DNA from: a virus
Strand: one strand, 5' to 3'
Length of the DNA stretch: 57,402 bases
Virus record (IMG/VR): IMGVR_UViG_3300046170_000427
Location: 1 to 57,402 of that record
Below, piece after piece: positions 1 to 57,402 of this stretch (position 1 is the stretch's first letter; each line of letters opens with the position of its first letter). Below the pieces are notes generated by a model. The model was not told where the DNA came from. It did no database searches and was given only the letters and a program-made list of their open reading frames with translations. Made by a program: the position numbers and the translations under genes.

Positions 1-93
1 GGCGTCCATTCTATCAGCAACTCTCAGAAAAGTCAACACCCCTCGATATAATTTTCCCAGCGTCAGTGTTTCCTAATTTCTGAGATCTGCGCC

Positions 94-101
94 TATAAAT
101 A
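94..101 (+). promoter_or_regulatory. T4-type late promoter (TATAAATA)
   Basis: An exact match to the T4 late promoter octamer TATAAATA, preceded by C. It lies 71 bases upstream of the first gene (172). This is the only perfect copy in the window; the other late-promoter motifs differ at the first one or two bases. Confidence 0.7.
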
Positions 102-113
102 CGTGCGGCGCGA

Positions 114-142
114 TTGACAATATCTGTCCGATAGTCTAGACT
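114..142 (+). promoter_or_regulatory. sigma70-like promoter (TTGACA-N17-TAGACT)
   Basis: A perfect -35 box TTGACA (114-119) is followed after 17 bases by TAGACT (137-142), two mismatches from TATAAT. Transcription would start near 149, giving a leader of about 20 bases for the gene at 172. It sits just downstream of a late-promoter octamer, so this gene may be read both early (host sigma) and late. Inferred from motif and spacing only. Confidence 0.5.
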
Positions 143-171
143 CTTAAAGCATCACCAACCACAGCAGATTC

Positions 172-348
172 ATGTCAGTTTCTTACAATCAATCACAGAA
201 GCAACGCTATAGAATCACCCTGGATATAGAGGTGTACGATGACTTCAACCCCCATCAAATTGACTTCGAGGAGTTATTTGGAATGGAAGGAACTGAGCGG
301 GTTGTTGACAGTTATGTGGAGGACTTAAGTAAACCTATCAGTTGGTGA
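172..348 (+). CDS. Small conserved cyanophage/cyanobacterial protein (58 aa)
   Basis: A 58-residue acidic protein, MSVSYNQSQKQRYRI at the start and DLSKPISW at the end. The core (residues 13-40, containing DIEVYDDFNPHQIDF) matches a type of small protein I recognise from marine cyanobacteria and their T4-like phages. It has no known enzymatic motif, signal peptide or membrane segment. It begins at an ATG 30 bases after the -10 box of a sigma70-like promoter and 71 bases after a perfect late promoter. No clear Shine-Dalgarno is visible. Function unknown; that the frame is real rests on family resemblance and promoter placement. Confidence 0.75.
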   Translation: MSVSYNQSQKQRYRITLDIEVYDDFNPHQIDFEELFGMEGTERVVDSYVEDLSKPISW

Positions 349-399
349 TTGTCAGCTCCTACCACATTTATCGTGGAATGACAGTGTTATGTGCCAGTT
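346..399. repeat. Intergenic element A, related to 766-819
   Basis: The element starts at the stop codon of the preceding gene with TGATTGTCA, contains TCGTGG, then GTGTTA, and ends in CCAGTT. The element at 766-819 shares these words in the same order and also starts on a TGA stop. It can fold: outer TGTCA/TGACA and inner CCAC/GTGG arms pair around an 8-base loop. A degenerate duplicated 3' element is my inference. Confidence 0.4.
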
Positions 400-456
400 G
401 TATTAGCGGCACACGATATAAGCACAGGGGTGCTGATGCCCTATATTAGGTACATC

Positions 457-481
457 GGAGGGGGATCACACTCAACCCTCC
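457..481 (+). other. Hairpin in the leader of the 505 gene
   Basis: GGAGGG (457-462) and CCCTCC (476-481) form a six-base GC-rich stem with a 13-base loop. It lies 24 bases before the ATG at 505. The GGAGGG is too far from that ATG to be its ribosome binding site and has no T-run to be a terminator, so this is a structured leader of unknown role. Confidence 0.35.
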
Positions 482-504
482 ACTAACACTTTCCTCACTG
501 AATC

Positions 505-768
505 ATGTCTGCACAAACTTACAACGGTTGGGCAAACTACGAAACCTGGAATGTTGCTCTCTACATCAACAATGAGTATGCAATGTATCAAACAGCAGTC
601 GAATGGGTTAATGAAACATTGGGATGGGATATGAGTGTTGATTATGATCGTTTCCGTCACACACTTGCAGAACTGTTTGGTTCACAAACCCCTGACGGAG
701 TACGTTGGGATGATGACACTTTAGATCACGCAGAACTGACAGAGATGCTGGCAGAATTGGCGGACTGA
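505..768 (+). CDS. Small acidic protein with NYETWNVALYI motif (87 aa, DUF7249-like)
   Basis: An 87-residue acidic protein with the signature YNGWANYETWNVALYI at residues 6-21. This marks a small-protein family (DUF7249-like) common in cyanophages and other phages and also found in bacteria. The rest is predicted helical (TAVEWVNETLG; LAELFGSQTPDG) and ends in an acidic helix. It has no membrane segment or catalytic motif. It follows a 156-base structured leader and its TGA begins a second copy of the repeated intergenic element. Function is unknown for the whole family. Confidence 0.8.
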   Translation: MSAQTYNGWANYETWNVALYINNEYAMYQTAVEWVNETLGWDMSVDYDRFRHTLAELFGSQTPDGVRWDDDTLDHAELTEMLAELAD

Positions 769-819
769 TTGTCACTTATTCGTGGGGGCAGTAAGTGTTA
801 CATAGTCCCCACACCAGTT
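766..819. repeat. Intergenic element B, related to 346-399
   Basis: Begins at the TGA stop of the 505 gene and repeats the word order of element A (TGATTGTCA, TTAT, CGTGG, GTGTTA, CCAGTT). Here CACTTA (773-778) and TAAGTG (792-797) can pair as a six-base stem. The remaining bases up to 1028 are AT-rich with a C-run and show no gene or convincing promoter. Confidence 0.4.
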
Positions 820-1028
820 CTTTACACAACCAACGAAATGTGCTAAACTATTACTAATAACGAAAAAGTATGATTGCGCGATATTCGTGTCAGGACAGTT
901 ATTTTATTTGTCGTTGATTGTTTATATCGTCGCGATGCCCCCCCGTATATAAAAACGCCTAACTACCCTAACCTACACTGTATGTCTTTTTCGAGCGTGA
1001 TTTCGCTTTTCTAAAAAAAATTTTTGGT

Positions 1029-1193
1029 ATGAAAAAAATGTCTGTAAGACAGAGCAAAGCGCCGCCGTATTGGAATTTTTGGAGAGTTGTTTTTGCAGGC
1101 TGGTTGATAAGATATCCTGGAAAGTTTATGCGCCCCTTCGCATTTATCGGAGGGTTTCTTATTGTGTTGATATATAATGCGCTTGTCAATTAA
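1029..1193 (+). CDS. Putative one-pass membrane miniprotein (54 aa)
   Basis: A 54-residue basic, hydrophobic peptide. It starts MKKMSVRQSKAPPYW. An aromatic-rich stretch (WNFWRVVFAGWLI, about residues 15-27) is followed by a clear transmembrane segment, FAFIGGFLIVLIYNALV, at the C-terminus. Positive charges before the segment suggest an N-in orientation. An internal ATG at 1038 gives a 51-residue alternative start. No strong ribosome binding site is visible, which lowers confidence. The gene ends 35 bases before the next start, and the intervening DNA is AT-rich. I do not recognise the family; a small phage membrane protein is the limit of what can be said. Confidence 0.5.
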   Translation: MKKMSVRQSKAPPYWNFWRVVFAGWLIRYPGKFMRPFAFIGGFLIVLIYNALVN

Positions 1194-1228
1194 AAAAGGT
1201 TAAAAAAATTTTCGGAGGAAAAAATTGT

Positions 1229-1438
1229 ATGTCCAGGATTTATCACATTTACGCTAAGGGTGAGTGTTTATATCACAGTTTAAATGAGCAACAATTCCAA
1301 GATACCTGGCAGCAACTTCAAGGTATGGTAGGATTGATGAAGACTGACTATTCTAGGGAAGATCTCTCATATGAAACTGTGCAATTACTCACAGAAAATC
1401 ATGTATACGGTGAACCGTCAGGACATGATTCCTATTAG
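1229..1438 (+). CDS. Conserved cyanophage hypothetical protein (69 aa)
   Basis: A 69-residue soluble protein beginning MSRIYHIYAKGECLYH. I recognise this opening as typical of a small cyanomyovirus protein family with no assigned function. The middle (FQDTWQQLQGMVGLM) is a probable amphipathic helix and the end (LSYETVQLLTEN) another. The ATG is set by a very good Shine-Dalgarno, GGAGGA at 1215-1220, eight bases upstream. It has no membrane segment, cysteine cluster or catalytic motif. The next gene has its own promoter, so this gene appears to end the small-gene group. Confidence 0.75.
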   Translation: MSRIYHIYAKGECLYHSLNEQQFQDTWQQLQGMVGLMKTDYSREDLSYETVQLLTENHVYGEPSGHDSY

Positions 1439-1458
1439 TCGAAAGACATAGCGAAGCG

Positions 1459-1487
1459 TTGACAACTACATAACACTGGATTATAAT
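1459..1487 (+). promoter_or_regulatory. Perfect-consensus sigma70 promoter
   Basis: TTGACA (1459-1464), a 17-base spacer and TATAAT (1482-1487): both boxes and the spacing are ideal for bacterial sigma70, which corresponds to the cyanobacterial SigA group. The start would be near 1494, leaving about 17 bases of leader before the ATG at 1511. In this late-gene region it implies that the glycosyltransferase gene is transcribed early by unmodified host polymerase. Confidence 0.75.
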
Positions 1488-1510
1488 TGAACTGAAGTTT
1501 ATTCCGACTC

Positions 1511-2290
1511 ATGGCAAAAGGATTTACTGTTAAGACTGTACCCCCCAAAAAGAAAACACCAGATATTGGGTGGGACATTGATGCGATTAAGCAACGGATG
1601 CAAGGGAAGAGGATTGTATTTTGTCTTCCAGGGCGCGGTTGCTCGTATGTATTTTTAAAGAACTTTGTACAACTTTGTTTTGATCTTGTACAAAATGGAA
1701 TGAGTATCCAGATCAGTCAGGATTACTCATCAATGGTTAACTTTGCACGTTGTAAGTGTCTTGGTGCAAATGTATTGCGCGGCCCTGATCAAGTACCTTG
1801 GGACGGGAAGCTCGAATATGATTATCAACTATGGATTGATAGTGATATTGTATTCACTACTGAGAAGTTCTGGCAACTGTGTGACTTGGCAATCAACGCT
1901 AAGGGCGAAGAAAAAGAAATCGTTGCTGGATGGTACTCCACAGAAGATGGACAGACTACTTCCGTTGCACACTGGTTGGAAGAAGATGACTTCCGTAAGA
2001 ACGGTGGTGTGATGAATCATGAAACACTTGAATCTATTTCCAAGCGTACAAAACCTTTCACGGTTGACTACACAGGTTTTGGATGGGTGATGATTCAGAA
2101 TGGCGTCTTTGAGAATTCTGAGATGAAGTATCCATGGTTTGCTCCTAAGATGCAAATCTTTGAAAGTGGTGCAGTTCAGGACATGTGTGGCGAAGATGTG
2201 TCATTCTGTCTGGATGCCATTGATGCAGGATATGACATCTGGTGTGATCCTCGTATTCGTGTAGGCCACGAAAAAACTCGCGTTATTTGA
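1511..2290 (+). CDS. GT-A fold glycosyltransferase-like protein (259 aa)
   Basis: A 259-residue protein with the features of a GT-A (family 2-like) glycosyltransferase. A beta-strand RIVFCLPGRGCS (34-45) opens the nucleotide-sugar domain. The DxD metal and sugar-nucleotide motif is LWIDSDIVF, with D110 and D112. The C-terminal acceptor region reads GEDVSFC (227-233), AGYDIWCDP (239-247) and VGH (H253), the usual acidic and histidine residues of this fold. There is no signal peptide or membrane anchor, so it is cytoplasmic. A perfect sigma70 promoter lies directly upstream. A 49-aa basic gene and a 2OG oxygenase follow closely. The substrate cannot be read from sequence; DNA, a virion protein or a host glycan are all possible. 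Confidence 0.75.
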   Translation: MAKGFTVKTVPPKKKTPDIGWDIDAIKQRMQGKRIVFCLPGRGCSYVFLKNFVQLCFDLVQNGMSIQISQDYSSMVNFARCKCLGANVLRGPDQVPWDGKLEYDYQLWIDSDIVFTTEKFWQLCDLAINAKGEEKEIVAGWYSTEDGQTTSVAHWLEEDDFRKNGGVMNHETLESISKRTKPFTVDYTGFGWVMIQNGVFENSEMKYPWFAPKMQIFESGAVQDMCGEDVSFCLDAIDAGYDIWCDPRIRVGHEKTRVI

Positions 2291-2302
2291 TAGGAGATTA
2301 TT

Positions 2303-2452
2303 ATGGCAGTACGTGCAAAGGTTGGTGTGATTAAAGACGGGTTTATGCCCGGAAAACCGAAAAAATCTCGTCAAGGAGAAGGTAAGAATACAAAGTATGC
2401 CGCAACCTCTCGTAACGGAAAGCGCAAAGCATATCGTGGGCAAGGAAAATAA
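2303..2452 (+). CDS. Small highly basic cyanophage protein (49 aa)
   Basis: A 49-residue protein, MAVRAKVGVIKDGFMPG at the start and GKRKAYRGQGK at the end. About 16 of 49 residues are Lys or Arg, with no acidic patch. The pattern GKPKKSRQGEGKNTKYAA matches a tiny basic protein I recognise near structural genes of T4-like cyanophages. The start is set by TAGGAGA about seven bases upstream. It begins 12 bases after the glycosyltransferase stop, so the two are probably cotranscribed. Its charge suggests nucleic-acid binding, but that is inference. Its last 56 bases overlap the longest form of the next gene. Confidence 0.7.
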   Translation: MAVRAKVGVIKDGFMPGKPKKSRQGEGKNTKYAATSRNGKRKAYRGQGK

Positions 2453-3122
2453 TAAAGTTTATCCTAATTACCATAAACAGTTATTATATGTTGAAACAAA
2501 AATTTCTTCATTAGATTTAAAAGAACTAAAGAATAAAGCAGAAGTTTGTTTAGAAAATCAAAATGAGTTTTCTAAGGCAAATAATCTCTTAGTTGGAAAT
2601 ATGGAAAAGGAATTTAATCTTAATGAAAGTTTTGAAAAAATTCTTTTTCCATATTCCTCTTCTCTTGCTGATGAATTTGATGATTTAAATAATAAAATTC
2701 TAGATCAACCAAATACACAAAAACAAGTTTCAAATTGGGTTTCTACAGGTTCATGGATTAATTTTCAAAAAAAACATGAATTTAATCCACTTCATGATCA
2801 TTCTGGAGATTATTCCTTTGTTCTTTGGGTACAAATTCCTTATGATTTAAAAGAAGAATTAAAATTGCAAAATTGTAAGAATTCAAATAATCAAAAAAAT
2901 TCTTTATTTAATTTTTCGTTTCTTAATCAATATGGACAGTTTGTTGAAAACTCATTACCTGTCGATAAAACATGGGAAGGAACTATGATTTTATTTCCAT
3001 CAAATCTAAGACACGAGGTGTATCCATTCTTTACTTCTGATGATTATAGAATTTCAATATCAGGTAATTTAATTAAAAAGACATTATCTAAAAAAACATT
3101 TTCTTATCAATATGGTAAATAG
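2397..3122 (+). CDS. 2OG-Fe(II) oxygenase-like protein, start uncertain
   Basis: A cyanophage-type 2-oxoglutarate/Fe(II) oxygenase, up to 241 aa. Metal and cosubstrate residues are visible: NPLHDHSGDYSFVLW holds H133 and H135 (with D138), LRHEVYPF holds H206, and DYRISISGNL holds R218, which would bind the 2OG carboxylate. The N-terminal region (NNLLVGNMEKEF, 62-73) also fits the family, so the first in-frame ATG after the overlap (2601) is too late. The only upstream starts are ATG 2397 and GTG 2436, both inside the preceding basic gene. From about 2450 to 3122 the DNA is strikingly more AT-rich than its neighbours, which suggests a recent insertion that lost or replaced its own start. Likely hydroxylates a protein or small molecule; substrate unknown. 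Confidence 0.7.
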   Translation: MPQPLVTESAKHIVGKENNKVYPNYHKQLLYVETKISSLDLKELKNKAEVCLENQNEFSKANNLLVGNMEKEFNLNESFEKILFPYSSSLADEFDDLNNKILDQPNTQKQVSNWVSTGSWINFQKKHEFNPLHDHSGDYSFVLWVQIPYDLKEELKLQNCKNSNNQKNSLFNFSFLNQYGQFVENSLPVDKTWEGTMILFPSNLRHEVYPFFTSDDYRISISGNLIKKTLSKKTFSYQYGK

Positions 3123-3143
3123 ATATAACGACAATGTTACGTT

Positions 3144-3797
3144 ATGGCAGCATTAATTTGTAATCTTCCCTCGGTTGAAGTATGGGTAAGAAAAGAATAT
3201 CTCACTGATCATCAAAGTGGGTGGGGCGAATATGTAAAGGGCGTTTGGGTTTCGGCAAAGTCGATTCCTGGACGCGCTTTTTATTTTGAGACATACTTAC
3301 CAGAGTATGCAGCAATGTATGATAAGTTACCTATCAGTGCGTTTTTATCTGAACCAAAAAAACCTGATCCTGATATGAGTTTACAGAACTTACAGTTTTG
3401 GAACTGTATGGATTATGGTGTAGTTGCAGTACAGAAACAGTTTATTGGTAGTATGGATTATGAAGTCTATACAAGAGATCATGGAATAATGAAAGGCTCA
3501 TATATCTGCACATTAGATAATTACCATCAAGATCCTGATGTTATTGATTATGCAACATCAGAAAACCCTGCAGAACACAAGTCGCATAATTTGATAGAAC
3601 TTGTTAATGGACAGTATGCACTGTATCCAAACAATAGAACAAGAATCTATGATAATAGTTTGACACCTGAGAAACCAAAAATGCCAGATTTCAAAGTATC
3701 AACTGAGTATTATCAAGTTGAAAATGGATATGACAGAATGGGCCTTGGTGATCAAGAAAGTTACTTCTGGAAAACCGCTCAAGAACGAGATAAATAA
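3144..3797 (+). CDS. Conserved cyanomyovirus protein, probably structural (217 aa)
   Basis: A 217-residue soluble protein starting MAALICNLPSVEVWVRKEY, rich in Tyr and Trp, with no signal peptide or membrane segment. I recognise the opening (VEVWVRKEYL; GWGEYVKGVWVSAKS) as a conserved cyanophage hypothetical found next to gp25. Its place directly before the gp25-gp6 baseplate genes suggests a baseplate or virion role, but the fold is not identifiable by eye. A weak TAAATA lies at 3116-3121. Its stop codon (3795-3797) overlaps the late promoter that drives gp25. Confidence 0.7.
   Translation: MAALICNLPSVEVWVRKEYLTDHQSGWGEYVKGVWVSAKSIPGRAFYFETYLPEYAAMYDKLPISAFLSEPKKPDPDMSLQNLQFWNCMDYGVVAVQKQFIGSMDYEVYTRDHGIMKGSYICTLDNYHQDPDVIDYATSENPAEHKSHNLIELVNGQYALYPNNRTRIYDNSLTPEKPKMPDFKVSTEYYQVENGYDRMGLGDQESYFWKTAQERDK
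3789..3796 (+). promoter_or_regulatory. Late promoter (GATAAATA) before gp25
   Basis: GATAAATA, one base from the T4 late octamer, 21 bases before the GTG of gp25. It overlaps the stop codon of the upstream gene. Confidence 0.65.
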
Positions 3798-3817
3798 AGC
3801 ATATTTGCTTGTAAAAA

Positions 3818-4219
3818 GTGCCAGTTCAACGTGCTAGTAAATCGTTTAAGGATATTTCGATGTCCTTTAAGGTAAGTCCACTTACCTATGATTTAATTGC
3901 AAATAAAAATGAAACTGCAATTGCACGTTCAATTCGCAACTTAATTCTCACTACTCCTGGTGAGCGTCCTTTTAATCCAGAATTAGGATCACAAGTTAGT
4001 CGATTATTATTTGAACCAATTGATGATATAACAACTCAAGCATTAAAGGAGCAGATTGAGAATACCATTAATAATTTTGAACCTAGAGTAAGACTTCGTC
4101 AGGTTGTTTGTAAACCAAATTATGACGCAGATGAATATGATATCTCTATTCGTTATGACATTGTTGGGATAGAAGCAAACTCTCAGCAATTATCATTCGC
4201 ATTACAACAGACACGATAA
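3818..4219 (+). CDS. 25: gp25-like baseplate wedge subunit
   Basis: A 133-residue GPW/gp25 family protein, the same length as T4 gp25 (132). The family core is clear: AIARSIRNLILTTPGERP (residues 34-51), FNPELGSQVSRLLFEP (52-67), then NFEPRVRLRQV (90-100). It ends SFALQQTR as in other cyanophages. gp25 is a lysozyme-like-fold protein at the top of the baseplate wedge that contacts gp6 and helps trigger sheath contraction. I chose the GTG at 3818 because the product then starts MPVQRASKSFKDISMSF, the usual cyanophage gp25 start; the ATG at MSFKV would remove conserved residues. Its stop overlaps the gp6 ATG by one base (TAATG). Confidence 0.93.
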   Translation: MPVQRASKSFKDISMSFKVSPLTYDLIANKNETAIARSIRNLILTTPGERPFNPELGSQVSRLLFEPIDDITTQALKEQIENTINNFEPRVRLRQVVCKPNYDADEYDISIRYDIVGIEANSQQLSFALQQTR

Positions 4220-6267
4220 TGGCACTAGTCAACTTTGCCAATTTAGATTTCGATCAGATTAAGCAGTCGATTACAGATTATCTGCGATCGAACTCTAATT
4301 TTACCGATTATGATTTTGAAGGATCTAATCTTTCAACTATTATCGATGCGTTAGCATATAATACGTATATAACCTCATATAATGCCAATATGGTATCTAA
4401 TGAGGTATTCATTGATTCCGCCACTCTCAGGGAGAATGTGGTGTCTCTGGCGAGGAATATAGGTTATACTCCTCGTTCTAGTAAGTCATCAAGAGCTAAT
4501 ATTTCTTTTATTGTTAATACCGCCAATTATAGTGTCAAACCACAAACAATAACACTTAATAAAGGGATTGTTGCAACGTCAAGATCATTTGGTGATGAAG
4601 ACTATACTTTCTCCATTATGGAGGATATTACAGTTCCTGTTGTAAATGATATTGCTACTTTCAGTAATATTGATGTTTATGAGGGTACATATGTAACAAA
4701 TGAATTTAGTTACAACTCTTATGATCCCAATCAAAGGTTTATCTTAGATAATCCAAATATTGATATATCTACAATCAATGTTACTTGGAAACCATCAGAA
4801 TTCTCATCTGTAAAAAGAAAGTACCGTAGATCTGATAGTTTATTTGAGGTAGATAGTCAATCTCCAGTGTATTGGGTTCAAGAAATTGAAGATGAAAGAT
4901 ATGAATTAATTTTTGGAGACGGAGTATTTGGTATTGCTTTGCAAGAACCAAACTTTTTAGAAGTAAGATATCTTGTTAACAATGGTGTCAATTCAAATGG
5001 AGTTTCTGATTTAGCATTTAATGGCAAATTAACTACATCTAGAGATAATATTAGTATTACTGCAGGAATCTCACGCATCACCGTTAATACACCATCTTTT
5101 GCTGGTGCTAATATTGAAAGTATCGAGTCAATTAAGAAGTATGCCACTCAAACTTATGCTTCACAAAACAGAGCAGTAACATCAACTGATTATGAATATA
5201 TCATTCCTAAAATTTATCCTGAGGCAGAATCTGTTTCGGTATTTGGTGGAGAAGAATTAAATCCTCCACAATTTGGTAAGGTGTTTGCAAGTATCAAACC
5301 AATTAATGGTGCATATCTCTCCAACTTAGTAAAAGATAATATCAAGAGAGAAATTAAAAAATATTCTGTTGGTGGTATTGATTTAGAGATAACCGATCTA
5401 AAATATCTCTACATTGAAGCACTTGTTAATGTATATTATGATTCTAATAATACAAATAGTGGTGATCAGATAAGATCAATTGTTTCTACTAACATTGATC
5501 AATATGCATCATCAACTGAAATTAATAAATTTGGAGCAAGATTTAAGTATAGCAAGTTTCTTAATATCGTAGATAATAGCAATTCTGCTATAACATCAAA
5601 CATTACTACGATTCAAATGAGAAGAGATTTAAGAGCTTCTCTAAATGCGTTTGCTGAATATGAAATTTGCTTTGGAAATAGATTTCACATCGTAAATCAC
5701 GGACATGGAACACATAATGGTAAAATAGGATACAATATCAAGTCTTCTGGATTCCAAGTGAGTGGAGTTGCAGGAACCGTTTACCTCGCTGATGCTGCAG
5801 ATCAGTCTTTAGAAACTGGAACTATTAATCTAATTAGATTAAATTCTGCTAGTGAAGCGTCTATTGTTAGAAGAAATATTGGTTCAATTGATTATATAAA
5901 GGGAGAAATAATGTTAAATCCTATCAACATTATTTCAACAAGTATTAATAGGCAATTCCCACTTATTGAAATTTCTGCTGTTCCTTATTCTAATGATATC
6001 ATCGGATTACAGGATCTTTATATTCAACTAGATACTAATAACGTAACAATTAATTCTATTAACGATAGAATATCCTCAGGTTATGATGTATCAGGATCCG
6101 ATTACATTGTTTCTTCAAGTTTTGCAAATGGAAGTTTAGTCCGTGGCACAGTTGATACGACAACAAGAACACCTAGTGCAACTAGAGCAAGTTCACCACC
6201 AACGGGGACGACGACAATGTCCACAACTTCATCAAATTCTACTTCCTCACCTACTTATTCATACTAA
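4219..6267 (+). CDS. 6: gp6-like baseplate wedge protein
   Basis: A 682-residue homologue of T4 gp6 (660 aa), which forms the inner baseplate ring and belongs to the baseplate J-like superfamily. The cyanophage start is clear (MALVNFANLDFDQIKQSI), followed by STIIDALAYNTYITSYNAN (44-62), the conserved core. The middle contains QNRAVTSTDYEYIIPKIYPEAE (near 320), a hallmark of J-like proteins. Two odd features: a His cluster, FHIVNHGHGTHNG (near 492-504), and a Ser/Thr-rich low-complexity tail of about 45 residues ending SSPTYSY. It is translationally coupled to gp25 and followed nine bases later by the giant gp7-position gene. Confidence 0.92.
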   Translation: MALVNFANLDFDQIKQSITDYLRSNSNFTDYDFEGSNLSTIIDALAYNTYITSYNANMVSNEVFIDSATLRENVVSLARNIGYTPRSSKSSRANISFIVNTANYSVKPQTITLNKGIVATSRSFGDEDYTFSIMEDITVPVVNDIATFSNIDVYEGTYVTNEFSYNSYDPNQRFILDNPNIDISTINVTWKPSEFSSVKRKYRRSDSLFEVDSQSPVYWVQEIEDERYELIFGDGVFGIALQEPNFLEVRYLVNNGVNSNGVSDLAFNGKLTTSRDNISITAGISRITVNTPSFAGANIESIESIKKYATQTYASQNRAVTSTDYEYIIPKIYPEAESVSVFGGEELNPPQFGKVFASIKPINGAYLSNLVKDNIKREIKKYSVGGIDLEITDLKYLYIEALVNVYYDSNNTNSGDQIRSIVSTNIDQYASSTEINKFGARFKYSKFLNIVDNSNSAITSNITTIQMRRDLRASLNAFAEYEICFGNRFHIVNHGHGTHNGKIGYNIKSSGFQVSGVAGTVYLADAADQSLETGTINLIRLNSASEASIVRRNIGSIDYIKGEIMLNPINIISTSINRQFPLIEISAVPYSNDIIGLQDLYIQLDTNNVTINSINDRISSGYDVSGSDYIVSSSFANGSLVRGTVDTTTRTPSATRASSPPTGTTTMSTTSSNSTSSPTYSY

Positions 6268-6276
6268 AGACGTAAG

Positions 6277-9200
6277 ATGATATCAACCGATTTACAGCGA
6301 GTACAGATTCAGGACATTATTGAGTATCAATTACCTGCATTTGTAAGGGATGATTTTCCCTTGGTTGGTGAATTTCTAAAGCAGTATTATATTTCTCAAG
6401 AATATCCTACTGCACCTTCTGATATTATACAAAATATTGACGAATACGTAAAGTTAGAAACTCTTCTTGATACTCAAGATGAGACAAATCTTGGGGCAGA
6501 TATTTCTTTTAGCGATACAACGATCACTGCAGGTTTTGATTTAGAGTCAAATCAATATGGAACATATCAATTTCCAGAGAGATATGGTTTGATCAAGATT
6601 GATGATGAGATCATTTTATATTCATCTAAGGACAGAAACTCTTTTAATGGTTGTATTCGTGGATTTAGTGGAGTAACTGCACTAGGGTAATGATGATGAA
6701 AAACTTACATTTTCATCATCAGAGTCTACATCTCATATTCAAGGTGCTAGAATTATCAATCTAAGTAATGTTTTATTAAAGCAATTTTTAGAGAAATTAA
6801 AGAAGCAGATTGCACCAGGATTTGAAGGTAGAGAAATTGATTCAGATGTAAATCAAAAACTATTTTTATCAAGATCTAAAGATTTTTATCAATCTAAAGG
6901 CACTGATGAATCTTTCAGAATTTTATTTGCTGCACTTTACGGTGAGAAAGCAGAGGTTGTCAAACCAAAAGAGTTTTTGTTTAAGCCTTCTGATGCTCAA
7001 TACAGAAAAACACGAGATATTGTTGTAGAATCAGTTGTAGGAGATCCTTCAAAGTTAAAAAATCAAACTCTCTATCAAGATGCACATCCTGAATATGGTA
7101 TTGAGGGTGCATATGCTACGATTGTAGATTCTGAAAAGATATTAAGAGGAGATAAAACTTACTATCAACTTAGCGTAGACTTTGATTATAGTAAAGATAT
7201 AGATCTTACTGGCGGAACTGTATATGGAGACTTTACTGCTCATCCAAAAACTCAAAATACTGTTTTAGTCGCAACTGGTTCTTCAATAATTGATGTTGAT
7301 TCGACAATTGGTTTTCCAGATAAAGGACAAATTTATGTTAATGGACAAAGTGGAATTTTAACATATCGTTCAAAAACAATAAACCAGTTTACTGAAGTAG
7401 GTTTAGCACATACCTCTACTTTTGGAACAAATTACCAAATTAACGCAGGCACTGAATTAAACTTGAATGTAAGTGCATATGGGTTTGAGGGAATTAGCGC
7501 CGTCTCAGTCGCTTCTAGCGATGCCTCAGCGGTAGGAATCGCTACCACTTCAAAGATCGAAGTTAGAATTGGAAAAGTTCTTGATGAGAATTTTATCTAT
7601 GATAAAACTTCATATTTCTCTAAAAATGATAATATCAAAATTAAATCACTTGGCATTGATGCGTCAAAAGCATTAGATAATAGTTGGTTTATAAATGTAA
7701 GTCCTAAGTATGATGTAAAGAGTATATCGATTATTGATTCATCCAATTTTACATATTCTATTGAAACAATTGCAAGAAATAATTTAAAAATAGGTGATAA
7801 AGTAACTGTAATTCAATCTGATAGTGCTGAAAAACAAGGCGTCGTTATTGATATTGCATCTGCAAAGACTTTTACATTTGCAAGAGCTGGGGAATTAACT
7901 GGAAGCAAATTCAGCGTTAGAAGAGATATTCTTAAACCAAGTGTCAGTAATTTAAATTCGGATGATTATTCATATATTGAAAAATCCTTTGCTAATGTTC
8001 AAAACACTTACACAAAATATGATGGTGATGTTTTAGTTGCGTCATCTTCTATTCCATCATATCATGACACCCCATTAAACTTTTATGATAGAAAAGTATC
8101 TTTAAATGGGGAATATAATGGAGAACTTTTTACTCATACACGTAATCATGGATTTTATACGGGCGATAGAGTTTATTATGAACCATCAATCAAAAACAAT
8201 ACCATTTCTATTGATAATCAAGATGTAATAGTAGATTCAGTTATAAGCAAGTTTCCTGAGATTGATTCGGGTGTTTATTATGTTAAAAGAATAAACAATA
8301 ATCAATTTAAAATTGCTTCAAGTGTCACCAATTTATATAATGATACTTTTGTTTCAGTATCCGGTATTGTTACTGACAACTATTTCTGTCCTAGTAATTT
8401 TTATAATAAAAATTTAAAACATCAAAAATTATACAGACAATTTAAATCTCCAGTTAATGATGGAAGAGAATATAAGACTCTTCCTGGTAAAACTGGAATG
8501 CTTGTTAATGGTGTTGAAATTCTAAATTATAAATCCGGAGATAGTGTATATTATGGAAATATCAATAGCGTAACAGTTTCTGCTCCAGGAAGCGGTTATG
8601 ATGTTATTAATCCGCCTATTCTTTCTATTCAGGATTCTACTGGAATTGGTGCCACTGGACTTGCAAATGTTAAAGGTTCTTTAGCAAGAATTGAAATCTT
8701 AGATCCTGGATTTGATTATGTAACAGATCCAATCATTACTATTACTGGTGGAAATGGATCAGGAGCTAACGCATATGCAAATACTAAATCAATCACGCAC
8801 TCAGTCTCCTTCTATTCAACATCAGATAACATTCAAGTAGGACTTTCATCAGACACTATTGGGTTTTCAACTTTCCACAGATTTGAAGAATCTGAGAGGG
8901 TAATTTATAAAACTGATGGACAGACTGCTGTTGGCGGTATCACTGACAATTCCGAATACTATGTAAAACTTATTGATTCTAAGACAATAAAACTATTTGA
9001 AAAAGAAAGTGATGCTATTTCTGGATCAAATCAGTAAGTCTTACTTCAAATGGGTAGGTATTCATAGATTTGAGTCATATCACAAAAAACGTGTCCTTTC
9101 TGATGTAATTGTATCTTCATCTGGCATTAATTATGAAAATAAGGAGAGAGTATCTGGAGTTTCAGGAATAAACACAGCATTAAATCAAATTAATATCTTA

Positions 9201-12200
9201 AATCATGGGTTCTACTCTGGCGAAACTGTAACCTATTCTGGAAATGCATCGGGACTTAGCAGTGATCAAACATATATTGTTACTGTAGTTGATTCTAATA
9301 ATTTTAAATTGTCATCGGTTGGTGTAGGAACAACTGCAAAATCATTCTACTATGACACTAATCAGTATGTAAATATTAAATCATCTGGTTCTGGATCTCA
9401 TACTTTCAACTATCCAAGTATTTCGGTTAATATTTCAGGTGAAATTGGAGTATCTACCTTCAGTGGACAAGATTTTAACGCAAAACTACAACCAGTATTT
9501 AGAGGTTCAATTGAGTCAATTCATTTAAGCGATACTGGTGTTGGTTATGGTTCAAGTGAGGTTATCAATTTTAATAGGCAACCATTAGTATCTCTTTTAA
9601 GTGGAAGAGATGCAGCACTTCTTCCAATTATCAATGATGGAAAAATACAACAAGTTCTAGTAACAAATGGTGGATATGAATATAATTCACCTCCTAACTT
9701 AGTCGTAAATGGTGTTGGAAAGTTTGCAAAACTTACACCAGTTATTAGTGGTGGACAAATTGTTAGAATAATTGTTGATAATCCGGGAATTAATTATACA
9801 GATTCAACAACTGTGAGCGTAATCGCTAGTGGTTCAGGGGCAAATCTCAATGCAGATATTAATCAGTGGACAATTAACCTCTTTGAGAAGTATCAAGATA
9901 TTATTGGTGAAGATGATGGCATTTTAGATACTTCTATTACTGATGAATATGGTATTGAATATACTCATCTTTTTGCTCCTAGAAAACTTAGAGAATCTGT
10001 ATTTGGACAAGTTATTTCAGACGGAGATGGAATTAAGTACGGAGTTTCTGATTTAAGATTAGATTCTTCAAATACTGAGACTGAATCTCAATTTCACTCT
10101 CCAATTGTCGGATGGGCATATGATGGAAATCCAATTTATGGGCCTTACGGATATGATACAAATACTGGAGGAACTGTAAGAGCATTAATAAGTGGTTATA
10201 AACCATCACAATTAAATAATCGTCCCCCTCTCTCCACATGGAAACAAGGATTTTTCTGTGAAGATTTTGTATTTACTGGAGAGGGTGATCTTGATGAACA
10301 CAATGGAAGATATTGTGTAACACCCTGATTTTCCAAATGGGGTTTATGCATATTTTGCAACTATAAATCCAGGTTTTGTTGAAAGTTCAGGGACTTTTGA
10401 AGGTTTTAAACTGCCACAATATCCGTATTTTATTGGTAATAAGTTTAAATCTAAACCTAACGATTTTAACTTTAAAAATGATTCATATCAAGAAAAATAT
10501 GATATCGAAAATAATAATTGGTTAAGAAATACCAATCCATATGGACTTACATTGGATAATGTTTCATACGATTATTTCATAGAACCATATAAAATCTATG
10601 ATGAAGTAATTGACATCACATCTACTTCCGTTGGAACAATCGACAGTGTTGGTATTGTCACGGGAGGAAGTGGTTATCAAGTGGGAGATAGAATTGTATT
10701 TGAAACTCTCCCCGGTTCTACACCGGCAAAAGCAAAAGTTTCTGAAATTTCGGGTAAAGTAATTACAAACATTAGTGTTGCTTCTTCTACAATTTCTCAA
10801 ATTGAAGTTTCTCCTATTGATTCTTCTGGAAGATTTGTAGCATTCTCTCAATCGCCCCACAAATTTACAAATACTGATTTAATATCTTTATCTGGATTTA
10901 ATACTTCTATCAGTTTAAATAATAATTCTTTTAATATTGGTGTTTCTACTAATTTCTTTAATCTTGCAAATGCAGTAGGAACAACTTCTGCGACAGGTAT
11001 CGTTACTTATTTCTCAATAAGTGGTGGAATTATTGATAGTGGTGAACTTTCAATAAGAGAGAATGATATTTTAGCAATTGGAACAGAAAAGGTTCGCGTT
11101 TTAAATGTTGATAAACTTAATTCAAGACTAAGAGTTGAAAGAGCAGTGGATGGAACTGTTTCTTCTGCTCATACTGCTACGACATCTATCTCCGAACAAA
11201 GTCGTAAATTCACTTTTATTAGTTCTAGAGAAAATAAAGTTAAATTTGAAATCAATAAACAAATCTATTTTGATCCAAAAGAAACTTTAGGGATCGGAAC
11301 TTTAAGTGGTGTTGGTATTGGATCTACAATCTTCTTCTCAAATCCAGGTGCAGGTGTTACTCAAGTATTCATTGAGAATAGAGGTATTTTCTTACCTAAT
11401 CACGATCTGAAAACAGGTGACGTTGTTTTATATAACAATGGTGGAGGACAATCCATTGAAGTGGTATCTAATCCCTCTATAGGGACTACTTATAGAATTG
11501 CAAATAGTACACCACTTTATGTGGCAAAAATAAGTGAAGATATTATTGGAATTCAAACTTTTAAAGTTGGTATCGGATCAACAGGAACTTTTGTTGGTAT
11601 TGCAGATACCACAATGAACTCTGGACTTCTATTCTTTACTGGTATTGGTACTGGAACTAAACATAGTATCAAAACAATAAAAGATAATGTCGTTATTGGT
11701 GAAGCAAATAGAAATGAAGTAACAGTTTTTACTGCATCGACTCATGGATTAAATATTGGCGAATCAGTCAAAATGACTGTATCACCAGGAATCACCACTA
11801 CTGTTACAGTTAAGTATAATGATCATAATAGAAGAATTGTATTCAATCCTCTTGGATTTACAACAGCCGGAGTAAGCACAAGTCAAAATACAATTAGTAT
11901 TAGTGATCACGGATTTAATACAGGAGATAAAATAATTCTCGATTCTAATCCAGCTCCTACTGGATTGGAGGATCAAAAGATTTACTATATTTCTAGATTT
12001 TCTAAAGATAAAATCAGACTTTGTGAATCGAAATATGAAACTGAAAAATTCCAACCTAATTTTGTATCAATTGATATTGCAAGAAAAGGAAATATTCTCC
12101 CAATTAACCCACCTTTAAATGTATTTTCTGGCAATACTGTAATATTTGATCTGAGTGACTCTTCTTTATCTTCTTTAAATGCATCTACTCTTTATTCTGC

Positions 12201-15200
12201 ATTTAACTTGAATCTCTATAGAGATTCTAATTTCACGGACAGATTTGATGGAACACTTTCAAATAATACCTTTGAGATAACAAAATCTGGAAAAGTTGGT
12301 ATAGATGCAGATGCTAAACTTACTTTGTCAGTCAATAATAATGTACCAGAGAATCTCTTTTATAAATTCTCTATTATAAATTCAGATTTTGTAGATTCGT
12401 CTAAGAAAGAAATTATTGTAGATAAAGAAGTAAGAGGATTTAATAAGATTGATGTTGTAGACAGTGCATATCAAGGTGAATTTGTACTCACAGGAACTGG
12501 ATCTACTTTCTTCAAGTATGACATACTAGAAATTCCTGAGAAAACTTCATATTCATCCATTGATGGTGGTTTATCTTACAATACAAATTCTTCAAATGCT
12601 TATGGCGGCATTTCAAGTATTGATATTACCTATAAGGGTGCAAATTATAATGAAATAGTTGGCGTATCAACGATTGTTGGGATAACTACAGGAACTGGTG
12701 CCATTCTTGAACCGTCAAGTAATACAATTGGTAAAGTTCTTTCAACAAAAATTGAAAACATTGGTTTTAATTATCCAACGGATAATACAATTCGTCCTAC
12801 AACAAATCTCCCCGAAGTTCTTTTACTTGAATCTTTAACCTCATTTGACAAAATAGGCATTTCTTCCGCTGGAAGGAATTATAATATTGCTCCGGATCTT
12901 GTTGTTCTTGATGGGGTAACTGGAAAAAATATTGATGATGTTGATCTTTTCTATAAACTTGGAGATTCTGAAGTAACTATTAGAAATAATACCAGAGGAA
13001 TTTCAAATATAACCCCTACCATCATTCCAATCAACAATTCAAACGGAGTTGCAATCGACAGCATTTCTTTTGACATTGTTAGTAAAAATGTAACAGTTGG
13101 ATTTAATACAGGATTTAGTGATCAATCTCCATTCGCTATTGGCGATAAAGTTCTTATTGAAAATGTAAGCGTTGGAGTTGGATCAACTGGATCTGGTTTT
13201 AATTCAGTAGATTATGATTATAAATTGTTCACTCTGACAGATGTAAATATTCCTCTCGGCGGTGTTATTGGCGTTGTTACCTTTAGCCTTTCGGGAATTA
13301 TTGAAGATAATCTTTATGCTGGAAATTATGACTCAATCAATTCCGCAGGAAGAATAATTAACCAGAATGCTTTCCCACAATTTAATATTGAACTTAAAAA
13401 GAATGATTTCTTACTAGGAGAAAATATTGTTTCTGACAGTGGAGAAGGAAAAGTAAATAGCTGGAATAATAAAATCGAACTTCTTAAAGTCTCAACCTCC
13501 AGGGATTTTAAAGTTGGAGATCTTGTAACTGGACAATCTTCTGGAACTCAAGGAACTGTTAAGTCAAAACTTGAATATAATTCTGAAATCAAGACGGGAT
13601 CATCATCCATTGTTGAAAAGGGATGGAATAAAACCACCGGATTCTTCAATAACAATCAACAAAGAATTCCTGATAATTTCTACTATCAAAACTTCTCTTA
13701 TGCAATTAAGTCTAAAATTCCTCTACAAAATTGGGATGACGCAGTAAGTTCACTCAATCATACTGCAGGATTCCTTAAATTTAGTGATCTAATTATTGAA
13801 TCTAATGATCAAAACCCTAATCTTGGAGTCTTTACAGACGAGTCTTCCAATGTTTCTTTGACAGTCGATATACTTCCAGTCCCTGTATATGGTGGAGGAG
13901 ATTTAAGGGGTGAATTTGGTGGTGGTATAAGTCTTAATTGTTACCCTGCTTTTGATTTAGTTACTGAAAATTCCAAAACTGCTTCAGGGAAGGTTTACTC
14001 TGATAGAATTTTCTTAGAAAATAGAGTTCTTACTGATTATTTTGAATCTGTCGGAAACAGAGTTTTAACTATTGATGATTTTAGTACACAATTTAGCGAC
14101 GTAGAGCGTCCTACAAGATTCAGTATTGTCAAGAAGTTCTCAGTTGATCAGAGATCTAAAAAGATTCTTACTTTTGTAAAAGATAAAACATATGCTGAAA
14201 GACAAACTTCTATAGTAACTTTAATTCAAGATGGCGTAAATGCGGAGGTTCTTAATTATGGAAGAGTCGAAAATTCATTAGATTTAGGTTCATTTGATTT
14301 TAGAATCGAAGGTACAGAAGGACAACTATTATTCTATCCAACTAAGTATCAAAATAATAACTATAATATTTCATACTGCAGTTTCGATCTTGATAATGGT
14401 GTATCTGGAATTGGAACGTTTGCTTTGGGTGAGATTTGTGACATTGAATCCACTCAGGTAGAAATTCCTGCTTCAACAAAAACTACTATTGTAGGAATTG
14501 CATCCACATATAGATCATCTAAAGTTTTAGTAGAATTCAATTCTAATACTGGAGTTTTTGGTTTTAATGAACTTAATATTGTTCATGATGGTACAAATGT
14601 TGAACTCTTAGAATATGGAGATCTTTCAACCGATATTGGATCAACTGTTCTTGGATTTGGAACATATTCTGCCGAAATGTCCTCTGGAACCATAAATGTA
14701 GATTTCACTCCAAATCCTGGATTCGCTCTTACAGCAAATACTGTTAGAGTTTCAATGTCAAGCACAGAATCTGTTGGGGTAGGAACAACTGTCATTGGTG
14801 GTTTTGGTGAGAATATTGCAGAGTTGCAATCTTTCTATACATCGATTTCTTCATCTGCTACTCCAGGTATCACCACAATTGCAGAATACACTTGTGGTGG
14901 TGTAAATGACTATTCCGCAGCATATTATTTTGTTAGTGTAGAAGATACCACAAATAATGAATATCAACTTACTGAGTTGATTGTTTTGAATGATACTAGT
15001 GAATCATACATTACTGAGTATGCCAAGTTAACAACAGGAAGTGATATTGGAACATTTGACTCTTATGCAGATTCATCTACAACGCAACTAAGATATACAC
15101 CTCCTGCTAATGTAGATGTTGAAACAAGGGTATTCCAGCAAGCTATTCAACTTGTAGAAATTGATGACACTTTGAATCATGAAATTGATTTAAATAATGC

Positions 15201-18200
15201 ATCAGTGACTGCGGGTTATGGTTTCTATGAGGGAACTTTTGTAGATGTTAAGAGAGCGTTTGAATTAACTCATAATGGACTTCCAATTTTCCAGAGAAAC
15301 TTTGATGGAAGCAATACTGATATTGTAGATACAACAAACAATACAATTAGAATTCCAGATCACTTCTTTACAACAGGAGAACCGGTAACTTACTCAGTTG
15401 GGGTATCAACTAATGTTCGTATTGGTATTGAAACAACATCATTTGCTGGAATTGGCAATACTAATATCCTTCCAACCACTACCTCAGTTTATGTAATTAA
15501 AGATAGTGATACTTCAATTAGGTTTGCATCGTCTGCGCAGAATGCCAACGCAGTAACACCTGTTGCTATCGGAATAACTGGTGTCGGGATAGGAACTTTC
15601 CACACTTTAACATCAAGTAAGCAGAACACAAAATGTGTTATTGCCCTCGATAACTTTATTCAAAATCCGATTATTTCAACCGCAGTAACAACTACTGTAG
15701 ATAGAGAAATTACAATTGGCGATGCTGTTATTAAAACTATTGGAGTAACATCGTTCTTTGCATCTGATTTGATACAAGTTGAATCAGAAATTATGAAAAT
15801 CAATACTGTTGGTTTTGGTACAACTAACGGACTTCTAGTTGATCGTGGATGGATGGGAACAGGAATTGCAACTCACCCAGTTGGTGTTGCTGTTACTAAA
15901 GTTGATGGAGCTTTATAACATTGTTAACAATACTATTAATTTTTATACCGCACCTCATGGGCCCACTCCTTTAAGTTCAACTACAAATCCACCAGATGAG
16001 AGAGATTTCACTGGAATAACCACTTTCTCAAGGTTCCAAGGAAGAACATTCCTTAGATCTGAAAATACTGGAAGTGCGAGAGGTGCTTATCATTCAAATT
16101 ATGTATTTGATAGTGTTGCAGATCAATTTGATGCAACTACTAAAACATTTACTTTGAAATCTCAGAATGAAAATGTAACCGGATTCTCAACCAATAATGC
16201 TGCTGTTCTTATAAATGGGGTATTCCAAGGGCCTACTGGACAATTATCCATTGATCAAGATTACACATTAAGTGAAGCATCAGGAATTAGTAGTATAACA
16301 TTTACCGGAACTGCTACTTCCGTTGCATATGATCCCAATAATGCCAACATCCCAGTTGGTGGATATGTAGTTTCTGTCGGATCTACAAGTGGATTAGGTT
16401 ATCAACCACTTGTTTCTGCTGGTGGAACCGCTGTTGTATCAATTGCTGGAACAATTACGTCAATCAGTATTGGTAATACTGGTTCTGGTTATCGTTCTGG
16501 TATTCAAACCGTCAATGTTGGCGTTTATACATCTTCAACAGGTAGAACTGGAATTGAATTTATTGGAACTGCTGCGGTAAGTAACGGACATATCGTTAGT
16601 GTTGCTATTACAAATCCAGGATCTGGATATCTGATTGGATCAGAACCAATAGTTGTATTTGATGCCCCACTTTCATATTCTAACATTCCTTTAATTTATT
16701 CAGAAGACTCTCCAGCAGGAGTTGGAACACAAGCAACTGTTGATGTTGTTGTTGGACAAGGATCAAGCATAATAGATTTCAATATTAGAAACTTTGGATA
16801 TGCTTATAAGCAGGATCAAATTCTTACTATAGAAACTGGTGGGTTAACTGGTATTCCTACTGATACAAATCATATATTTAAGGAATTCCAACTTACTGTA
16901 GATAAAGTCGATTCTGATAAATTCTCAGCATGGCATTTCGGTGAATTAGAACGTCTTGATAACATTAATGATGAATTTAATGGAGTTAAGAGAAAATTCA
17001 CATTGAAGAGAAATGGATCTCCAGTTACTGTAAGAGCAGCAGTAGGATCTAATATTGATGTTAAATCTACACTTCTTATTTTTATTAATGATATTCTACA
17101 AGTGCCTGGAGAAGCATATGAATTTAACGGTGGTAGTGTAATTAACTTTGCTGAAGCACCTAAAGGAGGTTCTAGTGATACTTCATATGATGGCGATACT
17201 TGTAAGATTCTCTTCTATAAGGGGACAGGCGATGTTGATGTTACATTTAACAATGTTCTTCCAACTATAAAGGATGGTGACGAATTAAGTGTCAGGGGTG
17301 ATGAATCTTTAGTTCCTAACTCTGTTGATCAAGAATCAAGATTAACAACTGAGATAATTTCTACTGATACTGTTGAAACAAATCCATATTACGGAAGAGG
17401 AATTGATTCCAACCCAGATCACGCACGCACAGTGACTTGGTGTAAGCAAACTATTGATAAAGTTGTTAATGGTAAAATTGTAAGTAAAGCAAGAGAATTA
17501 AATTCTGCTTTAATTAATCCAAAAACAAATATTATTCAATCTGTTGGTGTAGGATCCACTCAAATTTTCGTCGAGAGTGTAATTCCATTCTTTAACCCCG
17601 ATGATGAAAATCAAACTACTAAGAATCAACAAACCATAAGAATTGTATCGCAAAACAATCTTGTATCTGCTGCCGCAACTGCAGTTGTTTCTATAGGAAA
17701 TACTGTTGAATCAATCACAATTGGTTATGGAGGAACAGGATATGCTTCTGCACCGTCTGTAACTATTGAAACTCCAGTGGGACTCGGAACAACCGCAAGA
17801 GCAACAGCTACTGCAACTCTGACTGGAGACACTGTATCTTCAATTTCTGTTTCTACACCAGGAATCGGATATACACGAACTTCTATCCCTCAAGTCCTCA
17901 TTGAAGCACCATCAATTACCAAAGAAACAAATAGAACGTCTCTTTATGAGGGTGATTTTGGTGAAATCGTTGGATTAACATCTACCTCCGTTGGAGTTGC
18001 TGCTACTGGATTTGATATGGAATTCTTTATCCCTATTGATTCATTCTTACGTAATACAAAGATTGTTGGTACTGCAGTTACTATTAGTGATATTTCAGTT
18101 GGTGATTACTTTACTGTTAAAAATAGCAATGTAGGAAGTGGCGTTACATCTCTATATCAAACTGGCGAAACATTAGGTGTTACAACTCAATTCCTTGATT

Positions 18201-18487
18201 CTGTTTATGAAGTAGCAGCAGTTTCTGTTGCTACAACTGCTGTGGCAGGTGTTGGCATTACATATGTCAAAAAAGTTACCGTAAGTGTGGAAGATCTTGG
18301 TGATATAACTGGTATCGGACTTACTGAGTTTTACGGTGAGTTCTCATGGGGTAAAATAACACTTGGTGATAGAACAAGTGCCTCAGCATTTGACGCATAT
18401 CTATTAAATGGCACATCTGGTATTACAACTGGTGGTGTTGTAAATAGAGTTGAACCTCTCAAACTTGTAGGATACTCTACAACATAA
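6277..18487 (+). CDS. 7: Giant gp7-position baseplate wedge protein (~4069 aa), broken by five single-base indels
   Basis: One very long gene lies between gp6 and gp8, the place of T4 gp7 (1032 aa). It reads in segments 6277-6690, 6686-9037, 9037-9057, 9054-10328, 10327-15918 and 15914-18487. Removing three inserted bases and adding two missing ones gives 12210 bases, 4069 residues. The N-terminus (QDIIEYQLPAFVRDDFPLVG; SKGTDESFRILFAALYGE) is the cyanophage gp7-type wedge start. Around residues 1270-1370 lies a YHYH-like domain (SPIVGWAYDGNPIYGPYGY; LDEHNGRYCVTP). Many copies of a glycine-tyrosine beta motif (GSGY with PP or AP and V/I-x-I strands) fill the remainder. Assignment to gp7 rests on position and N-terminus. 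Confidence 0.8.
6685..6687 (+). other. Frameshift site: extra G in GGG (gp7-like gene)
   Basis: The frame of segment 6277-6690 reads GVTALG then TAA. Removing one G makes it continue GNDDEKLTFSSSEST into the 6686-9037 frame, which carries the expected conserved residues KGTDESFRILF. A one-base homopolymer insertion is the simplest explanation. Confidence 0.75.
9034..9035 (+). other. Frameshift site: missing G (gp7-like gene)
   Basis: Here the frame reads SGSNQ then TAA. Adding one G (CAG-GTA) gives SNQVSLTSNG for the next 20 bases, up to a second defect at 9052. Confidence 0.65.
9052..9054 (+). other. Frameshift site: missing G in GGG (gp7-like gene)
   Basis: After the correction at 9034 the frame meets TAG at 9055. 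A fourth G in the run restores NGVGIHRFESYHKKRV and joins the 9054-10328 segment. Confidence 0.65.
10326..10326 (+). other. Frameshift site: extra T (gp7-like gene)
   Basis: Inside the YHYH-like domain the frame ends CVTP then TGA. Deleting one T yields CVTPDFPNGVYAYFATINPG, exactly the expected domain continuation, in the frame of the 10327-15918 segment. Unlike most of the other sites this is not a homopolymer. Confidence 0.75.
15912..15914 (+). other. Frameshift site: extra T in TTT (gp7-like gene)
   Basis: The frame reads KVDGAL then TAA. Removing one T gives KVDGAYNIVNNTINFYTAP and runs on to 18487 without interruption. Confidence 0.75.
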
Positions 18488-18489
18488 CT

Positions 18490-18497
18490 GATAAATA
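18490..18497 (+). promoter_or_regulatory. Late promoter (GATAAATA) before gp8
   Basis: GATAAATA, two bases after the stop of the giant gene and 20 bases before the gp8 ATG at 18517. Confidence 0.65.
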
Positions 18498-18516
18498 AGT
18501 AAAAAACTACGCAAAA

Positions 18517-20076
18517 ATGGCTGCGATTATAACTGATCAACTTCGTATATTGAACGCAAAAGATTTTATTGCTAGTGTTGCATCCACTAGCAACTCTTTC
18601 TATTCGTTTGTAGGACTTCCTAATCCTACTGATGTTGATGCAAGTTGGGATAGCAGTCCTCCTGATCCAAGGGATAGTTTTGATGAAGAGAATAATTATT
18701 GGGACACAATGATTGCTCTCAAAAAAATTGATACTGATGATGTGAAGCAAGTAATTAAAAAGATTACTTGGAGATCTGGTACAACTTATGACATGTACCG
18801 ACACGATGTAAAAGCAGAGAGTCCTTCAAAACCATCAAATGCGATTAGTTTATACGAAGCAAATTATTATGTAATGAACTCTGACTACAGAGTTTACATT
18901 TGCTTACAAAATGGAACAAGTCCTGAAAATCCAAGTGGTAGAGCATCTCTTGATGAACCCACTTTTACAGATTTGGAACCTAGAGAAGCGGGAACAAGTG
19001 GTGATGGTTATGTATGGAAATATCTTTATACTATAAAACCTGGAGATATTGTAAAGTTTGAATCTACAAACTTTATGCCGGTTCCAAAAGATTGGACTAC
19101 AACAACTGAAGCAAATATTTCTGCAGTTAGAAACAACGCTAGCACCAGTGGACAACTCAAAATTGTAACAATTACGAATAGAGGAGTTGGATTAGGCACT
19201 GCTAATACAACTTATACTCAAGTTCCTATCAAAGGTGATGGTAATGGGGCAGAGTGTACTATTGCTATTAACAATAATTCAAATGTAGAATCAGTCACAA
19301 TCTCAAAAGGAGGTTCTGGTTATACATTTGGAACAATTGATTTAGTTGCAGGGAACGTGCCTACGGGAACGACTGCTCCAGTTTTTGATGTAATTGTGCC
19401 ACCTCAAGGAGGACATGGTGCAGATATTTACAGAGAATTGGGAGCGAGAAACGCATTAATCTATTCAAGAATTGAGAACGATTCTGAGAATCCCGATTTT
19501 ATAACTGGAAATGAAATTGCAAGAATTGGATTAGTGCAAAATCCAAAAGCATACGGCACATCATCTAATCTTTCATTAGATAAATCTGCAGCAACTTATG
19601 CACTTAAACTTACAGGTACAGGATATAGTTCTGCTTCTTTTACTGCTGACTCTTTTATTACACAAACTGTGGGATTCGGATCTACAGCAGTTGGTAGAGT
19701 TGTATCGTATGATCAAGTAACAGGAGTTTTAAAATACTGGCAAGATAGATCCACTGCAGGATTTAATACCGATGGATCTAAGAATACTGATCCAACATAT
19801 GGATTCAAAATGAATAGATTCACACCTGGTATTGCAGATGGTGGATCTTTTAATATTATCGGAGGATCTACAACTCTTGCAATTCAAACCTCATTTACGG
19901 GTATATCTACCGAAATAAATAGTCGTACTTATTACCTGGGGCAGTCGTTTAACGAGGGTGTTGCTCAACCTGAGGTTGAAAAATATACGGGTAATATCAT
20001 TTACGTCGATAATAGGCCCTCTATTACCAGATCGTCCAGTCAAAAAGAAGATATCAAAATTATCTTGCAGTTCTAA
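18517..20076 (+). CDS. 8: gp8-like baseplate wedge protein
   Basis: A 519-residue protein with the cyanophage gp8 signature: MAAIITDQLRILNAKDFIA at the start, SFYSFVGLPNPTDVD (27-41) and NNYWDTMIALKKID (59-72). T4 gp8 (334 aa) forms a dimer in the baseplate wedge and binds gp7 and gp10. The extra length here is mostly a beta-rich insertion (about 211-275) containing two copies of the glycine-tyrosine motif (TITNRGVGLG; TISKGGSGYTFG), which also occurs in the giant gene and gp14. It is followed six bases later by the DUF4815 gene, so the two form one unit from the late promoter at 18490. Confidence 0.9.
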   Translation: MAAIITDQLRILNAKDFIASVASTSNSFYSFVGLPNPTDVDASWDSSPPDPRDSFDEENNYWDTMIALKKIDTDDVKQVIKKITWRSGTTYDMYRHDVKAESPSKPSNAISLYEANYYVMNSDYRVYICLQNGTSPENPSGRASLDEPTFTDLEPREAGTSGDGYVWKYLYTIKPGDIVKFESTNFMPVPKDWTTTTEANISAVRNNASTSGQLKIVTITNRGVGLGTANTTYTQVPIKGDGNGAECTIAINNNSNVESVTISKGGSGYTFGTIDLVAGNVPTGTTAPVFDVIVPPQGGHGADIYRELGARNALIYSRIENDSENPDFITGNEIARIGLVQNPKAYGTSSNLSLDKSAATYALKLTGTGYSSASFTADSFITQTVGFGSTAVGRVVSYDQVTGVLKYWQDRSTAGFNTDGSKNTDPTYGFKMNRFTPGIADGGSFNIIGGSTTLAIQTSFTGISTEINSRTYYLGQSFNEGVAQPEVEKYTGNIIYVDNRPSITRSSSQKEDIKIILQF

Positions 20077-20082
20077 GGAATT

Positions 20083-23000
20083 ATGTCACAGGAAACCAAT
20101 CTTAACGTCGCCCCTTACTTTGACGACTTTGATCCTAAGAAGGATTATTATAAGGTTCTATTCAAACCAGGTTATCCAGTACAAGCAAGAGAATTAACTT
20201 CTCTTCAATCAATCCTGCAAAATCAGGTTGAAAAATTCGGACAGCACTTTTTTAAAGAGGGTGCAAAGGTAATTCCTGGAAATACGACATTTTCTACTAA
20301 TTATAGATGTGTTCTTTTAGAGAATTCATACTTAGGAATTCCACTTCTTGATTATGTTGATCAATTAGTAGGATCACAAATCACTGGACAAGATTCTGGT
20401 GTTACCGCTATTGTCGATAATTATATCCTTAGTTCCGAGTCAACAAGAGATCAAGTAACCCTTTTTGTAAATTATTCAGGTTCTGGAACGAATAATCAAG
20501 AATCTGTTTTTAGAGATGGTGAATTGTTGTCTGCAAATATCACTATTTCTACAGCAAATACTTTGATTGCTGATGGAGTTCCTTTTGCATCTACTATTCA
20601 ACAAGATGCAACCGCAGTAGGATCTGCATATTTTATTGGAAATGGCGTTTACTTTGGAAAAGGATCTTTCTTAAATGTCAGTGAGCAGACATTAATCTTA
20701 GATCAATATACCAATACTCCAAGTTATAGAATTGGATTGACAATTGAAGAAACAATTATTAATTCCGATCTTGATCCTGCTCTGACGGATAATTCTGCAG
20801 GATTTAATAATTTTGGATCTCCAGGTGCTGATAGACTTAAAATTGTCACGTCTCTTTCTAAAAAAGATTTAACTGACACTGATGATAATAATTTCGTTGA
20901 ACTTGGAACGGTTGTCAATGGAGTTTTGAGACAAAAAAGTACAAGTGAATACTCTATTATAACAGATGAGTTAGCAAAAAGAACATATGCAGAATCGGGT
21001 GACTATTATGTTAAATCTTTTGGACTTAATGTAAAAGATTCTTTAAATGATAATGAGGGAAATAAAGGACTTTTTAGAGGAGATCAAACCACTTATGGAG
21101 GATCGACACCTTCTGAAGATTTAGCAATATATCAAATCTCTCCGGGTAGAGCATTTGTAAAAGGATATGACGTAGAAACTACAGCACCCACGTTCCTTGA
21201 CGTACCCAAACCTAGAACTACAAAAACTTTTAAATCTCAGCAAATAAATTATAAAACAGGAGAAACTTTAAAATTAAATAGAGTTTTTGGATCTCCTTCT
21301 ATTGGCATCGGAAACACTTATGTTTTAAGTCTTAGAGATTCAAGAGTTGGTTTGAGTTCAGAGCAACCTGCAGGAAAAGAAATTGGATTATCTAGAGTTT
21401 ATGATTTTAAATTGAATTCTGGAACATATAATTCTTCAAATTCAAATGTAAATGAGTGGGGATTATCTTTATATGATGTTCAAACTACTACTGAAGTTAC
21501 AGTAAACGAGCCTATTACGTTATCTGTTCCGACATTTATTAAAGGAAAACATAGTGGTGCCACAGCATTTCTCAAGGATGCTGCTGATAATACTACTTCG
21601 TTGGTATTATATGAAACCTCTGGTAAGTTTATCAAGAATGAAAACTTTATAATTGATGGAATTGAAAATTCAAGAGTGGCAACTGCTGTAACTGCATATG
21701 GAATTAGTGATGTGTTGTCAATATTTGGCAGCGCAAATGGTACTGAGGTTGGAGCAGCAAGAACTTTCTCTGCTGATGTAGTTCTTGCTGACAATTTTAA
21801 CATTGGAATTGCATCTATTACTGCAGCAGATGGAGAGAATTACACATCTGTAATACGATCCACTAATCCATTATTTCCAGGACAAATTAAAGCAGGAAAT
21901 ATACTTTCCTTCACTGGTAACTTATCTCAAGATCCAATTTTTGTATCTGTTGTAAGCGTAGCAACATCATCAATATCTGTAACCGGTGTTACTACAGTTA
22001 GAGGAGTTGCCAGCGGAGCAATGCCTGCATCAATTACAACTTTGACTGATTTAAAAGTTATTGGTGGAGATCTTGGAGTTACTGATGATAGTACTCTCTA
22101 CACAGAGATGCCAAGAAAAAATATTTCTAATGTAGATTTAAATAATGCATCTTTAACTATTAGAAAAACTCAGCAGGTTAATATCGTAGACAACAAGTTA
22201 TCTGCTGCAGTTACATCAGAATCAAATGAATCTTTCTTACCATTTACTCCTGAAAGATATACTCTTATTAGAAGCGATGGAACAACTGAAGAACTAACTT
22301 CAGACAAAGTTCAAATTAATTCTGCATCAAATCAGTTAGAAATTTTTAATCTTGGACTTGATAATGAGGAGGCGACTCTTGTTACAACTCTCACTAAAAT
22401 TAAACCAAAGGCTAAAAACAAAATTAAAAATAGAGTAAATTCTATTGTCATTGATAAATCTGTAAAAAGTGCATCTGGTATTGGTTCTACAACTCTTAAT
22501 GATGGGATTACATATGGCAATTATGCATATGGAACAAGGGTTCAGGATGAAAATATCTCTCTTAATTCTGCTGACTTAATTGAAGTTCATGGAATCTATG
22601 AATTAGCTACTGATCCTTCAGCAGATAACACAGATCCATCCTCTCCATCAATGATTCTTGCGAATCTATCAGGGCCCACAGCAAAAACCTCTGATTTAGT
22701 AATTGGTGAATCTATTATCGGAGAAACTTCTGGTGCTCATGCTATCGTTGGCGTTAAGAAAACAGATTCAAAGATTGCATTTCTTCCTAAAAATCAAATT
22801 AGTTTCAAAGAAGGAGAAATTGTTGTATTTGGCGAATCTAAAGTAAGAGCATCAATTGTTACTTTAGATACTCCAAGTAAGGATGTTTCTTTCAAGTTTA
22901 CCTCATCTAATGGACAAAATGGAGAATTCTATAATTTTGGAGTTCTGAATAGAAAAAATGGTGAAGAACCACCACAAAGAAAGTTAATTGTATATTTTTC

Positions 23001-26000
23001 TAATGGTTACTATGAGTCTACTGATGATGGAGATATTACAACAGTAAATTCTTACTCAAATTTTGATTATTCATCTGAGGTTCAAAGTGTAAATTTTGTA
23101 AGAAATTCTGATATAATTGATATTCGTCCAAAGGTATCTGACGTTGCGTTGGTATCTGAAGGTGACAGATCTCCACTTGAGTTTTATGGAAGATCATTTA
23201 ATGTAACTGGCAACTCTGCGCCTAATATTCTTGCTTCAAATGAAGGAATATTAACAGATTTCTCATTCTACCTAGGAAGAATTGATAGAATTTACCTGAC
23301 AAAAGATGGTGTATTCCAAGTTAAATACGGAGCTGCTGCTGAAAATCCGGAAAAACCAACTTCTGTAGATGATGCTTTAGAAATTGCTACAATTACTCTT
23401 CCGCCATTCCTTTATGATGTAAAAGATGCTTCTAAGAGATTCTTAGAGTATAAGCGTTATAGAATGGTTGATATTAAACAACTTGAAAATAGGATTAAAA
23501 ATCTTGAATTCTTTACATCATTATCTCTTCTTGAGACAAACACTGCTAATTTGTTTGTTCCTGATGCAAATGGATTGAATAGATTTAAATCAGGTTTCTT
23601 TGTTGATAATTTTACATCATTCCTTGCTCAGGAAGATTCTGTCGATCTAAAGAATAGCGTCGATTTTAATCAGAAAGAAGCACGCCCTAAACACTACACA
23701 ACTCAAACAGATTTATCACAAAGTCTGAATGAATCTGGAGATTTGAGATTTTCTAATCCAGCTGGAACTAATATTAGAAAGACAAAAGATATTGTAACTC
23801 TTGATTATAATGATGTTGAATGGTTAAAGCAATCTTTTGGAACAAGAACTGAAAGCGTAACTCCGTTTATCATTGGTTTCTGGGTGGGTGCTCTTGAACT
23901 CCTTCCCGCTTCCGATTCCTGGACTGATCAAGTTAGACTTGAAGCTAATATCATTCAGACTGAGGGCAACTTTACTGAAACTCTTGAAAGAGCAACTAGA
24001 ACTCTTAATGTTGATCCTCAAACAGGATTTGCCTCAGCAATTTGGAATTCATGGATTAATAATTGGACTGGACAGGAAGAAGTTCTTGGATCTGAAACTA
24101 GGACTGCAATTCAGACACAAGGTAGAGTTACTACTACCACTGTTTTTAGAGATACTACACGACAAATATTTGATACTGGTGTTGCAACTAGAACAGGAAC
24201 AAGAACTGCAGTTACTGAGCAATTTGATAATGAGTCTCTTGGTGATAGAGTAATTAGCAGAGATCTTATTTCTTTTGCAAGATCTAGAAATATTGAGTTT
24301 AACATTAAGTCTCTCAAACCTAATACTCAGGTTTATGGATTCTTCGATGGTGTTGCTATTACTGATTATTGTATTCCAAAACTTCTTGAAATTTCGATGA
24401 TTTCTGGTACTTTCCAAGTAGGAGAGACTATTACTGGATCAATGCGTCCAGTTGGTGATACTTCTATATCAGAGGGAGATCGCTCCATTTCATTTAGGGT
24501 TGCTCAGGCAAATCATAAATCTGGATCTTTCAACAGTGCAACTGAAGTATTCATCACAAATCCATATAATACATCTCAAACACTTCCTAGTGCATATTCA
24601 TCAACATCTACAATTTTAAATGTAGATACATTCTCTCTATGTAATCAACCACAAGGATCATTTATTGGCAGTGTTGCACCAGAGATGATTTTAGTTGGTG
24701 AAACTAGCGGTGCTCAGGCAACTGTTTCACAAATCAGATTAGTATCTGATAGCACCTCTTCTCTTATTGGAAGTTTCTTTATTCCTGATCCAAACATCGG
24801 GACTAATCCTAGATTTGAAGTTGGTACAAAAGTACTTACATTTATTGATGATATCAATAATGATCTCAGAAATGCATCTACTCGCGCAACATCAACATTC
24901 TTAATCAGCGGTATTGTAGAAACTGTACAAGAAGATATTGTTTCAGTTAGAAATGCTGCAATTCAATCTCAAGATGTTAATGATTCAAGAGAGATAGAAC
25001 AAGTAAATACATCTATTGAAACACAGGTTGTATCGTCAGAAATAGTCGATACGAGTGTTACAGTCACTAATCCACCTGATCCTCTCGCTCAAACATTTGT
25101 AGTTGAAGATACAACTGGTATTTTCTTCACAAAGTGTGATATTTTCTTTGAACAAGCAGATAATCTAGGAATACCTGTTATTTTTGAGCTCAGAACGGTT
25201 GAAAACGGTGTTCCAACAACAAAGATTCTACCTTTATCACAAGCAATTTTATCTCCTGAAAATGTTAATGTAAGCACAGATGGATCTGTTGCAACCACTT
25301 TTACACTTCCTTCTCCTGTTTATCTTGAACCAGGTATTGAATATGCAATGGTTCTCAGATCGGCATCTGCAAGATATAGAGTGTTTATATCAAGAGTTAA
25401 TGAAAATGATTTAATTACTCAAACATTTGTCTCTAATCAACCTTACCTTGGATCTCTTTATAAGTCACAAAATGGATCTGTTTGGGAACCAAGTCAGTGG
25501 GAAGATCTTAAATTTACAATTTATAGAGCAGATTTCGTTACAAACGGATCAATTGAAGTCTATAGTCCTGAATTGAGTAGTGGCAATAATCAAGTCGCCA
25601 AACTTCTTCCCAACTCAATCAGCCTCGCATCGAGATCTGTACGTATTGGCATTGGATCTACACTTCAGGATGAGGTATTAACATTAGGAAATACTGTATT
25701 GCAAAACGGTAATAATGCAACTGGTAATTACATCGGAAATGCAGGTATTGCTACAGGAAATTTAAACATTATAAATGCTGGTATAGGATTCACTCCTTCC
25801 TCAGGTGATTATGGTTTTAATGGAGTTGAACTTGTAAATATTACTAGTAGTGGAAGAAATGCAAAAGCAGATATTTTTATCGAAAATGGAGTTGCTATTG
25901 CTGCTACAATTTCTCAAAATGTTGCTGCAAGTGGAGGACAAGGTTATGTTGTCGGTGATGTCTTAGGAATTTCTACGATTGGTAATAATAATCTCGGAAG

Positions 26001-27507
26001 AAATCTTAGACTTTCATTAGTTTCAATTGCTAATACTAATGAGATTATCTTAGATAATGTTCAGGGAGACTTTATTACCGGTGTTGGACACTCAATTCAG
26101 TTTGTTAATAATAATGGTATTACAACCGCTCTTAATCATGCTACAGGAGGAAATGTTTTAATTGATGGTATCAACAATGTCATTTCTGATGGTGTTCATT
26201 TTACAGTGAATCATAAGAATCATGGTATGTACTTTGCTGATAATAGAGTAACAATTTCTGATGTTGAATCTGACATTCTCCCAGTTAAACTGGCAGCAAC
26301 AATGGACGCATCTTCTACATCATCTATTACTGTGAATGCTACGACTGGATTAGACACGTTTGAGAACGTTGGAGTCGGAACTACCAACCTAGGTTATCTT
26401 AGAATTGGAGAAGAGATCGTTTCATATGAGTCCGCTTCTGGAACCTCTATCACAATTGCAGAGAGAGGAATAGACAGCACGACTCCAAAGAACTATCTTG
26501 CAGGCACTAAAGTTCATAAGTACGAACTTGGTGGTGTATCTCTTAGGAGAATTAATAAGACTCATGATCTTAACAATGTAACTGTATCTAATGCACGCAC
26601 ATTTGATACGTATAAGGTAAAACTTGATATGGGAACAAGCGGTGTTGGACGTTCAACTGGAGAAAGTTTCCCAATTCTTTATATGAATGAAACTAAATCT
26701 ACTGGTGGTTCTAATGTCAAGGCTACTCAAAATATTCCTTTTGAGATCTTAACACCACAAATTCAACATGTAACTGTAAGTGGTACAAATATTGATGCTG
26801 AGGTAAGAACTATTTCTGGATCTTCTATTAGTGGGAACGACATTCCCTTCATTGATCAAGGATTTGAAGCGATTTCAATTTCAAAATCAAATTATTTCTC
26901 AACTCCAAGAATTATTGCTTCTAAGGTAAATGAGGATGCAAAACTCACTACTTTACCTGGTAATAAATCAATGACAATGCGACTTAATTTTGGAACAACT
27001 GACTCAAGAGTCTCTCCTGTTATCGATACTCAGAGAATGAGTGTTATTTACACTTCAAACAGAGTTGATAGTTTGATTAGTGATTATTTAACTGATAGTA
27101 GAGTTAATGGTATTGATACTGATCCTACTGCTTTCCAATACTTGTCTAAAGAAATTTCATTAGAAAATCCAGCAACATCATTAAAAATTATAGTTGATGT
27201 TTACAAGGATAGAGACGCTGATATTAGAGGATTATTCGCAATTTCTGATCATCAGAACTTTAATCCCATCTATGAGGCATTCCCTGGCTTTAATAATATT
27301 GATGAGAGAGGACAAATTATTGATGTTGCAAATAATGACGGTTCTTCTGATGATTTTGTTTCCCCCGCTGAAGATTATAGAGAGCACACATTTACAATTG
27401 ACGAACTTCCCTCTTTCAAGTCATACAGAGTTAAGCTTCTTCTTACATCTACTAATCAGGCAAATCCACCTAAGATTAGAAACCTCAGAGTGATAGCACT
27501 TGCATAA
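20083..27507 (+). CDS. gp10-like baseplate/fibre-connector protein with DUF4815-type N-terminus (2474 aa)
   Basis: A 2474-residue virion protein. The N-terminus (PYFDDFDPKKDYYKVLFKPG; QARELTSLQSILQNQVEKFG, residues 10-50) is the DUF4815-type start seen in cyanophage and related myovirus baseplate proteins. The middle has the conserved stretch RSRNIEFNIKSLKPN and VYGFFDG (near 1400), and later YLEPGIEYAMVLRS and YRVFISRVNE (near 1750). It occupies the slot of T4 gp9-gp10, which link the wedge to long and short tail fibres, but it is about four times the length of gp10. A glycine-tyrosine beta motif recurs near 25760-25990. The last codon overlaps the next ATG (TAATG). The gp10 equivalence is inferred from order and these motifs. 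Confidence 0.75.
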   Translation: MSQETNLNVAPYFDDFDPKKDYYKVLFKPGYPVQARELTSLQSILQNQVEKFGQHFFKEGAKVIPGNTTFSTNYRCVLLENSYLGIPLLDYVDQLVGSQITGQDSGVTAIVDNYILSSESTRDQVTLFVNYSGSGTNNQESVFRDGELLSANITISTANTLIADGVPFASTIQQDATAVGSAYFIGNGVYFGKGSFLNVSEQTLILDQYTNTPSYRIGLTIEETIINSDLDPALTDNSAGFNNFGSPGADRLKIVTSLSKKDLTDTDDNNFVELGTVVNGVLRQKSTSEYSIITDELAKRTYAESGDYYVKSFGLNVKDSLNDNEGNKGLFRGDQTTYGGSTPSEDLAIYQISPGRAFVKGYDVETTAPTFLDVPKPRTTKTFKSQQINYKTGETLKLNRVFGSPSIGIGNTYVLSLRDSRVGLSSEQPAGKEIGLSRVYDFKLNSGTYNSSNSNVNEWGLSLYDVQTTTEVTVNEPITLSVPTFIKGKHSGATAFLKDAADNTTSLVLYETSGKFIKNENFIIDGIENSRVATAVTAYGISDVLSIFGSANGTEVGAARTFSADVVLADNFNIGIASITAADGENYTSVIRSTNPLFPGQIKAGNILSFTGNLSQDPIFVSVVSVATSSISVTGVTTVRGVASGAMPASITTLTDLKVIGGDLGVTDDSTLYTEMPRKNISNVDLNNASLTIRKTQQVNIVDNKLSAAVTSESNESFLPFTPERYTLIRSDGTTEELTSDKVQINSASNQLEIFNLGLDNEEATLVTTLTKIKPKAKNKIKNRVNSIVIDKSVKSASGIGSTTLNDGITYGNYAYGTRVQDENISLNSADLIEVHGIYELATDPSADNTDPSSPSMILANLSGPTAKTSDLVIGESIIGETSGAHAIVGVKKTDSKIAFLPKNQISFKEGEIVVFGESKVRASIVTLDTPSKDVSFKFTSSNGQNGEFYNFGVLNRKNGEEPPQRKLIVYFSNGYYESTDDGDITTVNSYSNFDYSSEVQSVNFVRNSDIIDIRPKVSDVALVSEGDRSPLEFYGRSFNVTGNSAPNILASNEGILTDFSFYLGRIDRIYLTKDGVFQVKYGAAAENPEKPTSVDDALEIATITLPPFLYDVKDASKRFLEYKRYRMVDIKQLENRIKNLEFFTSLSLLETNTANLFVPDANGLNRFKSGFFVDNFTSFLAQEDSVDLKNSVDFNQKEARPKHYTTQTDLSQSLNESGDLRFSNPAGTNIRKTKDIVTLDYNDVEWLKQSFGTRTESVTPFIIGFWVGALELLPASDSWTDQVRLEANIIQTEGNFTETLERATRTLNVDPQTGFASAIWNSWINNWTGQEEVLGSETRTAIQTQGRVTTTTVFRDTTRQIFDTGVATRTGTRTAVTEQFDNESLGDRVISRDLISFARSRNIEFNIKSLKPNTQVYGFFDGVAITDYCIPKLLEISMISGTFQVGETITGSMRPVGDTSISEGDRSISFRVAQANHKSGSFNSATEVFITNPYNTSQTLPSAYSSTSTILNVDTFSLCNQPQGSFIGSVAPEMILVGETSGAQATVSQIRLVSDSTSSLIGSFFIPDPNIGTNPRFEVGTKVLTFIDDINNDLRNASTRATSTFLISGIVETVQEDIVSVRNAAIQSQDVNDSREIEQVNTSIETQVVSSEIVDTSVTVTNPPDPLAQTFVVEDTTGIFFTKCDIFFEQADNLGIPVIFELRTVENGVPTTKILPLSQAILSPENVNVSTDGSVATTFTLPSPVYLEPGIEYAMVLRSASARYRVFISRVNENDLITQTFVSNQPYLGSLYKSQNGSVWEPSQWEDLKFTIYRADFVTNGSIEVYSPELSSGNNQVAKLLPNSISLASRSVRIGIGSTLQDEVLTLGNTVLQNGNNATGNYIGNAGIATGNLNIINAGIGFTPSSGDYGFNGVELVNITSSGRNAKADIFIENGVAIAATISQNVAASGGQGYVVGDVLGISTIGNNNLGRNLRLSLVSIANTNEIILDNVQGDFITGVGHSIQFVNNNGITTALNHATGGNVLIDGINNVISDGVHFTVNHKNHGMYFADNRVTISDVESDILPVKLAATMDASSTSSITVNATTGLDTFENVGVGTTNLGYLRIGEEIVSYESASGTSITIAERGIDSTTPKNYLAGTKVHKYELGGVSLRRINKTHDLNNVTVSNARTFDTYKVKLDMGTSGVGRSTGESFPILYMNETKSTGGSNVKATQNIPFEILTPQIQHVTVSGTNIDAEVRTISGSSISGNDIPFIDQGFEAISISKSNYFSTPRIIASKVNEDAKLTTLPGNKSMTMRLNFGTTDSRVSPVIDTQRMSVIYTSNRVDSLISDYLTDSRVNGIDTDPTAFQYLSKEISLENPATSLKIIVDVYKDRDADIRGLFAISDHQNFNPIYEAFPGFNNIDERGQIIDVANNDGSSDDFVSPAEDYREHTFTIDELPSFKSYRVKLLLTSTNQANPPKIRNLRVIALA

Positions 27508-27734
27508 TGAAAAAACTTAAAGTTGAGGGACATAATAACCTCCTCAGAGACAGCGAAACCGGAGCGATTATTAATAATGATAAATCTGGTTTCTCTTCTT
27601 ATATGATGAATAAAACCATCAAACATGAAGAGAGTACTAGAATACAGAATGTTGAGAGAGATCTTGCTAATATTCATAGTGAAATCTCTGAGTTAAAACT
27701 GTTAATCAAGGAGGCACTCAATGGATCCCGATAA
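27507..27734 (+). CDS. Small coiled-coil cyanophage protein (75 aa)
   Basis: A 75-residue protein. The first part (MKKLKVEGHNNLLRDSETGAI) is a conserved start I recognise from cyanophages. The second half (IQNVERDLANIHSEISELKL) has heptad-like spacing of hydrophobic residues and is probably a coiled coil. It is translationally coupled to the DUF4815 gene (overlapping TAATG) and overlaps the next gene by 14 bases. Its position between baseplate and neck genes suggests a small structural or assembly protein. No known T4 counterpart. Confidence 0.75.
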   Translation: MKKLKVEGHNNLLRDSETGAIINNDKSGFSSYMMNKTIKHEESTRIQNVERDLANIHSEISELKLLIKEALNGSR

Positions 27735-27897
27735 AATTGAACTCAAAAACTTAACTAAAAGTTTTGAATACACTAAAATTGCATCTGAAATAGATGGATG
27801 TGACGATCGAGATATGTTGAGAAGTATTGCCAAATCTTTTGTTAAACTTTATTATAAGCAGCAAGAGACTTTGTCAGTAATTAACATAGATCCATAA
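27721..27897 (+). CDS. Small helical cyanophage protein (58 aa), NblA-like size and pattern
   Basis: A 58-residue protein starting MDPDKIELKNLTKSFEYTKI, with a second helix, MLRSIAKSFVKLYYKQQETL. A strong AAGGAGG at 27708-27714, six bases before the ATG, fixes the start. The family recurs in cyanomyoviruses between baseplate and neck genes. A helical hairpin with an FE pair and a later KLYxKQxE motif resembles the layout of NblA, the phycobilisome-degradation adaptor, but the resemblance is weak and no NblA signature is complete. Its stop codon lies inside the late promoter of gp13. Confidence 0.75.
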   Translation: MDPDKIELKNLTKSFEYTKIASEIDGCDDRDMLRSIAKSFVKLYYKQQETLSVINIDP

Positions 27898-27900
27898 ATA
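27893..27900 (+). promoter_or_regulatory. Late promoter (CATAAATA) before gp13
   Basis: CATAAATA, 16 bases before the gp13 ATG. Its internal TAA (27895-27897) is also the stop codon of the preceding gene. Confidence 0.65.
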
Positions 27901-27916
27901 CTTAAAAAATATAGAT

Positions 27917-28765
27917 ATGGCTCAACCATCAACTAGAGCGGAGTTAGTAGACTACTGCAAAAGAAAGTTAGGTGCTCCTGTTCTCGAAATTAATGTTGCT
28001 GATGAGCAAATCGAGGACTTAGTTGATGATGCCATTCAATATTTTCACGAAAGACATTTCGATGGGGTAGGACAAGTATTTTTAAAATATCAAATAACTC
28101 AAGATGATATTAATAGAGGTAGAAGTCCCTCTTCATCGGTAACCCAAGCAGGTATTGTAACAACTACCGCTTCATCTACAATTGATGGTGCTTCTACAAC
28201 TTTCTCTTATAAAGAAAATAGCAATTATTTACAAATTCCTCCTTCTGTCATAGGAGTTAATAAGATATTTCAATTTTCCGGAGGAAATTCAATCACAAAC
28301 AATATGTTTAGTGTGAAATATCAATTATTCTTAAATGATGTTTATTTCTTCGGGAATACTGAATTGTTGTCATATGCCATGACAAAGACATATCTTGAAG
28401 ATCTTGATTTCTTACTGAATACTCATAAGCAGATAAGATTCAATCAACGAATGGATAGGTTATATCTTGATATTGACTGGGGAAGTGTTACTGCAGGAGA
28501 ATATATAATTATCGATTGTTTCAGAACTGTTGATCCAAACGATTTTGCAAGAGTTTACAATGACTCTTTCATCAAACCGTATCTGACTGCCCTAATTAAA
28601 CGTCAGTGGGGGCAGAATCTTATGAAGTTTCAAGGAGTTAAACTTCCTGGTGGAGTAGAACTAAACGGAAGACAAATTTATGAAGATGGACAGAATGATT
28701 TAGATAAAATCATGGAAAAAATGTCCAATACTTATGAACTTCCACCCCTTGACATGATAGGCTGA
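27917..28765 (+). CDS. 13: gp13-like neck protein
   Basis: A 282-residue homologue of T4 gp13 (309 aa), a head-completion protein that forms the neck ring under the portal. The family start is unmistakable: MAQPSTRAELVDYCKRKLGA, then VLEINVADEQIEDLVDDAIQ (23-42) and YFHERHFDGVGQV (43-55). The C-terminal part (DWGSVTAGEYIIIDCFR; KRQWGQNLMKFQGV) is also conserved. Its stop overlaps the gp14 ATG by one base, so the two neck proteins are translationally coupled. Confidence 0.94.
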   Translation: MAQPSTRAELVDYCKRKLGAPVLEINVADEQIEDLVDDAIQYFHERHFDGVGQVFLKYQITQDDINRGRSPSSSVTQAGIVTTTASSTIDGASTTFSYKENSNYLQIPPSVIGVNKIFQFSGGNSITNNMFSVKYQLFLNDVYFFGNTELLSYAMTKTYLEDLDFLLNTHKQIRFNQRMDRLYLDIDWGSVTAGEYIIIDCFRTVDPNDFARVYNDSFIKPYLTALIKRQWGQNLMKFQGVKLPGGVELNGRQIYEDGQNDLDKIMEKMSNTYELPPLDMIG

Positions 28766-30162
28766 TGGTATTAAATCCTTTTTTCTTACAAGGTTCTCAA
28801 GGAGAGCAAAATCTCGTTCAAGATTTGATCAATGAACAGTTGAGAATGTATGGTGTTGAGGTATTTTACTTACCAAGACAATATGCAACAAAAAGTTCAA
28901 TAATTCGTGAAGTAATTGAATCAGAATTTAATCAATCATATCCTATTGAGGCATATGTTGATAATTTTGATGGATATGGTGATAATACTGTCCTTTTATC
29001 AAAATTTGGAATTCAACAAACATCTGAAATTAAATTAATTATTTCTCAAGAAAGATTTGAAACGTATATTACACCTTTAATCACAAATTTACCTCTCATT
29101 GAACTCGCGACTCGTCCGAAAGAGGGCGATTTAATTTATTTCCCACTTGGAGACAGACTTTTTGAGATAAAATTTGTTGAACATGAGAAACCTTTTTATC
29201 AGTTACAAAAAAATTACGTTTACGAATTAACCTGTGAACTATTCAGAGGGGAAGATGAAATATTGGATACTGGTATTGAAGAAATCGATGATTCCTTCGA
29301 CACTGAGGGAAATATCAGATCTCTCACTCTTATCGGATCAGGTTCTACCGCAACCGCTATCTCTGGAAGAGTTGAAAGCGGAGCTATCAGCAGGATCATT
29401 ATTACAAACAGAGGAGAAAAATATAATTATCCACCCAGCGTTTTTATTTCATCTCCTATATCAGGAACCACAGCAACTGGAATATCTACCCTACGTGACG
29501 ATATTATTAATTGTGATGGAACAGAAATAGGTTCCGTTGTTCAAGGAGTTATGATGATTGATCCTGGTGCAGGATATACTGCAAATCCGGGAATTGCATT
29601 TGTTGGCGTTAACACTAATCCTGGTGTTGGAGCAGCTGCAACCACTAGAATTTCTGACAATACTGTTGGTATTGTAACTGTTACCAGTGGAGGTGGTGGA
29701 TATGTGACTGCTCCTACTGTTACCTTTAGTAGTCCAGGTGCTGGTGGAACGACTGCTACTGGTGTCGCTGTGGTTTCTGTTGCTGGAACAGTTTCTGCAA
29801 TTTATATCACCAATGCTGGTGCTGGGTATACAACTGCTCCTACAATTACACTTTCAGATCCACCTGCTGCCGGAGTTGGAACATTTGTTAGATCGGAAAC
29901 TATTACCGGATCTACAAGCGGTGTAACGGGAATAGTTAAGACGTGGAATACTATTACTAACGTTCTAACTTACTCTAATACTACAGGGGACTTCTTACCT
30001 GGAGAGACTATTGTGGGTTCGGCAAGTAGTGCATCTTATGTGATAAGTGTTTATGAGGATGATAACACAGTAAATAATTATCCAGACAATGATACATTTG
30101 AAACTTTTGCTAATGATGGGGTTTTAGATTTCTCAGAATCAAATCCATTTGGGAATCCTTAA
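28765..30162 (+). CDS. 14: gp14-like neck protein with a beta-repeat insertion
   Basis: A 465-residue neck protein; T4 gp14 is 256. The first 175 residues match the cyanophage gp14 core: LNPFFLQGSQGEQNLVQDLI, GVEVFYLPRQY, KPFYQLQKNYVYELTCELF, and FRGEDEILDTGIEEID. Residues about 178-420 are an extra region with several copies of a glycine-tyrosine beta motif (DPGAGYTANPG; SGGGGYVTAPTV; NAGAGYTTAPTI). A short acidic tail ending ESNPFGNP follows. The neck function (joining head to tail with gp13) comes from the core; the insertion may decorate the neck surface. It is coupled to gp13 and followed by a late promoter. Confidence 0.9.
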   Translation: MVLNPFFLQGSQGEQNLVQDLINEQLRMYGVEVFYLPRQYATKSSIIREVIESEFNQSYPIEAYVDNFDGYGDNTVLLSKFGIQQTSEIKLIISQERFETYITPLITNLPLIELATRPKEGDLIYFPLGDRLFEIKFVEHEKPFYQLQKNYVYELTCELFRGEDEILDTGIEEIDDSFDTEGNIRSLTLIGSGSTATAISGRVESGAISRIIITNRGEKYNYPPSVFISSPISGTTATGISTLRDDIINCDGTEIGSVVQGVMMIDPGAGYTANPGIAFVGVNTNPGVGAAATTRISDNTVGIVTVTSGGGGYVTAPTVTFSSPGAGGTTATGVAVVSVAGTVSAIYITNAGAGYTTAPTITLSDPPAAGVGTFVRSETITGSTSGVTGIVKTWNTITNVLTYSNTTGDFLPGETIVGSASSASYVISVYEDDNTVNNYPDNDTFETFANDGVLDFSESNPFGNP

Positions 30163-30163
30163 A

Positions 30164-30171
30164 CCTAAATA
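30164..30171 (+). promoter_or_regulatory. Late promoter (CCTAAATA) before gp15
   Basis: CTAAATA core one base after the gp14 stop and 20 bases before the gp15 ATG at 30192. Confidence 0.65.
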
Positions 30172-30191
30172 AAGTTACATAAGGCATCTGT

Positions 30192-31200
30192 ATGTTTGAA
30201 TACTTTTACCATGAAATCTTAAGACGAACGATTATTGCGTTCGGAAGTCTTTTTAATGGGATTGATATTAAGCATCTCGACTCCGCTGGTAATGTATCCG
30301 AAGAGATTAAAGTACCTTTAGCATACGGGCCAACTCAAAAGTTTTTAGCAAGATTAGAGCAATCGCCAGATCTTAACAAACCAACAGCGATTACTCTTCC
30401 AAGAATGTCCTTTGAATTTACAGGACTGCAATATGATGGTACAAGAAAAGTTACCACTACTCAAACATTCAAAACACAGACTGTAGGTATTGCAACGGCA
30501 ATCAGAAAAAACTATATGCCCGTTCCATATAATATGTCATTTGAATTATCAATATTCACTAAGTTGAATGATGATATGCTTCAGATTGTTGAACAGATTT
30601 TACCATATTTTCAACCAGCTTACACACTTTCAGTAAATTTAGTTGATACTATTGGAGAAAAGAGAGATATTCCTATCGTGATCGAAAATATCACAATGCA
30701 AGATGATTACGAAGGGAACTATAGCACACGACGTTCACTTCTTTACACTATAAGATTCACTGCCAAAACATACCTTTTCGGCCCCAGTTGGAGATACTTC
30801 AAAAGCATCAAGGGATCTTATCAAAAAAGTACAAGTTGGATATGTTCAAGACGATTCTTCTGCGCCAACCAGAGATCTTACATATACCGTTGTTCCAAGA
30901 GCAACACAAAGTTATACCGGTAATGTTGTAACAAACTTAGCACAAGATATTGGTACAATGACTAATATCATACAAGTTACTGATGCAAATAACATTGCAG
31001 AAAACACATATATTAATATCAATAACGAATCAATATACGTAGATAGAAAGGAAGGAAATACTCTTTTTACAAAAAGAGGACAGGATGGAACCATCACTGG
31101 ATCACATGTTCGTGGAACTGCAGTTAATGTTATCACTGATGCTGATGATGCCCTTATTGAGATTGGCGATGACTTCGGATTCGATGGTGCGGTATCATGA
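30192..31200 (+). CDS. 15: gp15-like tail terminator, broken by one frameshift
   Basis: The tail sheath stabiliser and completion protein, about 335 residues when joined (T4 gp15 is 272). It opens MFEYFYHEILRRTIIAFGSL and contains the conserved stretches VPLAYGPTQKFLAR (41-54) and NYMPVPYNMSFELSIFTK. gp15 caps the sheath and tube and docks the tail to the neck. The frame from 30192 shifts after AKTYLFGP at 30782-30785. The correct continuation (VGDTSKASRDLIKKVQVGYV) runs to 31200, with 1008 corrected bases. The C-terminal part (30958-31200) carries a cyanophage-style extension. ATGA overlaps the gp16 start. Confidence 0.88.
30782..30785 (+). other. Frameshift site: extra C in CCCC (gp15)
   Basis: With four Cs the frame reads FGPSWRYFKS and drifts to a stop at 30923. 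With three it reads FGPVGDTSKASRD and stays open to 31200. Confidence 0.8.
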
Positions 31201-31614
31201 GTTTTGATAGTTTAGACGAAGCATTTGATGTGTCAAGTGAGATTGTATCAAGCGAACCTGAACAAGTAAAACCTGTTCAGAAAGAAGTAGATGCAATAAA
31301 GTCTGATACTAGAAAGGATTATGAGTACACAAGAGGAAATCTTTATTCTTTGATTGAAAAAGGGGCAAGAGGCAGTTAACGGTATTCTTGAATTAGCACA
31401 AGAAACTGAACAGGCAAGAGCGTATGAAGTTGCTGGACAGTTAATCAAAAGTGTTGCCGATGCAACTGATAAACTTCTTGATCTTCAAAAGAAACTAAAG
31501 GATGTTGAAGAAGAATCTTCATCAAAAGGCCCAACAAATGTTACAAATGCACTCTTTGTTGGATCTACCGCTGATCTCGCTAAATTATTGAAGCAAAACA
31601 AAGAAAATAAATAG
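31197..31614 (+). CDS. 16: gp16-like small terminase subunit, broken by one frameshift
   Basis: The small terminase subunit, 138 residues when joined (T4 gp16 is 164). The start MSFDSLDEAFDV and the helical core with YEYTRGNLYSLIEKGQEAV and ILELAQETEQARAYEVAGQL are typical of cyanophage gp16, an oligomeric DNA-recognition factor that regulates gp17. The frame breaks at a GGGG run (31362-31365), leaving an apparent 60-residue product and a second piece starting at 31354. Removing one G gives 417 bases. The start overlaps gp15 by four bases (ATGA), as expected of coupled late genes. Confidence 0.88.
31362..31365 (+). other. Frameshift site: extra G in GGGG (gp16)
   Basis: With four Gs the frame ends IEKGARGS. 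With three it continues IEKGQEAVNGILELAQE to the natural stop at 31614. Confidence 0.8.
31606..31613 (+). promoter_or_regulatory. Late promoter (AATAAATA) at gp16 stop
   Basis: AATAAATA overlapping the gp16 TAG stop (31612-31614), 14 bases before the ATG at 31628. Confidence 0.55.
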
Positions 31615-31627
31615 TTAAAAAAGTGTC

Positions 31628-31957
31628 ATGGCAGTACCTGCAGTAAACATAGAAATTGAACAAGGTGCAGACTTTACTTCAACCTTTACTATTACGAATA
31701 GTGATGGTTCCGTGTTTAATATGAGCAGTGCTAGTGCTGTTGCGAAAGCAAAAAAGCATCCTACTGCAGGAACAGCATATACTTTTTCTACTTCCATTGA
31801 ATCTTCAACTGGAAAAATTACTATTTCCATGACTGATGAGACTACAGCAACAATGGAATCAGGAAGATATCTTTATGATATCTTGTTGACTGCAGCGGGT
31901 GGTGATAAAACAAGAGTCATTCAAGGAATGGCACTAGTTACAGCAGGTATATCATAA
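31628..31957 (+). CDS. Small virion protein, probable beta-sandwich (109 aa)
   Basis: A 109-residue protein starting MAVPAVNIEIEQGADFTSTF with alternating polar and hydrophobic strands, then SGRYLYDILLTAAGGDK and a final strand RVIQGMALV. This pattern matches a small phage structural family with an immunoglobulin-like or BppU-like fold, seen next to fibre genes. It has no cysteines and no membrane segment. Flanked by late promoters on both sides, so it is likely an abundant or separately tuned virion component. The role is inferred. Confidence 0.65.
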   Translation: MAVPAVNIEIEQGADFTSTFTITNSDGSVFNMSSASAVAKAKKHPTAGTAYTFSTSIESSTGKITISMTDETTATMESGRYLYDILLTAAGGDKTRVIQGMALVTAGIS

Positions 31958-31960
31958 ATA
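31953..31960 (+). promoter_or_regulatory. Late promoter (CATAAATA)
   Basis: CATAAATA enclosing the TAA stop of the 31628 gene, 18 bases before the ATG at 31979. Confidence 0.65.
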
Positions 31961-31978
31961 CCACTATAGGGTAAAAAA

Positions 31979-32269
31979 ATGCCAGATTACTTAGTAAAAA
32001 GATCAGGAACTAAAAAATTTACTGTAACTCAGGAGAAAACCGTAGTGGCGGAGAATCTATCAGAACTTGCAGACGTTTCAGTATCTAATTTACCCGGATC
32101 TGATAAATTTGTATTAGCATACAACGCAACAACTTCAAAATTTGAATTGATTGCTGCAGATACTGTTCTTACTAATGCTGTTACAGACTCTGATCTTCCT
32201 GATTCTTTCGTAACTCAATTAGAAACTGATCTTGATAACACTATCGATCTTGATGGTGGCTCGTTTTAA
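31979..32269 (+). CDS. Small virion-associated protein (96 aa)
   Basis: A 96-residue protein: a basic start MPDYLVKRSGTKKFTVTQE, then NLSELADVSVSNLPGSDKFV (27-46). The latter is a short fibre-type module (an ELADVxxxNLxxxDxLxYN pattern with YNATTSKFE) common in phage tail-fibre proteins. An acidic tail ends DLDGGSF. Its own late promoter lies 18 bases upstream, and the next late promoter follows its stop, so it is likely an independent late transcript. Probably a minor fibre or connector protein. Confidence 0.65.
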   Translation: MPDYLVKRSGTKKFTVTQEKTVVAENLSELADVSVSNLPGSDKFVLAYNATTSKFELIAADTVLTNAVTDSDLPDSFVTQLETDLDNTIDLDGGSF

Positions 32270-32274
32270 AAATA

Positions 32275-32282
32275 TCTAAATA
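32275..32282 (+). promoter_or_regulatory. Late promoter (TCTAAATA)
   Basis: CTAAATA core 24 bases before the ATG at 32307. Confidence 0.65.
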
Positions 32283-32306
32283 GTAACAAGAAAAATCATA
32301 GGTTAA

Positions 32307-35267
32307 ATGACTTCTCCAGTACTTCAGTTTAAGAGAGGTGCGTTTGCTAATCTACCTGGACTTAGGGTAGGTGAACCTGGCTTTACCACTGACAAATACG
32401 ATTTATACATCGGTTTATCGTCAGAAACCGCCACAAACCAGTTTTATGGTTCAGGTAGGTATTGGGGTAGAGAGGATGGCACCAATCCTTTAGAGTTCAA
32501 ACTTGTTGACAAGGACGGCTCTAACAGTATTAATTTAAGAGCTCCTGCAACTCTTAGTGGTATAACCACTTACACGTTTCCCGAAACTCCCCAAGCAGGA
32601 AAACTTTTAATCACGGATGCATCAGGAAATCTTTCTTGGGGCGCTGAATTTTCATCCGATTTAAATATCACCGGTATTGTAACTGCAACCGGTGGATTTA
32701 ATATCGGAATTAATTCATCGGGAAATGTAATCACCACAGGCCCTATTCAGAATCTGAATTTTATTGGTGCTGGTAATACATTTGCATATAATGCAGACAC
32801 TGATACTGTAGATATTACCATTGCTGGCGAAGGTTCAGCAATGACATTAGGATCTCCAACTGATGGAAGTTACACATCCCCCGCTGCTTTAAATACATTT
32901 ACAAGTTCAACTAAAATCAGTGATAGTATTGATGATTTAAATGAACTTGCCCTCAACATAATGAGGAACACCGCAGTTTCTGGACTTGCATTTACTGCAA
33001 ATTCAACTGCTGGTGGCGCACCATTTGCTATCACATTAAGTACTGGATTTGATGGTAATGCAAACAGTTTTGATATTGATTGGGGAGACGGATCAGCATT
33101 AGAAACAACAAGTGATTCTACTCCATCTCATACTTATACCAATACTGATGGTGGATTATTCAGTATTGAAATGGTTGCCAAGAATACTGGTGGTGCTGGA
33201 GCAGGACATTCTTTCTCTGCCGCAAGATCAAATTATATTACTGTTTATACTCCCGATCCCTCAGTATCTTTTGCTCTTTATAGAGCATCTTCTGGTGGTA
33301 GCGCACTTAGTGGAAGCGATTTATATGTTGTAGAAGGACAATCACTTTACTTAGATAATAACACCACGAACGCAACTCAAGTTGGTTCTGGTGCAACTTA
33401 CACAGTCGATTGGGGTGATAGTTCCGCTAATAGTTTCATCTCTAGTAACACTGTTGGTGGTGGTGCTAGTACAACTGCAGATAGATTACAGCATACCTGG
33501 GCAGATGGCACACTGAGTGGTACTGGTAGAGATACACTCACCCTCACTATAAACAAGCACGATTTAGCAAATCCAGGCGTCATCCCAACTTCATCAACAG
33601 TAAGTTTAAAAGTTTATGATGATTCGCCCGCAACTCCTGATACTCTTAGTTCTAAGACTTTAAGTAATGTAAGTAGCACTGGAACTAGCCCCAAAGCAGC
33701 TCACGGTTTTACTGAAAATACATCTGGAGCAGCAGGAATAAGCACTGGAGACACAGTAAATCGTGTTACTACGGGCACTGCAACAGCAGGCCCAATCGCA
33801 TCATTTGCTTATAACGCCGATTCTGGTACATTAACAGCAATGGTAAATGGATCTGCCGATGGGCAGAGAGTATTGACAGGTGGTGACGATAGTGCATCTT
33901 ATACAAGTCTTACAATTGACTCAGAAAGTGATTATAATCTCTTAACTTCTGGCGGAACATCAACAACATTTGCGAATTCTACCTTCTATCCTAATTTATA
34001 TAAAGGATTTAAGGCAAGAGTTGCAAAAGCAGTTAGTGGACTCTCAGTTGGAACAAATAGTATGCAACTTCAGCATAGCACTGGAGGAAATACTAATACG
34101 GTTGGATTTATGAGAGATGATTTAACATCCTCTCCATCAGTAGATGTTTCGAGTGCTACTGTCACTCAAAATAATGCAGGAACATTTAGATATGTTTCTG
34201 GTATTCCTTATTATAATTCAGGATCACCAACACTAACCGTTGCTGGTATTGAAATTGATCACCTTGTCGGACAATGCTATACAGATCAAAACGATATTGT
34301 TGAAGTTGATGATGGATCTAACCAAGAGGGAACATCTTCAAATGCTATAACCAATTCTGGATATACCTACGCACAAATCGATGGTGCCTCAACAATGCTT
34401 GAGGGAGGTATTCCAAAGGTAAATACAGGAACTGCTTCTTCTTATGCGATTGGAAGTTTAACAGTTCCAATTACATCATCATCTGTTAGAACAATAAGTA
34501 GAGTAAAGGTTCGTGCAAAGAATGTAAATGGAACTAGTTCCTATAGTTCTTCAATCGCAACTAATATTCAAGTTCATACTGCTTCTCAAAGTGGAATTAA
34601 TGAAACTGCTATTGCTGTTTCTGATTCACTTGGAAACGGTGATTTAACTAATGATGGTGTTAGAATCTTTGATTTTAGCGCACAGACAACTAACACTCCA
34701 GATTACTCTGGGTTTGGAGTCTCCAACTTCTATACAAACAGTCTTTATTCTGAAGGATCTGATCCAGGAGTTTCTGGAACCAAAGAAGCAACAGTTAGAC
34801 TTGGTGTTATCAAGCACGATACCACTAATTACGCTAGTGGTTATCTTCCTGCTGGCCCAAATAGAAGTGGTGATACAGGAACTCAATACTTTACATTTGC
34901 ATTCCAACGAAAGGCGGTTGCTAACTTTGAATTAAGCATCACCAGTTCTGGTGGTATTTCTGGCGGAGTATTCATTGCCGCACCTGGAACTAATATTGAT
35001 AGTGCATCTGGACTTAACGGTTGGTTGAGAGCAGATCAAACTTACGCTGGTTCTGGTACACCTGGTAGTAATACTGGAAGCGGCGGTAATGGTAGTGATG
35101 GTTGTGCATTCACATCTGGTGATCGAATACAAACTGGAACTGCTCTAAGTAGTAGTTACACGCTAACTTTAGGTGATCAGAACATGACTGACGCCGATGG
35201 TAATGTCGTCCTCGTAAGAATCGGACTTGCATCTGGCGAGTCTGTAACTGCACTCAGCGTATCTTAA
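32307..35267 (+). CDS. Fibre-like virion protein with two PKD-like domains (986 aa)
   Basis: A 986-residue protein. The N-terminus, LQFKRGAFANLPGLRVGEPG (6-25), is a phage fibre head-binding motif like the major tropism determinant N-terminal domain. A short fibre module with GVVTATGGF-type strands (GIVTATGGFNIG, 123-134) follows. Two PKD-like Ig domains are visible: the first near 225-315 with DWGDGS (258-263) and HTY (275-277), the second near 320-450 with DWGD (368-371) and HTW (396-398). PKD domains often bind glycans or protein surfaces, so a receptor-contact or decoration role is likely. No S74 domain is present. It is followed 15 bases later by another fibre gene with a GGGGAGG ribosome site. 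Confidence 0.75.
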   Translation: MTSPVLQFKRGAFANLPGLRVGEPGFTTDKYDLYIGLSSETATNQFYGSGRYWGREDGTNPLEFKLVDKDGSNSINLRAPATLSGITTYTFPETPQAGKLLITDASGNLSWGAEFSSDLNITGIVTATGGFNIGINSSGNVITTGPIQNLNFIGAGNTFAYNADTDTVDITIAGEGSAMTLGSPTDGSYTSPAALNTFTSSTKISDSIDDLNELALNIMRNTAVSGLAFTANSTAGGAPFAITLSTGFDGNANSFDIDWGDGSALETTSDSTPSHTYTNTDGGLFSIEMVAKNTGGAGAGHSFSAARSNYITVYTPDPSVSFALYRASSGGSALSGSDLYVVEGQSLYLDNNTTNATQVGSGATYTVDWGDSSANSFISSNTVGGGASTTADRLQHTWADGTLSGTGRDTLTLTINKHDLANPGVIPTSSTVSLKVYDDSPATPDTLSSKTLSNVSSTGTSPKAAHGFTENTSGAAGISTGDTVNRVTTGTATAGPIASFAYNADSGTLTAMVNGSADGQRVLTGGDDSASYTSLTIDSESDYNLLTSGGTSTTFANSTFYPNLYKGFKARVAKAVSGLSVGTNSMQLQHSTGGNTNTVGFMRDDLTSSPSVDVSSATVTQNNAGTFRYVSGIPYYNSGSPTLTVAGIEIDHLVGQCYTDQNDIVEVDDGSNQEGTSSNAITNSGYTYAQIDGASTMLEGGIPKVNTGTASSYAIGSLTVPITSSSVRTISRVKVRAKNVNGTSSYSSSIATNIQVHTASQSGINETAIAVSDSLGNGDLTNDGVRIFDFSAQTTNTPDYSGFGVSNFYTNSLYSEGSDPGVSGTKEATVRLGVIKHDTTNYASGYLPAGPNRSGDTGTQYFTFAFQRKAVANFELSITSSGGISGGVFIAAPGTNIDSASGLNGWLRADQTYAGSGTPGSNTGSGGNGSDGCAFTSGDRIQTGTALSSSYTLTLGDQNMTDADGNVVLVRIGLASGESVTALSVS

Positions 35268-35282
35268 GGGGAGGATAAACAA

Positions 35283-36836
35283 ATGGCAATTTCAGATACC
35301 CAAAAAGTTGATTTTCTCTGGAAGAAAATCGCGTTTGCTAAAGCAAAAACAGACACAAACGCAAATAAAAAAGGCCCTAACGAAGCAAATCCAAGTCCTC
35401 TCCTCATTAGGGGTGATAGGATTTGGAGAGAATCTTCTTCAATTAATGCAACTATTCCTGCAGTTTCCAATGAATATGTTGGTGTTACCACTACAGGAGC
35501 TCCAGTTGAGTTAACTGCTGATGGATCATCAACGACTAATAGAACCTGGAAAACAAATTTAACTGACTGGATTCCGCCAGAACTTGGTTCAACATATCAA
35601 GTTAAAGTTTATATTCATACTTCAAGTAATGCTAGCACTGCCGTTTCAGGCGGTACTCAAGTATTTGAAACTGGTTCTGGAAATGATGATGAATGGTATT
35701 TTGATTATTCAGCAGGTATCCTTCACTTTATTGGATCAAATTTACCCAACGGAGTAAACTTCAGTGGTAAAAGTGTTTATCTAACTGGTGCAAGATATAT
35801 CGGACAGTTTGGTGTAACTGGTAGTGGTGGCGGTGGTAGTAATTTTGCAGGTATATCAACATTCACAGATACCACTGATAATACATTAGGTGATGAAGAT
35901 ACCGGTGCCCTCCAGGTAGATGGTGGTGTAGGTATCGCTAAAAATCTTACAGTTAAGCAAAATCTTCACGTTGGTGGATACTCTGAGTTTGTAGGAGTTG
36001 TCACTTTCAAAGGTGGAACTGTAAATCTTGGTGATGGAACCACTGACAATATTAACGTTGGTGGCGAGTTCACTTCTAATCTTGTTCCAAATTCTCATAA
36101 TGCATTTAATCTTGGCATTTCAACACAGAGATGGAGAGATGGTTTATTCTCTAATGATGTAGTTGCTGCTGCAGTAAAAACTGGTATCATCAGCGCAACA
36201 GATGGAACTTCTGCTATCACAGTTTCTGATGAAACTGGAAACGTAGGAATTTCTAGTGATCTAACAGTTAACGGAAACCTGTTTATTTCGGGTTCTCAAA
36301 CTCAGGTAAATACTAATACATTAACTGTTGAAGATTCTCTAATTGAAGTAGGACTTGTAGATGGTTCTGCTCCTGGTTCAGATCTTAATATTGATCTTGG
36401 ACTTATTTTAAATTATTACACAGGTTCTGCTAAGAAAGCAGCGATTTACTGGGACGATTCTACATCAAGAATTACTGTTGGTTCTGATGTAAGTGAAACA
36501 AGCAGTGTAATTACTGCAACTACATACGCTCCTTTAGAAATTGGACAACTTTGGGTAAATGATTGTGCTGGACAATCTCAAGTGATTTCTTGTACAGGAT
36601 CTGAAAGGTTCCTTGAAAACATTACTATTGACGGTGGCTTCCTTTTAATGAATGAAGAAGATTACAAAAGTTTGATTGCAACTTATCAAAGAAAATCTAT
36701 GGATTTATTTGCACAATTAGTTGTTGCTGAAACGAAAGTTGAAGTGCTGAATACGCAATTGAGAGATGCAAAATCGCGTATTCAACAACTTGAAGAGGAA
36801 ATAAAAAGTAAACTAGAGAACAAAGATTACGCATAA
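35283..36836 (+). CDS. Fibre-like virion protein with C-terminal coiled coil (517 aa)
   Basis: A 517-residue protein starting MAISDTQKVDFLWKKIAFAK, a start I know from cyanophage structural proteins. A beta domain (about 60-175, with WYFDYSAGILHFIG) is followed by a Gly-rich hinge (GVTGSGGGGS). Next come fibre modules (GALQVDGGVGIAKNLTVKQN; NTNTLTVEDSLIEVGLVDGS). The C-terminus (about 455-517) is a coiled coil, LVVAETKVEVLNTQLRDAKS, which probably trimerises the shaft. The good ribosome site GGGGAGG at 35269-35275 fixes the start. Its stop codon lies within the promoter motif at 36832. Confidence 0.75.
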   Translation: MAISDTQKVDFLWKKIAFAKAKTDTNANKKGPNEANPSPLLIRGDRIWRESSSINATIPAVSNEYVGVTTTGAPVELTADGSSTTNRTWKTNLTDWIPPELGSTYQVKVYIHTSSNASTAVSGGTQVFETGSGNDDEWYFDYSAGILHFIGSNLPNGVNFSGKSVYLTGARYIGQFGVTGSGGGGSNFAGISTFTDTTDNTLGDEDTGALQVDGGVGIAKNLTVKQNLHVGGYSEFVGVVTFKGGTVNLGDGTTDNINVGGEFTSNLVPNSHNAFNLGISTQRWRDGLFSNDVVAAAVKTGIISATDGTSAITVSDETGNVGISSDLTVNGNLFISGSQTQVNTNTLTVEDSLIEVGLVDGSAPGSDLNIDLGLILNYYTGSAKKAAIYWDDSTSRITVGSDVSETSSVITATTYAPLEIGQLWVNDCAGQSQVISCTGSERFLENITIDGGFLLMNEEDYKSLIATYQRKSMDLFAQLVVAETKVEVLNTQLRDAKSRIQQLEEEIKSKLENKDYA

Positions 36837-36839
36837 ATA
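36832..36839 (+). promoter_or_regulatory. Late promoter motif (CATAAATA) upstream of a terminator
   Basis: CATAAATA containing the TAA stop of the preceding gene. The next ATG is at 36897, but a terminator hairpin (36849-36870) lies between, so either the promoter works with read-through or the motif is incidental. Confidence 0.5.
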
Positions 36840-36848
36840 TACTTAATG

Positions 36849-36870
36849 CCTGTTATATAACAGGATTTTT
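36849..36870 (+). terminator. Rho-independent terminator
   Basis: A perfect 16-base palindrome, CCTGTTATATAACAGG (36849-36864), forms a six- to seven-base stem with a small AT loop and is followed by ATTTTT (36865-36870). This is a classical intrinsic terminator shape, 13 bases after the 35283 gene ends. It is the clearest terminator in the window. Confidence 0.7.
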
Positions 36871-36896
36871 AGGTACATACCATATGCGAGGGATGA

Positions 36897-38477
36897 ATGG
36901 CTGATCCTAGGATTAGGATAAAACGTTCAGCTGTTCCTGGAAAAAAACCAACGGTTGAACAACTCCCGTTGGGGGAACTTGGACTTAATACTTACGATGC
37001 CGAACTATTTGTCCGAAGGGAAAGGGCAGGTTTAGGCACGGATGTTGTCCCCATTGGAACTGGGGTAACCGTTACGAACATCTTGTATGTAACGGCAGAT
37101 GGTAATGATAATAATTCTGGAAAAAAATTAGGTGACGCAAAGGCATCAATTGCTGGTGCAGTCGCCATATCAACAACAGGAACTGTAATTAAAGTTGCTG
37201 CTGGAGATTATACCGAGACAAATCCTATTAAGTTACCACCTCAAATAAGTATTGTAGGTGATAGTTTGAGAGAAGTAACTGTAAGGCCAAGCAATGCAGG
37301 AGAGGATTTATTTCATGTTGCTCCAGCGGATTACATTTCTGACTTATCATTTAATGGAACTTTAAATGCAGGAAAAGCATGTTTTGCTTTTGATCCTGAT
37401 ACGGTAAGAACTTCTACTACATCACCATATATCAGAAATTGCACCAATTTCATTTCAAATAGTATTGGAATGAAAATTGATGGAGACGCCGTTGATGGCG
37501 ACTTCAATAGTATGGTGACGGACTCCTTTACCCAATACAATCAGGGTGGTATAGGAGTATCAATAACGAATGATGGATACGCTCAAATAGTTTCACTATT
37601 TACGATTTGTACTGATGTCGGAGTATTTTGTGCAACTGGTGGACAGTGTGATATTACAAATTCAAACTCATCATTTGGAAATTTTGGTTTAGTTTCTGAT
37701 GGCGTAAGTACAAATTACACTGCTGGAATTACTACTGCGTCTGCAACTGCAGGATCTACTAGTTTTGAGATTGCTGGAGTTGGAACTGCACGTCCTTATG
37801 ATGGACAGGCAGTTTATTTTGATGAATTATATTATGAACTTAAATCAGTAACAATAACAAATCAGGGATCTGGTTATACTGAACCTCCTACGATTACTAT
37901 TGCTTCGGCAGGTGAATCATGGGGAGTTGATGCATCAGTAAGAGGAGAAATAATCGGTGGTAGACTTACAACTGTAGACATAATTTCAAACGGAAGAGGA
38001 TACACTACAACTTCTCCATCAGTATCAGTTTCTGCACCAGATTCAGGAACTACAGCAGCTGTTACCATTGAGATGGTTGCAAAATATTATGAGATTAAAT
38101 CAGCAACTCTTCCTAACGCAGGAATATCCACAATAACACTAAAAGAACAACTTCCATTCGCTGTTGGAGTAGGAGTATCTGTTCCAATATTCCGACAGAG
38201 TAGAATTCTTGCATCATCACATGCATTTGAATATATTGGTTCTGGAACTGATATTTCTACAGCACTTCCTCAAACAGGTGGAGTGACTATCACTGAGAAT
38301 GAAGTTGATATGCGTGCTGGTGGATCAGTTGTTTACACAAGCACTGATCAAGCAGGAAACTTTAGGATAGGAGATGGTGTTACTATCAATCAATCAGAAG
38401 GCACTATCACGGGAAATGCTTATCAAAAGAGCGTTCTTAATAATGTAACACCACTCATTTTAGCATTAGGAGGATAA
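36897..38477 (+). CDS. Pectate-lyase-like beta-helix fibre protein (526 aa)
   Basis: A 526-residue protein. The first 50 residues (MADPRIRIKRSAVPGKKPTV; LPLGELGLNTYDAELFVRRE) are a phage fibre attachment motif. Next comes a right-handed beta-helix start: LYVTADGNDNNSGKKLGDAK (63-82), IKVAAGDYTETNPIKLPPQI and VRPSNAG. Repeated short strands follow (FSMV, ISNSIGMKIDGDAV, INFGLVSDGV type), as in polysaccharide-binding or degrading tailspikes. No obvious catalytic triad is seen. Residues about 317-388 carry two glycine-tyrosine motifs (NQGSGYTEPPTI; SNGRGYTTTSPSV). Probably recognises host surface glycan. Its TAA lies within four bases of the next start. Confidence 0.75.
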   Translation: MADPRIRIKRSAVPGKKPTVEQLPLGELGLNTYDAELFVRRERAGLGTDVVPIGTGVTVTNILYVTADGNDNNSGKKLGDAKASIAGAVAISTTGTVIKVAAGDYTETNPIKLPPQISIVGDSLREVTVRPSNAGEDLFHVAPADYISDLSFNGTLNAGKACFAFDPDTVRTSTTSPYIRNCTNFISNSIGMKIDGDAVDGDFNSMVTDSFTQYNQGGIGVSITNDGYAQIVSLFTICTDVGVFCATGGQCDITNSNSSFGNFGLVSDGVSTNYTAGITTASATAGSTSFEIAGVGTARPYDGQAVYFDELYYELKSVTITNQGSGYTEPPTITIASAGESWGVDASVRGEIIGGRLTTVDIISNGRGYTTTSPSVSVSAPDSGTTAAVTIEMVAKYYEIKSATLPNAGISTITLKEQLPFAVGVGVSVPIFRQSRILASSHAFEYIGSGTDISTALPQTGGVTITENEVDMRAGGSVVYTSTDQAGNFRIGDGVTINQSEGTITGNAYQKSVLNNVTPLILALGG

Positions 38478-38481
38478 TAAA

Positions 38482-38814
38482 GTGGCATTACCGTTAAACG
38501 TATTTAAAACAGTAACTAACGTTGTATCAACATCAAACGTTGGTATTTACACAGCACCTGTAGGTTATGCTGGTGTTGTAATTTTGGCACAGTGTGCTAA
38601 TACTAGTTCTGATACAACGCACTCAGTTACTTTTACTCACCGTAGATCTGGAACTGATACCGAGATTGTAAAAGATTTTCCAGTTCCTCCTAAAGATACT
38701 GTAAGTTTCTTGGATGGAAGACTTGGATTAGAAAGTGGAGATATTCTTGTTATTTCGGGCGGCAGTGCTACTGATCTTAAGTTCACTGGCAGTATCTTAG
38801 AAACCCTGAAGTGA
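38482..38814 (+). CDS. Small virion protein (110 aa), GTG start
   Basis: A 110-residue beta-rich protein beginning MALPLNVFKTVTNVVSTSNV and containing IYTAPVGYAGVVILAQCANT (22-41). This is a short phage structural pattern (TAPxGYTxVVLxAQxAN) seen next to fibre genes in cyanophages. It ends TGSILETLK. The start is a GTG preceded by AGGAGG at 38468-38473, which overlaps the stop of the upstream gene. It forms an operon with the beta-helix gene upstream and the 38826 gene downstream. Confidence 0.7.
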   Translation: MALPLNVFKTVTNVVSTSNVGIYTAPVGYAGVVILAQCANTSSDTTHSVTFTHRRSGTDTEIVKDFPVPPKDTVSFLDGRLGLESGDILVISGGSATDLKFTGSILETLK

Positions 38815-38825
38815 TGGTGTAGATA

Positions 38826-39617
38826 ATGGCAAAACTTCTCAGCGGAACACTACCACAAATAAAAGTAGGAATATCCTCTTTTAGCGAATCAAAGGTTTCG
38901 CTATCAGTTGTTGGTATTGCTTCTTTGCAAGCAATTTCCATTGGAGGATCAACAGGAAGTAGTGGACAATATCTTCAATCAACAGGTATTGGACTCACAT
39001 GGGCATCAGCTTCTTCATTAAGAAGTGATAACACTTACACTGCTACTGCTGGACAAACAACAATTTCTCAAGCATACACTGCTGGATTGATTGATGTATT
39101 TGTCAATGGTGTAAGAATGCACTCTTCGGAATATGTTGCTTCAAATGGAACATCAATTGTCCTTAACGAAGCACTGTTCGGCGGAGAATCTATTGATGTA
39201 ATTTCATATTCATCATCTGGATCCGTTAGTAGTGTTCCAGAAAGTGATACTTTAGACTCAGTAACCACTAGAGGTGGCAATACTACGAATGATATTAACG
39301 TAGGTATTTCATCTGCAAAAGATGGAGTTAATGCAGATGTTATTAGAAGATATACTGATAACGGTACAAGTACAAAAATAACCCTTGAGTCTGGAAGACT
39401 TAAATTTTTTGCAGGAAATGGTGTTTCACCAAAAATAAATGTTAATGGTGGAGTTGGTATCAGCACAAATTTAAATGTGGTTGGTATCTCCACTTTTAAT
39501 CAAGATGTTAATGTTGGATCTGATCAATCAACAGGAATTGTTTTGACATCACCAAATGGAACTAAGTACAGATTAATCGTAGATAATTCGGGCAATTTAT
39601 CAACAACAGCAGTGTAG
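38826..39617 (+). CDS. Fibre-like virion protein (263 aa)
   Basis: A 263-residue protein made of fibre modules. MAKLLSGTLPQIKVGISSFS opens it. Then comes SSGQYLQSTGIGLTWASASS (42-61, the repeat-type QxLxSxGxGxxW motif), followed by YTATAGQTTISQAYTAGLID (72-91), VFVNGVRMHSSEYVASNGTS and ALFGGESIDVISYSSSGSVS. This TATAGQTTF...DVFVNGVxLxxxExxATNGT module also appears in the 39696 gene near 44810-44990, showing shared parts among the fibres. A short domain (about 225-263) ends LTSPNGTKYRLIVDNSGNLS. No S74 domain. Confidence 0.75.
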   Translation: MAKLLSGTLPQIKVGISSFSESKVSLSVVGIASLQAISIGGSTGSSGQYLQSTGIGLTWASASSLRSDNTYTATAGQTTISQAYTAGLIDVFVNGVRMHSSEYVASNGTSIVLNEALFGGESIDVISYSSSGSVSSVPESDTLDSVTTRGGNTTNDINVGISSAKDGVNADVIRRYTDNGTSTKITLESGRLKFFAGNGVSPKINVNGGVGISTNLNVVGISTFNQDVNVGSDQSTGIVLTSPNGTKYRLIVDNSGNLSTTAV

Positions 39618-39621
39618 TATT

Positions 39622-39629
39622 TCTAAATA
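39622..39629 (+). promoter_or_regulatory. Late promoter (TCTAAATA) of the large fibre gene
   Basis: CTAAATA core, 66 bases before the ATG at 39696. The leader holds a 16-base palindrome. Confidence 0.65.
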
Positions 39630-39663
39630 TTAATATACAATCCTAGTAGTAACGAAAATGGAT

Positions 39664-39679
39664 TGTAGAACGTTCTACA
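39664..39679 (+). other. Perfect 16-base palindrome in the large fibre leader
   Basis: TGTAGAACGTTCTACA is its own reverse complement. It lies between the late promoter and the ATG of the 39696 gene, 16 bases before the ATG. It could be an RNA hairpin gating translation or a dimeric protein site; no T-run follows, so it is not a terminator. Confidence 0.55.
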
Positions 39680-39695
39680 CGAAAAAAAGCAAAAA

Positions 39696-42600
39696 ATGGC
39701 ATTTAATAGAGAACTTTCGCAATTTGCGAGTTATCTTGCCTTAGATGCTTCTGCTAACTATATTGGCATTACAACTGCCGTTTCGGCTAACGTAGGTATT
39801 GGTTCCGTTACACCAAGACAAAAGTTAGACGTTACAGGCAATGCTATTGTTTCTGGCATAACAACCTCCTCTGGAGGATTTGTTGGCGATTTAACAGGAA
39901 CAGCGACTAACGCAGAAGGATTAACAGGCACTCCAAGTGTGACTGTAAATACAGTCACGGCATCACATATAAACAGTTCAGGTATTATATCTGCTACCAA
40001 CTTTGTTGCTACGCAGGGTACAATGAATATTACCGGTAATGTTACCGGTACAGCAACTACAGCCACTAATGCTGAAGGACTGACTGGAACTCCTAGTATT
40101 ACTGTTGAAGATATTAGTGGAACTGGCAATATTAATATTGCCGGAATTGTTACTGCAAATGCATTTGTCGGAGACGGTTCTGGACTGACTGGTGTTGCAT
40201 CTACTGATAATATTCAGACTGCAACTCCTGCTAATTTCTTAAGCACTGTCAGAATTACTGGCATCACAACAGTTGGAGTTGTAACGGGTGGTACATCCGT
40301 TTCTGCAACGAACATCTATGGAATTCATAATGGTAACGTAATTGGTGACGTTACTGGTAATTCTTCTTCTGCAACTGCTCTGGCGAATGCTAGAACAATT
40401 GGCGGAGTATCCTTCGATGGTACAGGAAACATCAACCTTCCTGGTGTAAACGAAGCAGGTACTCAGGATACTTCAGGTAATGCTGCTACAGCAACTGCTC
40501 TGGCGAATGCTAGAACAATTGGTGGTGTAAGTTTTGACGGTACATCTAACATCAACCTTCCTGGTGTAAACCAAGCAGGTAATCAGAATACATCTGGCAA
40601 TGCTGCTACAGCAACTGCTCTCGCAAACGCTAGAACACTTGGTGGTGTTTCCTTCGATGGTACTGGAGACATTAACTTACCTGGTGTAAACGCAACAGGT
40701 AATCAAGATACTTCTGGTAACGCTGCTACCGCAACTGCATTAGCAACGGGACGTAATTTCACTGTATCTGGTGATGCGACAACCGATTCTGCACAATCAT
40801 TTGATGGTACAGGTAATGTCGCTCTCCCAATAACACTGGCTAATAGCGGTGTTTCCGCAGCAACTTATGGTTCTTCGTCCGCAGTTCCAATCCTTACTGT
40901 TGACGCAAAGGGACGCATTACATCTGCAACTACAGCCGCTGTAGGAAGTGGATTAACCGTAACTGGTGATAGTGGATCTGAGGACATTAATCTTCTTTCT
41001 GAAGGTTTAGCGATTACAGGTGGAACAAACCTTACTTCCGCTGCCGCAAGCAATGGAGTCGCAGTTTCACTGAATCCAGAGATTGCTCTTACTAGTGTAA
41101 GTGCAACTGGTGTTGTAACAGCAACTTCATTCCACACTGGCGCTGCTGGAGCGGCAATTCAAGTCAACTCTGCAACGATTACCGGCCCTTCATCAATTAC
41201 AATTGATCCTTCCGCTATTGGTGATAACACTGGTACGGTTCACATCTTAGGTGATCTTCAAGTAGAAGGAACTACAACAACTATTGACAGTACAACTGTT
41301 AATATTGCTGATAAGAATATCCAGATTGCAACTGGTGCTGCTAATGATGCTGCTGCTGATGGTGGTGGTATTACGGTTGACTCCGGTGATGGCGATAAGA
41401 CATTCCAGTTTGAAGCAACTGGAGACAACTTCGGTTCTTCCGAAAACATGAACCTTGCCAATGGCAAAGTTTATAAGGTTAATAATGCTGAAATTCTGAG
41501 TGCAACTACTCTGGGATCTAGTGTTGTCAACTCCTCATTGACATCTGTTGGAACTCTTGATTCACTTAACGTTGCTGGCGCACTGACTGGTTCCCATGTC
41601 AATGCTTCTGGAATCGTTACTGCTTCTTCATTCAGTGGTTCTGGTTCAGGACTGTCTGCGGGAACAACTCCTCTGACAACTCTGGATATTGATGGTGGTA
41701 CTGATATTGGAGCAGATCTTGTTGATGCTGATCTGATTGTTGTTGACGACGGTGCTGGTGGAACTAACCGCAAGGCAGCAATGTCTCGCGTTAAGGAATA
41801 TGTTCTCGGTGGTGGTTCTGGAGGTAACTTCGAGCAACTCAAAGTAACTGGTATTTCCACTCTTGGACAAGCAACAGCAACTGGACTCGTAGTTTCTGGT
41901 GTTACAACCGCAACTGGTGGTGTTGTCGGTGATGTAACCGGCGATTTAACTGGTAATGCTTCAACAGCAACCACATTAGAAACTGCCAGAACAATCGGTG
42001 GAGTTTCCTTCGATGGTTCAGGTAACATCAACCTTCCTGGTGTAAACCAAGCTGGTAACCAAGATACTTCCGGAAATGCTGCTACAGCAACTGCATTAGC
42101 AACAGGACGCAATTTTACAGTTTCTGGAGATGCTACAACTGATTCTGCACAATCATTTGATGGTTCAGGAAATGTAGCGTTACCAATCACTCTTGCTAAC
42201 AGTGGTGTTTCTGCAGCGACTTATGGTTCTTCATCTGCAGTTCCCGTAATTACAGTTGATGCCAAAGGACGTATTACTTCCGCAACAACTACTGCCGTTG
42301 GTAGTGGATTAACTGTCGCTGGTGATAGTGGTTCTGAAGATATCAATCTTCTGTCTGAAACCTTAACAATCTCTGGCGGTACTAACCTCACATCAGCAGC
42401 TGCTGGTAATGCTGTTACTGTTAATCTGAATCCTGAGATTGCTCTGACAAGCGCCTCTGCTTCTGGTGTTATCACGGCATCTGGTGGGTTTGTTGGTGCT
42501 CTTACTGGTAATGTTACTGGTGACGTATCAGGTGACGCTGGTGGTAATGCCGCTACAGCAACTGCTCTTGAGTCTGCTAGAACTATCGGCGGAGTTTCCT

Positions 42601-45600
42601 TTGATGGTACAGGAAACATTAACCTTCCTGGTGTAAACCAAGCTGGTAACCAAGATACTTCCGGAAATGCTGCTACAGCAACTCAATTAGCAACATCTAG
42701 AACTTTAGCAATCTCCGGAGATGCTACAGGTTCCGCATCATTTGATGGTTCTGCTAACGCTACTATTTCAGCGACTCTCGCTAACAGTGGTGTTTCTGCA
42801 GCGACTTATGGTTCTTCATCTGCAGTTCCCGTAATTACAGTTGATGCTAAGGGACGCATCACTTCCGCAACAACTACTGCCGTTGGTAGTGGACTGACAG
42901 TTGCTGGAGATACTGGTTCTGAAGATATCAATCTTCTGTCTGAAACCTTAACAATCTCTGGTGGCACTAACCTCACTTCAAATGCTTCAAGTAACTCTGT
43001 TACTGTTAACTTAGACGACAATATCTCCCTAACGAGTGTTGTTGCTTCTGGTGTTGTAACTGCTTCCAGTGGATTTGTAGGTGATGTAACCGGTAATGCA
43101 TCCTCTGCTACTATTCTGCAGAATGCTAGAACTATCGGTGGAGTTTCCTTCAATGGTTCTGCTAACATCAACCTTCCAGGCGTAAACCAAACTGGTAACC
43201 AAGATACCTCTGGTAATGCTGCTACTGCAACTGCTCTGGCAAACGGTAGAAGTTTCACTGTAAGTGGAGATGCTACAACTGATTCTGCACAATCATTCGA
43301 TGGTACAGGAAACGTTGCTCTGCCAATTACTCTTGCTGCTAGTGGTGTTTCCGCTGCAACTTATGGTTCTGGATCTGCTGTTCCTGTAATCACAGTTGAT
43401 GCTAAGGGACGTATCACTTCCGCAACAACAGCTGCTGTTGGTACTGCCTTGACAGTAACCGGCGATAGTGGTTCTGAGGATATTAATTTCGGTTCTGAAA
43501 GTTTATCGATTACAGGTGGAACTAACGTTACCTCTGCTGCTGCAAGTAATGGTGTTGAACTGTCACTGGATCCCGATGTTTCTCTGACATCATTAGTCGC
43601 ATCTGGTGTTGTAACTGCTACATCATTTAAGACTGGTGCTGAAGGATCTGCGATCCACGTTAATACAGCAACAATTACAGGCCCTTCATCAATTACCATT
43701 GATCCTGCCGCTATCGGCAATGCAACTGGTACGGTTCACATCTTAGGCGATCTTCAAGTCGAAGGTACAACTACTACAATTGATAGCACAACTGTTACAA
43801 TTGCAGATAAAAACATTCAAATCGCTACCGGCGCTGCGAATGATGCTGCCGCTGATGGTGGTGGTATTACAGTTGACTCTGGTGACGGAGACAAGACATT
43901 CCAATTTGAAGCAACTGGAGACAACTTCGGTTCTTCTGAGAACATGAATCTTGCCTCTGGTAAGGTATACAAGATTAACAATACAGAAGTTCTGGGTGCT
44001 ACATCACTTGGTTCTGCAGTTGTTACTTCTTCACTGACATCCGTTGGAACTCTTGGATCACTGACTGTATCTGGAGCTCTGGTTGGTTCTCATGCTGCTC
44101 TGTCTGGAGTTACAACTTCTACAGGTGGTTTCGTTGGTGCATTAACTGGTAACGTAACTGGTAATGCTGATAGTGCAACTGCTCTGCAGAATGCTAGAAC
44201 TATCGGTGGAGTTTCCTTCGATGGTACTGCCAATATCAACTTACCTGGTGTAAACCAAACTGGTAACCAAGATACCTCTGGTAATGCTGCTACTGCAACT
44301 GCACTTGAGACTGCTAGAACTATTGGTGGAGTTTCCTTTGATGGTTCTGCAAATATAAGTCTCCCTGGTGTAAACCAATCTGGTAACCAAGATACCTCAG
44401 GAAACGCTGCAACAGCAACTGCTCTTGCAAACGCTAGAACAATTGGTGGTGTCTCCTTCGATGGTACTGCTAATATCGATCTTCCTGGCGTAACCCAATC
44501 TGGTAACCAGGACACTTCTGGAACTGCTGCTCTCGCACAGGGATTAACTGGTACACCTAACGTAACTGTTAATGCAGTCACATCTGCACATGTTGCAAAC
44601 TCTGGTGTTACTACCTCTACAGGTGGTTTCGTAGGTAATGTTCAGGGTAACATCAACTCTACAGGACTTTCTACAGTCACTAATCTGGAAGTTGATGGTT
44701 ATGTCTCCATCGGAGATACCACTGGAGATATGAACCAAGTTCTGTCTTCTGTTGGTACTGGTGTAACTTGGAGAAGCATCACTGATGTTCTTCCTCAAAC
44801 CAGAACTACTCAGACAAGCACAGCAACTGCTGGACAGACTACATTCTCGTTCACTTATAACGTTAACTACCTTGACGTATTCGTCAACGGTGTTAAACTG
44901 TCTAGTTCTGAACTGACTGCAACTAATGGAACTTCAGTTGTAATTAGCGAAGCTCTCTTCGAGGGAGATATTGTTGAATTCCATTCTTATGCAACTGCCG
45001 GTGCTGGATCGGGTACTGTTTCTAGTGCTAATGATCTTTCTGATGTTACCCTTTCAAGTGCATCAAATAACGACATTCTCGTTTACAACGGATCAGCATT
45101 TGTTAATCAACAAGCTCTGAACCTTTCTGGTAACATTGCTGCTGCAGATCTCACTCTGTCTGGCAACTTAACAGTTAATGGTACAACTACAACTCTGAAT
45201 ACTGCAACACTTGATGTTGAAGATAAGAACCTCACTCTCGCTAAGGGATCTGGTTCCTCTGCTAACGCTGATGGTGCTGGTATCACTATCGATGGTGCTG
45301 ATGCTACCTTCAATTATTCTCACACTGGAACTAAGTTTGTTGCTAACAAGTCTATTGAAGCGACTTCATTCATTGGAGACGGTTCTGGACTGACTGGTGT
45401 TGCTTCTACTGACAACATCCAAACTGCAACTGAAGCAGAATTCCTTAGTGGAGTTAAGATTGCTGGTGTTACAACCGCAACTGGTGGTATTGTTGGTGAT
45501 CTTACTGGTGATGTAACTGGTAATGTTTCTGGCAATGCTGGAACTGCAACCATCCTTGCAAACGCTAGAACAATCGGTGGAGTATCCTTCGATGGTTCTG

Positions 45601-46511
45601 CTGGTATTAACCTGCCTGGTGTTAACGCATCTGGTACTCAGGATACCTCCGGAAATGCTGCAACTGCAACTGCTCTGGAAACTGCTAGAAACATTGGTGG
45701 AGTTTCCTTCAATGGTTCTGCTAATATCAACCTTCCTGGTGTAAACGAGGCAGGTAACCAGAATACAACTGGTACTTCTGCTGGACTTACTGGAACACCT
45801 AGTATTACTGTTAATGCGATTAATTCTTCGCATATCAACAGTTCTGGTATTATCACTGCTACTTCATTCTCTGGAGATGGTTCTGGATTGACTGGTGTTG
45901 CCTCTACTGACAACATCTCTACCAACACTGTAGCAAACTTCCTGAGTGGAATTACTGTTGCTGGTGTCACAACTGCTACTAACCAGCTCGTACTTGAAAG
46001 TGATGATGGCACTCCAGGAAGAATGGATTTCTATTGCGAGTCCAGTAATGCTCACTATACCAGAATCCAGTCTGCTGCACACGGTTCTTACAGCGGTAAT
46101 GTCACTGTTACATTACCAGTTGTTTCCGGTACAGTTATCGTTGGTGGTGCTGTAACAAACACCGCAGATATTACCACAAGCGGTGATATTTCTGCTACTA
46201 ACTTCAACTCCACATCTGATATAACACTTAAGGATAATGTTTCACTTATCGACAATGCGCTCGATATGATTAACAACCTTGAGGGTATCAGCTGGAATTG
46301 GAAGCATGATGGTAAGGCATCTCTGGGTGTATCTGCTCAGAATGTTGAAACTGTTGCTCCTGAACTAGTTTCTAATGGATCTCATAAGGCTGTTAACTAT
46401 AACGGACTTATCGGTATCCTGATTGAGGCAGTTAAGGAACAAGGTAATCAGATTACCGAACTTCGCACTGAACTTGCTAAAAAAGCAAATTCAAGAAAAA
46501 AGCGTAGTTGA
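39696..46511 (+). CDS. Giant repeat-built tail fibre with C-terminal S74 chaperone (2271 aa)
   Basis: A 2271-residue fibre. N-terminus MAFNRELSQFASYLALDASA is shared in part with the 46550 gene. The shaft has at least eleven copies of a 40-residue unit (NARTIGGVSFDG...INLPGVNQAGNQDTSG pattern), four copies of ATYGSSSAVP/VDAKGRITSATT, and two copies of an ADKNIQIATGAANDAAADGG segment. Near 44800-45000 a TATAGQTTF/VFVNGVKLSSSEL module occurs. The C-terminus is a peptidase S74 intramolecular chaperone: SDITLKDN (S2174), GISWNWK, GVSAQNVETVAPELV, NYNGLIGILIEAVKEQ, then a coiled coil. S74 domains trimerise the fibre and cut themselves off at the Ser-Asp. It is probably a long receptor-binding fibre. 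Confidence 0.85.
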   Translation: MAFNRELSQFASYLALDASANYIGITTAVSANVGIGSVTPRQKLDVTGNAIVSGITTSSGGFVGDLTGTATNAEGLTGTPSVTVNTVTASHINSSGIISATNFVATQGTMNITGNVTGTATTATNAEGLTGTPSITVEDISGTGNINIAGIVTANAFVGDGSGLTGVASTDNIQTATPANFLSTVRITGITTVGVVTGGTSVSATNIYGIHNGNVIGDVTGNSSSATALANARTIGGVSFDGTGNINLPGVNEAGTQDTSGNAATATALANARTIGGVSFDGTSNINLPGVNQAGNQNTSGNAATATALANARTLGGVSFDGTGDINLPGVNATGNQDTSGNAATATALATGRNFTVSGDATTDSAQSFDGTGNVALPITLANSGVSAATYGSSSAVPILTVDAKGRITSATTAAVGSGLTVTGDSGSEDINLLSEGLAITGGTNLTSAAASNGVAVSLNPEIALTSVSATGVVTATSFHTGAAGAAIQVNSATITGPSSITIDPSAIGDNTGTVHILGDLQVEGTTTTIDSTTVNIADKNIQIATGAANDAAADGGGITVDSGDGDKTFQFEATGDNFGSSENMNLANGKVYKVNNAEILSATTLGSSVVNSSLTSVGTLDSLNVAGALTGSHVNASGIVTASSFSGSGSGLSAGTTPLTTLDIDGGTDIGADLVDADLIVVDDGAGGTNRKAAMSRVKEYVLGGGSGGNFEQLKVTGISTLGQATATGLVVSGVTTATGGVVGDVTGDLTGNASTATTLETARTIGGVSFDGSGNINLPGVNQAGNQDTSGNAATATALATGRNFTVSGDATTDSAQSFDGSGNVALPITLANSGVSAATYGSSSAVPVITVDAKGRITSATTTAVGSGLTVAGDSGSEDINLLSETLTISGGTNLTSAAAGNAVTVNLNPEIALTSASASGVITASGGFVGALTGNVTGDVSGDAGGNAATATALESARTIGGVSFDGTGNINLPGVNQAGNQDTSGNAATATQLATSRTLAISGDATGSASFDGSANATISATLANSGVSAATYGSSSAVPVITVDAKGRITSATTTAVGSGLTVAGDTGSEDINLLSETLTISGGTNLTSNASSNSVTVNLDDNISLTSVVASGVVTASSGFVGDVTGNASSATILQNARTIGGVSFNGSANINLPGVNQTGNQDTSGNAATATALANGRSFTVSGDATTDSAQSFDGTGNVALPITLAASGVSAATYGSGSAVPVITVDAKGRITSATTAAVGTALTVTGDSGSEDINFGSESLSITGGTNVTSAAASNGVELSLDPDVSLTSLVASGVVTATSFKTGAEGSAIHVNTATITGPSSITIDPAAIGNATGTVHILGDLQVEGTTTTIDSTTVTIADKNIQIATGAANDAAADGGGITVDSGDGDKTFQFEATGDNFGSSENMNLASGKVYKINNTEVLGATSLGSAVVTSSLTSVGTLGSLTVSGALVGSHAALSGVTTSTGGFVGALTGNVTGNADSATALQNARTIGGVSFDGTANINLPGVNQTGNQDTSGNAATATALETARTIGGVSFDGSANISLPGVNQSGNQDTSGNAATATALANARTIGGVSFDGTANIDLPGVTQSGNQDTSGTAALAQGLTGTPNVTVNAVTSAHVANSGVTTSTGGFVGNVQGNINSTGLSTVTNLEVDGYVSIGDTTGDMNQVLSSVGTGVTWRSITDVLPQTRTTQTSTATAGQTTFSFTYNVNYLDVFVNGVKLSSSELTATNGTSVVISEALFEGDIVEFHSYATAGAGSGTVSSANDLSDVTLSSASNNDILVYNGSAFVNQQALNLSGNIAAADLTLSGNLTVNGTTTTLNTATLDVEDKNLTLAKGSGSSANADGAGITIDGADATFNYSHTGTKFVANKSIEATSFIGDGSGLTGVASTDNIQTATEAEFLSGVKIAGVTTATGGIVGDLTGDVTGNVSGNAGTATILANARTIGGVSFDGSAGINLPGVNASGTQDTSGNAATATALETARNIGGVSFNGSANINLPGVNEAGNQNTTGTSAGLTGTPSITVNAINSSHINSSGIITATSFSGDGSGLTGVASTDNISTNTVANFLSGITVAGVTTATNQLVLESDDGTPGRMDFYCESSNAHYTRIQSAAHGSYSGNVTVTLPVVSGTVIVGGAVTNTADITTSGDISATNFNSTSDITLKDNVSLIDNALDMINNLEGISWNWKHDGKASLGVSAQNVETVAPELVSNGSHKAVNYNGLIGILIEAVKEQGNQITELRTELAKKANSRKKRS
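40384..40743 (+). repeat. Three tandem 120-base units in the large fibre gene
   Basis: Three head-to-tail 120-base copies encode 40-residue units (anchors at 40384, 40504 and 40624). At least eight more single or grouped copies occur downstream (near 42000, 42590, 43140, 44205, 44320, 44440, 45580 and 45700). The first two differ mainly at wobble positions, so they are kept apart by drift but conserved in protein. Confidence 0.75.
41161..41490 (+). repeat. Long direct repeat in the fibre gene, first copy (second at 43657-43986)
   Basis: About 330 bases recur at a constant offset of 2496 bases with no gap. Both encode the stretch with TITGPSSITIDP, VHILGDLQVEGTTTTIDSTT and TVDSGDGDKTFQFEATGDNF. 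Many differences are synonymous. The repeat is a whole shaft module, not a mobile element. Confidence 0.75.
43657..43986 (+). repeat. Long direct repeat in the fibre gene, second copy
   Basis: Partner of 41161-41490. The same module is present in shorter, more diverged form near 45220 of this gene and near 49900 in the 49560 gene (DDKTIVIASGAADSSAADGA). Confidence 0.75.
45931..46440 (+). repeat. C-terminal fibre module, first copy (second at 50239-50748)
   Basis: This segment aligns without gaps to 50239-50748 in the 49560 gene (offset 4308). It spans a beta domain and the S74 chaperone. One stretch of more than 50 bases (from AGTGATGATGGCACTCC to the codon for AH) is identical, far closer than the rest, which suggests gene conversion or recent exchange. 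Confidence 0.7.
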
Positions 46512-46525
46512 GGGTTAAGTTCTCT

Positions 46526-46533
46526 ACTAAATA
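46526..46533 (+). promoter_or_regulatory. Late promoter (ACTAAATA) of the fibre-subtilase pair
   Basis: CTAAATA core 16 bases before the ATG at 46550. It would drive the small fibre gene and the subtilase, which follows with a one-base gap. Confidence 0.65.
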
Positions 46534-46549
46534 GTGAAAAACCTTATTC

Positions 46550-47245
46550 ATGGCACGCGGTAGGGAACTATCTCAGTTAGGATCATTAATTACAGTTGAT
46601 GATTCTACAAAAAACATAGGGGTAGCAACTGCTACCCCTTCCCAAAAAATTGGTATAGGAACTTTATCCCCAACCTCCAAAGTAGAGGTGGTTGGGGATG
46701 TTTCTATATCTGGAGTTTTAACCGCAACATCTTTTAGTGGAGATGGTTCTGGACTTAGTAATGTTCCTGGCACAGGCGGGTTGTCTAATGTTGTTGAAGA
46801 CACAACACCTGAATTAGGTGGAAGTTTAGATGTAAATGGGAAAGATATAACTGGTACTGGAAATGTAAATATTACTGGTATTGTAACCACCACTGAACTT
46901 TCTCTATCAAATACATCAACCGCGAATAGAAAAGCACTTGTAGGTTCTTGGACAGCAACTGCTGGTATTTTAACGAGTATTGATACTATTACAACATCAG
47001 ACTTTAAGACAATTGAATATACTCTACACATAGAAAATAGTGTTGGTATTCAAGCTCAGAAAGTATTAGTATCGAGATCTGGAACGACTCCATATTCACA
47101 AGAATATGCGATCATGTATAGTTCAGATCTATTAGTATCGATTGGATCATCATATACTGGAGGCAATTATTATCTCAATGCAACACCAGAAACAGGAATA
47201 TCTGGCGTTACAACATATAATTTTGTAAGAGAAATAATGAGTTAA
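46550..47245 (+). CDS. Small fibre-type virion protein with non-S74 C-terminal domain (231 aa)
   Basis: A 231-residue protein. The N-terminus (MARGRELSQLGSLITVDDST; IGIGTLSPTSKVEVVGDVSI) parallels the large fibre start (MAFNRELSQF; VGIGSVTPRQKLDV), so the two are paralogous at this end. One shaft module follows (VLTATSFSGDGSGLSNVPGT). The C-terminal domain (about 130-231; DFKTIEYTLHIENSVGIQAQ, then KVLVSRSGTTPYSQEYAIMY and ATPETGISGVTTYNFVREIM) is a cap I recognise from other cyanophage structural proteins. It shares a transcript with the subtilase. That adjacency makes it a candidate anchor for the protease. Confidence 0.75.
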   Translation: MARGRELSQLGSLITVDDSTKNIGVATATPSQKIGIGTLSPTSKVEVVGDVSISGVLTATSFSGDGSGLSNVPGTGGLSNVVEDTTPELGGSLDVNGKDITGTGNVNITGIVTTTELSLSNTSTANRKALVGSWTATAGILTSIDTITTSDFKTIEYTLHIENSVGIQAQKVLVSRSGTTPYSQEYAIMYSSDLLVSIGSSYTGGNYYLNATPETGISGVTTYNFVREIMS

Positions 47246-47246
47246 T

Positions 47247-49172
47247 ATGAAAACAGAAGTAAATGAATTAGGAAGAGTCATTGTTGTTAATGAGGTTTCC
47301 TCCGATGAACCTCAGGCTTACACTGTTTGCGTAAAAAATTCAGAAGATTGGTTAGAAATACACGATTACATTATTAATGAAAACGAAATTGATGGTATCC
47401 CAAACAGGAGAATAACCTGCATTTCTCCTATGAATTGCTCTTCAAAGAGATCTGTATATGAGATGTCTCAAGAAGAATCTGAGATTCTGAGACAGAATGA
47501 AAAAGTGGATTGGGTTGTTTTATCTTCAATGCATAATCCAATTGTTCTTGAGCAGAGAAAGCATGACGAAGAGTTTGATAGACTTATCGATACTAATAGA
47601 TTTAAAGAAAATATATCAAACTTGAGAACAAATTCAGATCCTGGATCAACATTAAATTTTACTCAATGGGGATTGTCACGTCATTCTAAATCTTCAAATG
47701 AATTTGTAGGAGTTAATACATCATCATTAAGTGAGGATATTTCATATTCATTATCAGGTAAAAATGTTGATGTTGTTATAATGGATACTGGTGTTCGTTG
47801 GGATCACCCGGACTTTTTATTATCACAATACACATCAGTTCCTGTTGGAGTATCTACTGAGTCAGTCAGCAGAGTAAGAGATATATTAATTCATGGACAA
47901 GATAATTATGGAATTAATTGGGCATCACACGGATTAGTTGCTCCTGGATCTGGAACTTTAACAAATTATACGATTGATAATGTTCTTGGATCTTCTTCAT
48001 TTAATGGATCATGGCATGGTAGTCATGTTGCTGGAACAGCAGCAGGTAATCAATTCGGTGCAGCATTTCAGGCAAACATATGGAGTATAGCGTGCATTGA
48101 TCGTACTGATGTAGGATTCTCGAATGCTGCTGATGGATTTGATTATATAAGAGTATGGCATAAAAATAAACCGGTAAATCCAGTAACTGGAAGAAAAAAT
48201 CCAACTATTGTTAATGGAAGTTGGGGATATCGACAATTCGTTATAGGAAACAATCCTACAGGTTATGCATATAATGCAACTTTCAGAGGAACATCATATC
48301 CTGGAACTGATATTTTATCTAGTAATAGTTTTCTTCCAGCAGTTTATTACATGGATCTTCTGCAATATCTAACTTATGACAATGGTAACCCTGTTCAGTG
48401 GTTTGATTTTACATCCAAACATGCAACAGCACAATCAACAACTGATGAGTTATTTGATGACTCGGATTGTGATGATATAATTGTAGTATTTTCTGCTGGC
48501 AATTCTGGAAATAGTAATGGAAAACAGGACTTACCAGGCGGAGATGATTATGATAACGAATTTACATCAGGATATCTTTTTTATGGAAATCAATTTTCCG
48601 AATCATTTGGATCAGTTGATGAATATTTTAATCGATCAGGTACTCCAGCAATTTCTCATCAAGGACAATCTGATGCACCCATAATAGTAGGATCTTTAGA
48701 TTCTTTTGTTTATACCACAGGAATATCCTCCGAAAGAAAATCTAGTTTTTCAAATACTGGCCCAGCAATTGATGTATGGGCTGCTGGATCCACAATCTTG
48801 AGTCCCTATAATACTGGACACTCTGATCCTAGAAATAGTAATTTTAATAATGGTTTTTTAAATGGAACAAGTATGGCAGCACCTAATACTTGTGGCGTTA
48901 TTGCTTGTTATTTGGAATCAAATCCATCAGCAACAAGAGTGGATGCTCGTGATTGGTTATTTAATCATGGATCTGTTCTTGTAGATGAATTATTATATGA
49001 TAGATATGGAGATACAGATCCAGTTGGTGCAGGAACTTCTGTAAATTATTGGAGTGATTCATATGGATTAAAGGGAGCTACTCCGAGAGTTCTTTATAAT
49101 CCTTTTGCTAATAATACTGTTCCGAGTATTAGTGGGGTAAATATAACAGGCATCTCTTTCTCACAATCTTAA
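47247..49172 (+). CDS. Subtilisin-like serine protease (S8 family, 641 aa)
   Basis: A complete subtilase with all catalytic motifs: Asp in VVIMDTGVRWDHPDF (D180), His in GSWHGSHVAGTAAG (H257), oxyanion Asn in VVFSAGNSG (N419) and Ser in LNGTSMAAPNTCG (S542). Residues about 1-105 end in EEESEILRQNEKVDWV-like text (MSQEESEILRQNEKVDWV, 73-90), which resembles an inhibitor I9 propeptide. No signal peptide or membrane anchor is present, so it is cytoplasmic and likely virion-loaded. The ATG follows the 46550 stop after one base. The tail (about 620-641, SGVNITGISFSQS) is fibre-like and could dock to the virion. Neighbours are fibre genes on both sides. Possible roles: digestion of host surface protein, fibre maturation, or toxin. 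The target is unknown. Confidence 0.9.
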   Translation: MKTEVNELGRVIVVNEVSSDEPQAYTVCVKNSEDWLEIHDYIINENEIDGIPNRRITCISPMNCSSKRSVYEMSQEESEILRQNEKVDWVVLSSMHNPIVLEQRKHDEEFDRLIDTNRFKENISNLRTNSDPGSTLNFTQWGLSRHSKSSNEFVGVNTSSLSEDISYSLSGKNVDVVIMDTGVRWDHPDFLLSQYTSVPVGVSTESVSRVRDILIHGQDNYGINWASHGLVAPGSGTLTNYTIDNVLGSSSFNGSWHGSHVAGTAAGNQFGAAFQANIWSIACIDRTDVGFSNAADGFDYIRVWHKNKPVNPVTGRKNPTIVNGSWGYRQFVIGNNPTGYAYNATFRGTSYPGTDILSSNSFLPAVYYMDLLQYLTYDNGNPVQWFDFTSKHATAQSTTDELFDDSDCDDIIVVFSAGNSGNSNGKQDLPGGDDYDNEFTSGYLFYGNQFSESFGSVDEYFNRSGTPAISHQGQSDAPIIVGSLDSFVYTTGISSERKSSFSNTGPAIDVWAAGSTILSPYNTGHSDPRNSNFNNGFLNGTSMAAPNTCGVIACYLESNPSATRVDARDWLFNHGSVLVDELLYDRYGDTDPVGAGTSVNYWSDSYGLKGATPRVLYNPFANNTVPSISGVNITGISFSQS

Positions 49173-49175
49173 ATA
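49168..49175 (+). promoter_or_regulatory. Weak late promoter motif (CTTAAATA)
   Basis: TTAAATA core overlapping the subtilase stop codon, 12 bases before the ATG at 49188. One base further from consensus than the others. Confidence 0.45.
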
Positions 49176-49187
49176 AGATTTAAAAAA

Positions 49188-49532
49188 ATGGCAGAAAAGA
49201 ATTTTGGAGTAAAACAGGTTAATTTAATCGGTGCCTCTGGTACTCCAACGATCGAGTCACCTAATAACATTAACATTAACGCAGTTAATGTTGCGATTAG
49301 TACCGATATGAGTGTTGGTGGTAGCATAGGCATTTCTAGTAATCTATCGGTAACTGGAGTTGTAACTGCAGCGTCATTTTCTGGAGATGGTTCATCTCTC
49401 ACTAATATCAGTGTAAGTAGTGCCACTTTATCAGTTGCAGCTCGTTCTGGTGGTGTAAATGTTTCAGTTGCTGCTGGTATTGTAACGATATTCGGTAGAT
49501 CGTCTGACACTGAAGTATCAGTAGCATTTTAA
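49188..49532 (+). CDS. Short fibre-module protein (114 aa)
   Basis: A 114-residue protein: MAEKNFGVKQVNLIGASGTP at the start, then a fibre module IGISSNLSVTGVVTAASFSG (45-64) and DGSSLTNISVSSATLSVAAR. It ends in a strand, TIFGRSSDTEVSVAF. The VVTAxSFSGDGSxL block is the same as in the 39696, 46550 and 49560 genes. It is too short to form a fibre alone and lacks an S74 domain. It may be a collar, plug or decorating subunit. Late-promoter motifs flank it. Confidence 0.7.
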   Translation: MAEKNFGVKQVNLIGASGTPTIESPNNININAVNVAISTDMSVGGSIGISSNLSVTGVVTAASFSGDGSSLTNISVSSATLSVAARSGGVNVSVAAGIVTIFGRSSDTEVSVAF

Positions 49533-49538
49533 TAAATA
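49531..49538 (+). promoter_or_regulatory. Late promoter (AATAAATA)
   Basis: AATAAATA overlapping the TAA stop of the 49188 gene, 21 bases before the ATG at 49560. Confidence 0.6.
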
Positions 49539-49559
49539 AGACATATAGTACTACAAAAA

Positions 49560-50780
49560 ATGGCAAATAGATTTCCACTGATTGTAGATTCGTCATCCAA
49601 TCAAATCAAAGAATTAGAAGCATCTGATAATATTGATTTAACAAACAGTGGTATCGTAAATGCCCAGTCAATTTCTGCTACCCACTTAAATCTTTCAGGT
49701 GTTGTTACTGCATCTTCTTTTTCTGGTAATGGATCAGGTTTAACGGGAGTTGCATCAACAGATAATATTCAGACAGCAACGTCAGCAAATTTTCTAAGCA
49801 ACGTCAACATTGCAGGAATAACAACCTGTCAAGCATTAACAGTTTCTGGTAATTTGACTGTTGATGGAACGACTACGACAATTAACTCAACTACACTAAC
49901 TGTTGATGATAAGACAATTGTAATTGCATCTGGTGCTGCAGATTCAAGTGCTGCAGACGGTGCGGGTATTAGTATTGATGGTGCGAGTGCTACAATTTTA
50001 TATTCTCACTCTGGAACAAAATTTGTATCCAATAAACCATTTGAAGCAACTTCATTCACAGGTAATGTTACCGGTACTTCCACAGGACTTTCTGGATCGC
50101 CTAGTATTACTGTTAATGCTGTAACTTCGTCGCATATCAATAGTTCTGGTATCATAACTGCATCCTCATTCTCAGGAGATGGATCTGGATTAACTGGTGT
50201 TAGTGCAGGATCAACGGATAACATTCAAACTACAACCGTAGCAAACTTCCTGGGTGGAATTACTGTTGCTGGTGTTACAACTACTACTAACCAGCTCGTG
50301 TTAGAAAGTGATGATGGCACTCCAGGAAGAATGGATTTCTATTGCGAGTCCAGTAATGCTCATTACACCAGACTGCAGTCTCAAGCACATGCTAATTATA
50401 GTGGTAATGTGACTGTCACATTACCAAAAGTCACTGGAACTGCTATTGTTGGCGGATCTAATTCTAACGATACAAATATCACCACATCTGGAGATGTTTC
50501 TGCTACTAACTTTAATTCTACATCGGATGTCACTTTGAAGCAAGATGTATCAGTAATTGATAATGCACTTGAAATGATTAGTCAACTTGAAGGTGTCAGT
50601 TGGAAATGGAAAGAGACACTCAAACCTTCTCTTGGCGTAACTGCACAGAATGTAGAGGAAGTTGCTCCAGAGTTAGTTTCAAATGGAGATCATAAGTCAG
50701 TCAACTATAATGGACTTATTGGTATCTTGATTGAAGCAGTTAAAGAATTAAAATCTGAGGTTGACGAGTTAAAAAGATAA
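49560..50780 (+). CDS. Second S74 tail fibre protein (406 aa)
   Basis: A 406-residue fibre starting MANRFPLIVDSSSNQIKELE. The shaft modules (VVTASSFSGNGSGLTGVAST; DDKTIVIASGAADSSAADGA) match those of the large fibre. The C-terminus is an S74 chaperone with SDVTLKQD (S322), GVSWKWK, GVTAQNVEEVAPELV and NYNGLIGILIEAVKEL, plus a short coiled coil. From residue 227 the gene is colinear with the end of the large fibre. It looks like a compact paralogue, perhaps an alternative or short receptor-binding fibre. Its stop codon lies inside the next late promoter. Confidence 0.85.
   Translation: MANRFPLIVDSSSNQIKELEASDNIDLTNSGIVNAQSISATHLNLSGVVTASSFSGNGSGLTGVASTDNIQTATSANFLSNVNIAGITTCQALTVSGNLTVDGTTTTINSTTLTVDDKTIVIASGAADSSAADGAGISIDGASATILYSHSGTKFVSNKPFEATSFTGNVTGTSTGLSGSPSITVNAVTSSHINSSGIITASSFSGDGSGLTGVSAGSTDNIQTTTVANFLGGITVAGVTTTTNQLVLESDDGTPGRMDFYCESSNAHYTRLQSQAHANYSGNVTVTLPKVTGTAIVGGSNSNDTNITTSGDVSATNFNSTSDVTLKQDVSVIDNALEMISQLEGVSWKWKETLKPSLGVTAQNVEEVAPELVSNGDHKSVNYNGLIGILIEAVKELKSEVDELKR
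50239..50748 (+). repeat. C-terminal fibre module, second copy
   Basis: Partner of 45931-46440, same length and no gap. See that entry for the identical core. Confidence 0.7.
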
Positions 50781-50783
50781 ATA
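50776..50783 (+). promoter_or_regulatory. Late promoter (GATAAATA)
   Basis: GATAAATA containing the TAA stop of the second S74 fibre, 23 bases before the ATG at 50806. Confidence 0.65.
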
Positions 50784-50805
50784 TAGAAGAGACTTCTTGT
50801 TTCTT

Positions 50806-52647
50806 ATGAAAAAATGTCCTGCAGGGCAGTATTACTGTTTTACCGATAAAAAATGTAAGAAGATTCCCATGGGATACCATGTGGGTGGAAGAGGTATGCT
50901 TGAAAAAGATACCGAAGAAAGTGAAGCAAAGAAAAACGGTAATGGCATCAGTAATGGAAACGGTAATGGAAACGGTAATGGTGCTAACGGCGGTAACGGC
51001 GGTGGTAATGGTGGTGGCATGGGAGAACAAGTAGTCCATGAAGGCACTCTTCGCAAATGGTTTAAAGGTTCTAAATCTAAAGATGGTAAAGGTGGATGGG
51101 TGAATGTTGTTACTGGCGGAACGTGCGCCAGTGATAAACCAGGTGAAGGAACTCCAAAATGTGTTTCTTCTGCAAAGAGAGCAAGCATGACTAAGGCAGA
51201 AAGACTTTCTGCTGCTAGAAGAAAGAAAAAAGCAGATCCTGGACAACAACAAAAATCAGGAGCTGCAAAACCAACATATGTTAAAACTGATAGTCCTAGG
51301 GAAGAGATGAACAACGACAATCTTAAACTCATCCAAGAAAAGGACAAAAAAGGAAAGGGTAGCGGTACAAAAGATGCCTGTTACCATAAAGTTAAATCTC
51401 GCTACAGCGTTTGGCCAAGTGCATATGCGTCAGGAGCACTTGTCAAATGCCGTAAAGTAGGTGCAGCAAACTGGGGTAATAAGTCTGAAGGACTTTCCTG
51501 GGATGAACTTACTGAAAAATTTAGAACACAATATGGTGATAAGACTAAACTGTCACAATCATCAGAACGTAAATCTCTTGGAAGAAAATCCTCTACCAAA
51601 GATGGATCAAAACCAACAGGTTATGAATCTCCCAAAGAGTTTCGCGATAAATCAATGCCATTAAGAAAGCATCGCGAAAGATTTGGTAATCTTGCAGATA
51701 ATTACAATTTTTCTAATTGGAGATCCCAGTTTAAACCAACTGAACATGAAACTGTTGATTTAATTACTCCAGATCCATTAAAACCATCTAAAGGTATTGG
51801 AAGTGAAATGCTAGGCGAGAAATGCTGGCCTGGTTATGAAAAGAAAGGTATGAAGACTATGTTTGGAAAGAGATATCCAAACTGTGTCAAAAAGAAAACA
51901 ACCAGAAAGGAGCAGGTTGAGGAAGCTACGAGACTCCCCGCTACTACTGGTAATATTATTGATGTAAATCTTGTCTTTAGAGGCAGATCTTATATGCTTA
52001 AGATGTTCTTCCCCAAGGTTGGCATCCCCAGCAGATCTGATGTTATGGATCAGATAGAAAAAGTATATCCTGGCGCAAAATTAACGTTTTTCAGAGTCTC
52101 AGACTATGAACCAGGACAACCAATCATCAAAGTCACAGAACATAGAGAACGAGAAGAAGAAGTCGGAGCAATTAATGAAACTGCTTCAACTGACTCAGCA
52201 GCACCAGGAGAATTCACTGAGGAAACCGAGGGGACATTAAATGAGGTGGAAGCATCTCTTTCTCCTCAAGAGATTGCCCTTCAAAAAAAGAAGGGACAAA
52301 TAGATATGCAAATTATCAAGAAAAGAAATCAGGCATTGAGAAAACATGCTGATAAAATGAAAAAAGATGAAGTAGCAAAAGAGGAAGCAATTCTAGAAAA
52401 ATCTGCTGCTTGGACAAGAAAAGCAGGTAAGAATAAAGAAGGTGGACTTAATGAAAAAGGACGCAAGTCTTATGAAAGAGAGAATCCAGGTTCTGATCTG
52501 AAATCTCCTTCTAAAAAAGTTGGTAACAAAAGAAGAGCATCATTCTGTGCAAGAATGAAAGGAATGAAGAAGAAACTTACTTCTTCCAAAACTGCTAACG
52601 ATCCTGATAGCAGAATCAATAAGTCACTTAGAGCATGGAATTGCTGA
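50806..52647 (+). CDS. Cysteine-rich DUF5872/DUF6321-like fusion protein (613 aa)
   Basis: A 613-residue basic protein built from small phage modules. An N-terminal Cys piece (MKKCPAGQYYCFTDKKCKKI) comes first. A Gly/Asn-rich linker follows (44-72). Two DUF5872-like modules follow: GGWVNVVTGGTCASD (97-111) with KRASMTKAERLSAARRKKKA, and KDACYHKVKSRYSVWPSAYA with ALVKCRKVGAANWG. Next are a GEKCWPGYEKKG/GKRYPNCVKK piece, a domain with FRGRSYMLKMFFPKVGIPSR, and a DUF6321-like end (KRRASFCARMKGMKKKLTSS; SRINKSLRAWNC). These modules are often separate short proteins. An in-frame TTG at 50797 is possible, but ATG 50806 gives the usual start. Function unknown; possibly a DNA-binding virion protein. 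Confidence 0.7.
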   Translation: MKKCPAGQYYCFTDKKCKKIPMGYHVGGRGMLEKDTEESEAKKNGNGISNGNGNGNGNGANGGNGGGNGGGMGEQVVHEGTLRKWFKGSKSKDGKGGWVNVVTGGTCASDKPGEGTPKCVSSAKRASMTKAERLSAARRKKKADPGQQQKSGAAKPTYVKTDSPREEMNNDNLKLIQEKDKKGKGSGTKDACYHKVKSRYSVWPSAYASGALVKCRKVGAANWGNKSEGLSWDELTEKFRTQYGDKTKLSQSSERKSLGRKSSTKDGSKPTGYESPKEFRDKSMPLRKHRERFGNLADNYNFSNWRSQFKPTEHETVDLITPDPLKPSKGIGSEMLGEKCWPGYEKKGMKTMFGKRYPNCVKKKTTRKEQVEEATRLPATTGNIIDVNLVFRGRSYMLKMFFPKVGIPSRSDVMDQIEKVYPGAKLTFFRVSDYEPGQPIIKVTEHREREEEVGAINETASTDSAAPGEFTEETEGTLNEVEASLSPQEIALQKKKGQIDMQIIKKRNQALRKHADKMKKDEVAKEEAILEKSAAWTRKAGKNKEGGLNEKGRKSYERENPGSDLKSPSKKVGNKRRASFCARMKGMKKKLTSSKTANDPDSRINKSLRAWNC

Positions 52648-52648
52648 T

Positions 52649-52942
52649 ATGAATGTAGTAAAAATTTTAGGTGAATCAACCACCATCAATGCAGGAACGG
52701 GATCTTCTGTTCCTGCATCAGTTAATAGCAGTATAGGTTCTGCAGTGGGTGCAGAATATGTTTTACTCCAACATAGTCACTCATCTGATCGTCTGGTAGA
52801 AATCAGAACAGGTGCTGGAGTGACATATGGAAGTATTCATATGGCAGGCAAAGATCCTATCATAATTCATAAAGATAGAAGTGATTTATTATATTCAAGT
52901 GCATCAGATGTATACGCAACATCGGTAGTTTATCAGGGATAA
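52649..52942 (+). CDS. Small structural-type protein (97 aa)
   Basis: A 97-residue protein: MNVVKILGESTTINAGTGSS, then AEYVLLQHSHSSDRLVEIRT and IHMAGKDPIIIHKDRSDLLY. The beta-rich pattern with TGSS and a VLLQHSHSS turn resembles small cyanophage virion proteins. It starts one base after the upstream stop, so the pair is coupled, and ends nine bases before gp17. Role inferred. Confidence 0.65.
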   Translation: MNVVKILGESTTINAGTGSSVPASVNSSIGSAVGAEYVLLQHSHSSDRLVEIRTGAGVTYGSIHMAGKDPIIIHKDRSDLLYSSASDVYATSVVYQG

Positions 52943-52951
52943 TTTTTTGGT

Positions 52952-54610
52952 ATGAGTGATAATGTATATCTTGGCAATCCTAATCTAAAAAAAGCAAATA
53001 CGCCGATTGAGTTTACTGAAGAACAAATCATTGAGTTTGTTCAATGTCAACGAGATCCGGTTTATTTCGCTAATAAGTATGTAAAAATTGTTAGTTTGGA
53101 TGAAGGACTTGTATCATTCAGTCCATATCGCTTTCAAGAAAAGTTAATCAACAACTTTCATGAGAATAGATTTAACATCTGTAAGATGCCGCGACAGACT
53201 GGCAAAAGTACTACAGTTGTCTCTTATCTTCTTCACTATGCGATTTTCAATGACAGTGTTAACATTGGCATACTTGCTAACAAAGCAGCAACAGCTAGGG
53301 AACTTTTAGGCAGATTACAAACTGCATATGAGAATCTACCTAAATGGATGCAGCAGGGTATAATGGTATGGAACAAAGGTTCTTTGGAGTTAGAGAATGG
53401 CAGTAAGATATTGGCAGCTTCTACGTCTGCGAGTGCTGTCCGAGGTATGTCATTTAACATCCTCTTTCTCGACGAGTTCGCGTTTGTCCCAAATCACATT
53501 GCTGACTCGTTCTTTGCATCTGTTTATCCTACTATTACTTCTGGTAAAAACACCAAAGTAATTATCGTATCTACCCCACATGGTATGAATCACTTCTACC
53601 GTATGTGGAGTGATGCCGAAAAAGGAAAGAATGAATATATTCCAACTGATGTTCACTGGAGTGAAGTTCCAGGAAGAGATGATGCATGGAAAGAACAAAC
53701 CATTGCAAACACTTCAGAGCAACAATTTAAGATTGAGTTTGAGTGTGAGTTCTTAGGATCGATTGACACATTAATCGCTGCAAGTAAATTAAAATCTCTA
53801 GTATATGATAATCCTCTAAAATCAAATGCAGGATTAGATGTATATGAAGAACCACAGAAAAATCATGATTATTTAATTACAGTTGATGTAGCAAGAGGTG
53901 TGGGTGAAGATTATTCTGCATTTATATGTGCTGATATTACATCTTTCCCACATAAAATAGTCGCAAAGTATAAAAATAATGATATCAAACCGATGTTATT
54001 TCCTAACATCATATATGAAGTAGCAAAAAATTATAATAGTGCATATATTCTTTGTGAAGTAAATGATGTTGGTGATCAGGTAGCATCACTACTTCACTAT
54101 GATCTTGAATATCAGAATGTTTTGATGTGCTCTATGAGAGGTAGAGCAGGACAAGTAGTTGGACAAGGTTTCTCCGGTAAGAAAACTCAATTGGGAGTTA
54201 AGATGTCCAAGACTGTCAAGAAAGTTGGAGCACTCAATCTCAAGACAATGATTGAAGAGAATAAACTTCTTTTCAATGACTTAGATATTATATCAGAACT
54301 TACCACATTTATTTCAAAGAACAATTCATTTGAAGCAGAAGATGGTTGTCATGATGACTTAGCAATGTGTCTTGTCATTTATGCATGGTTAGTTGCTCAA
54401 GACTATTTTAAAGAACTCACCGATCAGGATATTAGAAAACGACTTTACGAAGAGCAGAAAAATCAAATCGAACAAGACATGGCACCCTTTGGATTCATGG
54501 ATGACGGACTTGGTGAAGAAAGTTTTACAGATGACGAAGGTGAAAGATGGTTTAATACATCTGAATATGGAGAAACTGCTGGTGGTATGGATTATATGTG
54601 GAAGTACTAA
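52952..54610 (+). CDS. 17: gp17-like large terminase subunit
   Basis: A 552-residue terminase ATPase/nuclease (T4 gp17 is 610). Walker A reads MPRQTGKST (79-87, K85), Walker B ILFLDEFAF (170-178, D174 and E175), and coupling motif STPHG (207-211). The RNase H-like nuclease begins LITVDVARGVGEDYS (308-322, D312) and its last acidic site is in DGCHDDLAM. gp17 pumps DNA into the prohead through the portal and cuts at headful length. Its stop overlaps the next ATG (TAATG). In T4, gp16 and gp17 are adjacent; here a 21-kb block separates them. Confidence 0.95.
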   Translation: MSDNVYLGNPNLKKANTPIEFTEEQIIEFVQCQRDPVYFANKYVKIVSLDEGLVSFSPYRFQEKLINNFHENRFNICKMPRQTGKSTTVVSYLLHYAIFNDSVNIGILANKAATARELLGRLQTAYENLPKWMQQGIMVWNKGSLELENGSKILAASTSASAVRGMSFNILFLDEFAFVPNHIADSFFASVYPTITSGKNTKVIIVSTPHGMNHFYRMWSDAEKGKNEYIPTDVHWSEVPGRDDAWKEQTIANTSEQQFKIEFECEFLGSIDTLIAASKLKSLVYDNPLKSNAGLDVYEEPQKNHDYLITVDVARGVGEDYSAFICADITSFPHKIVAKYKNNDIKPMLFPNIIYEVAKNYNSAYILCEVNDVGDQVASLLHYDLEYQNVLMCSMRGRAGQVVGQGFSGKKTQLGVKMSKTVKKVGALNLKTMIEENKLLFNDLDIISELTTFISKNNSFEAEDGCHDDLAMCLVIYAWLVAQDYFKELTDQDIRKRLYEEQKNQIEQDMAPFGFMDDGLGEESFTDDEGERWFNTSEYGETAGGMDYMWKY

Positions 54611-54846
54611 TGATTAAATTTTTAAACTTATTGAGCAATATTAGTGATCCAAATTGGTGGGCAGAAGTTATTGGTAAAAAATCTGGTTTATATACTTTAC
54701 CAAATAAATTTAAAGAATGGAAGTTAAAGCAACCATTATGGAAACAAACTTTTATCGAGGTGTTAATATTCACACTTTTAGCATTAGCATTTGAACCGGT
54801 GTTGAATATGTTAGGTTATTCAATGCTTCCTTGGAGATGGTTCTAA
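54610..54846 (+). CDS. Small membrane protein coupled to gp17 (78 aa)
   Basis: A 78-residue protein beginning MIKFLNLLSNISDPNWWAEV. A hydrophobic segment FIEVLIFTLLALAFEPVLNM (near 51-70) is a likely membrane helix, and the protein ends LPWRWF. The ATG at 54610 overlaps the gp17 stop; a GTG at 54598 is possible but gives an unusual MEVLM start. Several aromatic residues lie near the ends of the helix. Unknown function; the same stop-start overlap joins it to the next gene. Confidence 0.65.
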   Translation: MIKFLNLLSNISDPNWWAEVIGKKSGLYTLPNKFKEWKLKQPLWKQTFIEVLIFTLLALAFEPVLNMLGYSMLPWRWF

Positions 54847-55076
54847 TGGATTTAGATAAGCAGATAAAATTAGGACATCTGCTTCTAAATGATAGGAAGT
54901 GTAGAGTGTGTGGTGAGACTAAAAACCTTATAGAAGGATTTTATAGGACGAGAAAAGATAGAGGAGCAGTTGCATCATCATACTCTTATGAATGCAAAGA
55001 ATGTACAATTAAAAGGATTGTAGATAAAAGAAAGGAACAAACACCATTTATTGATTGGAACTATCCAGATTGGTAG
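54846..55076 (+). CDS. Zinc-finger-like small protein (76 aa)
   Basis: A 76-residue protein starting MDLDKQIKLGHLLLNDRK. Two CxxC pairs, CRVC (19-22) and CKEC (about 51-54), are separated by about 28 residues, forming a zinc-ribbon. The spacing and the RKDRG.../YECKECTIKRIVDKRK context resemble the zinc-binding part of phage HNH or endonuclease VII-like proteins, but no HNH histidine is seen. It may be a DNA- or RNA-binding regulator. It overlaps the previous stop (TAATG) and precedes the gp18 promoter. Confidence 0.7.
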   Translation: MDLDKQIKLGHLLLNDRKCRVCGETKNLIEGFYRTRKDRGAVASSYSYECKECTIKRIVDKRKEQTPFIDWNYPDW

Positions 55077-55112
55077 TTCACGTCACGTTTCCCCGCTGAA
55101 AATACTCTAAAT

Positions 55113-55120
55113 TCTAAATA
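55113..55120 (+). promoter_or_regulatory. Late promoter (TCTAAATA) of gp18
   Basis: CTAAATA core 32 bases before the gp18 ATG (55153). A CGGAGAAAA ribosome site lies in between. Confidence 0.65.
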
Positions 55121-55152
55121 TTCTTAGATAAACTGAGACAACGGAGAAAAAC

Positions 55153-57358
55153 ATGGCGACTCCTCAATTATCTCCTGGGATACTTGTAAGGGAGGTTGAT
55201 GTAACTGTAGGAAGAAGCTGATAATCTTCTTCAGAACAATGGCGCGATTGCCGGCCCCTTTAGTCTGGGCCCTGTTTCTGAAGCGATTGATATTACTACA
55301 GAAGCAGAACTGATCGAAGTATTCGGACAACCTATCTCAACAGATAGACATTATGAATACTGGATGACTGCTTCATCTTTCCTCTCATATGGCGGAAGAT
55401 TAAAAGTCGTCAGAGTTGATGGTGCAAACCTTAACAACGCCAATGCTGGTGTAGGAATTGCTTCCACATCTCTTAAAGTCAAGAACTTCGATGACTATAA
55501 CGCAAATTATAATTCTGCAACAGATTTCTACTATTCTGCAAAGAATCCTGGAAATTATCTCAACGAATTAAAAGTTGCTACAATTGATGACTTTGGCGAT
55601 CAAGTCATTGGTATTACAACTAATGATCCGGGATTATCCAACTTCACGGTTGGTTTTGGTGTTACCATGGCACTATCAGGAACGGAGGCAGGTGTAGGTA
55701 CAACTAAAGCTGTTGATGGATTCTTAAAAGGAATTATTACTGGAGTAACAACTGACTCAACTAACAGTGCAAGTAACATTGTTGTTAAGGTTGTATCAAG
55801 AGTATCTGGTGTAGGAACTGAAACTGCTATTGATTATGTTCAGTCAGATCCATTAAGATCTTTCCAGAGTGGATCCACAATTATTCCCGTAAACAACTCA
55901 GGAATTAACACTGGTAAAGGAATTGGAGTATTTGCTGGTGCTGCGGGCACTGTAACTGATTGGTATGATGGACAGACATTAGGACTATCCAATTCAACCA
56001 TCTTCTGGAAAGAGATCGCTCCTAAACCCGTTTCTAGTAAGTATGTTACCGATAGAAGTGGTAAAGGTGATGGAATGCACGTTGTTGTCGTAGATGATAC
56101 TGGTTCTGTAACTGGAATTAAAGGAAATATTCTTGAAAAGAATACTTTCATGTCTAAAGCACTTGATACCGTATCTGCTTTAGCATCACCAGAAAGAACT
56201 TACTATAAGGATTATCTCGCACAAGGTTCTAAGTATCTATATGCGGGTGGAAATGTTTCCTCTGCTGAAGATAGTTTCCATGGAACAAAACCAGTTGCAA
56301 CTGGATTCTCTGCTTCCTTTACTCCTTTTACAACAGCACAAGGACTATTTGGACAAGATGCTCAAGGTGTGACATTCAGTGCTATTGGTAATAAAACTTA
56401 CACACTTATAAATGGTAAGGGACTATAGCGGAACTGACAACGCTGGCATGTCTGCCTCTCTTGGATCTGTTGCTGATGGATATGATTTGTTTGCCAATAA
56501 GGACGAAATTGAAGTTGACTTCTTACTGATGGGGCGCCTGGATGCACAACTGAAGCAGAATCTCAAGCAAAAGCAAACAAACTGATTTCTATTGCTAATG
56601 AGAGGAAAGATTGTATTGCTTGCATCTCACCTCACAGAAATAATGTTGTAGATGTTTCTTCTACTACAGATCAAACTAACAATGTTGTTAAGTTCTTCAG
56701 TTCACTATCTTCTTCTTCATTCGCCTTCTTTGATAGTGGATATAAGTACACTTATGATAGATTTAACAATCAATTCCGTTATATCCCAACAAATGGTGAT
56801 ATTGCAGGACTGATGGTTAGAACTGAAATTGATCAGTTCCCCTGGTATTCTCCTGCAGGACAACAAAGAGGTGTTCTCAATAATGCAATTAAACTTGCAT
56901 TTAACCCTAATAAGTCACAAAGAGATTCTCTGTATGAAGCAAGAGTTAACTCTATTGTAACATTACCTGGCACTGGAACCGTTCTTTTTGGAGATAAAAC
57001 CGGATTAGGTTTTGCATCTGCCTTCGACAGAATTAATGTTCGTCGCTTATTCCTTACAGTAGAAAAAGCACTGGAAGGACTTGCGAACGATCAATTATTT
57101 GAGTTTAATGATGAAAACACAAGATCTTCATTCACTAATGCTGTAGAACCTTATCTTCGCGATGTTCAAGCAAAGAGAGGACTATATGACTTCCGCGTCA
57201 TTTGTGATTCCTCTAATAACACTCCTGACATTGTTGACAACAATGAATTCAGAGCAGACATCTTCTTGAAACCCACCAAAACTATTAACTATGTTACCTT
57301 GACGTTCGTTGCTACACGAACAGGTGTTTCTTTTGAAGAAGTAACTGGTAGAGTTTGA
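55153..57358 (+). CDS. 18: gp18-like tail sheath protein, broken by three single-base indels
   Basis: The contractile tail sheath, 734 residues when joined (T4 gp18 is 659). It begins MATPQLSPGILVREVDVTVG, the cyanophage gp18 start, and has EYWMTASSFLSYGGRLKVV near residue 65. The conserved C-terminal part reads IDQFPWYSPAGQQRGVLNNA, FASAFDRINVRRLFLTVEKA and TINYVTLTFVATRTGVSFEE. The sheath surrounds the gp19 tube and contracts on infection. Open pieces are 55153-55221, 55217-56428, 56420-56534 and 56533-57358. Two insertions and one deletion, when fixed, give 2205 bases. It would not form a sheath if the breaks were real. Confidence 0.9.
55213..55217 (+). other. Frameshift site: extra base in AGAAG (gp18)
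   Basis: The frame reads VTVGRS then TGA at 55219. Dropping one base gives VGRADNLLQNNGAIAGPFSL and a long open frame to 56428. Confidence 0.75.
56419..56421 (+). other. Frameshift site: extra G in GGG (gp18)
   Basis: The frame reads LINGKGL then TAG. With two Gs it reads INGKDYSGTDNAGMSASLGS, matching the known sheath continuation. Confidence 0.75.
56531..56534 (+). other. Frameshift site: missing G in GGGG (gp18)
   Basis: With four Gs the frame reads LLMGRLDAQL. A fifth G restores LLMGAPGCTTEAESQAKANK and the frame of the C-terminal piece. Confidence 0.75.
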
Positions 57359-57392
57359 TTTAATAATAAACTAATTACGGAGGAATCAACTA

Positions 57393-57402
57393 ATGTCAAG
57401 TT
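57393..57402 (+). CDS. Start of the next gene, probably gp19 tail tube (partial)
   Basis: Only ATG TCA AGT T is present, encoding MSS before the window ends. A strong Shine-Dalgarno, CGGAGGA at 57378-57384, lies 8 bases upstream. In T4-like phages gp18 is followed by gp19, the tail tube, so that identity is inferred from order alone. Confidence 0.5.

Follow-up and report, generated by a model that had tools for sequence, protein, structure and literature searches.

The fibre gene and its surroundings

The window (the whole stretch of DNA analysed, a virus record of 57402 bases) is a contig of a T4-like cyanophage, an ocean virus of cyanobacteria, and its terminase (52952-54610) shares 86% protein identity with that of Synechococcus phage S-SM2. 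A single ORF of 2271 aa occupied positions 39696-46511 on the plus strand, the strand of all modules and fibre-like neighbours described below. Structural genes surround this ORF, with a tail sheath stabilizer homolog (gp15 type, 30192-30923) on one side and the terminase (gp17) on the other. The gp15-gp17 interval measured ~22 kb in the window, compared with ~4.6 kb in S-SM2 and 6.6 kb in SynMITS9220M01. The g15-g18 hyperplastic region of cyanomyoviruses is marked by additional genes lying between gp15 and gp17/gp18 (accessible text of PMC2984593), and such genes were found in the window at 32307-52647. The ORF gave 23 PHROG matches, with 12 in the tail category, of which 10 were named tail fibre or long tail fibre subunit; two matches were head families, one was a baseplate wedge initiator, and nine were families of no known function.

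Two further fibre-like genes lie downstream. The first (46550-47245, 231 aa) has a related N-terminus and one D unit (ORF list, module profiles); its counterpart at the orthologous locus L006 is 184 aa long, and the stretch absent there includes a D-like GDGSGL segment. The second (49560-50780, 406 aa) is another S74 fibre-like protein with one C unit, two D units and the same type of tip as the long fibre (module profiles, tip comparison). A subtilase gene (47247-49172, PF00082, E 1.1e-28) lies directly 3' of the fibre cluster and is kept in L006; a PF00082 gene adjoins tail-fibre-like genes in Prochlorococcus phage P-SSM2 too. Upstream, the gp14-like neck protein (28765-30162) matched tail fibre, baseplate and virion structural families with its C-terminal part as well. 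A 109-aa protein (31628-31957) matched phrog_3304, annotated ‘L-shaped tail fiber protein assembly’ (E 1.4e-24), and phrog_1084; judging from these matches, it is possibly a fibre assembly or attachment factor.

The first-pass annotation had described a fibre assembled from nested repeats, and these repeats proved real, with 11 plain 40-residue units and four ATYGS blocks inside the one ORF. Module profiles found 15 A units (40 aa; 11 plain GGVSF units and four hybrids leading into a B block), four B blocks (ATYGS, 86 aa), three C blocks (DKNI, 98 aa, the third partial) and three D units (36 aa), together covering 1288 of the 2271 residues. The profiles were built from the copies in the window, L006 and L136, so the counts in these fibres are descriptive. 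The modules follow the order D-AAAA-B-C-x-AA-B-AA-B-AA-B-C-AAA-C-D-AA-D-tip-S74, and the plain units form arrays of 3, 1, 1, 1, 3 and 2.

The N-terminal segment (MAFNRELSQFA..., 39696-39890), conserved in an alignment and present in 29 viral contigs, is the presumed attachment end. It is followed by a block with a D unit (39965-40235), placed ~1.1 kb further downstream in L006 (nucleotide map, offset +1089), and by the first A array (40347-40829), which self-comparison, profiles and Tandem Repeats Finder resolved into three 40-aa GGVSF units and one hybrid. Next come B block 1 (40824-41081), C block 1 (DKNI/DGDKTF, 41187-41480) and a block without clear counterpart in L006 (41586-41930), whose best nucleotide match over fibre nt ~1890-2160 mostly stayed under 0.6. 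Profiles then placed plain and hybrid A units at 41943-42185, 42534-42758 and 43083-43325, leading into B blocks 2 (42180-42437), 3 (42768-43022) and 4 (43320-43577), respectively. This part includes a 585-nt (195-aa) cassette that is extra relative to L006 (42189-42773; nucleotide map and junction test), its exact ends blurred by the repeat. C block 2 (43683-43976) precedes an array of three 40-aa A units (44151-44510, Tandem Repeats Finder and profiles), a partial C block 3 (45147-45359), a D unit (GDGSGLTG, 45357-45464), an array of two A units (45522-45761) and a last D unit (45855-45962). The presumed tip segment (45963-46214) and the 98-aa Peptidase_S74 chaperone (46215-46508) end the protein. 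The name Phage_fiber_2 (PF03406) was rejected for the 40-residue unit, because there were no matches over the cut-off in the window; among 14 control genomes, PF03406 matched in E. coli only. The Pfam matches DUF6948, SMG1_N and PAS were discounted as below their cut-offs.

Repeat statistics, tip and chaperone

The repeats in the fibre gene far exceed chance. Over 240 nt, the best self-identity reached 0.83 at offset 120 and, with any codon-multiple offset allowed, 0.90, and the maxima of shuffled controls were 0.45 (40 codon shuffles, offset 120) and 0.48 (10 shuffles, any codon-multiple offset), respectively. Tandem Repeats Finder reported two 120-base arrays (40354-40738 and 44158-44531) with 0% indels. 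The first three units had been called exact 120-base tandems; this holds for the register but not for the sequence, as 120-nt windows starting at 40340-40500 were only 77-87% identical to the DNA 120 nt further on, with a longest exact match of 32 nt at that offset. Likewise, the 2496-base offset between repeats is real, and separates C blocks 1 and 2, but the homology runs over ~1 kb of A, B and C blocks (~40596 to 41600) instead of the ~330 bases first proposed; the most alike 330 bases at this offset lie at ~41136-41466.

Paralogous plain A units of the window showed 68-83% DNA identity (55 pairs) and 68-90% protein identity, which argues that most repeats are not recent copies and that the A arrays are not being homogenised fast. 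In the unit comparison one row (L006_1545) was one residue out of register, and its identities and the L006 paralog mean were left out. The two copies of the 585-nt cassette in the window resembled each other more closely than the other repeats did, matching exactly at offset 585 over stretches of 68, 48 and 33 nt. No exact repeat within the ORF is longer than 68 nt, which is below the usual short-read length, and collapse of the assembly here, named as a risk in the first-pass annotation, is therefore unlikely.

The C-terminal Peptidase_S74 domain (PF13884, residues 2174-2225) scored 46.1 bits against a cut-off of 22 (E 5.9e-12). Its serine, with a lysine five residues on (Ser2174 and Lys2179 in the window), was kept in 17/17 aligned rows, which include L123 (the same as L006) and the near-duplicates L137 and L150. 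By analogy with T5 pb1, the chaperone would cleave itself off at Ser2174, and the mature chain would have 2173 aa if cleavage occurs. The tip segment ahead of the chaperone was alike in the second S74 protein and in both L006 counterparts; conservation was not found in the more distant family members aligned. Four-taxon site patterns differed between the two segments, with 13 ortholog, 8 within-genome and 1 cross pattern for the tip versus 60, 0 and 1, respectively, for the chaperone (Fisher p 1.3e-5, sites treated as independent). This supports an exchange of the tip between the two S74 fibre genes of one genome. Homoplasy was considered as a source of the tip pattern, and the ratio of 8 within-genome to 1 cross pattern speaks weakly against it.

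Matches to solved structures were limited to parts of the protein. The fibre C-terminus matched the distal subunit of a long tail fibre (6f45, E 8.4e-6). The hybrid A unit matched the C-terminal region of phage L Dec over 41 residues (PDB 6e3c, E 2.9e-8) and, weakly, a tail fibre named gp47 (8vbx, E 0.005). The first A array gave no good match among solved structures (best 3pet, E 0.61), and two AlphaFold predictions were poor (mean pLDDT 39.5 and 43.8). The shaft would be trimeric and beta-structured.

Length variation among related fibres

The L006 locus has the same neighbours as the window (a 263-aa gene upstream; the 184-aa gene and the subtilase downstream), and the blocks flanking the fibre showed 92-98% DNA identity. 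The L006 fibre is 1862 aa long, 409 aa shorter than that of the window, with 10 versus 15 forty-residue units and three versus four ATYGS blocks, in the order AA-B-C-D-A-B-AA-B-C-AAA-C-D-AA-D-tip-S74. The earlier expectation that fibre length varies with repeat number is thus borne out in a relative, and repeat number is not constant across related phages. Aligned residues were 88% identical over 1842 positions, with 429 residues only in the window and 20 only in L006. Under another gap cost there were five gaps of at least 15 aa (+111, +80, -18, +40 and +195 aa).

The DNA at each gap junction was compared with the DNA one indel length away, using two nulls, one of random places and offsets and one of random places at the same offset. 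Junction repeat identity was 0.86, 0.94 and 0.56 for the 80-, 195- and 40-aa gaps, respectively. Against the random-offset null all three gaps lie on direct repeats, in agreement with the proposed length change by repeat recombination. The 40-aa junction was significant against this null (0.003) but not against the same-offset null (0.153), which left two gaps, those of 80 and 195 aa, on direct repeats. No junction repeat was found at the indel length for the 111-aa and 18-aa gaps. The 111-aa gap covers the block at 39965-40235, whose best L006 match sits ~1.1 kb downstream at 78-96% identity; therefore its position differs, not its content. The alignment pairs L006's copy of this relocated block with window ~41586-41930, the block lacking a clear L006 counterpart. 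A deletion in L006 fits the comparison as well as a gain in the window.

The N-terminal segment was followed through 56 loci, and MAFNRELSQFA was present in 29 of the 56. Thirteen of these 29 fibres were complete within the locus, two more (3720 and 5562 aa) were completed from fetched contigs, and 14 ran off the contig; a fourteenth closed ORF, L138, was dropped from the fibre set for its different start. With the window this gave 16 complete fibres with the same N-terminus and the S74 motif, two near-duplicates among them, with lengths of 663, 1727, 1750, 1784, 1831, 1833, 1862, 1890, 1952, 2005 (two), 2020 (two), 2271, 3720 and 5562 aa. The longest (L178, 33-16718) carries the same ends, and nine B blocks and six A units were detected in it.

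Excluding the two longest, the remaining 14 complete fibres formed 18 pairs with more than 85% identity in the first 60 residues and more than 60% in the last 110. Length differed in 16/18 of these pairs, the two exceptions being the near-duplicates L136/L137 and L149/L150. In L130/L132 the 60-residue N-termini and 110-residue C-termini were identical and the lengths differed by 168 aa; their DNA pieces were 85-92% identical (blastn, reporting only pieces of at least 300 nt and at least 85% identity), so these two are not clones. Variation between clones, as first suggested, was not seen. No length variant occurred within three near-identical pairs, namely L006/L007 (99.87% over 9596 nt, compared as far as L007 reaches before its contig end cuts it at 1667 aa), L008/L009 (the contigs of L136/L137; 2 mismatches in 6018) and L149/L150 (99.0% identity), and each pair shared one architecture.

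Within the fibre, L006 and L007 differed at 10/5001 positions, 8 of them inside 28 bp of an A unit (L006 9261-9288, fibre nt 4667-4694). The surrounding 66-nt tract of L006 agreed at 65/66 positions with a unit lying 1140 nt upstream in L006 itself, which fits conversion in L006. The L006 tract was also nearer to the window ortholog (56/66) than the L007 tract (51/66), and the L007 version was absent from every other locus compared (at most 3 mismatches, seed filter). From these patterns the tract is likely a trace of recombination with ambiguous donor and direction; misassembly could also have produced it.

The junction test covered 28 indels, each 15 aa or longer, from six pairs of fibres. 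At the 5% level, where ~1.4 would be expected, 11/28 indels had a junction repeat against the random-offset null, and 7/28 had one against the same-offset null; 17/28 and 21/28, respectively, were without a significant junction repeat. The six pairs overlap (L149 is in three and L146 in two), so the counts are not independent. Repeats as the mechanism of length change thus stand for a part of the indels, and fall short for the 17/28 and for the block in a different position. Unequal recombination between repeats probably accounts for some of the length change, the 80- and 195-aa differences from L006 among it, but not for most indels. Length variation is seen between lineages, not clones, and at least one further process acts besides the repeats.

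Origin of the variation and relation to known systems

In our judgement the product of the gene is probably a modular tail fibre, belonging to a T4-like cyanophage, in which cassettes are gained and lost by repeat recombination, other blocks are swapped or moved, and the tip is exchanged. The constant N-terminal end would attach the fibre to the virion, and the shaft of interchangeable repeat cassettes would trimerise. From the motif and the T5 pb1 precedent, the S74 chaperone would drive trimerisation and then cut itself off at Ser2174, exposing the tip. Because the cassettes resemble one another and each spans a whole number of codons, unequal recombination could add or remove whole cassettes in frame, as the pattern between phages suggests. 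Other blocks may be swapped or moved without long flanking homology, probably via recombination with other fibre genes or phages, and site patterns support exchange of the tip segment with the second S74 fibre gene of the same genome. Fibre length and tip would thereby change between lineages, presumably under host-surface selection.

The main source of the cassette differences may instead be recombination among different phages, in which the internal repeats do no more than provide homology; we regard such mosaic exchange as a real possibility, though a somewhat doubtful one. The indels without a significant junction repeat, the relocated block, the window block without clear L006 counterpart and the L007 tract found in no other locus compared all point this way; DNA like the first A array was also present in 34/50,697 phage records (Escherichia, Aeromonas, Acinetobacter and cyanophages), so donors are common. 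However, the 80- and 40-aa differences amount to whole units and the 195-aa difference to a whole cassette, all with junction repeats, and the exact runs shared by the two 585-nt copies argue for recombination within the gene. That the length differences are artefacts of short-read assembly, with repeats collapsed or expanded, is very improbable. The repeats are numerous, and contig breakage near the start of the fibre gene is supported by contig ends within 600 bp of it (7/29 fibre-bearing contigs downstream versus 0/29 upstream, p 0.016); within 6 kb the counts were 14/29 and 8/29 (p 0.29, not significant). Against an artefact stand the 68-nt limit on exact repeats, the one open frame and both conserved ends kept by the complete fibres, and the architecture shared by the three near-identical pairs, whose contigs come from different IMG datasets, possibly of the same samples.

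An improbable reading is that the long protein belongs to the baseplate or capsid and binds no receptor, its cassette number being neutral. The PHROG families of the head, the baseplate wedge and no known function fit it, as does the likeness between the hybrid A unit and Dec, which decorates capsids; the 10/23 matches to named tail fibre families speak against it, and so does the occurrence of an S74-type chaperone at the end of the T5 fibre pb1.

For the modular tail fibre, the natural series of similar ends with different cassette counts shows in-frame length change of a huge fibre in uncultured ocean phages. The cells that a phage can enter are determined in part by its fibre genes, and these variants offer a set for asking if length matters to adsorption. 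Contigs from metagenomes are prone to end near where these fibre genes begin, which calls for caution. A bolder and rather unlikely extension is a length-tunable fibre family, in which the attachment end and the cleavable chaperone frame a shaft varying about eightfold through gained, lost and reshuffled cassettes, and length, along with the tips exchanged between a phage's two fibre genes, is selected, setting the reach through different cyanobacterial surface layers.

The building blocks are widespread, with fibre protein matches in 442/50,697 phage records. An N-terminal search of the ‘phages’ collection returned 11 records, all below 60% identity, and no isolate with this fibre. Very long fibres are known: ORF85 of S-CREM2 spans 42559-57474 and is reported present in the virion proteome (accessible text of PMC10665884). 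In the literature search, cassette-number variation in cyanophage fibres was not named in the titles or abstract openings among the matches listed, the nearest being the S-TIM4 paper (PMC6224464).

The L-shaped fibre pb1 of T5 (1396 aa) is described as self-cleaving at Thr1263-Ser1264, with Ser1264 and Lys1269 proposed to cut the chaperone off (PMC4690869). Like the window fibre, pb1 is long and has a C-terminal intramolecular chaperone and a serine with a lysine five residues on, and its cleavage exposes the tip; a cassette array, however, is not mentioned for pb1 in the accessible text, and cleavage in the window is predicted from the motif (PMC4690869). The likeness to phage L is a single 41-residue match, and the three-stranded beta-helix modelled for Dec, a capsid decoration protein, is described by the authors themselves as speculative (accessible text of PMC6449081).

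Closer to the variation itself, the tail fibres of Xanthomonas phages OP1, Xp10 and Xop411 are reported to differ by domain duplication or loss between related phages, with short repeats nearby and a link to host range, and the T4 tail fibre adhesin also shows domain duplication and loss (Tetart 1996, as cited in PMC2248197). In OP1 smaller domains within ~118 aa at the N-terminus are concerned, as far as the accessible text of PMC2248197 goes, whereas the cassettes make up much of the shaft of the window fibre. For the ltf locus of the T5-like phages DT57C/DT530, recombination between identical fibre-gene sequences is described as having caused an in-register deletion, but this took place between two genes, in a laboratory-passaged phage (accessible text of PMC4728585). 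In cyanophage S-TIM4, the fibre-related ORF108 (2235 aa) acquired 15 synonymous SNPs in 120 bp during laboratory evolution, for which the authors propose recombination with other regions (PMC6224464). Sequence comparison showed ORF108 to contain two blocks of the C type and a single stretch resembling the hybrid A region. It is similar in size to the window fibre but has a different N-terminus and, on visual inspection, no S74 motif, and length change is not mentioned for it in the accessible text of PMC6224464. Repeat-driven fibre change is thus already known in kind from T4, OP1, DT57C and S-TIM4, and the window fibre is a well-resolved further case.
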